This document shows, piece after piece, positions 1 to 64,000 of a stretch of 64,000 bases of DNA. A model generated the notes under the pieces. It did not search any database, was not told where the DNA came from, and was given only the letters and a program-made list of their open reading frames with translations. The position numbers were made by a program, and so were the translations under genes. Source of the DNA: Alphaproteobacteria bacterium (lineage in GTDB: Bacteria > Pseudomonadota > Alphaproteobacteria > UBA2966). The stretch spans positions 1 through 64,000 of the forward strand of contig JABIFY010000106.1 of the NCBI GenBank assembly GCA_018650465.1, read 5' to 3'. Every line of letters starts with the position of its first letter. Within the stretch, counting starts at the first letter, position 1.

Positions 1-1
1 G

Positions 2-244
2 ATCGAGCTGAGCTTGACCATGTCCCAAGCCGACAAAAAACCGCTCACCAACGGCAAAGTCAAAGCCCTTTTGGTCCGACCCACTCATGAAGGTTATGAC
101 CAGAAGGTTGCACTGATTGAAACAATGCCAGGGACCTACATTAGTAATGTCGAACTGCCCCTGGCCGGGCAATGGGAAGTCCGTGTTGAACTGACCGCAC
201 CCGGTGGCGAGTTCCGCTTTGCCCAACGGATTTCGGTTGATTGA
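2..244 (+). CDS. fixH: FixH/CcoH C-terminal fragment (5' end outside window)
   Basis: This is the C-terminal part of a FixH-type protein, a membrane-anchored accessory factor for assembling cbb3 cytochrome oxidase. The frame is open from base 2, so the annotated TTG at 14 is only an artefact of the window edge. What remains is the periplasmic beta-sandwich end of the family, with the characteristic RPTHEGYDQ stretch, a G-x-Y turn and the LPLAGQWEVRVE / GGEFRFAQRI strands just before the stop. The N-terminal membrane helix is not in the window. It lies about 235 bp upstream of ccoI and ccoS on the same strand, matching the usual fixGHIS/ccoGHIS order, which supports the call. The 235-bp gap is filled by a palindromic repeat. 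Confidence 0.8.
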   Translation: MELSLTMSQADKKPLTNGKVKALLVRPTHEGYDQKVALIETMPGTYISNVELPLAGQWEVRVELTAPGGEFRFAQRISVD

Positions 245-308
245 TGAAGATGCCGACCTGTTCATCCGTCCGGCGTCGAGGAATACTGAATGCCCAAAAT
301 TCACTCAC

Positions 309-421
309 TCCGTCATACCGCACTTGATGCGGTATCTACGCGGCTGAATCGGGCGCGGCGTGACGGAATGATACCCATAATATTCGACGCATGGACCCCG
401 TATCAAATACAGGGTGACGGA
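309..421. repeat. Intergenic palindromic repeat element (two hairpins)
   Basis: The spacer between fixH and ccoI holds two hairpins. ATACCGCA/TGCGGTAT is a perfect 8-bp stem with a 5-nt loop at 315-335. CCCCGTAT/ATACAGGG is an imperfect stem at about 397-414. The block is bracketed by CCGTCA at 310 and TGACGG at 361 and 415. It is non-coding and looks like one of the dispersed repeats common in alphaproteobacterial genomes. Two other hairpin repeats in this window (about 9.5 kb and 20.0 kb) share the GTCA(C)...GTGAC edges but have a different core. Confidence 0.6.
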
Positions 422-479
422 ACGTGTGTTGGCAAACACCTGACAAGACCACAAAGGACGCTCCATCAGGCGGGCGCAA

Positions 480-2888
480 ATGATGAGCAATCCTGACTGC
501 AGCCACTGCGGTCTGCCTCTTGGCTCCTTAGGTGAGGTTATTCCCGGTCCCACACCGGACCTGAATTTTTGTTGTCCGGGTTGTGCCGCGGCGCATGATC
601 TGGTTGCCGGGCTGGGACTGGATCAATATTACCAGCGCCGGGTTCTGGACAATGATGCCCGGCGGATCAAGCCAGACGACAGCCAGGATGGTCTTGAATT
701 CTCCCTGTACGTGGAAGAAAAAGAAAAGTCCGGTCATCCCCAATCAACCTTGTCTTTGGTCATAGACGGTTTTCACTGTGCCGCTTGTGGCTGGCTGATT
801 GAGCAAGTCCTGGCCCGCGATTCAAGGGTCACGTGGGGTCGCGTCAATATGACGACGCAACGCCTGAATGTCACATGGACCGGTCCGGCGACCCTCGCCA
901 ATGATATCCTCGCCCCCATCCAAACCCTGGGGTATCGGCTGTTTCCCTTTGATGTGGAGCGGGTAGAGGCCGAACGTCTTGCCCGGGAAACTGACTTGCT
1001 GAAGGCCATGGGGGTGGCCGGATTTGCGGCCGCCAATGTGATGCTGTTGTCTGTCGCCATCTGGGCCGGATACAGCCAGGGCATGGGCCCGGCGACGCGG
1101 GGGTTGATGCACTGGATCTCGGCGTTGATTGCCTTGCCAGCGGTAGTCTATGCGGGCCGGTCTTTTTTCAGATCAGCCCTGACAGCCCTGGCGGCCCGGC
1201 GCGTCAATATGGATGTGCCGATCTCATTGGCTGTGATCCTGACATCCGCCATGAGTTTGTTTCAGGTTATCACCGGGGCCGAATACGCTTACTTTGATTC
1301 CGCTGTTGGTCTGCTGTTCTTTTTGCTGATCGGGCGCTATCTGGATTCCAGGGCGCGCAGTCGGGCGCGCTCGTCGGCGGCTCATTTGCTGGCCCTGACA
1401 GCCCGGCCCGTTACTGTGATCAAGACCGATGGCACCACGATGAGTATGCGCCCGGAAGCAGTCGCGCATGGCATGACCGTTCTAACGGCAGCCGGGGAAC
1501 GCATTTCAGTTGATGGCACGGTTCTGCAAGGGGCCAGCGACATCGACCAAAGCCTGCTGACGGGTGAGACCTTGCCTGTGGCCGTGACCACGGGTGATCC
1601 CGTATATGCCGGCACATTGAATGTGGGCCAAGCCCTGCAAATTCAGGTTACCGCTTCGTCGTCAGAAACAGCCCTGGCGGAAATCGTGCGGCTGCTGGAG
1701 CAGGCAGAGGAAGGGCGTGCCCGGCATGTGGAACTGGCCGAACGAATTTCACGCCTGTATGCGCCGGTCGTGCATATCCTTGGCCTCGCCACATTTGTTG
1801 GCTGGTTGCTGGCAGGGGCGACCTGGCAAACAGCACTCCTTTATTCCATTGCCGTTCTGATCATTACCTGTCCCTGTGCCCTGGCCCTGGCTGTACCGGC
1901 CGTTCAGGTCGTGGCGGCCGGGCGCCTGATGCGTCGCGGCATTTTACTCAAATCGGCGACGGCGCTGGAACGTCTGGCCGACGTTGATGCCATAGCCTTC
2001 GACAAGACAGGGACCTTGACCATCGGCCAACCAACCTTGTCCGGAGACTATCAGACGTTTGATCTGCAATTGGCCATGAACATGGCTGCCGCCAGTCGCC
2101 ACCCACTTTCCCGTGCTCTGGTGCGGGCAGGGGCTGCTCGCGGGCTGGTCGTCGATGTAACAAAGGCCTGGACCGTTGAGGAAATCGCGGGTGGCGGATT
2201 GCAGGCGATGGTCGATGGGGAAACCTGGAAGCTTGGCAGCCAGCAGTTTTGTGCGGTGTCAGATCAATGTCTTGAACGCGCAGGGACAGCAGAAAATACA
2301 GGGCCACAACTCTGGTTTTGCCGACTTGGCCTGGAACCGGTTTGCTTCCGCTTTGAAGATGAATTGCGGACCGACGCTGACCAGGTGGTCGGGCAACTGG
2401 CCGGGATGGGCTATTATCTATCTATTCTGTCCGGCGACAGGACTGCTGCGGTTAAAGCTTTGGCGACCCGGCTTGGTCTGTTCGACTGGTTGGCCGAGCT
2501 GTCCCCGGGGGACAAATATCAATGGCTGACGGATAAAGCAGCGAAGGGCCAAAAGGTCTTGATGGTTGGTGATGGCTTGAATGATGCGCCCGCCCTCGCT
2601 GCAGCCCATGTATCCCTGTCGCCAGCAACAGCAGCAGATATCAGCCAGGCAGCGTCGGATGCGGTGTTCCAGGGAGATAAATTACTGCCGGTGCAGGAGG
2701 TTTTGACAGTCGCTAAACGTGCACAGACGATCATTTGGCAAAATATCGGTTTTGCCTTTGTCTACAATGGCATATGTATACCATTTGCTGTCGCCGGGAT
2801 GGTCACACCCCTGTTTGCGGCGGCAGCCATGTCTATTTCCTCAATTATAGTCTTGACGAACAGCCTCAGATTAGGGAAGATTCAATAG
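480..2888 (+). CDS. ccoI: cbb3 oxidase-associated copper P1B-type ATPase (CcoI/FixI)
   Basis: A heavy-metal P1B-type ATPase of 802 residues, predicted to export copper across the inner membrane for loading cbb3 oxidase. The N-terminus has a cysteine-rich metal-binding region (CSHCG and CCPGCAAAH, residues about 5-35). An HMA domain with a CAAC metal site follows near residue 100, then paired membrane helices. The ion-channel CPC motif is in ITCPCALA near residue 463. The phosphorylation motif DKTGT is near 507 and the hinge GDGLNDAP near 697. ATG at 480 or 483 are both possible and differ by one residue. Location between fixH and ccoS distinguishes it from a general copper-detoxifying CopA. 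Activity is inferred from family and context. Confidence 0.93.
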   Translation: MMSNPDCSHCGLPLGSLGEVIPGPTPDLNFCCPGCAAAHDLVAGLGLDQYYQRRVLDNDARRIKPDDSQDGLEFSLYVEEKEKSGHPQSTLSLVIDGFHCAACGWLIEQVLARDSRVTWGRVNMTTQRLNVTWTGPATLANDILAPIQTLGYRLFPFDVERVEAERLARETDLLKAMGVAGFAAANVMLLSVAIWAGYSQGMGPATRGLMHWISALIALPAVVYAGRSFFRSALTALAARRVNMDVPISLAVILTSAMSLFQVITGAEYAYFDSAVGLLFFLLIGRYLDSRARSRARSSAAHLLALTARPVTVIKTDGTTMSMRPEAVAHGMTVLTAAGERISVDGTVLQGASDIDQSLLTGETLPVAVTTGDPVYAGTLNVGQALQIQVTASSSETALAEIVRLLEQAEEGRARHVELAERISRLYAPVVHILGLATFVGWLLAGATWQTALLYSIAVLIITCPCALALAVPAVQVVAAGRLMRRGILLKSATALERLADVDAIAFDKTGTLTIGQPTLSGDYQTFDLQLAMNMAAASRHPLSRALVRAGAARGLVVDVTKAWTVEEIAGGGLQAMVDGETWKLGSQQFCAVSDQCLERAGTAENTGPQLWFCRLGLEPVCFRFEDELRTDADQVVGQLAGMGYYLSILSGDRTAAVKALATRLGLFDWLAELSPGDKYQWLTDKAAKGQKVLMVGDGLNDAPALAAAHVSLSPATAADISQAASDAVFQGDKLLPVQEVLTVAKRAQTIIWQNIGFAFVYNGICIPFAVAGMVTPLFAAAAMSISSIIVLTNSLRLGKIQ

Positions 2889-2947
2889 TCACAGCCGAAA
2901 ATAGTATGCAATGGTGGGAACCACATTTAGTAGACGGGGCGAATAAC

Positions 2948-3118
2948 ATGGAAAATCTTGTATATTTAATTGTAATTGCTCTGGGTTTGGGTGGATTGGG
3001 CATCTTCGGCCTGTTCTGGTCAATCCGCAGCAGCCAGTATTCTGACATGGACGGTGCGGCAAACCGAATTCTTTATGATGACGAATTTGACTCGACACCA
3101 AAAGCTGGCGCTGAATAA
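2948..3118 (+). CDS. ccoS: cbb3-type oxidase assembly protein CcoS
   Basis: A 56-residue small membrane protein. It starts MENLVYLIVIALGLGG, giving a single transmembrane helix, followed by a short cytoplasmic tail containing FWSIRSSQYSDMDGAANRILYDD, which is typical of CcoS/FixS. The ORF track extends this frame upstream to 2735 inside ccoI. ATG 2948 is preferred because it places the helix at the N-terminus as in the family and lies just beyond the ccoI stop at 2888. CcoS is needed for cofactor insertion into cbb3 oxidase in model organisms. Here that role is inferred from homology and from its place as the last gene of the fixHIS-type cluster. Confidence 0.9.
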   Translation: MENLVYLIVIALGLGGLGIFGLFWSIRSSQYSDMDGAANRILYDDEFDSTPKAGAE

Positions 3119-3191
3119 GCCGGTCCGGATAGATTGTCAGATTTAAGCGACTGAAAATCAATTTTCGGTTGAAGATGTTGGTGTATCTGTG

Positions 3192-3236
3192 TCTGCTATT
3201 ATCTTTTCTGCTATTATCTTTTCTGCCATTATCTTT
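3192..3236. repeat. Three tandem 15-bp repeats
   Basis: The unit TCTGCTATTATCTTT occurs three times in a row, the third copy with one C for T change. It lies 73 bp after the ccoS stop and is non-coding. It may be a simple slippage product. Confidence 0.85.
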
Positions 3237-3374
3237 CAAGACTGATATTTTCTTTATTTTTCAGTGCTTTAATTCTGCATAGATACTTTCGATCAAATTT
3301 CCACTTAACCTTAAAATTGCAGGGATATTTATCCTGGCCCTTTCGTTCGTCTTTTTGCCTCTCTATGATCTAAG

Positions 3375-3401
3375 AGCTATTCCGGTTTAAACGGAATAGC
3401 T
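3375..3401 (+). terminator. Inverted repeat downstream of ccoS, possible terminator
   Basis: AGCTATTCCG, a 7-nt loop, then CGGAATAGCT form a perfect 10-bp stem. The following bases are TCTACTTTG rather than a clean T run, so intrinsic termination is possible but not certain. It could also be an operator. Confidence 0.4.
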
Positions 3402-3445
3402 TCTACTTTGTTTGTTAGCGCATACCATGGGTTTGAAGTAACGCT

Positions 3446-3470
3446 GCGTTTCCGTGAAACCCGGAAACGC
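3446..3470. promoter_or_regulatory. 9-bp perfect inverted repeat upstream of the DUF2189 gene
   Basis: GCGTTTCCG, a 7-nt spacer, then CGGAAACGC, ending 53 bp before the ATG at 3524. It could be a leader hairpin or a protein-binding palindrome. Nothing else in the sequence decides between these. Confidence 0.3.
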
Positions 3471-3523
3471 TCAAGTCAATGACTTTGACTGGACGGGCCA
3501 GACCAGGCCTTTGGGGAATTTGA

Positions 3524-4327
3524 ATGACGGCTACTGACGTTGATACCAAGGGTGCCTCTGGACCATTAACAATTTCGGTCGACGACCCCTGGTTATGGCT
3601 GGCAGCTGGCTGGCGGGACCTTGCCAAGGCGCCTCGTCTCAGTCTGGCCTATGGCGCGATTTTTTCCTTTGGCAGCCTCGGTTTTGTTTCCGGGCTGATC
3701 TGGTTGGACCTGCTTTATTTGTTATTGCCTCTTGGCGCCGGTTTCATGTTGGTTGGCCCCATTTTGGCCATTGGCCTTTATGAAGGCAGTCGCCGCCTTG
3801 AGGTGGGTGAAAGCGTCGGTTTTTTTGATGTTCTGAACGGCTGCCGGGAAAGCCTGCCACGCATAATGTGGGCCGGTGGCGGGCTAGGGCTGGTGATGTT
3901 TGCCTGGATGCAAATCGCCGCCTTGTTATTCATGCTGTTTTTCGGTGATGGCCATTACCCGTCCGAGCCCCACCTGATGTTCGAAATGCTGTTTTATTCG
4001 CCACGCGGGCTGGCATTTGTTTTTGTTGGCACGTCAATCGGTGCCGTGATTGCCTTCGTGGTCTTCGCTTTCAGTGCGGTTTCCATGCCTTTGTTGATGG
4101 AACGCGATGTCGACTTCATTGCCGCTGGCAAGATCAGTTTTGATGCGGTGCGCTATAATTTGCGGCCCATGTTGCTCTGGGCGGCCCTGATCGGGCTGTT
4201 TACCGCGACCGGCATCGTTACACTGTTTCTTGGCCTGATTATTTGCTTCCCATTGATCGGGCACAGTACCTGGCACGCCTATCGTGCCCTGGTACCACGA
4301 GAGGTACCAGGAGAAGGCCAGGCTTAA
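3524..4327 (+). CDS. DUF2189-family integral membrane protein
   Basis: A 267-residue polytopic membrane protein resembling the DUF2189 family, whose biochemical role is unknown. After a short soluble N-terminus containing DPWLWLAAGWRDL, the sequence shows about five or six hydrophobic segments, for example LIWLDLLYLLLPLGAGFMLVG and LLWAALIGLFTATGIVTLFL. It ends with the FPLIGHSTWHAYR stretch seen near the C-terminus of this family. GGGGAA lies upstream of ATG 3524. The stop codon overlaps the stop codon of the convergent typA gene by a few bases. No operon partner is visible, so function cannot be inferred from context. Confidence 0.75.
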   Translation: MTATDVDTKGASGPLTISVDDPWLWLAAGWRDLAKAPRLSLAYGAIFSFGSLGFVSGLIWLDLLYLLLPLGAGFMLVGPILAIGLYEGSRRLEVGESVGFFDVLNGCRESLPRIMWAGGGLGLVMFAWMQIAALLFMLFFGDGHYPSEPHLMFEMLFYSPRGLAFVFVGTSIGAVIAFVVFAFSAVSMPLLMERDVDFIAAGKISFDAVRYNLRPMLLWAALIGLFTATGIVTLFLGLIICFPLIGHSTWHAYRALVPREVPGEGQA

Positions 4328-6153
4328 CCTGCTTCGCGGGACGCTCTCTTGCGCTCGTGTGGCAACAGCAGGCGTTTGCGCAGTCGAATTGATTTAGGCG
4401 TAACTTCAACCAGTTCATCATCCTGAATATAAGTCAGAGCTGCTTCCAGAGCCATTTGACGGTGCGGGCTGAGGCGAACCGCTTCGTCTTTGCCGGACGA
4501 GCGCATATTCGTCAGCGCCTTTACCTTCATGGGGTTCACATCAAGATCGCCGGTGCGGGCATTTTCACCAATGATCATGCCCTGATAAACAGGAATACCC
4601 GATGTTATAAACAGGTCGCCACGATCTTCCAGGTTCCACAAGGCAAAGGGAACGGAATTTCCTTGCTCGGTTGATACCAGAACGCCATTTTGGCGACGCG
4701 GCACATCACCACGCGAGGGGGCATAGGCATGGAACACACGGTTCATGACGCCGGTACCACGGGTATCGGTCATGAATTCAGGGTGATAGCCGATGAGGCC
4801 ACGGGTGGGGACATGCAAAATAATGCGGGTCTTGCTGCCACCGGAAGGGCGCATGTCGAGAAGTTCGGCGCGTCGGACGCCAAGTTTTTCCATAACGACG
4901 CCTGAATATTCATCATCCACATCGATCTGGACTTCTTCAACAGGTTCAAGGCGCTGGCCCGTTTGTGGATCGCTTTTGAACATCACGCGGGGACGGCTGA
5001 TCGACAACTCAAAGCCTTCGCGGCGCATGGTTTCGATTAACACACCCAACTGCAATTCACCGCGTCCGCCAACTTCAAAGGCGTCTCCGGATTCAGTTTC
5101 GGTGATCTTGATGGCGACGTTGCCCTCGGCTTCACGTTCCAGGCGATCCCGCAACATACGGGATGTAACCTTGGAGCCTTCTTGGCCAGCCAGCGGCGAA
5201 TCATTGACCGAAAATGTCATCGCAAGGGTTGGTGGATCAATCGGCTGGGCGACCAGAGCGTCGGTGATTTCCATGGCACACAGGGTATCAGCCACTGTGG
5301 CTTTGGTCAGACCGGCAATGGCGACGATGTCACCGGGGCCAGCTTCATCAACAGAGACCCGCTCAATGCCGTGGAAGGCCATAAGTTTGGAAATGCGGGC
5401 TTCCTGAAGCAGGGTGCCATCTGCGCTGATGGCCTTGATGACGTCATTGCGTTTGATCGTGCCTTGCGCGATCCGGCCCGTCAAAACACGGCCCAGAAAA
5501 TCGTCGCGCTCCAGCGTAGTTGCCAGCATGGCGAATGGCAGGGCAGCGGTTTCAGGTGTGGCTGATGCCGGCGCCTTCACGTGGCTCAGGATCAGATCAA
5601 ACAGCGGATCAAGGTTGTCCTTGGGGCCTTCGGGTGTTTCCGCGGCCCAGCCTTCCTTGGCGGAGGCAAACAACATGGGGAATTCAAGCTGTTCATCGTT
5701 GGCATCCAGGGCGACAAACAAATCAAAACATTCGTCATGAACTTCGTGATGGCGGGCGTCGGGACGGTCAGCCTTGTTGACCACAACAATCGGGTTCAGG
5801 CCCAGGCCCAGCGCTTTGGCTGTGACAAACTTGGTTTGCGGCATCGGGCCTTCAGCAGCGTCGACCAGGACAACGACACCATCAACCATGCTGAGGATAC
5901 GCTCAACCTCACCACCGAAGTCGGCGTGACCGGGGGTGTCGATAATGTTGATGCGTACATCGCCGCGCACAACGGAGGTACATTTGGACAGAATGGTAAT
6001 GCCGCGTTCTTTCTCCAGATCATTGGAGTCCATGACGCGTTCATCCACTTTCTGGTTGTCGCGAAAGGTGCCTGATTGGCGCAGCAGTTGGTCAACCATG
6101 GTTGTTTTGCCATGATCAACGTGTGCGATGATCGCAATATTACGCAGTTCCAT
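4324..6153 (-). CDS. typA: Ribosome-associated translational GTPase TypA/BipA
   Basis: A 609-residue translational GTPase of the EF-G/LepA superfamily, known to act on ribosomes in stress adaptation and large-subunit assembly. The P-loop AHVDHGKTT is at residues 10-18, switch [16 protein letters not shown] near 75, and the NKAD specificity motif in VVVNKADRP near 128. The later beta-barrel and EF-G-like domains are complete, and the C-terminus is the usual basic RKRLLL tail. Length matches the family norm of about 600 residues. It is transcribed alone, convergent with the DUF2189 gene. A hairpin upstream (6179-6214) probably separates it from the DUF169 gene. Confidence 0.96.
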
Positions 6154-6178
6154 CTTGTATCCCGGATATAAAAGTAAA

Positions 6179-6214
6179 GCGCAGGGGCCGAACTAAATGT
6201 CCAGACCCCCGCGC
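6179..6214 (-). terminator. Probable terminator of the DUF169 gene
   Basis: An inverted repeat (GCGCAGGGG paired with CCCCCGCGC, one mismatch) is followed, reading on the minus strand, by TTTACTTTT. It lies between the DUF169 stop and the typA start, so it would end DUF169 transcription. Confidence 0.45.
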
Positions 6215-6274
6215 AGTTGGCGGCTATATACAGGGTATAGTCCTGGAAAGCAAAGAAATATTGCAGTGCATCAA

Positions 6275-7066
6275 TTAACCATAACTGGCGGACATGCCAA
6301 GGGCCGGGTCCATCTGGGTGCCATAGGGCGGGATAGGGTAGCGTAAACCCACTTTTCCAAGGGCCCGCAAGCCTTCAATACCGCGGACAAACTCGTCTGG
6401 CGGCATGGCCAGCAACATTTCATCATCGGCAACACCGCCATAGCGACGCTCGGCAAAACAGGGAATGGAAATGGATGTTTCCCTGGTCGCCAGGGCACGC
6501 CCCCACGAATCTGAACAGGCACTTTCGCCCGTGATTGTCATGTCATAGCGTTTGTAGCGCTGATGTTGCAGCCCGTTCACAAACAAGATGGTCTGGGCCG
6601 GGTTGGCGTAGAACAAAACGATATCCGGCGGGTCGAGCCTCGCGGAACGCAGGGGGGAGACGCACAAACCCTGATATTTCGCCTCAACCCGGATCATTTC
6701 ATCCTGATGAGCCTTTGACGCATCGCGATTGCCAAACCAGACACCGTCCATGGCTTCACCAGACAGATAGTTCTCGCCAGGCTCGTTCAGACCAACAATA
6801 CCGCCGCAGTTACTGCCCATGCGCGTGTTTTCATGCACGATGCCGAGCGTAAAACCGGCTGTGCGGGACTGGCCAACCATTTGGCACATGGTGAAATGAA
6901 AGTCTTTGGTGGGGGAGCGCAATCCCTTGATCTTGTTCATTTGATCGACGTCTTCAAAGAGTTTCATGCCGATGGGGATGGTTCGGATGCGCAGCGTTTC
7001 AATCAACTCCCGTGACAGCTCTTTCAGATTTGCGGCACTGGTATCAAAGTCATTGCTCTGGCTCAT
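6275..7066 (-). CDS. DUF169 domain protein (COG2043-like)
   Basis: A 263-residue protein resembling the DUF169 family, whose reaction is not established. Family-like stretches include IPIGMKLF near the N-terminus, a segment with C and G-rich turns (MGSNCGGIVGL), and VSPLRSA followed by DIVLFYANPAQ in the middle. There are several conserved-looking cysteines (FTMCQMVGQ, CGG, GLCVSPL, SACSDSWG) that could bind a cluster or metal, but this is inference. ATG 7066 is chosen over the longer ORF start because the extra 21 residues do not resemble the family and an AG-rich stretch precedes 7066. It sits at the edge of the benzoyl-CoA island, so a link to anaerobic aromatic metabolism is possible. Confidence 0.75.
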   Translation of the reverse strand: MSQSNDFDTSAANLKELSRELIETLRIRTIPIGMKLFEDVDQMNKIKGLRSPTKDFHFTMCQMVGQSRTAGFTLGIVHENTRMGSNCGGIVGLNEPGENYLSGEAMDGVWFGNRDASKAHQDEMIRVEAKYQGLCVSPLRSARLDPPDIVLFYANPAQTILFVNGLQHQRYKRYDMTITGESACSDSWGRALATRETSISIPCFAERRYGGVADDEMLLAMPPDEFVRGIEGLRALGKVGLRYPIPPYGTQMDPALGMSASYG

Positions 7067-7244
7067 GGTTTGATCTTTCTTTCCGGTTTTTGCTGTCCTC
7101 ATGAAACAGGAAAGCCAGAGGCCCGGCAAGTCATGTCAGGGCAAGTCATGTCAAGGCGAGGCATGGCAAGTGGTGGGCAAGCAAGGAGCGGTCTTCTCCG
7201 GGATCAGATTGATGTGCTAACGTCAAAATTAAAGGGAGATCATC

Positions 7245-8009
7245 ATGCGCTTGCGGCAATTTGTATTTGTAGCTGAAAAATTGGAACCAGCGATTGAGGA
7301 AATCAGTTCGGTTCTGGGTATCGAAGTCTGTTACCGGGACCCGGGGGTCGCCAAGTTCGGTCTTGAAAACGCCCTGTTTGCAGTGGGCGGCAATTTCCTT
7401 GAAATTGTGGCCCCGACCGAAGACGGCACAGCCGCCGGTCGCTATCTGGAACGCCGAAGCGGCGATGGTGGCTATATGGTGATCCTGCATTGCGACGACG
7501 CGGTTGCCCAGCGGAACCGCATCAAGTCCTTGGGCATTCGAGATGTCTGGAGCCATGATGGCCCCGAGGCATATGCGACACACTTTCATCCAGCGGACAC
7601 CGGCGGTGCAATTTTGTCCATTGATTCCATGGCTTCTGCATCTGATTATCATGTCGAGATGGCCAGCTGGGAATGGGCCGGGCCTGTCTGGCAACAACAT
7701 GTCGACACGACGACCACCAATGCCATTGTGGGCCTGGAACTTCAGGCCGAGGACCCTGACGCCCTGGCCAAAACCTGGTCCGATGTCGTAGACAAACCTT
7801 TGGCACTGCGGGCACATGCGCCGTGCATCGGTCTGGATAACGCCATGCTCAGCTTCGTCAAAGCCAAGGACGGTCGCGGCCCCGGCGTGGGTGGATTATT
7901 GCTGCAACCACAAAACCGGACAGCGATCATGGCCGAAGCCAACAAACGCGGGCAGCAAACCGGTGACAATAGTTTCATGCTGTGCGGGATGCGCGTGACG
8001 TTGATGTAG
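7245..8009 (+). CDS. VOC / glyoxalase-like domain protein
   Basis: A 254-residue protein of the vicinal oxygen chelate superfamily, closest in style to the glyoxalase_3-like domain. The N-terminal half has the MRLRQFVFVAEKL strand and FLEIVAPTEDGTAAGRYLERR, which is typical of these proteins. A second similar module (IVGLELQAEDPDALAKTWSDV) suggests the usual paired beta-alpha-beta-beta-beta fold. Candidate metal ligands are scattered His and Glu residues, but the site cannot be assigned by eye. GGGAG lies 9 bases before ATG 7245. The gene is divergent from the DUF169 gene and convergent with the Rrf2 gene. Substrate unknown. An aromatic-pathway role would rest on location only. Confidence 0.75.
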   Translation: MRLRQFVFVAEKLEPAIEEISSVLGIEVCYRDPGVAKFGLENALFAVGGNFLEIVAPTEDGTAAGRYLERRSGDGGYMVILHCDDAVAQRNRIKSLGIRDVWSHDGPEAYATHFHPADTGGAILSIDSMASASDYHVEMASWEWAGPVWQQHVDTTTTNAIVGLELQAEDPDALAKTWSDVVDKPLALRAHAPCIGLDNAMLSFVKAKDGRGPGVGGLLLQPQNRTAIMAEANKRGQQTGDNSFMLCGMRVTLM

Positions 8010-8018
8010 TGTCCGCGA

Positions 8019-8492
8019 TCAAGTCAGCGGTTCGAGATCGCTTTCCAAAACGGCTTCACGAATTTCTACAGGTGTTGGTGCGGCTTCGGCGCGGGCCGCG
8101 TGGCGCAGCAATGTCGTCAAGGTGATGGACTGCAAGGTGGCGCGGGTCAGGTCTTCGATTTCATCTCCAACCATTTGCAGAGCCCGGCCGATGCCGGTAC
8201 CCACACTGGCACCGGAAACTTCAAAATCCGAAGCGAGGTTATCTTCGAACAGGGCGACCACATCATACAGGGTGATACGGTTGGGATTGGCAGAAAATTT
8301 ATACCCACCCCCGGCCCCACGGACCGATTGGATCAAGCCAGCGCGGACCAACTGACGCATAACCTTGGCCAGGTGGTGCACAGATATATCATAAGCTTCG
8401 GCAATTTCGCCGGTGGCCAGCTGGACCTCAGGATCACGAGCCAGCTCCAGAACGGCGAACAAGGCGAAGGTTGTTGATTTCTGGATTTTCAC
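8019..8492 (-). CDS. Rrf2-family transcriptional regulator, BadM-like
   Basis: A 157-residue Rrf2-family DNA-binding protein. The N-terminal winged helix runs from MKIQKSTTFALFAVLEL through LATGEIAEAYDISVHHLAKVMRQL, then the wing VRGAGGGYKF. No cysteine occurs anywhere in the sequence, so it cannot bind an Fe-S cluster through Cys as IscR and NsrR do. It overlaps the upstream GNAT gene by 4 bp (ATGA). In Rhodopseudomonas palustris, BadM is an Rrf2-family repressor of benzoyl-CoA reductase genes and sits next to the acetyltransferase-like BadL. The same pairing beside a bcr island suggests the same job here. The assignment as BadM is inference from family and context. Confidence 0.7.
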   Translation of the reverse strand: MKIQKSTTFALFAVLELARDPEVQLATGEIAEAYDISVHHLAKVMRQLVRAGLIQSVRGAGGGYKFSANPNRITLYDVVALFEDNLASDFEVSGASVGTGIGRALQMVGDEIEDLTRATLQSITLTTLLRHAARAEAAPTPVEIREAVLESDLEPLT

Positions 8493-8998
8493 AATACTGC
8501 CCCATCGTCATCGTCCAGGGAAAACTCCAGCTGGACATAGGGGCCTGCCGTCATGCCGAGACTGCGAAAAAATGACAGGTTCAGGGTATCGCGGCGGGAG
8601 ACATTGGTCCGCACACTGGCGACGCCGTCGCTGCGAAAGTGGCTGAACATGGCTTGTACCAGGACACTGCCCACACGATGTTCGCGCACGTCCGCTGTAA
8701 CACCCAAGCCAAAAACCCAGCCACAAGGGGGCGAGCCAAATTCCCAGGCCCGGACCTCACCAAGGGCAAAGCCAACAGTTTCTCCCGCCAGGTCCGCGAC
8801 CAGCAAATAGCGCTGGTTATCTTCAACACCAACATACTGGTTAAAAATATCTTGCCAGTAGTCAGGTTTTGAAACCCCGCTGGTCTCGGTGTCGAGGTCG
8901 ACGATGCGTTGGTAATCTCCGGCCATTGCCTGCCTGATCGCCAAAGATGGCGAGGGGGTGGCGAGGGTATCAGGTATTTCGGTATCAGAATGCGACAT
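8489..8998 (-). CDS. GNAT-family N-acetyltransferase, BadL-like
   Basis: A 169-residue GNAT acetyltransferase. Strand beta-4 and the acetyl-CoA loop are visible in GWVFGLGVTADVREHRVGSVLVQAM, and the C-terminal FFRSLGM motif is typical of the fold. It starts at ATG 8998 with AAGGAA upstream and is translationally coupled to the Rrf2 regulator. In the R. palustris benzoate cluster a GNAT protein (BadL) is adjacent to BadM, so this is the probable counterpart. Its substrate is unknown. It may acetylate a pathway protein such as an acyl-CoA ligase, but nothing in the sequence shows this. Confidence 0.75.
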   Translation of the reverse strand: MSHSDTEIPDTLATPSPSLAIRQAMAGDYQRIVDLDTETSGVSKPDYWQDIFNQYVGVEDNQRYLLVADLAGETVGFALGEVRAWEFGSPPCGWVFGLGVTADVREHRVGSVLVQAMFSHFRSDGVASVRTNVSRRDTLNLSFFRSLGMTAGPYVQLEFSLDDDDGAVL

Positions 8999-9074
8999 AA
9001 GGGTGATTATATTCCTTTTTTATGCGATACCAAGTCCCTGATTACAATGATTACAAACCGTGGTTTTTCGATAC

Positions 9075-9482
9075 TTATTCCGGAACGACAGCTGTCACTT
9101 CAAGCTCGATCTTGCCTGGGTTATCCAGCAGGTCGACGACAAAGATCATGCTCATGGCAGGAAAATGGCTGCCCATGAGTTCTTTCCAGATTTTGCCGAT
9201 ATCCCGGCGAGCGGCCATATAGGCCGGTTTGTCACAGCAAAATGCCGTCATGCGACAGATATGTTCAGGCTTGCCACCGGCTTCGGCGAGAATGGCAATA
9301 ATATTCAGTAAGGCCTGGCGAAACTGGGGTGCGATTTCTTCTGATTCGAAAACCTGTTCAGCGGTCCAGCCGACCTGACCAGCGAGGAAAACAAGTCTGC
9401 CGGGCTTGGCGGCGATACCGTTGGAATAACCGATAGCCGGTTTCCAGCCTTCGGGAAGAAGTACGTCGTGGGGTGTTGTCAT
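9075..9482 (-). CDS. RidA/YjgF/UK114-family protein
   Basis: A 135-residue member of the RidA superfamily, trimeric enzymes or binding proteins. Archetypal RidA deaminates reactive enamine/imine intermediates. Family marks include GRLVFLAGQVGW, the helix FRQALLNIIAILAEAG, and the C-terminal strand IELEVTAVVPE. The C-terminal Arg of the archetypal RidA signature is not evident, since the region reads FPAMSMIFVVDLLDNPGKIE. It may therefore belong to a subgroup without imine deaminase activity, and such paralogues are common in aromatic-catabolism clusters. It is downstream of the rubrerythrin gene on the same strand, separated by a perfect palindromic hairpin. Confidence 0.8.
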   Translation of the reverse strand: MTTPHDVLLPEGWKPAIGYSNGIAAKPGRLVFLAGQVGWTAEQVFESEEIAPQFRQALLNIIAILAEAGGKPEHICRMTAFCCDKPAYMAARRDIGKIWKELMGSHFPAMSMIFVVDLLDNPGKIELEVTAVVPE

Positions 9483-9532
9483 TATTTTGTTTCCTTATGG
9501 TCATTTTTCCTGATCAGGAACCTTTGCACTCG

Positions 9533-9559
9533 GTCACTCCGGGGCAAGCCCGGAGTGAC
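9533..9559. repeat. Perfect palindromic hairpin repeat
   Basis: GTCACTCCGGG, loop GCAAG, then CCCGGAGTGAC form a perfect 11-bp stem. It lies between the rubrerythrin stop and the ridA start. The same arms occur in the long inverted repeat at 19952-20048, so this is a dispersed repeat that may also attenuate transcription. Confidence 0.8.
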
Positions 9560-9582
9560 GAGGTGTATGGATTTGGTTCCCC

Positions 9583-10101
9583 TCATTCCTGTAACATGGG
9601 CGGGTCCATATCTTCGTCCCAGTCGTGCTCGGGCTTGGGATATTTTTCCAGCCATTTGTGCAGCCACTCAATATGTTCACGCTCTTCCAGTGCCATTTCC
9701 GTGGACAGGCTGCGAACCTGTTCGTCTGTTGTATTGTCGGCAATGCGCTGGAAAAAGTCGGCGGCGCGTTCTTCAGCTTTTAAGGACATGGTCAGGGCGT
9801 GGTGCGGCGTCATCATGTAATGTGCCTCCATGTCGACGACAGCTTCGGGTGACTGGCCACCTTCCCATTTATATTCCCAAGGTGCGATATGCGGGATCGG
9901 CGTGTCGCCTGCCTTGTCATCGATCTTGGTGATGTGCTTGCCTTCGATTTCGGCCAGTTTGTGGAACAGTTCAGCCACTTCGGTGTTGTTGTGCACTTCC
10001 ATCTGTTCTGCAAGATCGGCGTATTGCGAGGCTGCTTCAGCTTCCAGCGCGTGAGCATGGGCGAGAAACTCACCGATGTTGTTAATATCCAGGGTACTCA
10101 T
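9583..10101 (-). CDS. Rubrerythrin-like diiron protein without rubredoxin domain
   Basis: A 172-residue ferritin-like four-helix protein. Glutamate-rich helices include HALEAEAASQYADLAEQME, AELFHKLAEIEGKH, LKAEERAADFF and EMALEEREHIEWLHKWL, giving the ExxH-type ligands of a diiron site. There is no C-terminal CxxC rubredoxin domain, so it is shorter than classical rubrerythrin. The start overlaps the korB stop by 4 bp (ATGA), placing it in the kor operon. A peroxide- or oxygen-scavenging role that protects the oxygen-sensitive KorAB and benzoyl-CoA reductase is a reasonable inference. Confidence 0.82.
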   Translation of the reverse strand: MSTLDINNIGEFLAHAHALEAEAASQYADLAEQMEVHNNTEVAELFHKLAEIEGKHITKIDDKAGDTPIPHIAPWEYKWEGGQSPEAVVDMEAHYMMTPHHALTMSLKAEERAADFFQRIADNTTDEQVRSLSTEMALEEREHIEWLHKWLEKYPKPEHDWDEDMDPPMLQE

Positions 10102-10937
10102 AATGCGAACTTTCCTTCGAGATCGGCAACCGTAGCCGAAGCGTTACCAATCGGGGGCTGAAAGGCTTCCCGCTCGCCCCGGTAAAGGACGCCAACGTTA
10201 AAGCCATCATCGGTCATCAAACGACGGGCCGCGCGGCCCAGATCGTCTGTCGGATCGACCGTTGCGTCATGTACATCATCTTTCCATTCCTTTTGGTCAG
10301 GGCGAAAAGTGACGCAGGGGCTAAGGATCTGAACGAAAGAGAAACCTGGATGTTCAATGGCTTCTTTCAACAGCTTGGCCGTGCCGTTCTGGTCGCCAGA
10401 AAAACCACGGGCGATAAAGTTGGCACCGGCAGCCAGGGCAATGACCAGGGGACGGAACGGGCTGATGCCCGAGCCGCCGGGGGTCAAGGCATTATCCCAG
10501 TCCGGCTCGGTGGTGGGTGAGGCCTGGCCTTTGGTCATGCCGTAAACCCGGTTGTCCATGACCACATAGGTCAGATCGACATTACGACGGCAGGCATGCA
10601 TGAAGTGGTTGCCGCCAATGGAAAAGCCGTCACCGTCACCACTGGCAACCAGCACGGTCATATCCGGGCGGGCAACCTTCAGACCCGCTGCCAGCGGCAG
10701 GGAACGTCCATGCACGCCGTGGAAGCCATAGCAGTCTGTGTAAGCAGGGATGCGCGAAGAACAGCCAATGCCGGAGATCACCGCAACATTTTCCGGATCC
10801 AGATTCAGTTCGGAAAAGGCCTTGGTGATGGAGCCGAGGACCGAATAGTCTCCGCAACCAGGGCACCAGACAGGCTTGATGTCGGATTTATAATCACGGG
10901 GCGTGTGTTTTGGGGTGATGGCCGTTTCGGCGGTCAT
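10098..10937 (-). CDS. korB: 2-oxoacid (2-oxoglutarate):ferredoxin oxidoreductase beta subunit
   Basis: A 279-residue ThDP-binding beta subunit. The N-terminus carries WCPGCGDYSVLG and ISGIGCSSR, cysteines that bind the [4Fe-4S] cluster. The ThDP/Mg motif is GDGDGFSIGGNH with a later DNRVYGMTKGQ. ATG 10937 is chosen over the longer ORF because AAGGAAGGAA precedes it and the start overlaps korA by 4 bp. In Thauera aromatica the KorAB enzyme is encoded with the bcr genes and re-reduces the ferredoxin used by benzoyl-CoA reductase. The same arrangement here, divergent from bcr, supports that role. Substrate preference for 2-oxoglutarate is inferred. Confidence 0.9.
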   Translation of the reverse strand: MTAETAITPKHTPRDYKSDIKPVWCPGCGDYSVLGSITKAFSELNLDPENVAVISGIGCSSRIPAYTDCYGFHGVHGRSLPLAAGLKVARPDMTVLVASGDGDGFSIGGNHFMHACRRNVDLTYVVMDNRVYGMTKGQASPTTEPDWDNALTPGGSGISPFRPLVIALAAGANFIARGFSGDQNGTAKLLKEAIEHPGFSFVQILSPCVTFRPDQKEWKDDVHDATVDPTDDLGRAARRLMTDDGFNVGVLYRGEREAFQPPIGNASATVADLEGKFAL

Positions 10938-12679
10938 GATGGTGTTCCTTCCTTGACCAGAGATACGATGTCGCCGGGGCGCATCGGCAATGGGCCGGGG
11001 ATGCAATAATGTTCGGCATCTCTGGGCAGATCGATATTGGCGCGCAGATAGCCCATGAATTGGCCGCTGTGGGTTTGTTCAACGACGATGACGCGTTTGG
11101 CACCTTCAAGGGCTTTTGTCAGCTGATCCTTTGGTGCTGGCATCAGCAAACGCATGCTGATCATGCGAGCGGCATCGTCCGTACCCGCCAGGTTTTCCAA
11201 AGCTTCGAGGACCGGACCTGTGCAACTGCCCCAAGTCAGAACAACGGTATCACCTTCACCGGCCTGATCTGCCCAGTGCTGGCCATAATCAAAGTCATCG
11301 GTTTTGCGCTGGCGTTTGTCCAGCTGGATGTGGTGGTCTTTGGCCCCGCCGGACGGTGTTCCACGCGGGTTATGCTCCAGACCATCTGCGGTGTAAGCAC
11401 AGCCCGGTGTACCGGGTAAGGCCATAGGTGAAACCCCGGAGGCGGTCACGGCGTAGCGCTGATAGTTTTCTCCTTGTGCCGGTGTGGAGGCTGTTTCACG
11501 CTGGGCAATGAAAGCGATATCCGCCGGGGCGGCAATCACTGATTTAGCCTGGCCCAGGGCCTGATCACTCAAGACAATGGCAGGTGTTTGCATGGCCTCG
11601 GCCAGGTGCACTGACCATTGCGTCGTAAAGACACAGTCGCGAATGGAATTGGGTGCGACCACAATGTGCGGTGCATCACCCGGCAAGGCATATAAAGCCA
11701 TGTTCAGGTCAGACTGTTCCGACTTGGTTGGAATACCGGTGGATGGGCCGCCGCGCATGACGTCGACGATCACGACCGGGACTTCACTGGCGACAGCAAG
11801 GCCAATGGCTTCGGTCATCAGGGCAAGGCCGGGGCCGGAGGTGGCCGTCAGGGCAGGGACCCCGCCGTAAGACCCACCAATAGCCATATTAATAGAAGCC
11901 AGTTCATCTTCCGCCTGAACCAGCACGCCGCCGACCTTGGTCAGGGCAGGGGACATCCATTCAAGGATTTCCGTGGCCGGGGTAATGGGGTAGGCAGCGA
12001 CAAATCGCACGCCACCGCGAATGGCACCAAGGCCTGCCGCTTCGTTACCACTGATTAACCAGCGTCCGGCTTTCTCACCTTCGGGTGTTGGCAATTTTGG
12101 TGTCGCTGGCATGTCAGCGGCAACGCTGCGTCCGGCTTGTGCACCGGCACGGCTGGCGGTAATGGCATCCTCGCCCCGCTTGGCCAGGGCATCGCTGAGG
12201 GCGGCATCCAGGGCGTCTTCCGGTAAACCGATCAGGGCACCGACTGTGCCCAGGGCGATCATGTTGGGACGACCGCCGGGAATGGCCTTGGACAAATTCT
12301 TGAAATCAATGTCGCCGCGTCTGGCTGGTCCCTCGGTGACAAAGGCAGGCGTTTTTTTAGCCGCTGAGGCATCGCCAATAATGACAGTATTTTCGTCCAG
12401 CGGAATTTCATCGGCGAAACGCTCAAAGTTCATCCAGTCCAGGGCAATGATCAGGTCATAGCGGTCGGGCTGGGCTGAAACGGGTTCCGAAGACAGGCGC
12501 AAGAGGGCAGCAGCTTCACCGCCGCGAATTTGCGGCCCGGCAGAACGCGTCATCAGGCCATACCAGCCAGCCTTGGCGGCGGCGGCCAGCAGCATATTGC
12601 CAGCCGTAATCACACCCGATCCGCCGCTTCCGGCGAGCACCAGTGAGATGCTGGTCGCATTGTCAGTTGGTTGGTTCAT
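10934..12679 (-). CDS. korA: 2-oxoacid (2-oxoglutarate):ferredoxin oxidoreductase alpha subunit (gamma-alpha fusion)
   Basis: A 581-residue subunit with the gamma domain first (SISLVLAGSGGSGVITAGNML, residues about 10-190) and the alpha pyrimidine-binding domain after it (GNEAAGLGAIRGGVRFVAAYPITPATEILEWM, about 215 onward). This domain order is typical of two-subunit KorAB enzymes. The start at 12679 (MNQPTDN) is preferred over the ORF-track start at 12820 because AAGGAG lies just upstream and the 47 extra residues are rich in Cys/His/Arg and unlike the family. It is the first gene of korA-korB-rubrerythrin and is divergent from the benzoyl-CoA reductase operon. It should be controlled from the shared 12680-13041 region. 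Confidence 0.9.
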   Translation of the reverse strand: MNQPTDNATSISLVLAGSGGSGVITAGNMLLAAAAKAGWYGLMTRSAGPQIRGGEAAALLRLSSEPVSAQPDRYDLIIALDWMNFERFADEIPLDENTVIIGDASAAKKTPAFVTEGPARRGDIDFKNLSKAIPGGRPNMIALGTVGALIGLPEDALDAALSDALAKRGEDAITASRAGAQAGRSVAADMPATPKLPTPEGEKAGRWLISGNEAAGLGAIRGGVRFVAAYPITPATEILEWMSPALTKVGGVLVQAEDELASINMAIGGSYGGVPALTATSGPGLALMTEAIGLAVASEVPVVIVDVMRGGPSTGIPTKSEQSDLNMALYALPGDAPHIVVAPNSIRDCVFTTQWSVHLAEAMQTPAIVLSDQALGQAKSVIAAPADIAFIAQRETASTPAQGENYQRYAVTASGVSPMALPGTPGCAYTADGLEHNPRGTPSGGAKDHHIQLDKRQRKTDDFDYGQHWADQAGEGDTVVLTWGSCTGPVLEALENLAGTDDAARMISMRLLMPAPKDQLTKALEGAKRVIVVEQTHSGQFMGYLRANIDLPRDAEHYCIPGPLPMRPGDIVSLVKEGTPS

Positions 12680-13041
12680 TACCTTGTTCTCCTTGGCCGT
12701 GGCAGCAAGCTTGCTGGGGTCGTGGCAGCAAGCGGGCTGTTTTGTGGCTCTTGTGACGCTTGTGGGGTCAAATGCTCTCAATACGCTATTACGGCCTGTT
12801 TCTGCCATGTTCGGAGGCAAATCGGGGCATAAGTTTGCCCTTTTTCGCTAATCCGAAAGTTTTTGAAGAAGACCTTACTTTTTGTCTTGACTCTTAAATT
12901 GGTAATCGGGTACTAAATTACATAATAAAGATGTAACACCAGATTAGTCAACCTTAAAAAAGACCTGAAAAAGAGAATTTTCGAAACGGCCTCAAACACA
13001 CACTGTTTAACGACGCACACTGTTTAACAAGGAACCCCGCA
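12680..13041. promoter_or_regulatory. Divergent promoter region of the kor and bcr operons
   Basis: A 362-bp region between korA and oah with no supportable gene. It becomes AT-rich from about 12870. It contains the conserved palindrome at 12894-12924, a TTGACT that could be a -35 hexamer just upstream of it, and a short direct repeat CACACTGTTTAA (13000-13011 and 13017-13028) before the oah ribosome-binding site AAGGAAC. No clear FNR/AadR box (TTGAT-N4-ATCAA) was found by eye. Confidence 0.6.
12894..12924. promoter_or_regulatory. Candidate operator, copy 1 (kor/bcr intergenic)
   Basis: The element reads TTAAATTGGTA, five variable bases, then GTACTAAATTACATA. Outside the five central bases it is identical to the element at 22910-22940. 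Its core is an inverted repeat, AAATTGGTA-N6-TACTAAATT (7 of 9 positions symmetric). Both copies lie in divergent intergenic regions, about 107-117 bp before the plus-strand start. This is the pattern of a transcription-factor site. The BadM-like Rrf2 protein in this window, or a MarR-type regulator elsewhere, is a candidate binder. Confidence 0.75.
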
Positions 13042-14151
13042 ATGAACGCCCCTGAAACCCTGAACGATCATAACCTGGTACCCGAAGCCATTGTCCCTGG
13101 TGTGTTGTATGAAAAACGCCCGGTCAAGGATAACAAAGGCGCGGACGTCCCTGGCCTCTATAATGCCTGGATCACCCTGGATAATCCCAAGCAGTATAAT
13201 TCCTACACTACTGACATGGTGAAAGGTGTGATCCTTGCGTTCCGCCAGGCGTCTTCTTCACGTGATGTTGTGACCGTTGTCTTTACCGGCTCCGGCGACA
13301 AGGCATTTTGTACAGGTGGCAACACCAAGGAATATGCCGAGTATTACGCTGGCAACCCGCAAGAATATCGCCAATACATGCGTCTCTTTAATGACATGGT
13401 CTCTGGCATTCTGGGCTGTGACAAACCGGTCATCTGCCGCGTCAACGGCATGCGCATCGGCGGCGGTCAGGAAATCGGCATGGCCTGTGATTTCTCCATC
13501 GCCCAGGATTTGGTCAAGTTTGGCCAAGCCGGACCGAAACATGGTTCGGCTGCCATCGGCGGTGCCACAGACTTCCTGCCTTTGATGATTGGTTGCGAGC
13601 GCGCCATGGAAACGGGCATGTTGTGTGAGCCCTGGACCGCCCACAAATCATACCGTTTAGGCGTTTGCCTTGATATCGTGCCCGCCCTGAAAGTGGATGG
13701 CAAATTCATCGCCAACCCAACCGTGGAACTGGAATACACAGACGAATTTGGTCGCATCATCCATGGTGAAATGAAAACTGGTGAAGCCCTGGAAGCTGGC
13801 AAAGCATTGCTGAAACAAGGTGAAGTTGACCTTTCTTTGCTGGATGCCCGGGTCGAAGAGCTGGCCACCAAGCTTCTTTATACTTTCCCTGATTGCACAA
13901 CCAAATCAGTTGAAGAACTGCGCAAGCCCAAACTGGCAGCCTGGAACCTGAACAAGGAAAATTCCCGCGCCTGGTTGGCCAACAACATGATGACCGAAGC
14001 CCGCGCCGGTTTCCGTGCTTTCAATGAGCCTGTTGGTCGCGAACGTGAAATCGACTTCATCGATCTGCGCCAGAAGCTGGCCGTCGGCACACCATGGTCG
14101 GACGAGCTGACCGAAAGCCTGATGCCTGCCGCCCGGGTTGCAGCCGAATGA
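13042..14151 (+). CDS. oah: 6-oxocyclohex-1-ene-1-carbonyl-CoA hydrolase
   Basis: A 369-residue crotonase-superfamily ring hydrolase of the Oah/BamA type. It hydrates and cleaves 6-oxocyclohex-1-ene-1-carbonyl-CoA to 3-hydroxypimelyl-CoA in the Thauera-type benzoyl-CoA pathway. It is much longer than ordinary enoyl-CoA hydratases (about 260). It carries the oxyanion-hole segments FTGSGDKAFCTGGNTKEYAEYY (about 80-102) and RVNGMRIGGGQEIGMACDFSIA (about 133-154). ATG 13042 follows AAGGAAC. Its stop overlaps the dch start (ATGA). It is the first gene of oah-dch-bcrCBAD-fdx, behind the candidate operator at 12894. Oah/BamA is a recognised marker of anaerobic aromatic degraders. Confidence 0.94.
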   Translation: MNAPETLNDHNLVPEAIVPGVLYEKRPVKDNKGADVPGLYNAWITLDNPKQYNSYTTDMVKGVILAFRQASSSRDVVTVVFTGSGDKAFCTGGNTKEYAEYYAGNPQEYRQYMRLFNDMVSGILGCDKPVICRVNGMRIGGGQEIGMACDFSIAQDLVKFGQAGPKHGSAAIGGATDFLPLMIGCERAMETGMLCEPWTAHKSYRLGVCLDIVPALKVDGKFIANPTVELEYTDEFGRIIHGEMKTGEALEAGKALLKQGEVDLSLLDARVEELATKLLYTFPDCTTKSVEELRKPKLAAWNLNKENSRAWLANNMMTEARAGFRAFNEPVGREREIDFIDLRQKLAVGTPWSDELTESLMPAARVAAE

Positions 14152-14915
14152 GCTCGCCCCTGAAAGTCTGGCTTGACCGTGATGGTCAGTTGTTGCGCCT
14201 GAGACTGGCGCAGCCAAAGGCCAACATTGTCGATGCGGCAATGATTGGGGCCTTGTCAGATGCTCTGGAAAGCCATCTCAACGTCAGCACCTTGAAGGCT
14301 GTGCTGCTGGATGCCGAAGGATCACACTTTTCCTTCGGTGCCAGTGTTGAAGAACATATGCCTGATCAATGTGCAGACATGCTGGCGGCCCTTCATGCCC
14401 TGGTGCTGAAACTGGCCGGTGCACCTGTACCGGTTCTGGTTGCGGTTCAGGGACAATGCCTGGGCGGTGGTCTGGAAGTGGTTCTGGCCTGTAGCCGGAT
14501 TTACGCCGCACCTACCGCCGCTATGGGTCAGCCGGAGATTAAACTGGCTGTGTTTGCCCCGGCGGCATCTTGTTTGCTGCCAGGCCGGGTGGGTCAGGCA
14601 TGCGCCGAAGACCTTCTCTATACCGGTCGCAGTGTCAGCGGTGAAGAAGCCGGTGCCATGGGCCTGGCGGATGTCGTCACCGACGATCCTGAAGCCGCAG
14701 CCCTTGCATACTTCGATAAATATCTCGCCGGTGTCTCGGCCAGTACCTTGCGTCATGCGGTTCAGGCCGCCCGCAGCCCTCTGGTCCAGCAACTGGAAAA
14801 AGATCTCGCCCGTGTCGAGCGTCAATATCTCGACCATCTGATGTCCACGCACGACGCGGTAGAAGGCCTTGAAGCCTTCGTCGAGAAGCGTCAACCAAAA
14901 TGGGAGCACCGTTGA
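14148..14915 (+). CDS. dch: Cyclohexa-1,5-diene-1-carbonyl-CoA hydratase
   Basis: A 255-residue enoyl-CoA hydratase-family protein, matching the usual length of Dch (about 258). It adds water to cyclohexa-1,5-diene-1-carbonyl-CoA, the product of benzoyl-CoA reductase, to give 6-hydroxycyclohex-1-ene-1-carbonyl-CoA. Crotonase motifs are AEGSHFSFGASVEEHMP (about 57-73) and VQGQCLGGGLEVVLACSRIYAA (about 99-120). The start is ATG 14148, overlapping the oah stop. The ORF track's 14094 lies inside oah. The choice of Dch over a generic hydratase rests on context, between oah and bcrC as in Thauera and Magnetospirillum-type clusters. Confidence 0.9.
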   Translation: MSSPLKVWLDRDGQLLRLRLAQPKANIVDAAMIGALSDALESHLNVSTLKAVLLDAEGSHFSFGASVEEHMPDQCADMLAALHALVLKLAGAPVPVLVAVQGQCLGGGLEVVLACSRIYAAPTAAMGQPEIKLAVFAPAASCLLPGRVGQACAEDLLYTGRSVSGEEAGAMGLADVVTDDPEAAALAYFDKYLAGVSASTLRHAVQAARSPLVQQLEKDLARVERQYLDHLMSTHDAVEGLEAFVEKRQPKWEHR

Positions 14916-14918
14916 GCC

Positions 14919-16082
14919 ATGTCTGTTCAGAAAATCGTTGATCGCTGTCAGGCTCTGTATGACGACCTTGATTTCAATGCCGTCAAAGAGTGGAAAGCGA
15001 AAGAAGAAGGACGCAAGGCCATTGGCTATATGCCGGTCTATGTCCCGCGCGAAATCATACACGCCGCAGGCATGTTGCCGGTCGGTGTTCTTGGTGGCGG
15101 TGACCAGCTGGAAGTTATCCACGGTGACGCTTACTATCAGAGCTACATTTGCCGTATTCCACGGTCGACCATCGAACTGGGTGTCACCGGTCGTCTCGAC
15201 TGTGTTGACGGCATGTTGTTCCCGTCCATCTGTGACGTGATCCGAAACCTGTCAGGCATGTGGAAGCTGTTGTTCAAGGACAAATATGTCCGTTACTTCG
15301 ATGCGCCGCAAACCTATGACGATAATATCGGCGGCAAGTTTTATAAACAGGAAATGCAGGAGCTGATTGAAGGTCTGGAAGAGCTGGGCGGTCGCAAGAT
15401 CACCGATGAAGACCTCAACAATTCCATCGCTGTTTACAACGAAAACCGCAATGTGATCGATGAGCTTTATGCCTACCGCTCGAAGGCACCATGGAAAGCC
15501 CTGACGTCTGAAATCTATCTGCTTCTGCGGGCTGGCATGGTTTTGCCGGTTGAAGAGCACACCGAATTGCTGCGTGAGTATCTTTCCGCAATCGAAAAGG
15601 AAGACCGGCCCGTACGCGACAACTGCCGCGTTGTCCTGAACGGAACGTTCTGCGAGCAGCCCCCGTTGGGTCTGGTCAAATCCATTGAAATGGCTGGTTG
15701 CTACATTGTTGATGACGACTTCATGCTGGTCACACGCTGGCTGCAGGAAGACGTACCAACAACCGGCGATCCGGTTCAGAACCTGGCCGATGCCTTCTTG
15801 CATCAGTCCGCTGAAACGGCTGCCAAATACGTTGACACCGAAGAAGCCAAAGGCAATTTCATCGTCGACAGTGTCAAAAAATATGCCGCTGAAGGTGTTG
15901 TCTTTGCGGCCCCAAGTTTCTGCGATCCAGCTTTGCTGGACCAGCCGATGCTGCATACCGCACTGAACAATAACAACATCCCGTTCACCGCTTTTCAATA
16001 TGCCGAGAACTCAGGGCAGATGCAGCCCATTCGCGAGCAAGCCGGTACCTTCGCAGATTCTATCAAGCTTTGGAGTGCATAA
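14919..16082 (+). CDS. bcrC: Benzoyl-CoA reductase subunit C
   Basis: A 387-residue subunit of the class I ATP-dependent benzoyl-CoA reductase, of the 2-hydroxyacyl-CoA dehydratase D-component (HgdB-like) family. BcrB and BcrC form the module that binds benzoyl-CoA and carries [4Fe-4S] clusters for low-potential ring reduction. Recognisable segments are AIGYMPVYVPREIIHAAGML near residue 35 and cysteine-bearing SYICRIPRST (near 72) and FPSICDVIRNLSGMWKLLF (near 105). It starts 3 bp after dch, and its stop is followed directly by the bcrB start. The C-B-A-D gene order is that of Thauera-type bcr operons rather than the R. palustris badDEFG order. Confidence 0.95.
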   Translation: MSVQKIVDRCQALYDDLDFNAVKEWKAKEEGRKAIGYMPVYVPREIIHAAGMLPVGVLGGGDQLEVIHGDAYYQSYICRIPRSTIELGVTGRLDCVDGMLFPSICDVIRNLSGMWKLLFKDKYVRYFDAPQTYDDNIGGKFYKQEMQELIEGLEELGGRKITDEDLNNSIAVYNENRNVIDELYAYRSKAPWKALTSEIYLLLRAGMVLPVEEHTELLREYLSAIEKEDRPVRDNCRVVLNGTFCEQPPLGLVKSIEMAGCYIVDDDFMLVTRWLQEDVPTTGDPVQNLADAFLHQSAETAAKYVDTEEAKGNFIVDSVKKYAAEGVVFAAPSFCDPALLDQPMLHTALNNNNIPFTAFQYAENSGQMQPIREQAGTFADSIKLWSA

Positions 16083-16083
16083 C

Positions 16084-17379
16084 ATGAATATCAAAGATCA
16101 GGCGTCCACAGTCGCTGAAAAAGAAGACTCCATGTGGAAACAAAAGGAGATGATCAACGAAAACTACGAATTGCTGTCGACAGCAAACGAACGTGGTCAG
16201 AAGGTCGCTTCCACATTTGTGCCGGGCAACATCAATGAATTGCTGATGTGCTTTGATTTCGCCCGCAACTTCCCGGAAACAAATGCCCTGCAAAATGCCA
16301 TGCGTAAAAAATCCGGTGGCATGATCATGGAAGCCGAGAAGTCTGGCCACTCAGAAGATGTTTGCACCTACGTGAAAGCCGATCTCGGCATGATGATGAA
16401 AGGCAACAAAGGCCCGACCGGTTTGCCAATGCCAGATCCTGATTTGCTGATGCTGTCCTACACGGGTTGCTTCACATTTATGAAGTGGTTCGAGCTGGTA
16501 CGTGAGCAGTATCCCCAGTGCGAAACGGCCATGCTGCATGTGCCTTATCAGGCTGACGGCAACATCACCAAGAACATGCGGGACTATGTGGTCAAGCAAT
16601 TGAAGGAAGACATCATCCCGACCATGGAACGTGTGTCCGGTGTGAAGTTTGATATCGACCGTTTGCGCGAATACATGATCCAGTCGCAAAAGGCTGAAGA
16701 TGATTTGGTCTATGTGCTGCAAAGCGCCAAGAACAAACCATCCCCCATCGATGCCTATTTTGGTGGCGTTTATTACATTGGCCCAATCTTCACAGCCTTC
16801 CGCGGCACCACAGCGGCGACCGATTATTACGCAACCCTGCGCAAAGAAATCGAAGCCCGTGTCGCAGCCGGTCTCGGCCCGATTACACCTGAAGGTGTGA
16901 TGAAGGAAGAGAAGTATCGCATCGTTGTCGAAGGTCCACCAAACTGGACTCACTTCCGTGAATTTTGGAAAATGTTCTATGACGAAGGCGCTGTCGTTGT
17001 GGCCTCAACTTATACAAAAGTTGGCGGTGTTTATGACAATGGCTTCCGCCACGATCCGCAGAACCCATTGGAATCACTGGCTGATTATTGCCTGGGTTGT
17101 TACACCAACCTGAACTTGCCGGCCCGTACGGACATGCTTGAAAAGTATATTGAGGACTATCAGGCTGATGGTCTGTTGATCAACTCGATCAAAAGCTGCA
17201 ACAGCTTCTCAGCTGGTCAGTTGTTGATGCTGCGTGAAGTTGAACAGCGCACAGGCAAGCCTGCCGCCTTCATCGAAACCGACCTGGTAGATCCGCGTTA
17301 CTTCTCGCCTGCCAACGTCAAAAACCGTCTGGAAAGTTACTTCCAGATGATCAGCCAAAAACGCGACCGCGCGGCGTAA
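16084..17379 (+). CDS. bcrB: Benzoyl-CoA reductase subunit B
   Basis: A 431-residue HgdB-like subunit, partner of BcrC in the substrate-binding module. Typical stretches are [25 protein letters not shown] near residue 45, [22 protein letters not shown] near 125-146 with candidate cluster cysteines, and [17 protein letters not shown] near 335. The start is ATG 16084 just after the bcrC stop. The ORF-track start at 16000 lies inside bcrC. A full-length, intact reading frame of near-family length (about 430-440) argues for a functional enzyme. It is translationally close-coupled to both neighbours. Confidence 0.95.
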
Positions 17380-17393
17380 AGGAGTATCTGATT

Positions 17394-18728
17394 ATGGAAT
17401 GTTATATCGGTATTGATCTCGGTTCCACGACCACAAAAGCTGTGGTCATGGACGAAGATTACAACGTCCTGGGTCGCGGGATTACAAACTCTCGATCCAA
17501 CTATGACATCGCTGCAGGTGTGGCCAAGCACGAAGCTCTGATCGATACGCGCTTCATGCTGTTCCGCAATGCCATGAAAAATGTTGCCGCCCTGGGCGAC
17601 AAATACGAAATCTTCATGGACGAGCTGGAGCGTAATTTCCGCCTGGAGCAGTATCTGGAACAACTGATTGATCTGGATGAAACCTGCACCAAGGCTTCCG
17701 AAAACACACGTTACACCGAATGGGGTTCGGACTTGACCGAAGCCCTGGCCGGTGTGTTTAAACGCGTGGCCCTTGAGGCCCCGGATTTATTCGCCCCCGG
17801 TGCCCAGCGCAAATCAGACTTCTTCCGTGACATTGCCGGTTCGCAATATTCCACGATCAGTGAAGAAGTTGCCAAGGAAGCAGACACCCCGTTCGATGTG
17901 TTGCTCAACATCTATGACCGTTCAATCATTGACGTTGAAAACCGCATCTACACAGAAACCACCAACCAGAACCTGATGCGGGCCCTGGACCGGACTTTGG
18001 TTAACTTACCCGATCTGGCACCGGTTGCTGATGAAGTTCGGACCGAAGTCCAGAAGGTACTCGGCATTGATCTGGAAGAAACCTACGTCATTGGAACCGG
18101 TTACGGTCGCGCCCGTTTGCCGTTCTCCAAGGATCACATCCGCTCGGAAATCCTTTGTCACGGCTTGGGTGCCCACATCATGTACAACGATACCCGTACC
18201 GTGCTGGATATCGGTGGCCAGGATACCAAGGCTATTCAGGTGGACAAAGACGGTATCGTCGAAAGCTTCCAGATGAATGATCGTTGTGCTGCCGGTTGCG
18301 GTCGCTACCTCGGTTACATCGCCGACGAAATGAATGTCGGCCTGCACGAACTGGGCCCGATTGCCATGGAATCAACCCGCAAAGTGCGGATCAACTCCAC
18401 CTGTACAGTGTTTGCCGGGGCGGAACTTCGGGATCGTTTGTCCCTTGGTGAAAACCGCTCAGATATTCTGGCTGGTTTGCACCGCGCCATTATCCTGCGC
18501 GCCATGTCGATCCTGTCGCGGTCTGGTGGTGTGCATGACCAGTTCACCTTTACCGGTGGTGTGGCCAATAACGAAGCCGCAGTTTCAGCCTTGCGCGAAT
18601 TGATCAAGGAAAACTATGGCGACGTCACGATCAACATTGATCCGGACTCAATCTATACCGGTGCCCTGGGCGGTTCTACATTTGCTCGTCGCGCCGTCGA
18701 AGGTATCCCAACGGAGGCAGTAGCATGA
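17394..18728 (+). CDS. bcrA: Benzoyl-CoA reductase subunit A (ATPase)
   Basis: A 444-residue ASKHA (actin/Hsp70-like) ATPase subunit of the BadF/BadG/BcrA/BcrD family. The N-terminal phosphate-binding loop [19 protein letters not shown] is at residues 4-22. The second phosphate motif is [15 protein letters not shown], followed by [17 protein letters not shown], whose cysteine helps to bind the [4Fe-4S] cluster shared with Bcr[12 protein letters not shown] gives another candidate ligand. BcrAD couples ATP hydrolysis to electron transfer from ferredoxin into BcrBC. AAAGGAG precedes ATG 17394. The stop overlaps bcrD by 4 bp. Confidence 0.95.
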
Positions 18729-19567
18729 CCATTGCAGCAGGAATTGACGTCGGAACAGGCGCTGTAAAAACCACCTTGTTCAAAGTCGAAGGTGACAACG
18801 TTGAATGGTTGTCCAAACGCGTCACCCGGATCCGTCGTCGTGACCCCATGTCTCTGGTCGATGAAAGCTATGCGGCCATGCTTAAAGAAGCCGGCCTGAC
18901 AGCTGATGACGTGGACTATGTGGCCACAACAGGGGACGGCGAAAACGTGCCGTTCCGTACCGGTCACTTCTATTCCATGACCACACATGCCCGTGGTGCT
19001 GTTTATCTGGCCGAAGATGTGACAGCGGTGCTGGATGTGGGTGCCCTGCACGGTCGTGCCATCAGCATTGACGAACGCGGCAAAGTGCTGAGCTATCGCA
19101 TGACCAGCCAGTGTGCGTCCGGTTCCGGTCAGTTCCTTGAGAACATTGCCCGTTATCTTGGTGTTTCCATTGACGAGGTTGGTGATCTGTCACAGCAGTC
19201 GGATGATCCTGAGCTGGTCTCCGGTATCTGTGCTGTGTTGGCCGAAACTGACGTGATTAACATGGTTTCGCGCAGTATCTCGACGCCCAATATCCTGAAA
19301 GGTATTCACCTTTCCATGGCTGGTCGTTTGGTGAAGTTGCTGCGTGCCTCCAAAGTCAAGGAAGGCAAGGTTTTGCTGACCGGCGGTTTGGCCATGGATA
19401 CGGGTATGGTTGCGGCCATGCGCGAGGAAATGGCAAACCAGAAACTGGACGTGCCGTGTGAGAGCAGCCCCGACAGTATTTTTGCCGGTGCCATCGGTGC
19501 CGCCTTGTGGGGCGCTTTCCGTTATGAAAAACTACAAAGCCTGGGGCAGCTCGCTGAAGCGTCCTGA
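18725..19567 (+). CDS. bcrD: Benzoyl-CoA reductase subunit D (ATPase)
   Basis: A 280-residue ASKHA ATPase, the shorter partner of BcrA. Motifs are [14 protein letters not shown] at the N-terminus, [15 protein letters not shown] in the middle, [17 protein letters not shown] and [15 protein letters not shown] with the two candidate cluster cysteines, and the adenosine motif [12 protein letters not shown]. The unusual ALHGRAI in place of the usual GGQD-type motif fits the BcrD branch, as distinct from BcrA. Overlap ATGA with bcrA implies stoichiometric synthesis. It is followed 29 bp later by the operon's ferredoxin. Confidence 0.95.
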
Positions 19568-19593
19568 GTATAAGTAAGTAACAAGGAGAATAA

Positions 19594-19842
<249 letters not shown>

Positions 19843-19864
19843 CCACAGCCTTCGGACAAAGAAC

Positions 19865-19923
19865 AGGCCGCCACTTAGACGATTTCGGGACGACCGAATT
19901 CGTCTAAGTGGTGGCCTTTTTTG
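19865..19923 (+). terminator. Strong intrinsic terminator of the bcr operon
   Basis: AGGCCGCCACTTAGACGA pairs with TCGTCTAAGTGGTGGCCT (one G-U pair), giving an 18-bp stem followed by a run of T. It lies 22 bp after the fdx stop and ends the oah-to-fdx operon. Confidence 0.93.
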
Positions 19924-19951
19924 TTGGGGTTATTCTGTCAACAAAACAGTG

Positions 19952-20048
19952 GTCACTTCGGGCTTGACCCGGAGTCTCTGGTGCATCACGTTCTGCACAT
20001 TGCACATTTAAAAATTCAGTTGAGACTCCGGGTCAAGCCCGGAGTGAC
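19952..20048. repeat. Long inverted repeat element
   Basis: The left arm (19952-19978) and right arm (20022-20048) are 27 bp each and differ at one position when one arm is reverse-complemented. About 43 bp separate them. Each arm contains CGGGCTTGACCCGGAG or its complement and the GTCACT/AGTGAC ends seen in the short hairpin at 9533-9559. It is probably a dispersed non-coding repeat between the bcr terminator and a small membrane-protein gene. Confidence 0.8.
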
Positions 20049-20069
20049 GATGTAGAGGGCCATCAATCT

Positions 20070-20273
20070 ATGCTGCGCAAAATTATGATCGTGATCATGT
20101 CCCTGATCATGCTGTCGCTACTGGCTTCGCTGTTGATAGAGATCGTTGCGGCGCGTTACCTGAATGCCGTGGCCCTGTTCGGCGTGGCCAGTGTGCTGAT
20201 GTGGTTTGCATTGCAGATGTTGCAGCGGCGCAGCCATGACGTTGAAGCAGGCGACCCGGACGGCGAGGAATGA
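20070..20273 (+). CDS. Small two-helix membrane protein of unknown function
   Basis: A 67-residue ORF with two hydrophobic segments, IMIVIMSLIMLSLLASLLIEIVA and AVALFGVASVLMWFALQML. A basic RRR turn follows and the C-terminus is acidic (DPDGEE). No family was recognised. GAGGG lies about 10 bases before ATG 20070. It stands alone between a repeat element and a convergent TetR gene, so context gives no function. It could be a spurious ORF, but its membrane-protein composition is convincing. Confidence 0.5.
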   Translation: MLRKIMIVIMSLIMLSLLASLLIEIVAARYLNAVALFGVASVLMWFALQMLQRRSHDVEAGDPDGEE

Positions 20274-20301
20274 ATTCATCGCATGATGAATGAGCTCATC
20301 G

Positions 20302-20892
20302 TCAATCTTCCCTGAGTTCGAATTTTGGCAATATGGTTTCGAAGGGCGTCTCCAACGGATCGATCATACCGGACCGTGCCAGATGGACGTAGCCCTGGAC
20401 CAGTGACCAGACCAGGGTTTCGATGGCCTTTTCATTCATCGTCCCGGATCGGAATGGTGCGCAGGCTTCTGCCAGAACGCCATAGGACGCTGACGATGTG
20501 CGCTGGAATTCAGGGTCGCTTGTGTAGAACCGGTCCTTCATAAACATCAGGGTGGCAACGGCTTCATATTCGCGGGAAAAGGCGATGTAGCCCTGGCAGA
20601 TACCTTCCAATTGCGCCTGGGGCGTGTCTGCCGACTGATCCCTGGCATCTATCATGTAACGGGTGAAGGTTTCGAACCCCTGGGCCACGATTGCCGTCAA
20701 CAAACCCTTCAGTCCTTTGAAGTGGTGGGCAGGGGCCGCGTGGGAAACACCTGCCCGGGCGGCACATTTACGTAAACTCAAGGCACCCAGGCCACCTTCT
20801 GCCAGCAGAGAAATACCAGCTTTAACAAGGGCTTGCTTCAGGTTTCCGTGATGGTGACGTTTTCCGGTGCGGGCGGCAGGCGCTTTTGTCAT
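20302..20892 (-). CDS. TetR/AcrR-family transcriptional regulator
   Basis: A 196-residue TetR-family repressor. The N-terminal helix-turn-helix runs from NLKQALVKAGISLLAEGGLGALSLRKCAARAGVSHAAPAHHFKGLKGLLTAI. The C-terminal ligand domain resembles the WHG/TetR_C_13 type (TLVWSLVQGYVHLARSG). It is divergent from a DUF2306 membrane protein gene. The 80-bp gap holds two near-identical palindromes, CTTGACAGTGTCAAG and CTTTACAGTGTCAAG, the expected arrangement for autoregulation and control of the neighbour. The ligand is unknown. Confidence 0.9.
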   Translation of the reverse strand: MTKAPAARTGKRHHHGNLKQALVKAGISLLAEGGLGALSLRKCAARAGVSHAAPAHHFKGLKGLLTAIVAQGFETFTRYMIDARDQSADTPQAQLEGICQGYIAFSREYEAVATLMFMKDRFYTSDPEFQRTSSASYGVLAEACAPFRSGTMNEKAIETLVWSLVQGYVHLARSGMIDPLETPFETILPKFELRED

Positions 20893-20902
20893 TCAGTTAT
20901 AA

Positions 20903-20917
20903 CTTGACAGTGTCAAG
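20903..20917. promoter_or_regulatory. Predicted TetR operator 1
   Basis: CTTGACAGTGTCAAG is a perfect 15-bp palindrome, 10 bp before the TetR start codon on the minus strand. It is repeated with one mismatch at 20946-20960. Confidence 0.75.
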
Positions 20918-20945
20918 GTTCCATGGGATTGATGTGTGAATTAAA

Positions 20946-20960
20946 CTTTACAGTGTCAAG
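20946..20960. promoter_or_regulatory. Predicted TetR operator 2
   Basis: CTTTACAGTGTCAAG differs from operator 1 at one base and ends 12 bp before the DUF2306 start codon, a position suited to repression. The two sites are 43 bp apart centre to centre, about four helical turns. Confidence 0.72.
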
Positions 20961-20972
20961 CACAAGGTCTCA

Positions 20973-21602
20973 ATGTCAAAAATGATGAAAATTGGAAACA
21001 TCCTGTTCTGGATTACGACACTGGCCGTCGCCCTTGTTTCGTGGCGATTTTTTGCCTTGGGTCTTGAACAAGCCTTCAACGGCATGCTGGCGCATATTCA
21101 GGAAAGGCAACTTGCATTTGTCCTGCACGTGTTTGCCGCACCGGTTGCCTTGGCGACAGGCCTGTTCCAGTTTCTGCCAAACCTCCGGTCCCGACGGCCC
21201 AATATTCACAGATGGTGCGGCCGACTCTATGGGGTCGCGGTTGTCACAGCTGGCGTGGCCGGGCTTGTCCTCGCCCTGGGATCATTTGACCGACCGGTTG
21301 CCGGGGCAGGGTTTTTGATCCTGGCCGTTTTGTGGTTGGGGACGACTGCAAGGGCTGTGCAGTTGGCGATCAAGGGGCGCATCAGGGAACATCAACGCTG
21401 GATGATCCGTTCCTGGGCCTTGACCCTGGCCGCCGTGACATTGCGCATCTACCTGCCGTTCTTCATGGGGTTTGGGCAAATGGAATATGCCGAAGCATCC
21501 AATTATGTCGCCTGGGCTTGTTGGCTGCCTAACTTGATCGTTGCTGAGATATACCTCCGCAGGTTCCGGCGACAAGAACCAGAGATGATCCCGGCGGCTT
21601 AA
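20973..21602 (+). CDS. DUF2306-family membrane protein
   Basis: A 209-residue protein with about six hydrophobic helices. The HAFAAPVALATGLFQFLPNLR-type stretch after residue 45 and HRWCGRLYGVAVVTAGVAG near 73 resemble DUF2306 (predicted membrane protein, YozB-like topology). The later REHQRWMIRSWALTLAAVTLRIYL segment is also typical. Conserved histidines in the helices could bind haem, but this is speculation. It is divergent from the TetR gene and probably repressed by it through the two palindromes. A hairpin follows its stop directly. Confidence 0.78.
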   Translation: MSKMMKIGNILFWITTLAVALVSWRFFALGLEQAFNGMLAHIQERQLAFVLHVFAAPVALATGLFQFLPNLRSRRPNIHRWCGRLYGVAVVTAGVAGLVLALGSFDRPVAGAGFLILAVLWLGTTARAVQLAIKGRIREHQRWMIRSWALTLAAVTLRIYLPFFMGFGQMEYAEASNYVAWACWLPNLIVAEIYLRRFRRQEPEMIPAA

Positions 21603-21629
21603 AAAAAGGCCGCTGCAATGCAGCGGCCT
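21601..21629 (-). terminator. Terminator hairpin between the DUF2306 gene and the GNAT operon
   Basis: AGGCCGCTGC, loop AAT, GCAGCGGCCT form a perfect 10-bp stem. The A run at 21601-21607 is a T run on the minus strand, so the hairpin is a good intrinsic terminator for the minus-strand GNAT gene ending at 21666. Confidence 0.8.
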
Positions 21630-21665
21630 GAAGTCAGCGGAGGTAATTCGATTAACAAACGGGGA

Positions 21666-22601
21666 TCAGGCGACTTTGCGTTCCAGAGCCAATTGGTCAG
21701 AAGGTCCAAAACCATGTCTGTACAGGAAGGCCAGCAGGTCAAAGTTTTCGCGGCGGACTTCGGTGCGCACGTGGTCAACTTGCAGACCGGACAGGTTCAT
21801 CAACAATTGTGAGATCAAGGCAGAAGCGATGCCGTGATGGCCCTGGTTGGGGGCAACGCCGATAGTGTCGATGACGGCATAGGGTTCGGTTTCACCAAAA
21901 TCGCCAAAGTCCATGCGGGCCATGACAAAGCCGGAAACAAAACCATCTGTTTCAGCCACCAGAGAGACCCGGATTGCCGATTCGTCCAGGGCCTCTTTCA
22001 TGGCGCTTTGCAGATAGGTCGATCTGTCATCGCCGGTGATTGCGCGGTCAATGGATGAAATTGATTTAGCATCATCTGCGGTCATCAGACGTACATAAAC
22101 CCGGTCACGTGCCAGGGTGCCGCCGTTGGCATCAAGATCTTCGTCGGTGGAGAAATGAACGCGGGAAGTATCGCACTCGACCACATGCCGGGGCGCCATC
22201 TTGAAGCCCTGATGATCGAAGAAACGCAACAGGTCGTGTGACGTCCATGCCGCGTTGGTTTGCATCGACTTCAAACCCTTGTGCTTCAGCACGTCATCGA
22301 TCCCACTCAGCAAAGCCTCGCCGGTGCCGTGATGATCGTGGGCCGTATCGACGGCCATGGCTTCAAGGATCGCTGTTTTTGACAAACCAAATTCACCGTC
22401 GATCAAACGGGCCATGGCATAACCAACCAGGCTGCCATCTGCTTCGGCACCGACCTGAATGTAGGTTCCCTGGTCGGCCAGAACGGCCTCAAGGCGTTTG
22501 GCAAAAAAGCCGCGACGTGAACGCGCCACATGTTGACGGTCGATTTCAACAACCTCATCAAGATCGGATGCCTTGAGAGGACGGATCGTAATTTGTGACA
22601 T
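21666..22601 (-). CDS. Tandem-GNAT N-acetyltransferase
   Basis: A 311-residue protein with two GNAT domains. The first spans about residues 4-145 (acetyl-CoA loop in MAVDTAHDHHGTGEALLSGI). The second spans about 170-311 (IGVAPNQGHHGIASALISQLL, then FLYRHGFGPSDQLALERKV). Duplicated GNAT proteins are known, but the substrate here cannot be told. The gene follows a 69-residue ORF on the minus strand behind the second copy of the 31-bp operator, and a terminator follows it. That places it in the same predicted regulon as the benzoyl-CoA reductase genes. A protein-acylation role in the pathway is inference only. Confidence 0.82.
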   Translation of the reverse strand: MSQITIRPLKASDLDEVVEIDRQHVARSRRGFFAKRLEAVLADQGTYIQVGAEADGSLVGYAMARLIDGEFGLSKTAILEAMAVDTAHDHHGTGEALLSGIDDVLKHKGLKSMQTNAAWTSHDLLRFFDHQGFKMAPRHVVECDTSRVHFSTDEDLDANGGTLARDRVYVRLMTADDAKSISSIDRAITGDDRSTYLQSAMKEALDESAIRVSLVAETDGFVSGFVMARMDFGDFGETEPYAVIDTIGVAPNQGHHGIASALISQLLMNLSGLQVDHVRTEVRRENFDLLAFLYRHGFGPSDQLALERKVA

Positions 22602-22648
22602 GCAGTTTCTCCTTGATGGGTACTTTAAAATCGAAATTTTGCGAAGGG

Positions 22649-22858
22649 TCAGACCCAGGCTGATGGAATATGGGCGGCGTCGATAGTGTGATTACCAAGC
22701 CCGCTCAGCGATCCTTCGACGGCTGGCAGCGGGGCAGCGGCGTCGGGGATTGTCTCAGCGACTTCGATCAATCCGTGTGACAGGGATTGAAAAAGGGAAC
22801 TGACAGACGCGCCTGGCCAAACGGTCGACGCATTGCCTTGAAAAGTTTGGATGCTCAT
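22649..22858 (-). CDS. Small hypothetical protein upstream of the tandem-GNAT gene
   Basis: A 69-residue ORF (MSIQTFQGNASTV...) with no recognised domain, no membrane helix and no cysteine. AGGAAACGAG precedes ATG 22858, a plausible ribosome-binding site. It sits 47 bp upstream of the GNAT gene and about 50 bp from the conserved operator at 22910-22940. It would therefore be the first gene of that transcript if real. The position and RBS are the main support. Confidence 0.45.
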   Translation of the reverse strand: MSIQTFQGNASTVWPGASVSSLFQSLSHGLIEVAETIPDAAAPLPAVEGSLSGLGNHTIDAAHIPSAWV

Positions 22859-22909
22859 GGCTCGTTTCCTGAACGAAGATCAATTTCCAGCAAAAATGGC
22901 GGGAACTGA

Positions 22910-22940
22910 TTAAATTGGTATACAAGTACTAAATTACATA
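22910..22940. promoter_or_regulatory. Candidate operator, copy 2
   Basis: TTAAATTGGTA, variable TACAA, then GTACTAAATTACATA. Twenty-six of 31 bases form the blocks shared exactly with 12894-12924. The spacer differs, arguing for selection on the half-sites rather than recent duplication, and the flanks also differ. It lies between the divergent small ORF/GNAT operon and the PPOX gene. Confidence 0.75.
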
Positions 22941-23047
22941 TTTAATTAAAATGAGTCAATAGTTTAAATGGCGCATGCGTTTCCGGATCGTCTGAAATTT
23001 GGTATATGTTTCCCGTAAAATCAGAAAATTGTCGATCAGGGGCAACT

Positions 23048-23659
23048 ATGAACAGAATCGAAACGCTGGAACAGCTGGAAAACATTTACGGTAAACCAAA
23101 GCCGCCAGCCCTGGTTAAGGTCGCCCACAAGATGACGGCGGAGTATCAATCTTTCATCGAGGCAGCACCCTTTCTGGCGTTGGCAACTTGCAGCATTGAT
23201 GGCCTGGACTGTTCACCGCGAGGCGATCTCGCCGGATTTGTGCGAATCGAAAATGACGACACTTTGTTGCTGCCAGACAGACGGGGCAATAACCGGGTCG
23301 ATTCATTGGCGAATATCATTCAAAATCCTCAGATAACCCTCATGTTCATGATTCCAGGTGTACCAAACATTATTCGTGTCAACGGTGAGGCCTGGATCAG
23401 TATCGATCCAGACAGGCTGGCATCCTTCTCTGTGAACGGGAAAGAACCCCGGTCGGTAATCGTCATCGAAATCAGGGAAATCTATTTTCAATGTGCGCGG
23501 GCCATTGTGCGGTCGAAATTGTGGGAAATGGAATCACAGATTGATCCAGACACGTTACCGTCGCCAGGTGAAATTCTTGCCGCGATGACAGATGGTCGTG
23601 AAGGCGGGATAAGTTACGATAAAACCTGGCCGGATCGGGCTAAAGAAACGCTCTGGTAA
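23048..23659 (+). CDS. Pyridoxamine 5'-phosphate oxidase-family flavoprotein
   Basis: A 203-residue FMN-binding split-barrel protein of the PPOX superfamily, resembling the MSMEG_1061-type group. Family marks are FLALATCSIDGLDCSPRGDLAGFVRI (about 40-65), LLLPDRRGNNRVDSLANIIQNPQITLMFMIPG (about 72-103) and a later VRSKLW stretch. The start at 23048 is chosen over 23006 because AGGGGC lies upstream and the extra residues are not family-like. It is divergent from the small ORF/GNAT operon, with the conserved 31-bp element between them. It may use FMN or F420-like cofactors. The substrate is unknown. Co-regulation with anaerobic benzoate genes is predicted. Confidence 0.85.
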   Translation: MNRIETLEQLENIYGKPKPPALVKVAHKMTAEYQSFIEAAPFLALATCSIDGLDCSPRGDLAGFVRIENDDTLLLPDRRGNNRVDSLANIIQNPQITLMFMIPGVPNIIRVNGEAWISIDPDRLASFSVNGKEPRSVIVIEIREIYFQCARAIVRSKLWEMESQIDPDTLPSPGEILAAMTDGREGGISYDKTWPDRAKETLW

Positions 23660-23680
23660 ATTTCATTTGAAAATGAAAAA

Positions 23681-23708
23681 GGGCAGGAGCATTTCAATGC
23701 ACCTGCCC
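23681..23708 (-). terminator. Terminator of the pad-hcr operon
   Basis: GGGCAGG and CCTGCCC pair, with GCATT/AATGC as an inner stem. On the minus strand the hairpin is followed by CTTTTTCATTTTC. It lies 24 bp after the hcrB stop and may also stop transcription from the PPOX gene. Confidence 0.75.
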
Positions 23709-23732
23709 GATAGATTGCTCAATATTTGTCGA

Positions 23733-24722
23733 TCAGGTGGATAAGGCCTGCAGCAAGTTTTGGGTAAGTGTTTTTGACATGGCGGTCACGGCGCGGCGGC
23801 GATATTGCGGCTTTGTGGTCGTTGTTTGTACCGGGCTTGTCTGTTTTTGTACCAGTTTAGCTAGTTTTTGCCCCTGCTCTTCATCGAATTCCAGGCCGAT
23901 AAATTCATCGCAACCTGTGACCCGAATGGGGGTGGAATTGGTCCCGGTGACGGCGGCATCAAGGGACGTGATTTTGCCATTTTCGCTGGCGACCCGAACG
24001 GCAACGCCAGCGAGTGGAAAATCAATGGATTCGCGGATCCGCAGCTTGGTATAGCTTGATGCCATATTGCCTTGAGCCGGGGCCGGGATATGGATGGTCG
24101 TCACCATTTCGCCGGGCTTCAGGGTAAGATAATCAATGCCATCATCATTAAAAAGATCATCCAGCGGCACCCGGCGGGAACCATCTGGTCCGGCAATTTC
24201 GATTTGTGCATTCAGCACCAGCAGGGCCGGGGCTGTATCGCCCGAATAGGCGGCGTAGCAACGCTTTGAGGTCGGAACCACGTGGCAGATTTCGCCCTCA
24301 TATTTCATGCAACCATCGTTGCTGTCGCGCCACCACTGGCTCTGGTTATAAAAATAACACCGGGTATCAAGGCAGAGGTTTCCTCCGATGGTGGCAACTT
24401 CGCGATGGGTGGCACCAGCCACTGCCGCAGCGGCCTCGGCCAACACAGCATAGTCCTGTTGAATGCCAGCATCAGCAGCAAGGACCGCCAGGGTAACGGC
24501 GGCACCAATGTGTAAGCCGTCGCCATCCCGCTCGAAGCGTTGCAGTTCAGCAACGTTGGATAATTCGATTAAATTTTCCGTTGGCGTCAGGCCGCGACGG
24601 ATATTGGCGAGCAAATCTGTGCCGCCGGAAATATAGCGAGCCTCCTTCAGAGAGCCGCGGGTTTCAAGGGCTTCAGCTAAGCTAGCCGGGCGGTGAAGTT
24701 TGAATTGGGGTAAAACTTCCAT
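23733..24722 (-). CDS. hcrB: 4-hydroxybenzoyl-CoA reductase beta subunit (FAD and [4Fe-4S])
   Basis: A 329-residue FAD-binding subunit of the xanthine oxidase family. The FAD loops appear as RYISGGTDLLANIRRG and ATIGGNLCLDTRCYFYNQ. An insertion with four cysteines (CLDTRC, NDGC, GEICH) matches the extra [4Fe-4S] cluster unique to 4-hydroxybenzoyl-CoA reductase, which distinguishes it from other xanthine oxidase relatives. The enzyme removes the 4-hydroxy group from 4-hydroxybenzoyl-CoA to give benzoyl-CoA. ATG 24722 follows AAGGAAA and lies 10 bp after the hcrA stop. It is the last gene of the pad-hcr operon. Confidence 0.93.
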   Translation of the reverse strand: MEVLPQFKLHRPASLAEALETRGSLKEARYISGGTDLLANIRRGLTPTENLIELSNVAELQRFERDGDGLHIGAAVTLAVLAADAGIQQDYAVLAEAAAAVAGATHREVATIGGNLCLDTRCYFYNQSQWWRDSNDGCMKYEGEICHVVPTSKRCYAAYSGDTAPALLVLNAQIEIAGPDGSRRVPLDDLFNDDGIDYLTLKPGEMVTTIHIPAPAQGNMASSYTKLRIRESIDFPLAGVAVRVASENGKITSLDAAVTGTNSTPIRVTGCDEFIGLEFDEEQGQKLAKLVQKQTSPVQTTTTKPQYRRRAVTAMSKTLTQNLLQALST

Positions 24723-24732
24723 GATAATTTCC

Positions 24733-27120
24733 TTATTCCGCCGCGACTTTGTTGGCTTGCTCACGCTCAAATCGGGCGCGGGCTTCAAACAAACGGTCGG
24801 GGGTAATCGGTGTCTCTGTCATACGCACGCCCGTGGCCATTTTCACAGCATTGGCCATGGCCGGGATGAAACTGGGCAAAGATCCTTCGCCAGCTTCCTT
24901 GGCACCATACGGCCCGTTGGGATCGATACTCTCGACCATCTTGATATCCATGGGCGGGGACTCGACCATCGTCGGTACCCGGTAATCCAGCATGTTGCCA
25001 CTGATCAGAAGTCCGTTGTGATAGCGGGTTTCTTCCGATAGCGCCTGGCCCATACCCATCCAGGCTGATCCCTGAATTTGTCCTTCACAGGACAATGGAT
25101 TAAGGGCAAATCCAAGATCATGGGCGATCCAGATATTGTCGACGGTGACTTGTGATGTGTCGGGGTCGACGGTGACTTCAACCACTTCGGCAGAATAGGA
25201 AAAGCCCATGGTCGGACCCACCGCTGCACCGCGATATTTCCTGCCGCCTTGTGCTGAAACAGGTGTGGAGAACGTCCCCTTGGCCGTAATTGTGCCTTCG
25301 TCTTTCAGGGCCTCGATCACGACGTCCATATATTCAATGCCGGGATCCTGGCTGCCATCAACTCGATACATCGTGCCGTCAAATTCGATGTCTTCCGGCT
25401 TGGCGTCCAGCAAGGTAGCTGCGGCTTCTGCCAGAATCTGGCGCATATTGCGCGCCGCATCCAGGGCCGCGTTTCCAACCATGAAAGTCACCCGGGAAGA
25501 ATAGGAGCCATTGTCTTTTGGTGTGTGATCCGAATCGTTGGCCATCAGTTTAACCTGACTGACATCCAGATTAAGGGTCTCGGCCACACATTGAACAACC
25601 ATGGTACTGGAGCCCTGACCGATATCGGCGGCCCCGGTCAGCGCCGTAACGGCACCATCAAAATCAAGCTTCAGATTGACGACCGCGTGGGGCTCACCCG
25701 TCCAGTGCACAGGCTTGGCAGCACCGGAAACATAGTGCGCACAAGCCATGCCCAGGCCCTTGTTGGGCCCAAGGTTCTTGATGCGCTCATCCCAATTGCT
25801 TTCTTTTTGCACCCAGTCCAGGCACTCCGGCAAGCCATAGGAATTCACCATGATATCGTTGGCGGTATAGACCGGCGCATCCAGCAGGTTCTTGCGCCGG
25901 ACCTCAAACGGATCAAGGCCCAGTTCGTCGGCCATACGATCCATCAGGTTTTCAATGGCGAAGCGCACATTAACTGTGCCATGGCCACGAAAGGCCCCGC
26001 AAGGCGGTGTGTTGGTCAGCACCCGATAGCCATCATATTTAACGGCTGGGATATCATAAATGCCATACATCAAGGTGCCGGCATAAAGGATGGTGACAAT
26101 GCCGTAGGATGGATAACCACCACCGCGTTGCACGACCTCTGAGGCCAGGCCCGTCAGCTTGCCGTCCTTGTTCATGCCCATCTTCAGATTGACCTGGGTT
26201 TCAGGTCGGCCCCGGTGGGTAATAAAGGTTTCCTCGCGTGAGGTTGTCAGACGAACAGTGGATCCGGTGGCCTTGGCAAGATGGGCGCAGATTACCTCAT
26301 GATGCAGGGTTTCTGTGCGGGCACCGAAACCGCCGCCCACAAAAGGTTTGATCACGCGTACCTGGCCTTTATCCAGCCCCAGACAGCGGGCAAAGATCAG
26401 GTGACCATAGAAGGGCACCTGGGTTGATGGCCAGATGGTGAGATGCTTGCGAATGGGATCATATTCCGCCACAGCCGCATTAGGTTCCATGTGCACCTGA
26501 TTAACCTCGGCGCACTGATAGCTTTCTTCGACCACCAGATCAGAATTGGCGAACTCGGCTTCCGTATCGCCTAACTCAAAATGCACATCGCGTTCCAGAT
26601 TGCCTGTGCGGCTCTCATGCAACTGCTCGGCATCGGGCGCACGGGCATCTTCAGCGGTGTAATAGGCCGGCAGTTCTTTATATTCCACCTTGATCAGGCT
26701 GATGGCTTTGGCGGCGGTGGCGGCATCAATGGCGGCCACAGCGGCAACCGGTTCACCGCGATAACGCACCCGGCCATTGGCCAGGGGGAATTCCAGCATG
26801 GCGATCGGCAAAATGCCAAAGGGTTCGGGGGTGTCGTCGCCTGTCAAGACGCAGACCACACCGGGCAGGGCTTCAGCTTCTGATGTGTCGACGGAGAGAA
26901 TTTCTGCGTGGCTGTAGCGGCCATGCAGAATACGACCGACAAGGCCGTCCTGGCCGAGATCACCAGCATATTTGGCGCGGCCCGTCACCTTGTCGGGACC
27001 ATCAATCAGCGGCAGCCGTTCGCCAACGGAACGAACTTTACGCTCCGGATTGGGGCTGGGATCGGGATGGGGGTCGTTAGGGGTGACGCTGTCGCGTGGA
27101 TGTTGAAGTTCGTCACTCAT
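24733..27120 (-). CDS. hcrA: 4-hydroxybenzoyl-CoA reductase alpha subunit (molybdenum)
   Basis: A 795-residue molybdopterin subunit of the xanthine oxidase family. It has an early [12 protein letters not shown] segment (a/b hammerhead domain, about 45-150) and the molybdopterin regions [42 protein letters not shown] and [19 protein letters not shown] with the conserved Glu near the C-terminus. Length is slightly above the usual 770 because of a proline-rich N-terminal extension ([13 protein letters not shown]). It overlaps hcrC by 4 bp. HcrA binds the Mo-cofactor that reductively dehydroxylates the aromatic ring. Confidence 0.93.
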
Positions 27121-27605
27121 TCTGCGGCCTCCGAACTTGAGTTGATGATATCGGCAGCGGCCTGCACAGATTCGATGATCTTGATATAGCCTGTGCAGCG
27201 ACAGATATTGCCGCCCAGTGCTTCACGAATATCGTCTTCGCTCGGCCTTGCGTTCTGGCGCAGTAAACCTTCCGAGGCCATGATCATGCCAGGGGTGCAA
27301 TAACCACATTGCGTGCCCAGTTTTTCGTGGAATGAAAGCTGCACGGCTGAGAGTTCTCCGCGTGTAGCCTGGCCCTCAACAGTTTCGATGACCTGGCCAG
27401 CACAGGAATGCGCCAGGGTCAAACAGGACAGCCGGGCACCATCACCAACCAGCACAGTGCAGGCACCACATTCGCCGCCATCACAGCCAAGCTTGGTGCC
27501 CGTCAGGCCACAAACCTCACGCAGGTAGTCGACAAGCAACATGTTGTCAGGAACAACATCTGCCCGGGGGCGACCGTTCACGGTCAATTGCAGGACGGCA
27601 TTCAT
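27117..27605 (-). CDS. hcrC: 4-hydroxybenzoyl-CoA reductase gamma subunit ([2Fe-2S])
   Basis: A 162-residue iron-sulphur subunit with two [2Fe-2S] domains. The plant-ferredoxin-like N-terminal site is [11 protein letters not shown] with a further Cys in RLSCLTL. The C-terminal four-helix domain has CGYCTPG and CRCTGY. It passes electrons from ferredoxin to the Mo site in the HcrABC heterotrimer. The start at 27605 is 2 bp from the padJ stop, and the stop overlaps hcrA, so it is clearly in the same transcript as the CoA ligase and PadB genes. The gene order C-A-B is one of several found in this family. Confidence 0.93.
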
Positions 27606-27607
27606 TT

Positions 27608-28963
27608 TCAGGCCTTTCTTAAATCTCGTACGCGCACAGCCTTGCCTTCGGACCGTGGCACTTTGCCAGGACCAACCACGATCACCTTGAAGCTGACGCC
27701 GGTTGCCTGTTTCAAACGTTGTGAAATATTCTTGGTAACTTTGGCGTAATCGCCTTTTTTGACGGATGGTAACGCTTCGACTTCGACGTCAACCATGGCC
27801 ATGGATTTTCCATCGCGCACCACTAACTGATAATGCGGCGCCACACCTGGCAGGCCGATCAGGGCCTCTTCCACGGCGGATGGATAGACGTTGACGCCCC
27901 GGATCACCAGCATGTCATCACTGCGACCTTTGGCGCGGGCCATGCGCCGATGCGTGCGCCCGCAAATGCATTTATCCGGAATGATATGGGTGATATCGCC
28001 TGTGCGGTAGCGCACCATGGGCAAGGCTTCTTTGGTCAAGGTTGTGATGACCAGTTCGCCGGTTTCACCATCCGGCAAAACGTCACCGGATTTTGGGTCG
28101 ATGATCTCGAAATAAAAATGATCTTCCCACAAGTGCAAGCCACCCGGTGTTTTCGGATCAAGGGCAGCTTCAAGACATTCTGCCGCCACACCCGGGCCCA
28201 TAACCTCTGACAATCCATAATGATCGATCATAGTCAGACCCAGCCGTCGACCGGCTTCCGCTCGCAGGGCATCTGTTGCAGCCTCGGCTCCGCACAAAGC
28301 AACTCGCACGGGCGCTTTCTTGAGATCAATACCAGCTGCTTCGGCCACGTCTGCGATGTTCAGGGCGTAGGACGGGGTTGAAATCAGAGCGTCAGCCTGC
28401 ATATCGATCAACATCATGATCTGGCGATCCGTATTGCCGCCGGAAAGGGGCACAACGGTACAGCCCAGTTCTTCAGCCCCGCCATGAAAACCCAGGCCAC
28501 CCGTAAACAAACCATAGCCGATAGAGTTTTGCAGCACATCGCCCGGCTTGACGCCCGCCGCGACCAGGGAACGTGCCATCAGCGATGACCAGTTCTTCAT
28601 GTCTTTTTTACTGTAACCGACAATGGTCGGCTTCCCCGTCGTACCGGAAGATCCATGTACGCGAACAAGTTTGTCCTGGGGGACAGCAAACAGGCCCAGC
28701 GGATAGTTATCCCGCAGGTCGCTTTTGCGGGCAAAAGGGAACTTTGCGATGTCCTTCAGGGATTTAAGATCGGCTGGTTTTACACCAGCTGCATCAAATT
28801 TGTCCCGGACGGCGGCAACATTCCTGTAAGCATGACGAACAGTTTTTTGCAGCCTGCCAAGTTGAAGGGCGCGCAAATCCTTTTTTGACATGCGCTCCAG
28901 GTCGGGTTGATACATGGCAACGCTTTTACGCCGGGCTGCCGGTTTTTTATTGGTCGCAGGCAT
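27608..28963 (-). CDS. padJ: Phenylacetate-CoA ligase (AMP-forming), PadJ/PaaK-like
   Basis: A 451-residue adenylate-forming ligase of the PaaK type, which activates phenylacetate (or a hydroxylated form) to the CoA thioester. The ATP-binding P-loop is HGSSGTTGKPTIVGY (about 103-117), later motifs are YGLSEVMGPG and YRTGDIT, and the C-terminal domain ends with the catalytic-lysine segment GKVPRSEGKAVRVRDLRK. It has about 16 extra basic residues at the N-terminus compared with typical PaaK, and M17 is an alternative start. It is tightly packed between padCD and hcrC. Anaerobic context argues for the PadJ role rather than the aerobic phenylacetyl-CoA epoxidase route. Exact substrate (phenylacetate versus 4-hydroxyphenylacetate) is open. 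Confidence 0.85.
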   Translation of the reverse strand: MPATNKKPAARRKSVAMYQPDLERMSKKDLRALQLGRLQKTVRHAYRNVAAVRDKFDAAGVKPADLKSLKDIAKFPFARKSDLRDNYPLGLFAVPQDKLVRVHGSSGTTGKPTIVGYSKKDMKNWSSLMARSLVAAGVKPGDVLQNSIGYGLFTGGLGFHGGAEELGCTVVPLSGGNTDRQIMMLIDMQADALISTPSYALNIADVAEAAGIDLKKAPVRVALCGAEAATDALRAEAGRRLGLTMIDHYGLSEVMGPGVAAECLEAALDPKTPGGLHLWEDHFYFEIIDPKSGDVLPDGETGELVITTLTKEALPMVRYRTGDITHIIPDKCICGRTHRRMARAKGRSDDMLVIRGVNVYPSAVEEALIGLPGVAPHYQLVVRDGKSMAMVDVEVEALPSVKKGDYAKVTKNISQRLKQATGVSFKVIVVGPGKVPRSEGKAVRVRDLRKA

Positions 28964-28966
28964 GGG

Positions 28967-30640
28967 TCAGGATACGCCCATACGCACAGGCGCTGCCCGG
29001 TTGCCGGAACCCCGTTGTGGCAGGCGTGGCAAAGCAAAGCCTTGCTGATAACTGGCGTTCAGCAAGACAGTTTTTTTCCACAACCAGCCACCGAACAATG
29101 TAGCAAAACCGATAATGGCAAAGGAGGCAGATACGTTCAGTTCTGGCATAACTTGCAGGATCGTTAACAAGGCCCACGGTACAACGTGGCCGATCAGCAC
29201 AAGCAGCAGGCTTACGGATTTGAATTCCTTTTGCGCAAGGGGCCCGATGCCAAAGTCCTTTGCCTTGATGCGATAGGTTTGCCAGAGGATAAAGTTAACT
29301 GCCGCGAGGAAAGAACCCACCGAGAGCAAATAGGCCGGGTTCACAAAGGCGGCAGGAAAAGCCGCCTGGGCAAGTGCCAATACGCCGATGCCTTCGAACA
29401 GGCCGGTCGCGATTAACATCCACGGGATAAGCGGTGCACGCCAGGCTGGAATGCCTTTGGCCGCGAACAGGATGCGGGCCTGAGCAAACAAGAAGGCGCC
29501 GCCACAAACCCCGATGACACCATGCAGAAAGGTTAAGCCTTGAGGACCGAGAACCGATACGCCCAAAAGCCAGGGCAGAAAATCAAGCCCGACAGCCGGG
29601 AAGAATACCATTGCCAGATATATCTCCCGCGACATCCATGAGGATTGTGGGCGACGCAAAGCGTTCAGAATGCGGAAAGGGCGACCGATCTTGAACAGCA
29701 ATGTCAACAAACCCAAACCCATGACAGCAGCGCCAAAGGCATTGATCACGGGCAGGAAGTTCAGGTTAACCTGGCCCAACAACAAACCGATCCAGCTGAC
29801 AACAATCAGGCCGGAACCCATGCCTCCCAGAATAAAGTTGGTGGCACCTTTCCAGTCCCAGAATTGCTGGCGACGGCCCGTCAGGGCGTGGGCAGGATCG
29901 GCGTAAACATCGTCACCCGTCTCGTCTTCTCGGGCGTCGCGACCGGGCGTGGTCTTTGGCAGGTCGTAGACATATTTGATTTGCGGATTGGTGCCCAGTT
30001 CTTCATGCATCTGGAAGGTTTGTTTTTCCGACGCCAGTTTCGATACGTTACTTTCCGGATTGTTGAAATCACCAAAATGCAATGCCTGGGCGATGCAAGA
30101 GGCAGCACAGGCTGGTGTCGCCAGCAGGTCAACTCCTGGAGTCTGGCCCGTTTCAGCGGCTTCGTCGATGCGACTGACACAGAAAGTGCATTTGGACATG
30201 ACACTGACACGTTCCGGATGGGCCGTGGCCTTTTCCTGGCGGGTCATTTCTTTGCCATAGTAGCCCTTCATTTCATGCACAATTGTGCGCGCCTGGTAGG
30301 GGCAAGAAACGGCACAATAGGAACAGCCAATACACAGGTCATAATCCATCGTCACCAAGCCATCGGCGCGTTGAGCGGTGGCCCCGGTTGGGCAAACGGG
30401 CACGCAAGGTGGCTCTTCACAATGTTGGCAACCTGTCACCATGAACAATCGCTGAACATCGGGGAAGCTGCCGAGTTCCACATCCAGCACGCGTCGCCAC
30501 TGAACTTCAGGCGGGGTGTCATTTGCGTGTTTGCAGGCAATCGTGCAGGTCTGGCAACCGACACAACGGTTCAGGTCAACGATCATGCCCCAGCGTTTGC
30601 TGGGGTCGATGTTTGGTGAGGTGGTGTTGTTCAAACTCAT
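28967..30640 (-). CDS. Fused Fe-S/membrane-anchor subunit of phenylacetyl-CoA:acceptor oxidoreductase (PadC-PadD fusion)
   Basis: A 557-residue fusion. Residues about 1-215 are a DmsB/NrfC-like four-cluster ferredoxin (CVGCQTCTIACKHAN, CQHCEEPPCVPVCP, CIGCSYCAVSCPYQAR, and CTFC...CAASC). A linker follows (about 215-260). Residues about 265-540 form eight or so hydrophobic helices like a DmsC/NrfD membrane anchor, which would pass electrons to quinone. In the Thauera/Azoarcus enzyme these are, to my knowledge, separate subunits encoded by padC and padD. The frame is continuous with no stop in the linker. It overlaps padB by 4 bp and lies 3 bp from padJ. The partner is inferred from padB next door. 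Confidence 0.85.
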   Translation of the reverse strand: MSLNNTTSPNIDPSKRWGMIVDLNRCVGCQTCTIACKHANDTPPEVQWRRVLDVELGSFPDVQRLFMVTGCQHCEEPPCVPVCPTGATAQRADGLVTMDYDLCIGCSYCAVSCPYQARTIVHEMKGYYGKEMTRQEKATAHPERVSVMSKCTFCVSRIDEAAETGQTPGVDLLATPACAASCIAQALHFGDFNNPESNVSKLASEKQTFQMHEELGTNPQIKYVYDLPKTTPGRDAREDETGDDVYADPAHALTGRRQQFWDWKGATNFILGGMGSGLIVVSWIGLLLGQVNLNFLPVINAFGAAVMGLGLLTLLFKIGRPFRILNALRRPQSSWMSREIYLAMVFFPAVGLDFLPWLLGVSVLGPQGLTFLHGVIGVCGGAFLFAQARILFAAKGIPAWRAPLIPWMLIATGLFEGIGVLALAQAAFPAAFVNPAYLLSVGSFLAAVNFILWQTYRIKAKDFGIGPLAQKEFKSVSLLLVLIGHVVPWALLTILQVMPELNVSASFAIIGFATLFGGWLWKKTVLLNASYQQGFALPRLPQRGSGNRAAPVRMGVS

Positions 30641-33441
30641 GTCAAATCCCGCTTTGGACCCTTGCCCCTTGTTATTTTTACGCGAACGAGATCAGCGCCT
30701 GAGCCTGTGCCATCCGTCAAAGACAGCGATATGTCAGACAATGAATTCAGGCTGGCGAGCTTGAAGTCCTTGGCCACTGGTTGTTTCCAGTGGTCAAACT
30801 GGCCAATCATCAAAATTGTGTCAGGCCGTATGCCCGCCTTGAAGACGGCATAACCTTCCGAGGTGCCCGTCGGGCTTTCCAGCACGATGGGGTCACCATC
30901 CTCCAGGCCCAGCTTTTTGCCAGCCTCGCGGTTCATGATGACGCCTTTATGTCCGGCAACGTTATCAGCGACTTCCTTGATCAACGGCAGACCGACATTG
31001 GCACCCCATGAATACTGCATGGAGCGTGCAGTCAATGCCCAGAATTGGTAGTCATCAGGGTTCTTGCCGACTTCTTTGGCGTAGTTCTGCCAAATCTCCG
31101 GGAAAGGCTCCCACGATGGCAAAGGCTCGTATTCCTCAAGCTGGCTGTCCCACCACTTGATGTCGTTTTCGTGCAAGCGATTGGAAAGCTGAGTACCGTG
31201 GCGTTTGATCCGTTCCTGATAAGGCAGCTCAAACCGCAGGCCCTGTTTCTTAAGGGCGGGGTAGAGATACCATTCCAGTTGCGAGAAAGGGGCCAGCATG
31301 TGGCTGTTTTCCTTGAACCACTCAAGGTCGTGAACCTCTTCGCCATCCGATAGATCGTGACTGGCGGCTTTGGAGACAGAATCCCAAATCTCTTCGCGGG
31401 TGTGCGGTACGGTCGGGTCCAGACTGTAATCAAACTTGTCGTTTTTCAGACGCATGCCCGCGGCACCACGGTTGATGGCCGAGTTATATTCTTCCAGAAT
31501 GCCAACGCGTGTTGCCAGTTCCGTGGCGATATCGGTCATGTCCATGATGTCCGTGACAGGCTCCGCCACCGGCTGGCGGATCGCCCAGCCATGGTGTTCC
31601 CAATATTGTTGCACAAATTTGGTGCCACCAATGCGGATCAGCTGCATACCTTCAAGGTCGGTGGCTTCCGGCAACAAGACGTCCGCAAAGTGGTTGGTTT
31701 CATCGTCCGTGTAAGCAAAAGCGACGACGAAGGGAAATTCAGCAATACGTTTGGCGATTTCCGGCCCGTTCCAGTGTGAAATGGAGGGGTTGGTTCGATA
31801 ACAAATCCACATGTCGGGATTGGTTTGCTTGGGCCAGTTTTCCGGCTGTTTTTTCTGGAACAACCACGGCAGATGTGCCGGGCCCAGTGCAGCCGACCAC
31901 GGAGAGTCTGCCGCCAGAGGCACCAACGTATTGTAACCGTTGCGGATCTTCGGATCTTTCTGCCAGCCTTCTTTCGAGGTTTCGTTGAAGGGGTAATGCA
32001 TGAAGCCGTCCGGCCCCGGCGTGGCAGATTTTTTGCGGTTATCCGCCGGGCGGTTCAGCTTGACGGCTGTACCCAAAGTACCACCTGGAACTTCCAGTGC
32101 CCCAACAAGCGTGCACAGAACAGTTCTGGCCCAGCAGCAGTTGTAGCCGCCCCAGCCATTGTTCACCGATTTGCCCAGCATGATTGAAACCGGCCGGAAG
32201 GGCAGGGTTTCACCATCAATTTCGATCGTCTCGCCAATGCGGGCGTGGGCCACAAATTCGTCAGCGATACGGCGAATGTTTTCGGCTGGAATATCACAGG
32301 TTTCCGCAGCCCATTCCGGAGAGTAGGGCGTTACATGCTCAATCAGTTTTTGGAACGACGTACCGGCTTCGATGTTGGAGTGTGACCATTCTTGATCGTC
32401 AGGGCCTTCTTCTACACCTGTCACAGTATAGATGCCGCCAAGAGCTGGTTTGTTAATCAAGGCATCATAAGTCTTGGCGGTATTGTCGCTGAGGTCCCAG
32501 ATCAAAGGCTTGCGGCTTTGTGGATCACGCAGAAAATAACCGTTGGGACCAACCAGGTATGGTGAATTTGTATCATCGCCCAGAAAGGGGATGTCGCAAA
32601 TTTCTTCCCAGTCCCGTTCCACAATAATGCGGTGGATCAAGGCATAGAGGAAGGCAGCATCTGTTTTAGGCTTGATAGGGACCCATTCGGCGGACAGGGC
32701 ACCGGTAACAGACAGGTGCGGTTCGACCTGAACACGTTTAATGCCGCGCTCGCGCGCATTTGCTTCCCGCCAGACACCGGCGGGGCCACTGGCCGCTTCA
32801 ATATTATGACCGCAATTGATTATGTATTCGGTATAGGGGGTGTCTTGCGAAATGGTGAAGGCCCGATGCCATAACTCACCATAAAGATGCTCCGAGTGAT
32901 AACATTTCACACCCTGGCCCGCACCATATCCTTGATCAATGGCCCCCCAGGCAGACAGAAATGCCGGCCATGAACCCATATATTGAACCGGTGTGCCACC
33001 ACCACCTGTGGTCATGGCAAGGCGGGGAAAGCCGCTGCCATCTCTCAAGCCCTTGGCCCGCATTTCCTTCATACGGTCGGCTACGATATCCAGGGCTTCG
33101 TCCCAGGAAATTGGCACAAAGCCCGGGTCTTCTTCGCGGCCCTTTTTTGGGTTGGTGCGCTTCATGGGTTGCTGAATACGGTTTGGATTGTACGTCTTCT
33201 GGACCAGGCCATAAGCTTTGACGCAAACCCGTCCACCGCCTGGATGCTCTCCGGTGATGTCAAAATTACTCTCAACACGCATGGCGACGCCGTTTTCGAC
33301 TTCCACCTTCAAAAGGTCCGGTCCGGCAACACACTGATAACAATAGACCGGGACTTTTTTACGGCTGTTGTCGCCAGTGCCTGCGACGGTTTCTGGTGCT
33401 TTTACAGCGTTTGCGTCTGGGGTGTTGGAGACATCCGTCAT
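30637..33441 (-). CDS. padB: Phenylacetyl-CoA:acceptor oxidoreductase, molybdopterin catalytic subunit
   Basis: A 934-residue member of the DMSO reductase (bis-MGD) family, resembling PadB, which oxidises the alpha-methylene of phenylacetyl-CoA to phenylglyoxylate with quinone as acceptor. Near the N-terminus VYCYQCVAGPDLLKV gives a Cys-x2-Cys pair and GGRVCVKAYG a further Cys; the position of the usual third cluster Cys is Pro here. Further family segments are WDEALDIVADRM and FPFVVAFAYTDDETNHFADVLLPEATDLE. There is no Tat signal, consistent with a cytoplasmic-facing enzyme acting on CoA esters. ATG 33441 follows AAGGAT. The longer ORF start adds an unlikely leader. Confidence 0.88.
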   Translation of the reverse strand: MTDVSNTPDANAVKAPETVAGTGDNSRKKVPVYCYQCVAGPDLLKVEVENGVAMRVESNFDITGEHPGGGRVCVKAYGLVQKTYNPNRIQQPMKRTNPKKGREEDPGFVPISWDEALDIVADRMKEMRAKGLRDGSGFPRLAMTTGGGGTPVQYMGSWPAFLSAWGAIDQGYGAGQGVKCYHSEHLYGELWHRAFTISQDTPYTEYIINCGHNIEAASGPAGVWREANARERGIKRVQVEPHLSVTGALSAEWVPIKPKTDAAFLYALIHRIIVERDWEEICDIPFLGDDTNSPYLVGPNGYFLRDPQSRKPLIWDLSDNTAKTYDALINKPALGGIYTVTGVEEGPDDQEWSHSNIEAGTSFQKLIEHVTPYSPEWAAETCDIPAENIRRIADEFVAHARIGETIEIDGETLPFRPVSIMLGKSVNNGWGGYNCCWARTVLCTLVGALEVPGGTLGTAVKLNRPADNRKKSATPGPDGFMHYPFNETSKEGWQKDPKIRNGYNTLVPLAADSPWSAALGPAHLPWLFQKKQPENWPKQTNPDMWICYRTNPSISHWNGPEIAKRIAEFPFVVAFAYTDDETNHFADVLLPEATDLEGMQLIRIGGTKFVQQYWEHHGWAIRQPVAEPVTDIMDMTDIATELATRVGILEEYNSAINRGAAGMRLKNDKFDYSLDPTVPHTREEIWDSVSKAASHDLSDGEEVHDLEWFKENSHMLAPFSQLEWYLYPALKKQGLRFELPYQERIKRHGTQLSNRLHENDIKWWDSQLEEYEPLPSWEPFPEIWQNYAKEVGKNPDDYQFWALTARSMQYSWGANVGLPLIKEVADNVAGHKGVIMNREAGKKLGLEDGDPIVLESPTGTSEGYAVFKAGIRPDTILMIGQFDHWKQPVAKDFKLASLNSLSDISLSLTDGTGSGADLVRVKITRGKGPKRDLT

Positions 33442-33547
33442 CGGACTATCCTTGTCATCAGTTAAGAAGTCGGCGGTTAAAAAAATTGGTTGGCAACCTG
33501 GTGCACACCCCAAAAGGCGCTGTCAGGCTGCCAACGATCTGGATCTT

Positions 33548-33952
33548 TTATAGGTTGGCCTTGGCAACTTTGGCTGCCAGGCGTTCACCTGTTTTGGCCA
33601 TATCGACGACAAAACGGGTGTGCTTGCCCTTGCCGCATTCTTCAATATTATCCGAGGCTGTAACTTCCAGCGTCACAAGCCTGCCTTCAACTTTGGCAAC
33701 TGTGGCGGTAATGTCGACGTCCATGCCCATGGGGGTGGCGGCGGTGTGGGCGACAGAAACATGGGTTCCGACACTGTCTTCACCCTCGTCACAATGTTCG
33801 ACCAGTAAATCGCGGCAAGTTTGTTCAATGTCCCGGATCAGTTCCGGCGTGGCGTAAATGCGAAGGTCTTCGCCCATGAAGTCGATTGTACGCGCCTTGT
33901 CGACGGTGAAATTGCGCGTCACACTCAGGCCTGCGACCAAACTATCTTTCAT
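33548..33952 (-). CDS. Hotdog-fold acyl-CoA thioesterase (FlK-like)
   Basis: A 134-residue protein resembling the fluoroacetyl-CoA thioesterase (FlK) branch of hotdog-fold enzymes. The stretch RTIDFMGEDLRIYATPELIRDIEQTC (about 21-46) and GTHVSVAHTAATPMGM (about 62-77, containing the catalytic-type His/Thr) are typical. It is the first gene before padB, 106 bp upstream on the same strand. A neat inference is that it hydrolyses phenylglyoxylyl-CoA, formed by PadBCD from phenylacetyl-CoA, or clears dead-end aryl-CoA esters. The sequence alone cannot tell. Complete and intact. Confidence 0.82.
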   Translation of the reverse strand: MKDSLVAGLSVTRNFTVDKARTIDFMGEDLRIYATPELIRDIEQTCRDLLVEHCDEGEDSVGTHVSVAHTAATPMGMDVDITATVAKVEGRLVTLEVTASDNIEECGKGKHTRFVVDMAKTGERLAAKVAKANL

Positions 33953-34055
33953 CCCTGTATTCTCCAGTTGTCACGCGCAAACACGCGATGACGGGTTAAT
34001 CCCCCAATTATCGAGAGGAATTCTAGGCCTGTGAGAACACGGGGGCAATCAAATT

Positions 34056-34070
34056 GTTGGGCACCCCAAC
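34056..34070. promoter_or_regulatory. Palindrome upstream of the thioesterase-pad operon
   Basis: GTTGGG, spacer CAC, CCCAAC: a 6-bp perfect inverted repeat 104 bp upstream of the thioesterase start, in an AT-rich stretch. Possible operator for the pad-hcr operon. It could also be part of the tail of the upstream gene's transcript. Confidence 0.35.
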
Positions 34071-34156
34071 GTTTTATTTATAAGTTATTGAAATGTAACT
34101 AATAAAAATTTGATATTTGGAGTTTTGAGTAGTTGGGGAACTGTGGAAACCAGACT

Positions 34157-36850
34157 TTATGCTGATGTGCTCTTCAAAGGCTGGATGCTCATAGAGGCCA
34201 TCGCAGTCAAAGCGCCTTCATAATAAGCCAGCCGACTGAGCGTATAGGCTGAGGCCGATCCCTTGGATTTGAAGGCATTTTCGTCTTCTGGTCCATCTTT
34301 AATGAATTTGTGGGCTTTCTCTATCTCCTTCATGGCATTCGATGCCAAAGTCAGAGCTTCTTTTGCCTTGTCAGTGGTTGAGAGATCAATATCGCCAACA
34401 AGACCGAGGGCAAATGCCATTTGATCCGCCGACAATTCACCGATCCGGTCGCCTTCTTCAAACTTGCCAAATAATGTGGCTTCTTTCAGGCCCAGACCAG
34501 GCAGGGCGTTGAAATTAGACGTACCGGAGGAAATCGTAATTTTATTGCCATTTAGCGCTTCGATCTGGAAGACACGCTCGTCAATGCCGTCAGTCAAGGA
34601 AGCACGCCCTTGAATACCAAGGACCGAGTTAATTTTGAACGTCAGGTAACCAAAGGTGTCGTCCTGATCAATGGTCACTTTAGACTCTGTTCCATTGACG
34701 CCGATAAAAAATGTCTGGGCATCTCGAACAGTTGTCCGGGCACCAACAGTCAGAGAGTTTTCGACCGGGATTGGACCGCCGGGAAGGCCAAGCTTGGAAA
34801 GCGTGTTCGAGCCATCCGCATCAAAGGCGATGTCATAACCCTGGTGGGTCATGCCACCGCCGAACTGGTGGGTATATTGAAGAGTGCCCGTTGAATTAAA
34901 TTTGGCCATGTGACCGTCCAGACTGCTGGACTGGGTCTCGCCCGTCAGGGTGCCGGTCGTGCTGCCGGTGACATAGACGTCATCTGTGGTGGTATCAATG
35001 GCGATGCCGAAGTTTTTGTCGGTATCTGTCGTGCCCACATAAGAGACAAAATTCACGGATGCACTGGCGCCGGTATCATCGACAGAAAGCACAAAACCAT
35101 CCGTGCCGCCACTGTGGGCATTAACAACCGAGGCCGCCAGTGTGCTGCTGGATGTGAAGCCGGAAATAAAAGGGTCGCCGTTGCTGTCCAGAGCAATGCC
35201 TGTGATGTCTCCGTCCGAGCCTACAGTGCCCAGGCTTTGGTCATAGGTCAGCGAACCGGCGCTATCATATTTACGCAGGTAGCCATCGGCGTCGGCCATA
35301 CCGGTAACAAAAATATCGCCAGAAGAATTTACGGTAATCGCTTTTGCTGTCTCATCGCCAGCGCTTGAAAACTGTTGGTTGAAGGCCAGTGTGCCATCGG
35401 TGTCCAGCTTGGCAATATAGGCGTCTGTGCCGCCGCTGTAGGTCTGGTCTGACGCCATGGCACCTTCAGTAATACCTGCAGCATATATATTGCCGCTGGT
35501 GTCAAAAGAGATATCCAGCGCCGCGTCCATGGCGTAAGGACCCAACTGACGGGTCCAGAGTTCTTCACCTTCGGAGTCGAATTTGGAAATGAAGTTGTCC
35601 GTCCCGAAATCAAGAGCCGCCGCCGAGAGGGAGCCGCCTGTCTGGCCGGCAATAACAACATTGTCGCTGGCATCAACGGCAACTGAAAAGCCACCTGCTG
35701 ATTGGTTTGAGCCCAGCATTCTTGAAAAAAGCAGAGCGCCACTGGCATCGTATTTCTGCAAGAATATATCGGAGCCGTCGACATTGATCTGGCCTTCCAT
35801 GTCGCCAGAAGTCGTACCGACAACATAAACATTGCCTTGAGAATCCGTCGCGACACCGTTGGCGCTTTCGCCATGGAACTCGCCATCATAATTACTGTCT
35901 ATATTCTGGTAAAATACCTGATTTGGGTCTGCGGCAGCCAGGTCATCGACCTTCAGCAAGAAGCCATTAGCCAGATCACCACTACCGCTTCGACCCGTGA
36001 CATACACTGAGCTTGATTCGGCGGCAGCCGCATGGGCCAGCGACACGGTCTCGCCACTGCCAATGTTGGCCTCAAGCCCATATGAGGTTTCGGATTCGCG
36101 ATGAACAGCAAAGTTGGTGGAAAACCCGGCAGTGCTCAGGTCGGAATTGATCTGGGTTGTAATGTCATCCAGGGACAGGCTGGCGGCGTCAGATAAATTG
36201 ACGGTGACATCTGTGGTAATACTGTTGAGGGTAACTGAAACCGTAAAAGCGTCAGAGGCTGTCAGTTCCGGAACGGCGCTGTCACGAGTTGTCGCAATAT
36301 GATTGCCACGGAAGGCAGTGTCATCAGAGGCCGGTGGAATTGAGATATTGGATTTCAGCACGTCAGACTTCAGTTCGGCAACCAGGTTGACGTTGCTGAA
36401 ATCGGTTTTGTTCACAAAATCCTTGATTTCTGTCAGATATCGCGAGTACTGGCGCTCAAGCAATGTCGACATGGCATTGCCTGCAGATGTTCCTGCATAT
36501 TCAGTCAGCTCTTCAAGTTTTGCGAGGCCTTTATATATGGCAAACAGGTTCTTGTAATCATCATCGACATCATCGCGGTCAAACAGGGGATCGGTTAGAT
36601 CGATGACATCCTTGCCAGAGAAGACGCGCTCCTCGATGGTGCCGGTTTTTTGCCGGGCCAACATCCACGGCGGAATAGGGGTCTTGGTATCAATATCTAG
36701 AATATCTTTCAGGGCACCAGAGGCCAGTTTGTCCGCATGCTTGGATGTACCCATGAACGCACCAGTCGTGTAAAAGCTCGACAACGAATTGAAATCGAAT
36801 GTCGGCAGTACATACTTTGGTGTTTCACTGGTGCTCGAAAGCGGCAACAT
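34157..36850 (-). CDS. Large SBBP-repeat (beta-propeller) protein, FlaEY-like
   Basis: An 897-residue protein without signal peptide or membrane helix. Residues about 1-290 are helical then beta-rich, with TVNLSDAASLSLDDITTQINSDL resembling flagellin/hook-type insertion domains. Residues about 290-640 hold at least seven repeats of the form GN/D-VYVTG-T-G-L...D-F-x-K-YD-S-G (for example DSQGNVYVVGTTSG, DTSGNIYAAGITEG, SSGDIFVTG), the SBBP beta-propeller pattern. A tail rich in helices (about 760-897) follows. This layout recalls the Caulobacter 'regulatory protein FlaEY' family linked to flagellin expression. AGGAACCAGGAAA lies just before ATG 36850. The neighbouring glycan genes would suit flagellin modification. 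FlaEY identity is only moderately certain. Confidence 0.55.
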   Translation of the reverse strand: MLPLSSTSETPKYVLPTFDFNSLSSFYTTGAFMGTSKHADKLASGALKDILDIDTKTPIPPWMLARQKTGTIEERVFSGKDVIDLTDPLFDRDDVDDDYKNLFAIYKGLAKLEELTEYAGTSAGNAMSTLLERQYSRYLTEIKDFVNKTDFSNVNLVAELKSDVLKSNISIPPASDDTAFRGNHIATTRDSAVPELTASDAFTVSVTLNSITTDVTVNLSDAASLSLDDITTQINSDLSTAGFSTNFAVHRESETSYGLEANIGSGETVSLAHAAAAESSSVYVTGRSGSGDLANGFLLKVDDLAAADPNQVFYQNIDSNYDGEFHGESANGVATDSQGNVYVVGTTSGDMEGQINVDGSDIFLQKYDASGALLFSRMLGSNQSAGGFSVAVDASDNVVIAGQTGGSLSAAALDFGTDNFISKFDSEGEELWTRQLGPYAMDAALDISFDTSGNIYAAGITEGAMASDQTYSGGTDAYIAKLDTDGTLAFNQQFSSAGDETAKAITVNSSGDIFVTGMADADGYLRKYDSAGSLTYDQSLGTVGSDGDITGIALDSNGDPFISGFTSSSTLAASVVNAHSGGTDGFVLSVDDTGASASVNFVSYVGTTDTDKNFGIAIDTTTDDVYVTGSTTGTLTGETQSSSLDGHMAKFNSTGTLQYTHQFGGGMTHQGYDIAFDADGSNTLSKLGLPGGPIPVENSLTVGARTTVRDAQTFFIGVNGTESKVTIDQDDTFGYLTFKINSVLGIQGRASLTDGIDERVFQIEALNGNKITISSGTSNFNALPGLGLKEATLFGKFEEGDRIGELSADQMAFALGLVGDIDLSTTDKAKEALTLASNAMKEIEKAHKFIKDGPEDENAFKSKGSASAYTLSRLAYYEGALTAMASMSIQPLKSTSA

Positions 36851-37286
36851 TTTCCTGGTTCCTGATCACTTGACCCTCCAACCCGGCAATTTCTGCCGGT
36901 GCGGAGCGCAAAATGCCTTTAAATTGTCCATTAAGGGCATTGGTTACGGGGATATCTGCAATAACCGTGCTAGTTCTGGCTAATTGACAGCATTTATTGA
37001 AATTTATATGCCAGGCCTGTTGCCGGATTTACCTGATCTTAAACAGCTGGCGCTAAAGTGCCCTGGATCAGGTAGTGTCGGAAAAGTTTTTCGCTAATTG
37101 TAGTGATTTCCGATAGTGAGTAACTTATTTGGTATCAATCTTGCGTTGCTTGTTTGTGATTTAACCAACATGGCTAACGGATCGTGAAATTCAGCTGTGA
37201 TCAATTTGATGCTATTTGTGATATTTCTCGCAATTTGATGCGGACAAAAGAGGATGTCAGGCACTGCGCCTGACAGAACCAGAATA
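36851..37286. other. Divergent intergenic region between the FlaEY-like gene and the sugar operon
   Basis: A 436-bp AT-rich region without a supportable gene. It contains a small perfect hairpin CCGGCA-ATTTC-TGCCGG (36883-36899) and a loose palindrome CTGATC...GATCAG around 37033-37066. The promoters of both flanking transcripts must lie here, but no convincing -35/-10 or sigma-54 site was found by eye. Confidence 0.6.
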
Positions 37287-38867
37287 ATGACATTGAGACC
37301 TGTACCCAACGTTACGCCGCTGCCGTCGCTTGTGCGTTCGCAAGCCCGCGACAAGATAAAGACCATTGACGAGCTGGCCGACATTGCGGCAAAAGCTCGC
37401 GCTGCCGGGCGCTCGGTCGTACTGGCACACGGCGTTTTTGACCTTGTTCATTTGGGTCATGTTCGGCATCTGGAAGCCGCCGCTCGCGAGGGCGATATTC
37501 TGATTGTGACCTGCACAGCGGACGAACATGTCAATAAAGGACCAGACCGGCCGGTATTTCATGACCAGATCAGGGCTGAAATGTTGGCGGCTATGGAATG
37601 TATTGACTGGGCCGGGATCAGTTTCTTCCCGACAGCAGAACAAGTCATCGAAATCATCAAGCCTGACGCCTATGTCAAAGGTCAGGATTATGCGGATTCA
37701 GACGAAGATGTGACCGGCGGCATTGATCTGGAGCGTCAGACCGTTGAGGCCCACGGCGGCAAGGTTGTCTTTACCGAAGACATCACTTTTTCATCGTCTT
37801 CTTTAATAAATGAACATTTTGCCCGTTTCGATCCGGAAGTTCAGTCTTACCTGGATGAAAAGCGTAACGAGAATTTGCTCGACCTGGCCCTGGCGGCTGT
37901 CGACAAAATAGCTGACCTCAAGGTTTTGGTCGTTGGTGATGCAATCATTGATGAATACCAATATACCGTGCCCATGGGGAAATCGGCCAAGGAAAACATT
38001 ATTGCCAGCCGGTTCGATGGTCGTGAAGTATTTGCCGGTGGCGTTGTTGCCGCTGCCAATCACCTTTCAAGCTTTTGCAAACAAGTAGAAGTTTTGACCT
38101 GTCTGGGACGGCGGGACAGTTATGAAAGCCTGATCCGCGAAAGTTTGAACGAGAATGTCAGCGCCAGCTTTGTTTACCGGCGCGGCGTGCCAACAACCCG
38201 CAAATGCCGGTTCGTTGACCCCGGCCACATGCGCAAACTGTTCGAAGTGTATCACTTTGATGATACCCCGCTGTCTGGCCATTCAGAAAGCGAGTTTTGT
38301 AAACTGATTGAAGAGCAAGCACCAAAGTATGACGTGGTTATCGTCACCGATTTTGGCCACGGTCTGATGACCCGCAAGGCAATTGATAAAGTGACCAGCA
38401 AGGCGAAGTTCCTTGCGGTGAATGCCCAGTCGAACAGTGCCAACCATGGCTTTAATTTGATTACCAAATATAAAGAAGCTGATTATATTTCGATTGATGC
38501 ACCGGAAGCGCGTCTTGCAACGGGCGATCAGTTTTCTGATTTGGGTGTTTTGATAGAAGATGATCTCAGACGTCATATTGATTGCCGAAATTTTGCGGTG
38601 ACACATGGCGAAAATGGCTCGGTTGTCTACGAACCCGGCAAGGGCGTCAGCCGCGTACCCGCCTTTACCCGACAAGTCGTTGATACTGTGGGTGCAGGGG
38701 ATGCATTTTTGGCCATTACCGCGCCTATCATTGCCAGTGGCGTTCCCATGGAAATAGCTGGCTTTATTGGTAATGCCGTTGGCGCTCTGAAGGTCGGAAT
38801 TGTTGGTCACCGTCAATCTGTCGGTAAAGTTCCCCTGGTCAAGTTCCTCACCGCTTTATTGAAATAG
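37287..38867 (+). CDS. Sugar-1-phosphate nucleotidyltransferase fused to PfkB kinase (HldE-like, reversed domain order)
   Basis: A 526-residue two-domain enzyme. The N-terminal half (about residues 15-165) is a HxGH-type nucleotidyltransferase with LAHGVFDLVHLGHVRHLEAA and a later VKGQDYADSDEDVTGG. The C-terminal half (about 205-520) is a PfkB/ribokinase-fold kinase beginning VLVVGDAIIDEYQY and ending with the catalytic VDTVGAGDAF signature. Classical HldE has the kinase first and the cytidylyl/adenylyltransferase second, so this is the opposite arrangement. It probably phosphorylates and NDP-activates a heptose or related sugar. ATG 37287 and 37254 are both possible and neither RBS is decisive. 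It is the first gene of a nine-gene operon. Confidence 0.8.
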   Translation: MTLRPVPNVTPLPSLVRSQARDKIKTIDELADIAAKARAAGRSVVLAHGVFDLVHLGHVRHLEAAAREGDILIVTCTADEHVNKGPDRPVFHDQIRAEMLAAMECIDWAGISFFPTAEQVIEIIKPDAYVKGQDYADSDEDVTGGIDLERQTVEAHGGKVVFTEDITFSSSSLINEHFARFDPEVQSYLDEKRNENLLDLALAAVDKIADLKVLVVGDAIIDEYQYTVPMGKSAKENIIASRFDGREVFAGGVVAAANHLSSFCKQVEVLTCLGRRDSYESLIRESLNENVSASFVYRRGVPTTRKCRFVDPGHMRKLFEVYHFDDTPLSGHSESEFCKLIEEQAPKYDVVIVTDFGHGLMTRKAIDKVTSKAKFLAVNAQSNSANHGFNLITKYKEADYISIDAPEARLATGDQFSDLGVLIEDDLRRHIDCRNFAVTHGENGSVVYEPGKGVSRVPAFTRQVVDTVGAGDAFLAITAPIIASGVPMEIAGFIGNAVGALKVGIVGHRQSVGKVPLVKFLTALLK

Positions 38868-38875
38868 AGGACAAT

Positions 38876-39484
38876 ATGAAACGTAGTGCCACTGAATATT
38901 TTGCTGAAGCGGCCCGTATGTTGATGTCGGTGGAGATCACCGACGGTGAGGGCTCAACGGTTGATATCGAGGACTTTGTCGATAGGACAATTGCCAAATG
39001 CCGCGACGCACATATTGCCGGGAACAAGGTTATGTTTGTCGGTAACGGCGCCAGCGCATCGCATGCCAGCCACATGGCCGCCGATTTTTCCAAAAACGGT
39101 CGCATCCGATCCGTTGCCTTCAATGATGCTGCCGCGCTGACCTGTTATGCCAATGACTATTCCTACGAAGAAGTCTTTTCAAAACAGATTGAAATGCAGG
39201 GACAGGCAGGCGACGTACTGATTGCGATTTCCAGTTCGGGCGAATCAGAGAATATTATTCTGGCTGCCAGAGCGGCCCGCAAAATTGGCGCTGGCGTGAT
39301 TACCCTGAGTGGGTTCGAGACGGGCAACCGTTTGCGCCAGTTGGGTGACCTGAATGCCTGGGTACCATCGCCGGACTACGGCTTTGTTGAAATTGCCCAT
39401 CTGGGTGTTATCCATGCCGTTGTTGATCTGGCCGCCGATCACGCAGCGAAAAGAGAAGTAATTGAAAAAAGGTTCAGAGCATGA
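38876..39484 (+). CDS. SIS-domain sugar isomerase, GmhA-like
   Basis: A 202-residue SIS-domain protein like sedoheptulose-7-phosphate isomerase. The sugar-phosphate site is VGNGASASHASHMAADFSKN (about 55-74), the second SIS motif is AISSSGESENII (about 118-129), and the C-terminal helix FVEIAHLGVIHAVVDL matches the GmhA helix carrying the catalytic histidine. AGAGG precedes ATG 38876, 8 bp after the kinase gene. Its stop overlaps the next gene (ATGA). The general-base Glu usually found in GmhA (xxEEL) is replaced by Asp (AADF), so substrate may differ from sedoheptulose-7-phosphate. Confidence 0.82.
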   Translation: MKRSATEYFAEAARMLMSVEITDGEGSTVDIEDFVDRTIAKCRDAHIAGNKVMFVGNGASASHASHMAADFSKNGRIRSVAFNDAAALTCYANDYSYEEVFSKQIEMQGQAGDVLIAISSSGESENIILAARAARKIGAGVITLSGFETGNRLRQLGDLNAWVPSPDYGFVEIAHLGVIHAVVDLAADHAAKREVIEKRFRA

Positions 39485-40494
39485 GTGAGACCACAAAAAC
39501 CTGGAACGTATTGGTCACCGGCGGGGCCGGTTACGTGGGCAGTAATCTTGTTCCCAAACTTCTGGATGCCGGACATGGTGTCACCGTTCTTGACCTGTTT
39601 TTGTACGGCGATGGTGAAGATGTTTATGGTGACTACACCAGCCATTCAGCTTTGCGTCAGGTCAAAGGCGATTTGCGCGACATCGAAACCGTTCGCGATG
39701 CCCTGACCGGTTGTGATGCGGTCATTCATCTGGCCTGCATTTCCAATGACCCGAGCTATGATCTTGATCCGGAACTGGGAAAATCCATCAATTTTGATGC
39801 CTTCAGACCCCTTGTTCAGGCTGCCAAAGCCGAAGGTGTAAAGCGTTTTATCTACGCCTCATCTTCCAGCGTCTATGGCATCAAGGATGAAGCGGAAGTG
39901 ACGGAAGAATTATCGTTGGAACCGCTGACAGATTATTCCAAATTCAAGGCCATGTGCGAAGAAGTGCTGGAGGAAGAGCGCGAACCGGGTTTTGTGACGC
40001 TCACGATACGGCCTTCAACGGTTTGCGGCTACGCCCGCCGCTTGCGCCTTGATTTAACGGTCAACATACTGACGGCCCATGCGGTTGAAAATGGCAAGAT
40101 TACCGTTTTCGGTGGCACTCAAAAACGCCCGAATCTTCATATCGATGACATGACAGATTTGTACCTTGCCTGTCTGCAATATGATGATATGAAGATTGAC
40201 GGCAAGATCTATAACGCCGGATACGAAAACCATACTGTTGGCGATATCGCAGAAATGGTGCGCGATGTTGTGGGCAAGGATGTTGAAATTGTCACAACGC
40301 CTTCTGATGACTTGCGCTCCTATCACGTTTCTTCCGAGAAGATGAAGAATGAACTTGGTTTTGTGCCGACCCACACTATTGCCGATGCGGTTCAGGATTT
40401 AATGGCCGCCTTCAAAGCGGGCAAGATTTCCGATCCCATGAGCAATGAAAACTACTACAACATCAAAACCATGCAGGATCTGGGCATGAAATAG
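39481..40494 (+). CDS. NAD-dependent sugar epimerase/dehydratase (extended SDR)
   Basis: A 337-residue extended SDR acting on NDP-sugars. The Rossmann motif is VTGGAGYVGSNLV (about 12-24), the catalytic residues lie in YASSSSVYG (about 123-131) and YSKFKAM (Tyr and Lys of YxxxK, about 150), and the downstream RPSTVCGYA stretch is typical. It is translationally coupled to the SIS isomerase. In this operon it would remodel the NDP-sugar made by the nucleotidyltransferase, by epimerisation or dehydration. The TSK/TDK sequence type does not identify the substrate. Confidence 0.88.
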   Translation: MSETTKTWNVLVTGGAGYVGSNLVPKLLDAGHGVTVLDLFLYGDGEDVYGDYTSHSALRQVKGDLRDIETVRDALTGCDAVIHLACISNDPSYDLDPELGKSINFDAFRPLVQAAKAEGVKRFIYASSSSVYGIKDEAEVTEELSLEPLTDYSKFKAMCEEVLEEEREPGFVTLTIRPSTVCGYARRLRLDLTVNILTAHAVENGKITVFGGTQKRPNLHIDDMTDLYLACLQYDDMKIDGKIYNAGYENHTVGDIAEMVRDVVGKDVEIVTTPSDDLRSYHVSSEKMKNELGFVPTHTIADAVQDLMAAFKAGKISDPMSNENYYNIKTMQDLGMK

Positions 40495-40609
40495 GCTTGT
40501 TTCAGACTTTTGTCGCTGAAAAGTCCCCTTTATTGAAGCGCCGAAAGGTTTTGTTTACCAAGCTGGCGTTACGCTTGAGACCCTTTTAATCGCGCTTGCG
40601 AGGTTTGCC

Positions 40610-41230
40610 GTGCGTGTCGGTCTCGACTTTGATAACACCCTTGCGGAATACGACCATTTGTTCGCCAACCTGGCGGTCGAAACAGGTCTGTTCGCCAAGT
40701 CCCCGGGCGGCAAACGCGACGTCAGGGATCAACTCCGTTTGCGACCAAATGGTGAATATTTGTGGCGACGGCTGCAGGCCATGGCTTATGGCCCATGTCT
40801 CGACGAAGCCCAACTTTTTGCCGGCGCAGCTGAGTTTCTCACAGCTTGCCGTGACGCCAAAATAGAAGTTGTTATCGTCAGTCACAAAACCAGATTTCCG
40901 GCTTGCAAAGAGTTTAAAACGGATATGCGCCAAGCCGCTTTGGACTGGATGAAACGCAGGGACTTTTTTATCGTCGACGGATTTGCTTTAAAATCTGAAA
41001 ATATTCACTTCGCCGATAGCCGGTCAGAAAAAGTCCAAATGATATCCGAATTGAAATGCAACTTCTTTGTTGATGATCTTGAAGAGGTTTTTATTGAGCC
41101 TGGATTTCCGGTATCCACCGGGAAGGTTTTGTTTGCGCCGGACCAAACCAGGTCGAGCTTGCCCGTTAAACATTGTCGCCACTGGAAAGAAATTGCTGAT
41201 GTCATCATTGGCCAGCCAGCCTACGCTTGA
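40610..41230 (+). CDS. HAD-superfamily hydrolase (probable sugar phosphatase)
   Basis: A 206-residue HAD protein. Motif I is GLDFDNTLAEYD at residues 4-15 (nucleophile Asp). Motif II is VVIVSHKTRF near 88. Motif III is the Lys before CNFFVDDLEEVFIE near 150 with acidic DD. It starts at GTG 40610 with GAGG upstream. The 3' end overlaps the next gene by 32 bp. In bacterial heptose pathways a HAD phosphatase (GmhB) removes the 7-phosphate between kinase and nucleotidyltransferase steps. This protein could fill that slot, but it is not an obvious GmhB orthologue. A regulatory or repair phosphatase is an alternative. Confidence 0.75.
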   Translation: MRVGLDFDNTLAEYDHLFANLAVETGLFAKSPGGKRDVRDQLRLRPNGEYLWRRLQAMAYGPCLDEAQLFAGAAEFLTACRDAKIEVVIVSHKTRFPACKEFKTDMRQAALDWMKRRDFFIVDGFALKSENIHFADSRSEKVQMISELKCNFFVDDLEEVFIEPGFPVSTGKVLFAPDQTRSSLPVKHCRHWKEIADVIIGQPAYA

Positions 41231-42266
41231 TAGCGACGCCTTGCGGCACACTGCCAGTGAACTTCTGGGCCTGCCCGTTGTGAAGCTTGAGGCGACGCAT
41301 GGTGGTGGCAACAACAGACTGTTCCGGGCGGATGTCGCCAACGGTGGATCCTATGCCTTCAAGGTCTATGGAAGCCGGGAAGACGATCCGCGTGATCGCA
41401 TGGGGGCCGAAGTCGGGGGCCTTGAATTTCTTGAACGTTATAATGTTTCTGCCGTTCCCCGTGTCATCGCCCATGATCGCGAAACCGGTTGCGCCTTATA
41501 CGAATGGATTGAAGGCGCGCCCGTTAACCCACCAAGTGTCATAGATGTTGATGCCGCCTTGCGGTTTGTTGCCGAACTTCAAGCCCTGGGAGGTGTAGAC
41601 GGAACCGAACGTTTGCCTCTCGCATCTGCTGCAACGCTTTCCGCAGATGCCGTCGTCAAACAGATAGAGTCCCGCCGGGCCCGGTTCGATGTCTTGCGCG
41701 CCACTGATGACGGTATGGCAGATCTGTTTTCTTTTCTTGATGACGATTTTGCGGCCATAAGATCGTCAACGGTCACTGCGGCACACTCAGCCTTTGCCCG
41801 GGCCAACCTTGATTTCAATTCTGAGCTCAGACAAAGCCAGTGGGTTCTCAGTCCATCAGATTTTGGTTTTCATAATACTCTGCGCCGAAAATCAGGACGC
41901 CTTGCTTTTATTGATTTTGAATATTTCGGCTGGGATGATCCGGCCAAACTGGTTTCTGACTTCTTGCTGCATCCGGGCATGACTCTGTCCCGGCCGTTCC
42001 GCCAGCGCTTTTACAAAGGAGCCATGGCTGTGTACGGCGATGCAGATGCTGCCTTCAAGGCCCGCCTCAATGCTTTATATCCGCTGTATGGCCTGTGTTG
42101 GTGCCTGATTATTCTGAATGAATTCCTGCCTGATTTTTGGGCCCGCCGCGTCGCTGCTGCCGGGACACTGGATGCCAGTGTTGTCCGCAGTCGCCAATTG
42201 CAGAAAGCACGCCGCATGTTGGCCCACGTAGAAGAAAGTATCGAAAATGGCCCCCGCTTTGACTGA
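41199..42266 (+). CDS. Aminoglycoside phosphotransferase-like small-molecule kinase
   Basis: A 355-residue protein of the APH/choline-kinase superfamily. The N-lobe contains THGGGNNRLFRADVANGGSYAFKVYG (nucleotide-binding strand and Lys). The hinge is ALYEWIEGAP, the catalytic loop VLSPSDFGFHNTL (the usual HxD is SxSD) and the metal motif AFIDFEYFGWDDPAK. ATG 41199 lies inside the HAD gene with GGAAAG upstream. The ORF-track start at 41067 is too long. The 3' end overlaps the transketolase gene by 20 bp. It probably phosphorylates a sugar or sugar-linked amine. A kinase beside a HAD phosphatase suggests paired phospho-intermediates. Confidence 0.75.
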   Translation: MSSLASQPTLDSDALRHTASELLGLPVVKLEATHGGGNNRLFRADVANGGSYAFKVYGSREDDPRDRMGAEVGGLEFLERYNVSAVPRVIAHDRETGCALYEWIEGAPVNPPSVIDVDAALRFVAELQALGGVDGTERLPLASAATLSADAVVKQIESRRARFDVLRATDDGMADLFSFLDDDFAAIRSSTVTAAHSAFARANLDFNSELRQSQWVLSPSDFGFHNTLRRKSGRLAFIDFEYFGWDDPAKLVSDFLLHPGMTLSRPFRQRFYKGAMAVYGDADAAFKARLNALYPLYGLCWCLIILNEFLPDFWARRVAAAGTLDASVVRSRQLQKARRMLAHVEESIENGPRFD

Positions 42267-43110
42267 AACGCCTTTGGATCAAACACCCGTGTACCAAACA
42301 CCGGCTCTTGATCAACGCTCAAAGGATTTACGCCACGATTGTGTTGCTGCCATGGAGGGCGGCGGTCGCGGCCATCTGCCATCGGCTTTGTCCCTGATGG
42401 AAATCCTGCGCGTGCTTTATGACGATGTTCTGAGCTTTCGCAGCGACCAACCTGACTGGCTTGAGCGCGACCGTTGCATATTATCCAAAGGCCACGGCTG
42501 CCTGGGGTTGTACGCTGTGCTGGCTGACAAGGGATATTTTCCCAAGGCGGAGTTGCTCACCTATTGCAAACGCGATTCGATCCTTGGTGGCCATCCTGAA
42601 CGGGACAAAGTGCCCGGCGTAGAGGCCTCAACTGGTGCTCTGGGTCATGGGCTTGGTATTGGTGTTGGCATGGCCCTGGCCGCACGTATTCAAAAGCGCG
42701 ATAGTCGGGTGTTTGTTGTTACCGGTGACGGCGAAATCAACGAAGGCAGTGTCTGGGAAAGTGCAATGTGTGCGGGCAAGCATGGCCTGGACAACCTGAC
42801 AGTGCTGGTCGATTACAATAAATTGCAGTCCTATGGTTCCACATACGATGTGCAGGACCTGGAACCATTGGCCGACAAATGGCAAGCTTTTGGCTTTGCG
42901 GTCGACAGTGTCGATGGTCACGATGTCGCCGACTTACAGCAATCCCTGAAGCGTCTACCCTATACGGCCGGCAAGCCAAGCGTTGTTATTTGCCACACGG
43001 TCAAGGGGAAAGGCATCGCCCACATCGAACACCAGGCGGGTTGGCACCACAAATCAAAAATCTCGGCGGAAGAAATTGACGCCCTCTATAAAGCAGTGGA
43101 GGCCGCCTGA
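42247..43110 (+). CDS. Transketolase-like ThDP enzyme, N-terminal (pyrophosphate) subunit
   Basis: A 287-residue protein equal to the N-terminal third of transketolase. The ThDP/Mg motif is VVTGDGEINEGSVWESAMCAGKHGLDNLTVLVDYNK (from about residue 158). LSKGHGCLGLYAVLADKGYF near 77-96 and GVEASTGALGHGLGIGVGMA near 122-141 are typical transketolase segments. It overlaps the kinase gene and its stop/start overlaps the C-subunit gene by one base. Split transketolases are frequent in archaea and in secondary pathways. Here it would make a ketose phosphate such as sedoheptulose-7-phosphate, or transfer a C2 unit to an NDP-ketosugar. Both are inference. Confidence 0.88.
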   Translation: MAPALTETPLDQTPVYQTPALDQRSKDLRHDCVAAMEGGGRGHLPSALSLMEILRVLYDDVLSFRSDQPDWLERDRCILSKGHGCLGLYAVLADKGYFPKAELLTYCKRDSILGGHPERDKVPGVEASTGALGHGLGIGVGMALAARIQKRDSRVFVVTGDGEINEGSVWESAMCAGKHGLDNLTVLVDYNKLQSYGSTYDVQDLEPLADKWQAFGFAVDSVDGHDVADLQQSLKRLPYTAGKPSVVICHTVKGKGIAHIEHQAGWHHKSKISAEEIDALYKAVEAA

Positions 43111-44063
43111 TGCGTCGCACAGCCCTGGATATGGTTTATGAATTGGCCAAGGAAGATGATCGGGTCGTCTTCATTGGATCGGACCTTGGTGCCGGCACCA
43201 TGGATAACTTCCGTGAAGAAATGCCAGACCGGTTTTTCATGGAAGGCATTAACGAAGCCAATATCATCGGCATGGCCGCCGGAATGGCCATGGACGGCTT
43301 GATACCTTTTGTAAATACAATCGCCACATTCCTGACGCGCCGCTGTTATGAACAAGTCGCTGTTGATCTCTGCTTACACAACCTGCCGGTCAAACTGATC
43401 GCCAATGGTGGCGGTATGGTTTATGCCCCACTGGGCCCAACTCATATTGCTCTGGAAGACATGGCCATTATGCGGGCCTTGCCCAATATGTCCGTCTTCG
43501 CGCCGTCTGACAAAGAAGAAATGCGCAAGCTGGTGCCCGCGACCATGGAAGTTCGTGGCCCATCCTACATTCGTCTGGCGAAGGGTGGGGATGAAGTTAT
43601 CTCGAATGATCATGACGGTTTTGAAATCGGTCGGGCCATTGAATATCGGGACGGCGGCGATGTGGCTTTTATTACGACGGGTATTTTAACCAACCGCGCC
43701 ATGGCTGCCGCAGATGAATTGAAGGCAGAAGGTATTAACGTCAGTGTCTTGCATATGCATACGGTGAAACCGCTGGACGAAGGCGCCATCATGAAGGCTG
43801 CACGCAGGGCATCATTGGTCGTCGTCGCCGAAGAGCATTCCCGCATTGGCGGCCTCGGCAGCGCTGTAACGGATTTGCTGGCCGGGTCCTTTGGGGCTGG
43901 CGGTCCACAGATTCTCACCCTGGGTGTGCCGGATGTCTTTACCGACAAATATGGCTCACAGGATGATCTGCTGGAGATTTATGGTTTGCAGCCACAGCAA
44001 CTGGCGCAATCTGTTCGCGATGCTGTTTCTTCATCGTCACCCATAACAGCTGTCGGCGGCTGA
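43110..44063 (+). CDS. Transketolase-like ThDP enzyme, C-terminal (pyrimidine) subunit
   Basis: A 317-residue protein covering the pyrimidine-binding and C-terminal domains of transketolase. FFMEGINEANIIGMAAGMAMDGLIPFVNTIATFL contains the catalytic Glu near residue 46. GLGSAVTDLLAG and the conserved C-terminal GVPDVFTDKYGSQDDLLEIYGL follow. Together with the preceding gene it makes one active ThDP enzyme, similar to 1-deoxyxylulose- or transketolase-type pairs. A 1-base overlap with the N-subunit gene ensures equal expression. The gene is complete. Confidence 0.88.
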   Translation: MRRTALDMVYELAKEDDRVVFIGSDLGAGTMDNFREEMPDRFFMEGINEANIIGMAAGMAMDGLIPFVNTIATFLTRRCYEQVAVDLCLHNLPVKLIANGGGMVYAPLGPTHIALEDMAIMRALPNMSVFAPSDKEEMRKLVPATMEVRGPSYIRLAKGGDEVISNDHDGFEIGRAIEYRDGGDVAFITTGILTNRAMAAADELKAEGINVSVLHMHTVKPLDEGAIMKAARRASLVVVAEEHSRIGGLGSAVTDLLAGSFGAGGPQILTLGVPDVFTDKYGSQDDLLEIYGLQPQQLAQSVRDAVSSSSPITAVGG

Positions 44064-44103
44064 TTTTTAAAAACGAATTCACATCGCAAGAAGAAGATTA
44101 ATT

Positions 44104-45216
44104 ATGTCCGAATTTCGTGTTCGCTACAGTTACCTGCCGCAACAATTTGAAAATGTTGATGATCTTTTCGAAGAGATCAAGAAGTTCATTCCGACAGGTG
44201 ACTTTACCCTCGGCGCACCGCTGAGCGAGTTCGAAGGTCGCTTTGCCGATTTGATCGGTACGCGTCACGCCATCGGTGTTGGGTCCGGGACAGATGCGTT
44301 GAAACTTCCACTGAAAGCCGTTGGTGTTGGTCATGGCGATGAAGTCATCACTACAGCAAACACGTTCATTGCGACGGTCGGTGCCATCAACGAAATTGGC
44401 GCAACAACTGTCTTTGTCGATTGCGATGATACTTTTTGCATGGATGTGAGCCAGGTTGAAGCCGCTATTACCGAACGCACAAAGGCGATCATGCCGGTTC
44501 AGTTTACTGGCGAGATAACAGACATGCCCAAGCTGATGGAAATTGCCGACCGACATAATTTGCCGGTTGTTGAAGATGCCTGCCAGGGTATCCTGGCCAG
44601 CATTGACGGCAAACGGGCAGGGACATGGGGCATTGCTGGTGGCTTTTCATTACATCCCCTGAAAAACCTGAATGTCTGGGGGGACGGCGGGGTTATTGTT
44701 ACCGATGATGATGACCTAGCCGCCAAACTCCGGTTGCTCAGAAACCATGGTCTTCAGAATCGTGATGAAATCGCTTTGTTGGGCTATAATTCACGACTCG
44801 ATACTTTGCAGGCCATTGTTGGCAACTGGTTGATCGGTGACACCCACGAGATCACACAAAAACGCATCGACAACGCTGCCGTTTATGACGCAGCCTTTGC
44901 AGATCTGACGGGGATTATTATTCCGCCACGCCGGGAAAATGTGAAGCGGGTTTTTCATCTTTATATTGTGTTCGCTGAAAGTCGCGATGCCTTGTATGAA
45001 TATTGCCTTGAAAAGGGTGTGGAAGTCAAAATCCACTACCCTATACCCCTGTACCAACAGGAAGGCCTGGCGCACCTGGGTTACAAGGCCGGAGATTTCC
45101 CGGTGACAGATCGCCATGCCGACAGCATCATTACCTTTCCAACCGATCAGCACCTGAACCGCGAACAACTGGATATCGTTATCCAGACTGTGCGCGATTT
45201 TTACGCAGGCAAATAA
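44104..45216 (+). CDS. DegT/DnrJ/EryC1 family aminotransferase (first of tandem pair)
   Basis: A 370-residue PLP-dependent sugar aminotransferase. Family marks are FTLGAPLSEFEGRFADLIGTRHAIGVGSGTDAL (about 34-66), VVEDACQGI (about 157), and the PLP-lysine segment GFSLHPLKNLNVWGDGG (about 181-197), where Lys forms the Schiff base. It would transaminate an NDP-keto-sugar to an amino sugar. AAGAAGAT lies upstream of ATG 44104. The next gene, 5 bp away, is a diverged paralogue of the same length. Substrate and stereochemistry cannot be read from the sequence. Confidence 0.87.
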   Translation: MSEFRVRYSYLPQQFENVDDLFEEIKKFIPTGDFTLGAPLSEFEGRFADLIGTRHAIGVGSGTDALKLPLKAVGVGHGDEVITTANTFIATVGAINEIGATTVFVDCDDTFCMDVSQVEAAITERTKAIMPVQFTGEITDMPKLMEIADRHNLPVVEDACQGILASIDGKRAGTWGIAGGFSLHPLKNLNVWGDGGVIVTDDDDLAAKLRLLRNHGLQNRDEIALLGYNSRLDTLQAIVGNWLIGDTHEITQKRIDNAAVYDAAFADLTGIIIPPRRENVKRVFHLYIVFAESRDALYEYCLEKGVEVKIHYPIPLYQQEGLAHLGYKAGDFPVTDRHADSIITFPTDQHLNREQLDIVIQTVRDFYAGK

Positions 45217-45221
45217 TAGTC

Positions 45222-46334
45222 ATGGCAAATACCTGGCGCGTACCATACGTCAATTTCCCGGTCCAATGGGCGGAAGAAGCGGAACTTGTTCGGGAATGTA
45301 TTGAGGCGGTTTTCAGCCGTGGCGATTTCGTTGGCGGCGGGGCTGTTGCAACATTTGAAGCAGAAGCGGCAGCCTATTGCGGTGTTAAACACGCCGTTGC
45401 CCTTAATTCCGGTACTGACGCTTTGATCATGTCCATGCGGGCACTGGGGATCGGGCCAGGTGACGAAGTCATCACACCGCCAAACTCCTTTGTGGCCTCA
45501 ACCGCTGCCATTGCGCATTTGGGCGCAACACCTGTATTTGCAGACGTCTTGCCAGATCAGAATATTGATCCGGAAGCTGTGGCCAACGAAATAACGCAAA
45601 ATACCCGCGCAATTATGCCGGTCCATCTGACAGGCCGAGTGGCAGATATGGCACCGATCATGGACCTGGCCAAACAGCATGGATTGCAGGTGATTGAAGA
45701 TGCGGCCCAAGCCATCGGCTCATTGTATGATGGCAAGAAGTCGGGGACGTTTGGTGATGCCGGATGTTTTTCGGCCCATCCCCTCAAAAACCTGAATGCC
45801 GGTGGTGACGCCGGTTTTGTGACGACCAACAATGGTGATCTGGCGGAAAACCTGCGGCGCATGCGCAATCACGGCCTTGAAGGCAGAGATACCGTGCTTG
45901 AATGGGGTTGGGTATCGCGCATGGATACGCTGCAGGCTGCGCTTCTGAGTATGCGCCTTGCTCGCCTCGACAAGGTCAATGCCCGTCGTCGGCACAATGC
46001 CAGCCTGTATCACGAATTACTCGATCCCCTGCATGTCTTCATGCCGCCAGAGCGCAAAATCGAGCACAACACCTGGCATACTTTTGTCATTCAGATAGAG
46101 CGACGAGAGGCTCTGAAAGCCTGGTTGGCAGAAAAAGGCATTGAAACCGCAGTTCATTATCCAGTACCACTTCATTTACAGCCCGCAGCTATCGAGCTCG
46201 GTTATCGTGAAGGGGACATGCCAGAAACAGAACGCCAGGCGGCGCGTATCCTGACGCTACCGGTCAATCAGTTCCTGAAAGATGAAGATATCGAATTCGT
46301 CGCAAATGCAGTGAACAGGTTTTTTGCCGCCTGA
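45222..46334 (+). CDS. DegT/DnrJ/EryC1 family aminotransferase (second of tandem pair)
   Basis: A 370-residue paralogue of the preceding protein. Shared landmarks are GDFVGGGAVATFEAEAAAYCGVKHAVALNSGTDAL, VIEDAAQAIGS and the PLP-lysine segment CFSAHPLKNLNAGGDAGFV. Lengths are identical, but the sequences have diverged widely, so this is not a recent duplication. The two may act on different keto-sugars or form a heteromer. It ends the nine-gene plus-strand operon, convergent with the NeuB-like gene 22 bp away. Confidence 0.87.
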   Translation: MANTWRVPYVNFPVQWAEEAELVRECIEAVFSRGDFVGGGAVATFEAEAAAYCGVKHAVALNSGTDALIMSMRALGIGPGDEVITPPNSFVASTAAIAHLGATPVFADVLPDQNIDPEAVANEITQNTRAIMPVHLTGRVADMAPIMDLAKQHGLQVIEDAAQAIGSLYDGKKSGTFGDAGCFSAHPLKNLNAGGDAGFVTTNNGDLAENLRRMRNHGLEGRDTVLEWGWVSRMDTLQAALLSMRLARLDKVNARRRHNASLYHELLDPLHVFMPPERKIEHNTWHTFVIQIERREALKAWLAEKGIETAVHYPVPLHLQPAAIELGYREGDMPETERQAARILTLPVNQFLKDEDIEFVANAVNRFFAA

Positions 46335-46356
46335 GTTTGATTTGATCCGAAGCGAA

Positions 46357-47844
46357 CTACCAGCGAAGCACCTTTGTTTTGCGCTGGTCATTGCCCAGTT
46401 TTTGAATCTCCGGATTTCTGTAGCTTGATGTTCCACCTTCGTAGCTTCCGGTGATTTCATCCAGAATTGCACCGTTTTGACTACTGAAGCTGTGACCGGT
46501 TCCCTGTTTGATGGTCACCAGTTCACCGATCTGCAATTGTTTGTCTTTGCCGTCCAGGACCAGCGTCAGATCACCCCAGAGCAAATGAAATGTTTCATCT
46601 CGGTCAGTATGGGTATGTTCCGGATGGTTTTGGCCCGGCAGCATGGCGATAACTTTTTTGCAATAATCGCCATTCACAGCCGTTATCAAAAGGGCACCGG
46701 TTTGTGAAAAGTTTTCCAATCCAAAATGGTGGGAAAGTTCAACGCCAACTGGATCAAGAACCCGAACGCCTGCCTCATTAAACATGGCGCGAAATGTTGT
46801 CATATGCTGCTCGGCATAATCGATGACAATATTGTCGCAAATCTGTTGAATGGGCGCATGTGGTTCATAGGATAGTGTTGCCATACCCCCTTCTGGCAAA
46901 GTTCCAGGTGCCGCCTGACCCGACTGGCGGGGAAAGGCGATATAGAGTTGATCTTTATTGAGTGGATCGCCATTCGGGATCGTTTCGCGGGCAAAAACAC
47001 CACGGGATAAGTCAAGCAAAGAACTACTTTCACCTTCCGTGATGATTTTGTCCTGCGTCGGACCGCAAGCAGAAGCAGCGTGCAAGGCCGCCAGGACCCA
47101 GGCGCTGGTTTGCGCCGGGTTCATGGAATAGCCGTTCAGCGTGACGGTATCGGTTGGCAGTCCCACATGACGCTCAAATATGCGGCAGCCCTTGGCGGCA
47201 GCGATGGTGACGATACCTGTATCACTTGGGTCTTCATGGCCGGAATAACCGATCGTGACGCCTTCATAACGACGCATCATGCGGTCGATAAAATTCATAT
47301 GCAGATTGGTCGCCGGGCTGGGGTAGAGGGCAACACAATGCAGGATTGCCAGTTGTTCGCAGCGTGGCTTCAGGTAGGCATACAGGGCATCGATTGTTGA
47401 TACATCGCAACCACCTGTCGAGCAAATCAATGGCTTGCCCGTCGCGGCGGCAGCTGCCAGCAAGGGAGTATCTTTGGCACTGCAACTTGCGATTTTCAAT
47501 ATGTCCACGCCGTGGGCAATGGCCTTGGTGACGGAGCGTTCATCAAACGGGGTGATCATAACTTTCATATCGACCGCCCGAACGGCTTCGATCATGGCAA
47601 GGAAGTCATCGTCGCTGATGGCTGTTTCGCGAAAGCGCTTGATGTGTTTGTTGCTGGAGTCGTCAGCATCTTTGTGGACGAAGGTCTCCAGGTCCCGGTA
47701 TTGAAACTTGACGGCCGCATTGATCCCGTGCCGATCTTTGATTTCGGCCAGTTCGGCGATCAAATTCAAGCCATGCTGTCGACTTCCCTGATGGTTGTTC
47801 GCCATCTCGAAAACAAACAGATTTTCAAACAAAGACTCCGGCAC
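46357..47844 (-). CDS. NeuB-family sialic-acid-like synthase fused to a C-terminal cupin
   Basis: A 495-residue protein. Residues about 5-255 form the NeuB TIM barrel, with FVFEMANNHQGSRQHGLNLI at the start, AVKFQYRD and TIGYSGHEDP. A SAF-like antifreeze domain (about 270-335; SRGVFARETIPNGDPL) follows. The C-terminus (about 385-480) is a cupin, VIAMLPGQNHPEHTHTDRDETFHLLWGDLTLVLDG, with a HxH...E metal motif. NeuB enzymes condense phosphoenolpyruvate with an N-acyl hexosamine to make nonulosonic acids. The cupin might isomerise or epimerise the product. GTG 47844 is chosen because GGAGG lies 10 bases upstream. It is divergent from the ThDP gene by 208 bp. Confidence 0.83.
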   Translation of the reverse strand: MPESLFENLFVFEMANNHQGSRQHGLNLIAELAEIKDRHGINAAVKFQYRDLETFVHKDADDSSNKHIKRFRETAISDDDFLAMIEAVRAVDMKVMITPFDERSVTKAIAHGVDILKIASCSAKDTPLLAAAAATGKPLICSTGGCDVSTIDALYAYLKPRCEQLAILHCVALYPSPATNLHMNFIDRMMRRYEGVTIGYSGHEDPSDTGIVTIAAAKGCRIFERHVGLPTDTVTLNGYSMNPAQTSAWVLAALHAASACGPTQDKIITEGESSSLLDLSRGVFARETIPNGDPLNKDQLYIAFPRQSGQAAPGTLPEGGMATLSYEPHAPIQQICDNIVIDYAEQHMTTFRAMFNEAGVRVLDPVGVELSHHFGLENFSQTGALLITAVNGDYCKKVIAMLPGQNHPEHTHTDRDETFHLLWGDLTLVLDGKDKQLQIGELVTIKQGTGHSFSSQNGAILDEITGSYEGGTSSYRNPEIQKLGNDQRKTKVLRW

Positions 47845-48052
47845 TTTAAGGAAACCTCCAAACAAAAAAGCAGCGGTGGCGCTACATAAGAATTATTATC
47901 ACATTAGATGGGAGTATATTTCACTGATCCATCTTGCAAATAGCCTAACCCACAAGCTACTCACGAATAATTAACGAAAATCAAATATTTGATATAGAGG
48001 CAAAGAAGATTTTGCTACCAATAATCAAGACGTTGAGGCATTTTTTGGACTT

Positions 48053-49867
48053 ATGAAAGCCAGTACCTACATTTTTGATCAATTAAGTGCGCAGGGCGTC
48101 GAAAGAGTGTTTTTTGTGCCCGGTGGCGGTGCCATGTATTTGGTAGATGCCCTTGGGCAGCACCCGGATATTGAAGCTGTCGCCATGGTGCATGAACAGG
48201 CTGCTGTGATTGCGGCGGAATATGATGCGCGTATGCGCCAAGGCTTGGGTGTTGCCCTGGTGACCTGTGGTCCTGGTGCCACAAATGCCATGACGGGCCT
48301 GGCTGGCGCGTGGATTGAATCCAGTCCGGTTCTGGTGATATCCGGGCAAGCCAAATCCACAGATATCAACAAGCCCATTAACGTTCGCCAGCAAGGCGTG
48401 CAGGGGCTGAGCATTCGCAATGTTGTCGCGCCTATCACCAAATACGCACACAGTTTTACAGATGTGAGTGAAGTTCCAGCAAGTATCGAAAGTGCCATTC
48501 AATCCGCGCTGTCAGGCAGGAAGGGACCGGTCTGGCTGGATGTTCCACTGGATATTCAATCTGCTGAACTCACCGATGTCCGACCTGTATCTGTTGCATC
48601 TGAACGTCAGCAAGACGATATGCCTGAGCTCAAAGATGCGCTTGACCTGATCCGCAAGGCTGAACGGCCCATGTTTGTAATCGGACATGGCGTCCGCATT
48701 GCCGGGGCAGCAGAAGATTTTCGTCAACTTAGTGATGAATTACAAATTCCGGCCTGTTTTACATGGAATGCCATGGACCTGCTGCCAGCCGATGACGTTG
48801 CCAATATTGGCCGCCCGGGCACAGTGGGGCTGAGGGCCGCCAACATCGCCCTGCAAAATTGTGATCTGATGATCTCTGTTGGCTGTCGGCTCGACAATAT
48901 CGTGACGTCCTACAACAAACAAACCTTTGCCCGGTCTGCCAAAAAACTGGTTGTCGATGTGGATAATGAAGAATTGAAGGGTCATGGCGATTACGCCGAC
49001 CTGGCCATTTGCCAGGATGCCAAGATTTTTTTGCGTGCCCTGAACGATCAATTGAGTGCTGGTGACCTCGCCATGACGGACGAATGGACAGCTTACACGA
49101 CAAGTCTGAAAAACCGATTTTCGTCTGCATATGAAAACAGAATTTTGCCGCCGTCCGATGAAATCGGGCACTACGAACTGGCAGACCTGTTTTCTGAAAT
49201 GCTGCCGCCAGCCCAGGACATCGTGATTGGCAGTTCCGGCATGGCCATTGAAATTATTTTTTCCAGACTGGCAAACAAGGCTGGCCAGCGCCTGATGTTG
49301 ACGTCAGGTTTGGGGGCTATGGGATATGGTATTCCGGCGGCAATCGGCACCAGCTTCAATAGTGCTGCGAAAGGCCGTCAAACCATTCTGATCGAAAGTG
49401 ATGGCAGCTTCTGGTTTAATTGTCAGGAACTGAATGTCATCAAGACGCGACAAAGTCCGATCAAGATGTTCATCCTTAACAATGATGGCTATGCCTCGAT
49501 CCGGGCCAGTGGCAAGGTGCATTTTGAAGGACGGAATTTTGGCGGTGAAGCTGAAACAGGCCTGCAGCTTGGTGATATTTGCGCGATGGCCGAGAGTGTT
49601 GGAATTCCAGCGCGCCGCGTAAGTGCCCGGGATGAACTTGAAGCGGCCATTAAGGAAACGTTGGCTATCGAAGGCCCTGCCTTGTGCGAAATCATGTTGA
49701 ACAAGGATGAAGGCCTGTTTCCAAAAGTCGGAACTGTGCTGGACCCACAAGGCAAGCTTGTTTCATTGCCCATGGAGGACATGTTGCCGCTGCTTGATCT
49801 TGAAGATTTACAGTCGGTTATGCTGGTACCCCTGGCTGAAGCCAGTTTACAGTCTCGCAAGGCTTGA
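48053..49867 (+). CDS. Acetolactate-synthase-like ThDP enzyme (possible YerE-type sugar branching enzyme)
   Basis: A 604-residue ThDP enzyme of the acetohydroxyacid synthase/pyruvate decarboxylase superfamily. The catalytic Glu is in AMVHEQAAVIAAEYDARMRQG (about 42-62). VTCGPGATNAMTGLAGAW is the pyrimidine domain, and ILIESDGSFWFNCQELNVI...ILNNDGYASI the ThDP/Mg motif (about 442-480). Relatives in surface-polysaccharide loci include YerE, which transfers a two-carbon unit from pyruvate to a CDP-keto-sugar, making a branched yersiniose. Presence of an RfbH/E1-type dehydrase 14 kb away supports a sugar role. Ordinary IlvB is unlikely, as no IlvN partner is present. The substrate is inferred. 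Confidence 0.75.
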   Translation: MKASTYIFDQLSAQGVERVFFVPGGGAMYLVDALGQHPDIEAVAMVHEQAAVIAAEYDARMRQGLGVALVTCGPGATNAMTGLAGAWIESSPVLVISGQAKSTDINKPINVRQQGVQGLSIRNVVAPITKYAHSFTDVSEVPASIESAIQSALSGRKGPVWLDVPLDIQSAELTDVRPVSVASERQQDDMPELKDALDLIRKAERPMFVIGHGVRIAGAAEDFRQLSDELQIPACFTWNAMDLLPADDVANIGRPGTVGLRAANIALQNCDLMISVGCRLDNIVTSYNKQTFARSAKKLVVDVDNEELKGHGDYADLAICQDAKIFLRALNDQLSAGDLAMTDEWTAYTTSLKNRFSSAYENRILPPSDEIGHYELADLFSEMLPPAQDIVIGSSGMAIEIIFSRLANKAGQRLMLTSGLGAMGYGIPAAIGTSFNSAAKGRQTILIESDGSFWFNCQELNVIKTRQSPIKMFILNNDGYASIRASGKVHFEGRNFGGEAETGLQLGDICAMAESVGIPARRVSARDELEAAIKETLAIEGPALCEIMLNKDEGLFPKVGTVLDPQGKLVSLPMEDMLPLLDLEDLQSVMLVPLAEASLQSRKA

Positions 49868-49893
49868 TGCGGTCAAGATAAGGACCACCTGAC

Positions 49894-52122
49894 GTGTATT
49901 TCAATATTTCAGAGTCTGATCTGGACGAAATCCTGCAACATACGCCGGATGTCTGGGCGGCCCTGAAAAATCAACGTTTGTTTATCACTGGTGGCACCGG
50001 GTTCTTTGGTCGCTGGATGTTAGCCAGTATCTTACACGCCAATAAACGGCTTGAGGCAGGTATTCAGGTTGTTGTCATGAGCCGGAACCCCGCAGGGTTT
50101 CTGTCGTGTTTTCCAGAAGCCGACGATCCGATGATCACTTTTCACAAAGGTGACTTGCGGTATTCAGAATTTCCGCCGGGACCATTTTCACGCATCATTC
50201 ACCTGGCGACGGATTCAAAATTTTCGGATGAAGATGAACATTTGCAAATTATGGATGGCATCATTTCAGGGACGCGTCGCTTGCTTGATTTCAGTGTTGG
50301 TCCAGCCCAGGCCAAAGATTTCCTCTATGCCAGTTCCGGGGCACTCTATGGTGCGTTAAGGACGGGGCAGACGCGGTATACAGAAGACTGTGATGCAGCC
50401 CCTTTGCCTGACAACCCACGCTCCCTGATCGGAAATGCGAAACGCATGGCGGAACAAATGTGCACCCTGTATTACGCACGATCCGGCTTGCAAACAAAGG
50501 TGGCCAGGTGCTTTGCTTTTGTCGGGCCGCATTTGCCTATGAATTCCTATTTTGCCATGGGGAACTTTATTCGGGACGCGGTTGAGAAAGACAAAATCAC
50601 GATTGCCGGTGATGGATCGCCGGTTCGTTCATATTTGTATGCGGCTGATTTGACAGCGTGGCTGTGGCAAATTCTGGTGCAGGGCCAGCCTAACAGGGCT
50701 TACAACGTGGGGTCAGACCAGTCGCTCGACATGAAAAGTTTGGGCCACCTGGTAAAAGATGCTGTGGCGCCAGAAAAATCTGTAGATATCATCGGAGATG
50801 TTGGCAAAAAGCCGGACCTGTCGATTTACGTGCCGTCCATAGACCGGGCAAAGAACGAACTGGGCTTGGAAGTCTGGACATCTTTAGACGAAGCCGTGCG
50901 CAGGACCGCCCAATGGTACGCCGAATTTGGTGACGCGGATGTCAGCACATCAGACAAATTCACTGGGAAAGTACTGACAGACTGCCGCGTCTGCGGTGGC
51001 AATCTGTTGGCAAATCCTCTGTTGCAGTTTGAGAATATGCCAGGTGCCGCGCAATATATGCCGGACGAAGACACGCTTGCGACAGACAAGGGTGAAAACC
51101 TGAATGTTTGCCAGTGCCCGGATTGTGGCCTGGTTCAGCTCAATGGTGCGCCTGTTTCCTACTACCGTGAAGTCGTGCGGGCGGCTGGCTTCTCTGATGA
51201 GATGAAGGCATTCCGTAAGAAACAATTTCAGGAATTCTCGTCAAAATACGAACTTGCAGGACGAAAGGTTTTGGAAATCGGTTGCGGCAAAGGGGAATAT
51301 CTCCGGCTCCTGAACGATCAGGGGATGGCGGCCGAGGGTCTGGAATATGCTCAGGCTTCGGTTGATGCATGCGTTGCATCAGGTTTGGTGGCACATCAAG
51401 GATATCTGGATGATGACATGCCGGGATTGTCGGGATTACCAGGATTGCCAGGGGGACCTTATGATGCCTTTGTGATGTTGAACTTCCTGGAACACATGCC
51501 TGATCCCCGGAAGGCGTTGAAAAATTTGCGTGCAAATTTGGCTGATGGCGGCATCGGTCTGATCGAAGTTCCGAACTTCGATATGATCGTTAAGGAAGGC
51601 CTGTTCTCCGAATTTATCAGCGATCATCTATTCTATTTTACGCGAGATACACTGTTGAATTTGTTGAATATTTCAGGATTTGAGGTGCTCGACTGTCAAG
51701 CTGTCTGGCATGACTATTCCCTGTCGGCAACGGTGCGAATCCGACCGCAGACTGACCTGTCCGATTTTTCGGTGGAACAGAATAAAATAAGCGCTGAAAT
51801 TAACAGCTTCATCGACAAACATGCGCCAGGACAAGTGGCCATATGGGGAGCAGGCCACCAGGCGTTGGCTGTCATCAGTCTGGCGAAACTGGCCGGGCGC
51901 GTGAAATATGTCGTCGATTCAGCCGATTTCAAACAAGGTAAATTCACCCCTGCAACACACCTGCCAATTGTCAGTCCAGCGACGCTGATTAGCGATCCGG
52001 TTGATGCTGTGATTGTGATGGCAGCCAGCTATTCCGATGAAGTCGCCAGGGTCATACGGCGGGACTATGATGCGTTAATTGACGTCGCAGTATTGCGCTC
52101 CTTCGGCCTTGAGAAAGTCTGA
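49894..52122 (+). CDS. Trifunctional fusion: NAD-sugar epimerase, C-methyltransferase, Rossmann module
   Basis: A 742-residue protein with three parts. Residues about 1-345 form an extended SDR (LFITGGTGFFGRWML, YASSGALYG, NAKRMAEQM). About 360-650 is a SAM C-methyltransferase of the TylC3 type, with a zinc N-terminus (CRVCGG...CQCPDCG), the SAM motif VLEIGCGKGEY and MLNFLEHMPDP. The C-terminal ~100 residues (QVAIWGAGHQALAVISLA...) are a Rossmann-like module usual in C-methyltransferases. It starts at GTG 49894 with AAGGA upstream. It should epimerise, dehydrate or reduce an NDP-sugar and add a C-methyl branch. A four-base gap leads to the NUDIX gene. Confidence 0.83.
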   Translation: MYFNISESDLDEILQHTPDVWAALKNQRLFITGGTGFFGRWMLASILHANKRLEAGIQVVVMSRNPAGFLSCFPEADDPMITFHKGDLRYSEFPPGPFSRIIHLATDSKFSDEDEHLQIMDGIISGTRRLLDFSVGPAQAKDFLYASSGALYGALRTGQTRYTEDCDAAPLPDNPRSLIGNAKRMAEQMCTLYYARSGLQTKVARCFAFVGPHLPMNSYFAMGNFIRDAVEKDKITIAGDGSPVRSYLYAADLTAWLWQILVQGQPNRAYNVGSDQSLDMKSLGHLVKDAVAPEKSVDIIGDVGKKPDLSIYVPSIDRAKNELGLEVWTSLDEAVRRTAQWYAEFGDADVSTSDKFTGKVLTDCRVCGGNLLANPLLQFENMPGAAQYMPDEDTLATDKGENLNVCQCPDCGLVQLNGAPVSYYREVVRAAGFSDEMKAFRKKQFQEFSSKYELAGRKVLEIGCGKGEYLRLLNDQGMAAEGLEYAQASVDACVASGLVAHQGYLDDDMPGLSGLPGLPGGPYDAFVMLNFLEHMPDPRKALKNLRANLADGGIGLIEVPNFDMIVKEGLFSEFISDHLFYFTRDTLLNLLNISGFEVLDCQAVWHDYSLSATVRIRPQTDLSDFSVEQNKISAEINSFIDKHAPGQVAIWGAGHQALAVISLAKLAGRVKYVVDSADFKQGKFTPATHLPIVSPATLISDPVDAVIVMAASYSDEVARVIRRDYDALIDVAVLRSFGLEKV

Positions 52123-52126
52123 CAGT

Positions 52127-52636
52127 ATGAGTGATATCAGCAAGGTTATCGAGCTTCTGGAAGAAACCGTCTCTGATGCAAGTCAGGGATTGGGAGAAGA
52201 ACTTTTTCATGCTGTCAGCAAACTGACGCCGATGGTTAATGTCGAATTGCTGATCCGCGACGAAGAAGGCAGAACACTGTTGACCTGGCGGGATGATGAG
52301 CTCTATGGGCCTGGGTGGCATTTTCCGGGCGGTGTACTCCGATTCAAAGAAACTTTTGCGCAACGCATCGAAACCGTTGCCAGGCTGGAATTGGGATCGA
52401 CGGTAAGCCATGCGGAACATCCGGACCAGGTACGTGCGTCCATGAACGAAACAAGGGATATTCGTGGCCACTTCGTTTCATTGCTTTTCTACTGCCAATT
52501 GACGTCGCCGTTGGATGATAATCGCAAAGCGACAAACGCCGAGCCGCAAAAAGGGCAATGGGCCTGGCACACACAAAAACCCGACAACCTGCTGCCTGTT
52601 CAAGATCGTCAGTTTGGCTATATATTTGAAGACTAG
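52127..52636 (+). CDS. NUDIX hydrolase (GDP-mannose hydrolase-like, atypical box)
   Basis: A 169-residue NUDIX protein. The GDPMH-like strand and box read GPGWHFPGGVLRFKETFAQRIETVARLELG. The first glutamate (G-x5-E) is present, but the usual REUXEE core is ETVARLEL, as in the GDP-mannose glycosyl hydrolase branch where the RE pair is altered. That branch acts by a different mechanism, cleaving the sugar from GDP. It probably acts on an NDP-sugar. ATG 52127 (MSDISK) follows the methyltransferase-fusion stop by four bases. The longer ORF start lies inside the previous gene. Specificity is unproved. Confidence 0.78.
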   Translation: MSDISKVIELLEETVSDASQGLGEELFHAVSKLTPMVNVELLIRDEEGRTLLTWRDDELYGPGWHFPGGVLRFKETFAQRIETVARLELGSTVSHAEHPDQVRASMNETRDIRGHFVSLLFYCQLTSPLDDNRKATNAEPQKGQWAWHTQKPDNLLPVQDRQFGYIFED

Positions 52637-52762
52637 CTTTCTGAATATATATCTTTGGTAAGGCAAATTTAACGCAAATGACGCATCCTGGTTTGATGTC
52701 TTCGGTCGCCTGAATTTATTCCGCTGGCCGCATTGCGAGTACCATCCTTTCGGGAGAACTGA

Positions 52763-53875
52763 ATGTCTTCGTCCGCGCTGTTAAATGAAGCAAGTTTGAC
52801 GCCAGCCGAACAGGCCAAGCGTAACGACCTGGCTTCGCGCAAACCTTATGTTGCAAGCAAACTTGCCAACATCAGCCGCATGGAACAGCGTGGTGAAATC
52901 AGCCCGATCATCCGCGTGGAAAAAAGTTATCTCTGCAATTTTCAGTGCACACATTGCTCTGCCGAATATTATATGGACCGGCATTTTGAAAAGGTGCACA
53001 AGACGTCGGATGATCGCTCCCGGATCGATCTGGATTTTGTCCGCAAACTTTCCAAAGAAGCCGATGAACTGGGACTGGCGCGCTTTGTGATTACGGGGGG
53101 CGAGCCTCTGGTGATGCGTGACTTTGACGCGGTCGTTGAAGCTATTGATCCTGACAAGCACTACATCATTACCGATACCAACGGCTGGTTTCTGGATGAT
53201 GAGCGTGCCCGCCACATTAAGAGTATCGGCGTTGAAAAAGTACAGCTATCCCTCGATAGCATGATCGAAAAAGATCACGACAGTTTCCGCAATAAACCAG
53301 GCTCATGGAAAAAAGCCATGCGGGCAATTGAAGCCACACTGGATGCCGATCTGAACTTGCTGTTGTCAACTGTCCTGGTCAAGGGACGGGTCCAGACCGA
53401 TGAATTCCGCCAGATGTGCGAATTTGCCACGGAGCGCGGTGTCGGCCTTTATGTGTCCTATGCCAAGCCCACTGGCTCCTGCACGGATCATCCGGAATTT
53501 GTTATCGACAAAAAAGATGCCGATATCCTGCGCGAGATGGAAAAACAGTACAGTGTCTTTACTCACATGACGCCGTCATATGGTTCGCACAAGGGCTGCA
53601 TTACGGTGAAAGGTATTATTACGGTGACATCAACCGGCGAGGTCACGCCGTGCCCCTATATTGATTTTTCCCTTGGCAACCTTCAACAGACATCGCTGAA
53701 AGAAGTTCTGGATCGTGGCATGGCCAATCCCTGGCTCGGCCCCCATCGTCCCGATTGTCTGATCGGTGAAGACCCGAAGTTTATTGATCTACACACAGAG
53801 GTGACCTCCCGCTATCTGGAACTGCCGGTTCCCTGGGGTGAAGGTTTTACCGCTGATGACAAGCTGACGGATTAA
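52763..53875 (+). CDS. Radical SAM enzyme with SPASM-like C-terminal cysteines
   Basis: A 370-residue radical SAM protein. The [4Fe-4S]-SAM motif is CNFQCTHC (Cys 58, 62, 65), preceded by IRVEKSYL. FVITGGEPLVMRDF is the SAM-binding GGE motif, and SLDSMIEKDHDSFRN is the typical beta-strand. Near the C-terminus GCITVKGIITVTSTGEVTPCPYIDF gives two more cysteines resembling a SPASM/twitch site. GGGAGAA lies upstream of ATG 52763. It could dehydrogenate or rearrange a carbohydrate, but peptide substrates are also possible for SPASM enzymes. It is followed 11 bp later by an unrecognised ORF in the same operon. Confidence 0.88.
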   Translation: MSSSALLNEASLTPAEQAKRNDLASRKPYVASKLANISRMEQRGEISPIIRVEKSYLCNFQCTHCSAEYYMDRHFEKVHKTSDDRSRIDLDFVRKLSKEADELGLARFVITGGEPLVMRDFDAVVEAIDPDKHYIITDTNGWFLDDERARHIKSIGVEKVQLSLDSMIEKDHDSFRNKPGSWKKAMRAIEATLDADLNLLLSTVLVKGRVQTDEFRQMCEFATERGVGLYVSYAKPTGSCTDHPEFVIDKKDADILREMEKQYSVFTHMTPSYGSHKGCITVKGIITVTSTGEVTPCPYIDFSLGNLQQTSLKEVLDRGMANPWLGPHRPDCLIGEDPKFIDLHTEVTSRYLELPVPWGEGFTADDKLTD

Positions 53876-53886
53876 GGCGAAGAATT

Positions 53887-54684
53887 ATGCAGCAAACAAA
53901 GGCAGACGAGACAGTGGTAGATGTGTTTGATGGGTTTGGCCGATGTATTCCGCAAAACCTTGTCGCCTCCGCTCATGTGGAAACACGCCGCTATTTCCAC
54001 TGTAATCAGCCAGCAATAGATTATGACGCCATCTATGTCCGCATTGCCAAAAACCTGGGTGGCAGTGACCAACTGGGTCCCGAGGACTTCAGTCAACGTT
54101 GCCTCGGCATTCTGGAAAGAATTCGTTCAACCCCTGAGCATGCCAATCTGCTCAACGCCGTACATATGCCCTTTTTTCTGCCGTCTGCCGAGTCGGGCGA
54201 CATCGGTACGGATCTCGAAAACAAATATTTGCCTGGCCTTGAAAAATCGTTCAAGGAAATGTTCCCGGAAAATGATTTCACAAATCACACCAGTGCATCG
54301 ATCACCGGAAATTTGTCGGTGGCACCGAAGGGACGACATGGCAACGTGCTGGAAAAATTATCCGGTGAAGTTGTCGTCGGTATCTATTTTCTCTCCTTAG
54401 CCGAATACTCTGTTCCCGCCGCCAGAGAGCAAGTCGAGAAACTTGACCCTGATTTCAGTCTGGCTGGTGGCTTTGATACCTGTGCTGCCATGATCGGCTC
54501 GCCCGACTTGTTATTACGCAAGGATGGCTATCCACCCCTATTGTGGTTTGCAGGCCTTGAAGGGGAAGAGCCGGACGTGAACTATCACATCGAAGCCTAT
54601 GGCCATGACCTGACATTCAACAGGCGGTTCCACCTGGGAAATGCGGCTGAATATTGGGCCAATGGATTGGTTATAACGGGGTAA
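53887..54684 (+). CDS. Uncharacterised protein between two radical SAM genes
   Basis: A 265-residue protein in which I recognise no family. It starts MQQTKADETVVDVFDGFGRC and has a soluble, mixed alpha/beta composition with no signal or helix. Notable segments are HMPFFLPSAESGDIGTDLENKYLP and SGEVVVGIYFLSLAEYSVP. It has a few His and Cys residues but no evident metal motif. Spacing is 11 bp after the radical SAM gene, and it precedes a B12-type radical SAM gene by 60 bp. It may be a partner or chaperone of these enzymes. Composition and length suggest a real gene. Confidence 0.6.
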   Translation: MQQTKADETVVDVFDGFGRCIPQNLVASAHVETRRYFHCNQPAIDYDAIYVRIAKNLGGSDQLGPEDFSQRCLGILERIRSTPEHANLLNAVHMPFFLPSAESGDIGTDLENKYLPGLEKSFKEMFPENDFTNHTSASITGNLSVAPKGRHGNVLEKLSGEVVVGIYFLSLAEYSVPAAREQVEKLDPDFSLAGGFDTCAAMIGSPDLLLRKDGYPPLLWFAGLEGEEPDVNYHIEAYGHDLTFNRRFHLGNAAEYWANGLVITG

Positions 54685-54744
54685 GGTTTGATTTATCCAT
54701 GATTGCTGATTGCAAGGAATTATTACCAATGGGGAATTGTTTTT

Positions 54745-56466
54745 ATGAATAATCAGGTTCAGCAAAAACCGGTTCTTCTATTTTTGATTCCCATGTATGT
54801 GAGTTATTCATCATTTATAGAACCATTTGATAACGGTAGAAGTTATCAAAAGAAGGATGGAAAATTCTATAACAGTCTTTCAACGGACATCCCCTTGGGG
54901 CCGATTTCCATCAGTGCCTATGTGAAACAGTTTGTTGATATCGACGTTCGGCAAATTGATTTTAATGTCGAGCTCAACCACGTTGATGCATTTCCCTATG
55001 ACAACTTTCGGGACTATTGCCTTGAGCATCTAAACGGCATTGATTTCAAGCCCGATATTGTTGGCGTCTCCTCGCTGTTTTCACCCTCCATGTTCAATTT
55101 CCTCGACTGTGGAAGCGTGGCGAAAGAACTATGGCCCGAGGCGCTGGTTCTTGGTGGTGGCAACATTCCAACCAACAGTTATGAATACATGTACAGCAAT
55201 CTGGAATGTGACTATTTCGATGCACTTTGCTTCGGCGAAGGCGAAAAGCCGCTTAAAGATCTTCTGCTGGCTGAAGACAGGTCCAGCTATCTGGAAACTT
55301 CGGATTCATGGATTACCAAATCAAAATCAAAGCCTGAAAACCTGTTTATTCCAAAGCATGATTTTATCGAAGATCTGGATGAAATTCCCTTCTTTGACTA
55401 CGACCTGATCGATATTTCCAGAAATAGTGCCAATCCCGTTACAACCAGCTTCCACAGCATTGATAACAAAATCGGCTTTCACATCATGACATCGAGAGGC
55501 TGTCCGTATCTCTGTACATTTTGTGCCTCTCACAGAACTCATGGCCGAAAGATGCGCTACCACAGTGTTGAGCGGGTAAGGCAAGACCTGACACGTCTGT
55601 GCCAGCAATATGACGCGACTCAGGTCATTTTTCAGGATGACCACCTGATGAGTGACAAGGCCAGGGTTTGCGAATTGCTGGATATTGTCAAAGAATTGAA
55701 GCTGGATTCCCTGTACCAGAATGGCTTGACACTTTACGCCCTGGACCGGCCCATGCTCGAGGCATTTTTTAATGCAGGCGTGCGGCACCTGGTTTTGCCG
55801 GTTGAATCGGGCAGCGAAAAAGTTCTCAAGGAACAGATGAGAAAGCCGCTAAAATTTGGCATCTCCGAAAGGGTTGCTGAGGATTGTCGGGACTTGGGGA
55901 TTTACACCAATACAAATATTCTGATCGGCATGCCGGGTGAAACAAAGGCTGATATCGAGGAAGCCAGGCTTAACCTGAGAAGAATTAAAACCAACTGGTT
56001 CAATGTGGCCTGCGCAAGCCCGCTTGTTGGCAGCGAGATGTATGAGACCGCGTCTAGGAAAGGCTTTATTAGCGGTGACGTTATGGGGGCAGACTATCAT
56101 CACGCTGTGATAAACACGGATGAGTTCTCTGCAGCCTATATCCAGAGAATGCAGTATATTTTCAATCTTGAGCTCAACTTTATTTACAATCAAGACGTTC
56201 TTTGCGGTGATTTTGAGATGGCCCTGAAGGGTTTTGAGAATGTTATTAAAGTGAGACCAGATCACGCGTTTGCACATTACTTTGCGGCCAAGGCCTATTT
56301 TCAATTGGGAAACATTGAGCGATACAACGCCTGCCGGAACAAGAGCGAACACTTTGCGCAGCTACCATTCTGGAAGGATTGGATCGAGTATTTTCAGTTG
56401 CCGAATTTGGGGGAAGAAGTTTTTTCGACAGATAAAGCGTCGGCAGCCAGTGCAGCGCCGGTTTAA
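54745..56466 (+). CDS. B12-binding-type radical SAM enzyme with C-terminal TPR-like tail
   Basis: A 573-residue protein. An N-terminal B12-binding-like Rossmann region (about 45-180, with VGVSSLFSPSMFNFL, VLGGGNIPTN and CFGEGEKPLKDLL) precedes the radical SAM domain with GCPYLCTFC (Cys 253, 257, 260). The C-terminal ~60 residues (DFEMALKGFENVIKVRPDHAFAHYFAAKAYFQLG) look like one or two TPR repeats. ATG 54745 with GGGGAA upstream is better than the TTG at 54703. Relatives carry out methylations at unactivated carbon or other B12-dependent steps. The DXHXXG motif is not seen, so cobalamin may bind base-off or not at all. Confidence 0.85.
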   Translation: MNNQVQQKPVLLFLIPMYVSYSSFIEPFDNGRSYQKKDGKFYNSLSTDIPLGPISISAYVKQFVDIDVRQIDFNVELNHVDAFPYDNFRDYCLEHLNGIDFKPDIVGVSSLFSPSMFNFLDCGSVAKELWPEALVLGGGNIPTNSYEYMYSNLECDYFDALCFGEGEKPLKDLLLAEDRSSYLETSDSWITKSKSKPENLFIPKHDFIEDLDEIPFFDYDLIDISRNSANPVTTSFHSIDNKIGFHIMTSRGCPYLCTFCASHRTHGRKMRYHSVERVRQDLTRLCQQYDATQVIFQDDHLMSDKARVCELLDIVKELKLDSLYQNGLTLYALDRPMLEAFFNAGVRHLVLPVESGSEKVLKEQMRKPLKFGISERVAEDCRDLGIYTNTNILIGMPGETKADIEEARLNLRRIKTNWFNVACASPLVGSEMYETASRKGFISGDVMGADYHHAVINTDEFSAAYIQRMQYIFNLELNFIYNQDVLCGDFEMALKGFENVIKVRPDHAFAHYFAAKAYFQLGNIERYNACRNKSEHFAQLPFWKDWIEYFQLPNLGEEVFSTDKASAASAAPV

Positions 56467-56485
56467 GGTGATGACACAGAAATAA

Positions 56486-57721
56486 TCAACGTCGACGTTG
56501 GTAGGACAATGGAGCGGAGGTCTGGATGCCGGGTGTTATCTTTGGGTCTTCCAGAAACCGGCCCACGCAATAGTCACAGGCGCCCAACTGATCTTTGTCA
56601 AAAACAAAATCCCGAATAATTGACTTAAGCGTTTTTGCATTTTCCTGATTGCTGGCAAACCCCGCAATGTCGACATAGTCGCTTTCATCTTTTGGAACGG
56701 CTTTTAGACGATCAACATGTGCCGAAAATGGACAGCGATAAAATTTACCATCCAGTATCGTAAACAAGTTTTTCGCGCAGCAACGCTTATACACATCTTT
56801 CTGCTCGTCCACGCTTCTGTGTTGCGGGCCGATGGCGGCACAATCGGTCCAATTCTGCGCTTTGGCTGCATAATAGGTAATTTTGTTCTCGTCCAGGATC
56901 TGTTTTAGCTGGTCGATGTTTCGAGACAATGCCTCATAGTCGGTCACAATCAGCACGATCTTTGCGTTCATAAGTGCTTTGAGGACATCTCCCTTGGGAA
57001 CGATTGTGCCATTGGTGTAGATGACAACCTTTTTGATTTTTTCGTGGGCAGACAAGTGGGTCAGGACAAGATCAATTCGCTTGTTCATGAATGGCTCTCC
57101 ACCGATTACACGAAATTCATTGACCTCGTCGACTTCATTCAAAAATGAATCAACTGTCATGATCAAGCTGGCGGAATCGTAATTTATTGGCGTCTCATAA
57201 TATTGCATCAAGTTTGAGCAATCCTGGCATTTAAGAGAGCAGCGCTCGGTAATGACAAGGTCGACACTGCGCAAGAATATTTTGTCAGGCGTCAGATAGC
57301 TCTCATGACAAAGAATGCAAGTCGACACAGAATATTCGAGAAATTCCAATGGTCCCTTACAGGCATGTTCGCTGATATCGATCCCCTTCAGTAACAAGCC
57401 TCCAGCGATCCAGTTTTCATAACCCAGTTCAGACAACTGAAGGACGACGTCGCCAATATCAGCCGCTGCGATGATAAAACAAGCGTCGGAATAACGGTTG
57501 ACTAGTTCGCTGGCAGGAATGACTTCGCATCCCGGCAGGTCAAGTTTTGATTTGTCTCCGTTGTTGTCACAGATGCAGGCAATACTAATGCCGACACTTG
57601 TGCAAAAGTTGAGCAAAACCTGGCCTGCGAAGCCGGCACCAAAAATCACAACCGGCGACTCCTGTTCTCGCAGGTCATCCAGAGACTGAACGGGTGGCGT
57701 GTTGACGGGATATTTATCCAT
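56486..57721 (-). CDS. Rossmann-module/radical SAM fusion protein
   Basis: A 411-residue protein with an N-terminal Rossmann-like module (VVIFGAGFAGQVLLNFC, residues about 24-40, to about 115) and then a radical SAM domain with CSLKCQDCSN (Cys 161, 165, 168) and RVIGGEPFMNK. Further cysteines cluster near the C-terminus (YKRCCAKN, YRCPF, GACDYC), as in SPASM-type domains. ATG 57721 overlaps the glycosyltransferase stop and ATG 57742 is an alternative. The module resembles those in the C-methyltransferase and the B12-type radical SAM protein of this locus. It probably modifies a glycan precursor. Confidence 0.82.
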   Translation of the reverse strand: MDKYPVNTPPVQSLDDLREQESPVVIFGAGFAGQVLLNFCTSVGISIACICDNNGDKSKLDLPGCEVIPASELVNRYSDACFIIAAADIGDVVLQLSELGYENWIAGGLLLKGIDISEHACKGPLEFLEYSVSTCILCHESYLTPDKIFLRSVDLVITERCSLKCQDCSNLMQYYETPINYDSASLIMTVDSFLNEVDEVNEFRVIGGEPFMNKRIDLVLTHLSAHEKIKKVVIYTNGTIVPKGDVLKALMNAKIVLIVTDYEALSRNIDQLKQILDENKITYYAAKAQNWTDCAAIGPQHRSVDEQKDVYKRCCAKNLFTILDGKFYRCPFSAHVDRLKAVPKDESDYVDIAGFASNQENAKTLKSIIRDFVFDKDQLGACDYCVGRFLEDPKITPGIQTSAPLSYQRRR

Positions 57722-58784
57722 AACGTTTTCGGGCCTTGTCATAACAGACCAGCAGTAATGGCAAAGTCAGTTGATAGCGTATGAGACGCGGGATCATGGC
57801 GCTTTCACCCGGTCTGGAAGAATAATGTTTTAGACCATCAGAAATAGCGCTGCGCCTGATCAGGCCATGGACAAATTTATATATCGTAAAAAAGTTACTG
57901 GTTTTGAGGCTGCCACAGAGCCTGATCAACTGAATAACCGTGTAGGCAATGCGGGCATTGCCACATCTCTGCTCGATTTGAAGCGTATCTGTATCTGTAT
58001 TTTCCAGGTAGTGCTGGACGCTGGCCAGCGCCTTTAGAAAGCCGAACAGCACCGCAGGGTTTTTGCCGAATGAAGATGTTGCTGAAGTATTGAGGGGATG
58101 CAACAGGTGGTGAACAACCGGAGACGCAACGTAAGCCAGCGAATTGGCGAACACCAGAGTGTCAAAGTTGTAAGATACGTCCTCAAAGGCTGACAGCCCT
58201 TCGTCGAAAACCACGCCCGCTTTATGCAACATCGATGATCTGAATAAACGACCCCATGAGTATACAAACAAGGGATGTTTATTGGGTTGGTTCAGGTAGG
58301 TGATAACATAATCGCGCAAATCAGCCCGCCCGAGTACACGGTCGTCTGGAAAAACCAGTGTTGGTGATGAGGGCTTGCCCTCGCCATCCAAAAAAGTCGT
58401 GAAACCACCGACTGTTATATCCGCCCCGGTTTCGTGTGCAATTTTGTAAAGCGACGCGAGCGCGTTCTCTGCGAGAATATCATCAGCATCCGCAAATATT
58501 ACGAACTCGCCGCGTGCCATTTTGAAACCCAGATTACGGGCAGCTGAAACACCATTGTTCTCGCAGCGCAAAATAGTTATGCGTGGATCTGCGGACCACT
58601 TTTCAAGTATTGCGCCAGATTGGTCTGTAGAGCCATCGTTGACAAAGATGATTTGCAGTTTTTCATGGGTTTGCCCGGTCAGGCTGGATATGCATTCATC
58701 GAGCCAAGGTGCCGCATTATAGACAGGTACAATAACACTGATAGCACCTGGGGTCTGGCTTGCAATATTGCTGTCGTCAACCAA
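57714..58784 (-). CDS. Family 2 glycosyltransferase
   Basis: A 356-residue GT-A fold glycosyltransferase. SVIVPVYNAAPWLDECISSLTGQT begins the domain, the metal-binding motif is VIFADADDI, and NGVSAARNLGFKMARGEF is typical of GT2. A longer helical C-terminus follows. The start at 58784 (TTG) is proposed because AAGGAAA lies 8 bases upstream and avoids overlap. GTG 58853 would overlap the upstream gene by 44 bp. It would transfer a sugar during glycan assembly. Donor and acceptor are unknown. It is one of only two likely glycosyltransferases in the window. Confidence 0.87.
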   Translation of the reverse strand: MVDDSNIASQTPGAISVIVPVYNAAPWLDECISSLTGQTHEKLQIIFVNDGSTDQSGAILEKWSADPRITILRCENNGVSAARNLGFKMARGEFVIFADADDILAENALASLYKIAHETGADITVGGFTTFLDGEGKPSSPTLVFPDDRVLGRADLRDYVITYLNQPNKHPLFVYSWGRLFRSSMLHKAGVVFDEGLSAFEDVSYNFDTLVFANSLAYVASPVVHHLLHPLNTSATSSFGKNPAVLFGFLKALASVQHYLENTDTDTLQIEQRCGNARIAYTVIQLIRLCGSLKTSNFFTIYKFVHGLIRRSAISDGLKHYSSRPGESAMIPRLIRYQLTLPLLLVCYDKARKRYG

Positions 58785-58809
58785 AATATCGTTTCCTTGG
58801 GGGGCTGGC

Positions 58810-60654
58810 TTATTCGGCTGCAATCCGGGATTCGTCAAAGCCGACAAGCTCACAGATGTCCAGAATTTTTGTTACGCCGCGGTGGTTTTCAAGAATCTGA
58901 TAAGAAATCTGGGTAATATGTGATGGCACGGCAATGATTACGACAGGCACATTGTTGTCTTCAAGAATCGAGGGGGCACAGATGTTTTTGCCATAAAAAT
59001 CCATCGTCCGCTTGCTCTCCGAAATATCGATTGGATAGACGTCGGGACCCGCAAAAATGCTGTCATTCTTGAACAGGTCCATGGCGGAAATCGTCATGCC
59101 CCAGATCGCAATCTTGCCGTATTGTTTGACAAGAGAAGAGACATTGCGATCAAGGTTTTCCCGCAACTGCGGTGGCAATGGAATATGGAATTTCTGCTGG
59201 CAATGATCACAGGAGATATAGTCGATAGCGAAGAGCTTGACATCTTCCCAAGTGCAGTCGCCACCACAGGTCGGGCAAGTAGCGGAGATCGTTTCCCGAC
59301 CCATCCGATCGTCCAGGCTATGTAGTTCTACGGCTTCCAACTGACCTGCGGCTTCGGTTGAATCTGATATCTCCCGTGCCAACAGCGCTAATTCCTGGTC
59401 TGTCATCTTTGAAATGTTGATCTGGGGGCAGCCGTCTTTAAGGTATTGTACCTTATCCTTGATCAGTCCGTTCTCACAGGCATTGCGATAGACGGCGGAA
59501 CCCGGGAAAGGTTTGATCAGCGTCAGATGGACCAGGTATTCTGGATGATCGTGCCACCATTTCATTGTTTTGGCGGCACTTTCAGCGGTTTCTTCCACAT
59601 CACCGAAGATAAAGCAGCCATAGGAAGATATGCCCTGATCCATGACTTCTTTCAGGACGCGTTCCGTTTTTGCCATCGTCAAGCCTTTGCGCATGCTCTT
59701 GAGGATCGCGTCGTCGGCACTTTCCAGGCCAAAGAACATAACGTCCAGACCGCCCTTTTTCATAATTGGCAGCAAACCAGGCTTGACGATGTTGATGGCG
59801 AAATCTGCGTGCCACGGAATACCATAAGGGCCCATCCGTTCACTGAAAGCCTTGGCGTCTTCGTATTTGGGCGCAAATAACTCGTCTGCCATTGATATGT
59901 ATTCAATGTTGAAATTCTCGACCAGGTAATCAAGCTCTCCAAAGAAGTCATCAAGCGAGCGACGACGATATTTGTGACCAATGGAATGAAAGCAAAATGT
60001 ACAACTGTAGGGGCAAGACCGACTGCCCAACATTGGCACCATTTGTGTTGCGCTCAGGCCACCGAAACTTGAAGGGGGCGTCGCAAGATATTTATCCAGC
60101 TGAAATCCCTCATAGTCAGGCCAGGGAATTGTATCAATATCTTCAATATCGTCTCTGGTTGCTGTTTTCGTGAAAGTGTCGCCGTCTTTAATGATCAGCC
60201 CGTCGACGGCAAATATATCGGTTACATCTTCCAGGCATTGGGCAAACTCGACGACTGTTGCCTCACCTTCACCAATCACCCCGTAATCAGCGTATTCCAG
60301 TGCTTCCATCGCGACATTGGGATCGGCAGAAATTAAACCGCCACCAACGACGGTGAGAATATCGCTATCAAGTTTTTTCACGACTTCAATAACATGTTTG
60401 ACGAGGTGATATTGCGGCGATAATCCACCAGTACCAACAATGTTGATGTTATGCTGTTTGATCGCCTCTTCAATAACTGTGCTGACTTTGCCTTTCGTAT
60501 GATTAAGGTTCAGCGTATGAACATTGAAACCTGCATGTTTCAGGCTCGAAGAAATGTAAGCCATGCCGAGGGGAAAAACGTAACCGTCACCAACTGTTTG
60601 CACCAGACGCGGCATGATGAGCAAAAACTCAAGTTTGTTCCCGAAAACAGCCAT
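58810..60654 (-). CDS. B12-binding-type radical SAM enzyme with zinc ribbon and Rossmann module
   Basis: A 614-residue protein. Residues about 10-165 form a B12-binding-like region (GLSPQYHLVKHVIE, VVGGGLISADPNVAMEAL, GVIGEGEATVVEF). The radical SAM domain has RSCPYSCTFC (Cys 214, 218, 221). A zinc-ribbon-like pair CPTCGG...CDHCQQ lies near 475-500. The last ~100 residues (YGKIAIWGMTISAMDLF...) form a Rossmann-like module similar to the two others in this locus. The layout is unusual and suggests a radical methyl- or C-C-modifying enzyme that works on a nucleotide- or lipid-linked sugar, but this is inference. Confidence 0.84.
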   Translation of the reverse strand: MAVFGNKLEFLLIMPRLVQTVGDGYVFPLGMAYISSSLKHAGFNVHTLNLNHTKGKVSTVIEEAIKQHNINIVGTGGLSPQYHLVKHVIEVVKKLDSDILTVVGGGLISADPNVAMEALEYADYGVIGEGEATVVEFAQCLEDVTDIFAVDGLIIKDGDTFTKTATRDDIEDIDTIPWPDYEGFQLDKYLATPPSSFGGLSATQMVPMLGSRSCPYSCTFCFHSIGHKYRRRSLDDFFGELDYLVENFNIEYISMADELFAPKYEDAKAFSERMGPYGIPWHADFAINIVKPGLLPIMKKGGLDVMFFGLESADDAILKSMRKGLTMAKTERVLKEVMDQGISSYGCFIFGDVEETAESAAKTMKWWHDHPEYLVHLTLIKPFPGSAVYRNACENGLIKDKVQYLKDGCPQINISKMTDQELALLAREISDSTEAAGQLEAVELHSLDDRMGRETISATCPTCGGDCTWEDVKLFAIDYISCDHCQQKFHIPLPPQLRENLDRNVSSLVKQYGKIAIWGMTISAMDLFKNDSIFAGPDVYPIDISESKRTMDFYGKNICAPSILEDNNVPVVIIAVPSHITQISYQILENHRGVTKILDICELVGFDESRIAAE

Positions 60655-60956
60655 TGCATTTCCTGACGTTAATGTTCGAATGATTATAGGGTAATTATCA
60701 TGCCAGTCTTTAAATAACCGTGAATCGCGATCTGTAATCGGGTAGAATAGCAGGGCAAATGATCCCGTATTTGGTCATTCAAATTGACCCTGGAAGTTTC
60801 AATTTGCCAGTGCAGACCCCTCCAGTTTACATGACCGTCATTCCCTATAATGTTTTGTAAAGAAACCGGGTATAAGAGTAACCTGGACAATGAGACTACG
60901 GTTTGTTTGATGCGAAATGTTTTGTGTAATGTCAGTTTTTGGGGGCAAAACGGTCT
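60655..60956. promoter_or_regulatory. Divergent promoter region
   Basis: A 302-bp AT-rich spacer with no supportable gene. CCCTATAAT occurs on both strands (plus strand 60843-60851; minus strand, inside ATTATAGGG at 60683-60691), giving candidate -10 boxes facing each flanking gene. Matching -35 hexamers are weak. Confidence 0.35.
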
Positions 60957-62144
60957 ATGGCCAAAACCAAGTTAATTCTTTTTCATTCCGGTCACGAAAA
61001 TGATCTGATTATGGAGGAGGCGTTTACAATTCTGTTTCGCGAGAAAGGCATTGAAATAGTAGCGCTGAATGGCGCGAGTGCAGAATCGGCCAGCAACCTT
61101 TTGGAGGTTGTTCAAGACTCCCCGGAAGATTTTATTGCAGTTGTTGGGCTTGGGGCCTACATTTTCAAATTTTTTGATGGTGAGGCGCCAGCGATACACC
61201 GCACATTGAATATCCCCCTGGTCATATTTATCATGGATCATCCGGGATACAGTATGATTGAAATGCCGGAGGGGATTGAAGACGCCCTGTATATAACGGG
61301 TTGCGAAGACCATGAAGCCTATTGGCGGAAGCACAGGCCTCTCGACAAAAATGTCATCACAGTGAAAAATATTGCGTGGGCAAATACAGCTGAGTCTCTG
61401 TCTCCCGATTTAGAAAGTTTCCTAAAAAGAGATCCCATCATTTTTGCGCCGGTAAACCTGAGCATGGCGGGATTATCGACTGAAAACTGGTGGGCATATG
61501 TTGAGCAACAGCACGAACCGGTGCTGTCGGTTATTAAAGATTCTTTTGCTCTGGTCGTTCAGAATTTCAATATGTGTGTGGATGATGCTATTGATGAAAT
61601 TCTGTTTGATAAATCGATTGAACTGGAATTACTGCAACGGGTAGAAGCGTCTCGATGCGTAGATGGCTTAACCAAGATGTGGCGTCGAAATTTTGTGATT
61701 GGCAGTCTGATTGATCTTCCCATCGTGGTCTCAACAGACTATGTGCCAGAACAGTTTTTGGGTAAATATGCCGATAAATTCATTCAGACTTCGGGGTATA
61801 TGACAGTTGAGCTTATGTCAAAAGTACAGTTTCTAATCAATATTCCGCCACCCAGACCAAAAATGGTCCATGACCGAATAGGCAAATGCATCGATGCCGG
61901 GGCTGTTTTGTTGACTGAACCAACCAGCGGAATCCAGGAAATCCTTAAAGAAGACAGGGATTATATCGGCTACACCTATAATGCCGACTCGCTCCGTGAA
62001 ACTGTCACTCATGCGTTGAATAACCCGGCTGATGCATATGAAATGACAATCTCGGCAAAAAAACAATGGGACGAGAAAGTCGGTGATGGATCTGCAATCA
62101 AAGTGCTTTTGGAAGCTATTGCTGATATGCCGAAAGCAAGTTAG
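60957..62144 (+). CDS. Putative glycosyltransferase (CgeB/GT1-like), low certainty
   Basis: A 395-residue protein with two Rossmann-like halves. The N-terminal half begins KLILFHSGHENDLIMEEAFTILF. The C-terminal part VHDRIGKCIDAGAVLLTEPTSGIQEIL...YIGYTYNADSLRETVTHALNNP resembles the nucleotide-sugar-binding half of CgeB/DUF3880-type and GT1/GT4 glycosyltransferases. No single catalytic motif is conclusive. ATG 60957 follows GGGGG; the ORF-track TTG start at 60939 is less likely. It stands before the RfbH-type gene, 102 bp upstream. Lower GC and AT-rich codons than the aromatic region suggest a different origin. Confidence 0.5.
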   Translation: MAKTKLILFHSGHENDLIMEEAFTILFREKGIEIVALNGASAESASNLLEVVQDSPEDFIAVVGLGAYIFKFFDGEAPAIHRTLNIPLVIFIMDHPGYSMIEMPEGIEDALYITGCEDHEAYWRKHRPLDKNVITVKNIAWANTAESLSPDLESFLKRDPIIFAPVNLSMAGLSTENWWAYVEQQHEPVLSVIKDSFALVVQNFNMCVDDAIDEILFDKSIELELLQRVEASRCVDGLTKMWRRNFVIGSLIDLPIVVSTDYVPEQFLGKYADKFIQTSGYMTVELMSKVQFLINIPPPRPKMVHDRIGKCIDAGAVLLTEPTSGIQEILKEDRDYIGYTYNADSLRETVTHALNNPADAYEMTISAKKQWDEKVGDGSAIKVLLEAIADMPKAS

Positions 62145-62246
62145 TCGGGGCCGTGATCGTGGCTGATCATGCATTTGTCTCTGACAGAACTTGTTAACCA
62201 ATTTCAGTTTACAATTAGTCTGGATTGACTGTGATTAAGAAGGACC

Positions 62247-63587
62247 ATGACGCGCGCTGTCGAATTACGTCATAAAATTCTGGAACTGGTGGAGGAATAT
62301 GCGAAGGAAGCATTTCCTGAGCGCGGCTTCACGCCTGGCCGGGATGCGGTACCCGTCAGCGGTATGGTCTTTGGCAGCGAAGAGCTCACCAATCTTGTTG
62401 ATGCCTCGCTCGATTTCTGGCTGACGACCGGACGTTTTAATGACGAATTCGAACTCAAGCTCGCCCAAACCATGGGCACGCGCCACGCCTTAACAACAAA
62501 CTCAGGGTCCTCGGCAAATCTGGTCGCCGTGTCTGCGCTGACATCTCCTTTGCTGGGTGACAGGGCATTGCGCCCTGGTGATGAAGTTATCACCTGTGCG
62601 ACCGGCTTTCCGACAACCGTTAACCCCATAATACAAAATGGTTTGGTGCCGGTGTTTCTTGATGTCGATATTCCAACTTACAATATGGATATGGCGGCCC
62701 TTGAGGCGGCGATTTCCCCTCGGACCCGTGCCATCGTATTGGCCCATACGTTGGGGAATCCCTTTGATCTGGCACGTGTGATGAAGGTGGCTGAACGTCA
62801 CGGTCTGTTTGTTGTTGAAGATTGTTGCGACGCCTTTGGGGCGACTTACAATGATCAGAATGTTGGAACTTTTGGGGATTTCTCAACGGCCAGTTTTTAT
62901 CCGGCCCACCATATGACGACGGGTGAGGGCGGGGCTGTATTCACCAGTGGCCCAAAATACAAACGCATCGCTCGATCATTTCGGGACTGGGGGCGGGATT
63001 GCTGGTGTGACCCGGGTGCCGACAATACCTGCGGTAAGCGGTTTGAACATTCGCTGGGAGATTTGCCAGCCGGATATGATCACAAATATACATTTTCTCA
63101 TCTTGGTTACAATCTCAAGATGACGGATATGCAAGCGGCCGTCGGGCTGATTCAACTGACACGGCTGGATGAATTTCATAACATTCGCCAAAGAAATTTT
63201 GACTATCTGACGGAGATACTGTCAGATTTTGAAGACTTCCTGGTGCTGCCCGAAGCAACTGAAAACAGCAAACCTTCGTGGTTTGGGTTTCCGCTGACAT
63301 TACGCCAGGATGCACCTTTCGACCGAAACGAACTGATCAATTATTTTGAGGAAAATCGTATCGCCACGCGCCTGCTTTTTGCCGGCAACCTGATACGCCA
63401 ACCTTATATGATAGGTCAGGATTATCGGGTTATGGGTGATTTGGCAAAATCAGATCTGGTGACGGGCAAGACCTTCTGGATAGGTTTGTATCCGAAGTTG
63501 AACACCGGGCATCTTGACTACGTTTATGACACCATGTCTGCATTTGTCCGCAACTTTGCAAATCAAAACGCCCAAGCTTCAAATTAA
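62247..63587 (+). CDS. rfbH: RfbH/E1-type sugar 3-dehydrase (PMP- and [2Fe-2S]-dependent)
   Basis: A 446-residue DegT-fold protein of the RfbH/DdhC (E1) type, which removes the 3-hydroxyl of CDP-4-keto-6-deoxyglucose with PMP and a [2Fe-2S] cluster. The usual PLP-lysine is replaced by His in [17 protein letters not shown], as in E1 enzymes. Cluster cysteines are seen in [18 protein letters not shown] (C-x-C-x7-C) with a fourth in [13 protein letters not shown] precedes ATG 62247. This gives 3,6-dideoxy sugars, the substrates of branching enzymes such as YerE. The partner E3 reductase and CDP-glucose genes are not in the window. Confidence 0.9.
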
Positions 63588-63620
63588 TCTTCTGTTTTCC
63601 GGCCAGATTTCGACGCCAGT

Positions 63621-64000
63621 TCAGGCGTAGTCGAAGTTCCTGTACATCATTTTCAGGTTACTGCGCTGGATCATGCGACCAATGCCACCGGGATGATTTT
63701 GGTAGAGGTTCATGGTGTTCTGGATGTAATCCTTCTGATCCACCGTGTGATAGAACTGAATTTTCACACCACTGTCTTCTGACCTGATTTCCCGTGGATC
63801 AACGCTGAAACGATTTGAACTCAAGGCCTTGAAGTCATAGTCGAACAGCTTTTCGCTGGTTGCCTGATCCTCGTGCAAATGCTGCTTGCGATGGATGACA
63901 AAAGCCGTCAGTTGTTCAAAGAAGCGCGCAGTTTCTTCCTGCCAGAGGTTTGCTTCAGCCAGAATAGAGTGGATTGTCCGGCACAGGATGTTGGCGACTT
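63621..64000 (-). CDS. C-terminal fragment of an unidentified protein (5' end outside window)
   Basis: The minus-strand frame stays open from the stop at 63621 to the window edge at 64000 (about 125 residues), beyond the TTG start at 63878 used by the ORF track. The fragment contains ANLWQEETARFFEQLTAF and ends HPGGIGRMIQRSNLKMMYRNFDYA. I do not recognise the family. It is convergent with rfbH, 33 bp apart, so it belongs to another transcript of the same locus. Upstream sequence is needed to name it. Confidence 0.6.
   Translation of the reverse strand, partial: VANILCRTIHSILAEANLWQEETARFFEQLTAFVIHRKQHLHEDQATSEKLFDYDFKALSSNRFSVDPREIRSEDSGVKIQFYHTVDQKDYIQNTMNLYQNHPGGIGRMIQRSNLKMMYRNFDYA

Follow-up and report, generated by a model that had tools for sequence, protein, structure and literature searches.

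A 64,000-nucleotide stretch of DNA from a marine alphaproteobacterium (referred to here as the window; it lies on contig C144, which has 118,261 bases) carries a group of sugar-activation genes together with a split transketolase, and these genes form three coupled blocks, namely NTK-SIS-SDR (block A), HAD-APH-TKN-TKC (block B) and AT1-AT2 (block C), which are also found separate from each other in nature (Table 1). We tentatively read them as three adjacent sugar modules of a flagellin-glycosylation island, in which the product of block A would receive a two-carbon unit through block B and would then be aminated by block C, a reading to which we give somewhat less than an even chance. Their most likely role is to supply modified donor sugars for the glycans of flagellin or of the cell surface. 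The transketolase differs from the canonical enzyme at its aldose-phosphate site, and relatives of it occur in similar gene clusters across many other bacteria.

Gene content and organization

All genes named in a first-pass annotation of the sequence exist, lie on the plus strand and are catalytically plausible. That annotation described them as one tight and self-contained operon. The common strand and the tight spacing inside the blocks could be confirmed: NTK and SIS are 8 nt apart and SIS and SDR overlap by 4 nt, the overlaps in block B amount to 32 nt (HAD/APH), 20 nt (APH/TKN) and 1 nt (TKN/TKC), and AT1 and AT2 are separated by 5 nt. However, gaps of 115 nt between SDR and HAD and of 40 nt between TKC and AT1 lie between the blocks, and the plus-strand run extends past TKC through both aminotransferases (44104-46334); the description as one tight operon could not be confirmed. 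The 115-nt gap is the exact spot at which other genomes insert genes or lose one of the two sides. A scan for promoters and terminators gave counts somewhat over those of shuffled sequences and a weak terminator-like hairpin at 44047-44062. The cassette is not self-contained, since partner genes are encoded outside the window (contig positions 65916-67844) and the blocks come apart in other loci.

Table 1. Genes of the cassette and its neighbors in the window.
Feature	Position	Strand	Block	Remarks
NTK, N-terminal nucleotidyltransferase and C-terminal PfkB kinase	37254..38867	+	A	CTP_transf_like and PfkB domains
SIS, GmhA-like isomerase	38876..39484	+	A	metal-site changes E65->D, Q172->E
SDR, extended NAD-dependent sugar-nucleotide oxidoreductase	39481..40494	+	A	nearest solved relative 6vo6
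HAD phosphatase	40610..41230	+	B	inserted helices following motif I; fold closest to 5'(3')-deoxyribonucleotidase
APH/choline-kinase-fold small-molecule kinase	about 41199..42266	+	B	Pfam APH
TKN, split transketolase N-terminal subunit	42247..43110	+	B	
TKC, split transketolase C-terminal subunit	43110..44063	+	B	canonical substrate-site residues replaced
AT1, DegT-family aminotransferase	44104..45216	+	C	
AT2, DegT-family aminotransferase	45222..46334	+	C	41% identity to AT1
SBBP beta-propeller protein	34157..36850	-		divergent neighbor, recurrent upstream of NTK in related loci
NeuB-like synthase with C-terminal cupin	46357..47865	-		neighbor, context

NTK resembles HldE but has the reversed domain order, as in HldE the kinase precedes the adenylyltransferase, and its scores are below the cut-offs of TIGR02198 (117.9 vs. 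345 bits) and TIGR02199 (104.1 vs. 181.5 bits). Across 82 loci, its active-site motifs HGVFD/HLGH and GAGD show no or almost no variation. SIS reaches 109 bits, the GmhA equivalog cut-off being 209. The GmhA positions of functional importance, which we take to include the metal site, the catalytic E65, Q172 and H180, are changed in part: every aligned locus carries D in place of E65 and E in place of Q172, H61 is kept, and H180 is kept in the window. The housekeeping GmhA of the same genome retains E and Q at the two altered positions. The change from Glu to Asp highlighted earlier is thus real and invariant across the aligned loci. Among solved structures, SDR is closest to 6vo6 (125 bits, with 99 bits for the next best set), which we take to be Cj1427 of Campylobacter jejuni, and by this homology SDR would oxidize a heptose-like NDP-sugar, probably at C4 as Cj1427 does.

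The HAD protein has no family match at an E-value of 0.001 and matches the HAD family at 0.002, and its motifs DFDNT, VSHKT, K and DD are all present and invariant across the loci. The closest folds to its AlphaFold model (pLDDT 95) are 5'(3')-deoxyribonucleotidases (Z 17 to 15), while a GmhB structure appears at rank 49 (Z 13.2) and no GmhB family is matched by profile. A role as GmhB is disfavored by the cap, by these nearest folds and by the linkage to the transketolase instead of the NTK kinase. APH scores 36.6 bits with a Pfam cut-off of 23.2 and keeps the catalytic residues, that is the invariant D and N of PSDFGFHN and the DFEY motif; its start was taken as the ATG at 41199, with the frame open from a TTG at 41067. 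A fold search with its model (pLDDT 91) leads to choline kinases and aminoglycoside phosphotransferases. Neither HAD nor APH had a useful match among PDB sequences.

Recurrence and separability of the blocks

An alignment scan with NTK covered 84,980 species genomes, and 80 loci were taken from 507 matching stretches encoding a relative. These loci belong mostly to Rhodospirillales-type bacteria and Bradyrhizobium, and their common gene order is SDR7, NTK, (SIS), SDR, HAD, APH, TKN, TKC, (AT1, AT2), a 2-oxoglutarate (2OG) oxygenase, a LIC12192-family protein and a methyltransferase. The recurrence of most of the gene set in order in dozens of loci is far beyond chance. The search for co-occurrence that had been proposed earlier gave a divided result, as this ordered arrangement is shared by many loci but blocks A, B and C are also found separately. 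The distance between SDR and HAD is longer than in the window in three loci (L024, L026, L032), and in three others (L038, L047, L068) all or most of the transketolase (TK) block is on the opposite strand. Moreover, a pyruvate dehydrogenase (PDH)-E1 alpha/beta pair replaces HAD-APH-TKN-TKC between SDR and AT1-AT2 in L010, L086 and L098, and A. oryzae is among the carriers of such a pair, which indicates that another TPP enzyme of C2 transfer can stand in this slot.

Linkage was counted in loci with at least 6.5 kb of downstream sequence; these loci are akin to one another and p values are descriptive. HAD and APH adjoin TK in 59 of 61 TK-containing loci, compared with 0 of the 10 loci lacking TK, and block B is thus a unit. 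By contrast, outside Bradyrhizobium the presence of SIS is not linked to that of TK (19/32 loci with TK vs. 4/10 without; p = 0.47). In most alphaproteobacterial loci block A lies next to block B. In 20 wider windows drawn from the phylum, a radical SAM protein and the methyltransferase accompany HAD-APH-TKN-TKC. Roughly half of these windows, and on this count of the loci outside the alphaproteobacteria, have no NTK near the TK block; in three of them the TK block adjoins an NTK that lies on the opposite strand and has an E1 pair of its own. At the level of genomes, an NTK homologue occurs somewhere in 31 of 32 TK genomes and in 8 of 40 others, in varied contexts in those TK genomes. This association vanishes within matched families (25/26 vs. 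8/9), so it reflects mostly lineage and fails as proof of a shared pathway. An 11-gene operon has been implicated in bradyrhizose synthesis in photosynthetic Bradyrhizobium (PMC4743980); the cassette SDRs of the sampled loci matched neither the peptides nor the sites of the gdh primers, and the strains of that study were not identified among these loci, so that no link to the cassette can be claimed.

A split transketolase with an altered substrate site

The closest solved relatives of TKN and TKC are the two chains of the split enzyme from Carboxydothermus hydrogenoformans (6yaj/6yak). Both in the window and across the cassette clade, the enzyme retains its TPP-binding GDG...N motif, its catalytic Glu (E366) and the His residues of the active site. 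In human transketolase (TKT), residues of the site formed by S345, H416, D424 and R474 bind the sugar phosphate. G, G, L and K are found at these positions in the window; the position of human R318 is kept. The replacements are shared by the high-identity loci in nearly all covered cases (S345->G in 59/60, H416->G in 63/63, D424->L in 65/65 and R474->K in 67/67), and five members from the phylum draw have Q in place of L at the D424 position. The genome's own transketolase retains H, D and R here. As judged from these residues, the canonical aldose-phosphate site would be altered in the cassette enzyme.

Across 398 genomes of the phylum, cassette TKN proteins are a discrete group of 59-65% identity, with all others at or below 52%. 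A TKN-like match at E <= 1e-45 is present in 93 of the 398 sampled genomes, and some full-length enzymes may be among these matches. H416 and D424 are also lost in 19 of 20 other split transketolases sampled from this draw, so that their absence is typical of a broad group of accessory enzymes of this split type.

Partner genes and flagellin context

Two to four kb past the window, at contig positions 65916-67844, follow a 2OG-Fe oxygenase, a LIC12192-family protein with a TIGR04323 match at C144:66758-67111 and a methyltransferase; a radical SAM protein comes after them. TIGR04323 and TIGR04324 members follow the TK block in many loci; the oxygenase just past the window (L013, 1916-2734) is assigned to the TIGR04324 type by homology to the L020 member. 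Next downstream on the contig of the window are a 975-residue TPR-GT41 protein (FlmG-like) and, arrayed in tandem, seven or more flagellin matches, and GT41 and flagellin matches also come after the cluster in L015, L020/L021, L127 and L137. By their position, and by analogy to the FlmG system, the region is probably a flagellin-glycosylation island.

Literature searches on the TIGR04323 name and LIC12192 found no paper on these families, and a search on transketolase in O-antigen or NDP-sugar synthesis found none on this gene set. The earlier statement that no pathway with this gene set is described is thus in line with what was found, with the addition that two of the partner families already bear NCBI names.

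Proposed pathway and alternative explanations

In the pathway that we propose, block A would isomerize a ketose 7-phosphate-like substrate, phosphorylate its anomeric carbon and add a nucleotide to yield a heptose-like NDP-sugar, which SDR would oxidize, probably at C4 as described for Cj1427. Block B, together with the 2OG-Fe oxygenase and LIC12192 pair (elsewhere a radical SAM protein) and the methyltransferase, may pass a ketol unit of two carbons to an acceptor that is not one of the usual aldose phosphates. Rif15, a two-subunit transketolase, transfers a C2 unit onto the ketone of a large acceptor (PMC6002545). Given this precedent and a Cj1427-like SDR, C2 transfer to an NDP-keto-sugar is the most economical scheme, in which the oxidized NDP-sugar of block A would act as acceptor and give a branched sugar that block C could aminate. 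As judged from position, the product may serve as the donor, or as a part of it, for the downstream FlmG-like GT41 enzyme. Such a transfer was raised in the first-pass annotation as an alternative and is, by analogy, compatible with the present observations. The retention of E366 and the active-site His residues in TKC, combined with changed substrate-site positions, speaks for this scheme, while it leaves the roles of HAD and APH unexplained, and the three loci with an NTK and its own E1 beside a separate TK block suggest that the blocks may make different things.

In the furthest-reaching form of this proposal, one clade of split transketolases would no longer serve central metabolism but would transfer a C2 ketol onto a nucleotide-activated keto-heptose. 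The result would be a branched sugar of nine carbons destined for flagellin or surface glycans, and in other bacteria a PDH-E1-type enzyme would attach an acetyl unit at this step instead; taken as a whole we consider it rather unlikely. If split transketolases of glycan islands do use sugar nucleotides or other uncommon compounds as acceptors, many annotations as central-metabolism transketolase would be wrong and a new, testable route to branched sugars would be at hand. It would also be a starting point for the 'sporadic carbohydrate cluster' families in Bradyrhizobium, Azospirillum, magnetospirilla and others.

Alternatively, block B could be an independent pathway beside block A that makes a small methylated side-chain or an unusual ketose for the decoration of glycans. 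We hold this to be quite possible, and the separability of A and B renders it nearly as likely as the C2-transfer scheme: several loci carry block B with no NTK in windows of 14-20 kb, a radical SAM protein (rS30) and a methyltransferase (MT4) are near-constant partners, HAD and APH go with the TK block only, and in alphaproteobacteria it is this block that the pair of 2OG oxygenase and LIC protein and the methyltransferase follow. However, the adjacency of A and B in most alphaproteobacterial loci and the presence of NTK in nearly all TK genomes argue against it.

An improbable explanation is a single pathway of all the genes, with the transketolase supplying the GmhA-like isomerase with sedoheptulose-7-phosphate or a similar ketose phosphate. 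The genes are adjacent, transketolase chemistry is able to yield this compound and SIS belongs to the family of its isomerases, and the first-pass annotation had proposed such a supply. This proposal is not supported, as outside Bradyrhizobium SIS and TK occur independently of each other, the TK block is also found away from NTK and SIS and canonical substrate-site residues are lacking in the TK. Moreover, SIS carries the same substitutions in loci with an E1 pair (L010, L086) and in one without a TPP enzyme (L076), and the genome already has its own full-length transketolase (C137).

A second copy of the core pathway making ordinary ADP- or GDP-heptose, suggested by the kinship of NTK and SIS to HldE and GmhA, is very improbable given scores far under the equivalog cut-offs, invariant active-site changes, nearest folds of HAD other than GmhB and a complete gmhA-hldE pair at C52, with HldE over its curated cut-off. 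This pair, the transketolase and a GmhB-like gene at C120 make ordinary heptose an unlikely product of the cassette. That the product is not ordinary heptose, as had been argued before, is supported by these housekeeping duplicates and by the low scores of SIS and the kinase, and the sequences support a sugar-nucleotide pathway that would be related to, but distinct from, that of ordinary heptose.

Comparison with known systems

The capsular heptose pathway of C. jejuni (Cj1424 GmhA, HddA, GmhB, HddC, Cj1427; PMC10680097) shares with the cassette an isomerase, an anomeric kinase, a nucleotidyltransferase and a Cj1427-like SDR, and in both the 7-phosphatase is apparently encoded elsewhere. The cassette differs in that its PfkB kinase is fused to an HldE-type nucleotidyltransferase in place of HddA/HddC, and in its additional transketolase, APH kinase and aminotransferases. 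The split transketolase of C. hydrogenoformans has the same two-chain layout as TKN/TKC, but its canonical substrate site still has the His, Asp and Arg which are missing from the cassette enzyme. The curated NCBIfam names for a 'sporadic carbohydrate cluster', TIGR04323 (LIC12192) and TIGR04324 (2OG-Fe(II) oxygenase), apply to two genes just beyond the window; they cover these two genes only and have neither a function nor a pathway attached. In the Caulobacter FlmG system (PMC7591256), as here, a TPR and O-GlcNAc-transferase-like enzyme is found together with a NeuB gene and multiple flagellins; in the part of that account considered here the donor is pseudaminic acid and a transketolase cassette is not described (PMC7591256). 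Finally, Rif15a/b of rifamycin synthesis is likewise a two-subunit transketolase from a biosynthetic gene cluster, and it moves a C2 ketol unit onto a non-aldose acceptor (PMC6002545), in that case rifamycin S, a quinone-type ansamycin; it is likened to the cassette enzyme by this description.

Genomic neighbourhood

On the 3' side of the block encoding HAD, APH-like kinase and split transketolase, a 2OG-Fe oxygenase paired with LIC12192 (TIGR04323 family) and/or the radical SAM protein rS30 is found (e.g., compared loci L020 13189-14455 and L051 17147-18229), and many non-alphaproteobacterial loci carry rS30 only, without the pair. The pair and the radical SAM protein may represent an oxygen-dependent/independent swap. 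Upstream of the nucleotidyltransferase-PfkB kinase fusion (NTK), SBBP protein homologues occur in approximately 15 compared loci. Related nucleotidyltransferase and SDR genes on a P. aeruginosa plasmid (L012 3826-6033) adjoin a GH65 enzyme and aminotransferases.

Further features of the window and of contig C144 directly beyond it (L013)
Feature	Position	Strand	Remark
2-Hydroxyglutaryl-CoA dehydratase/BadF-type genes	14919-19567		
SBBP beta-propeller protein	34157-36850	-	897 residues; divergent from NTK
NeuB-cupin fusion	46357-47865	-	close to TPP enzyme
TPP enzyme, acetolactate-synthase type	48053-49867	+	second TPP enzyme
SDR-C-methyltransferase fusion	49894-52122		close to TPP enzyme
B12-binding radical SAM proteins	54703-56466; 58810-60654		
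TPR-GT41 glycosyltransferase, then tandem flagellins	L013 7391-19308 (C144 71391-83308)		

The tandem array following the TPR-GT41 gene comprises at least seven flagellin genes, and GT41 has three further matches in locus L014. Both B12-binding radical SAM genes adjoin more radical SAM and glycosyltransferase genes, and the dehydratase/BadF-type genes resemble a benzoyl-CoA reductase set.
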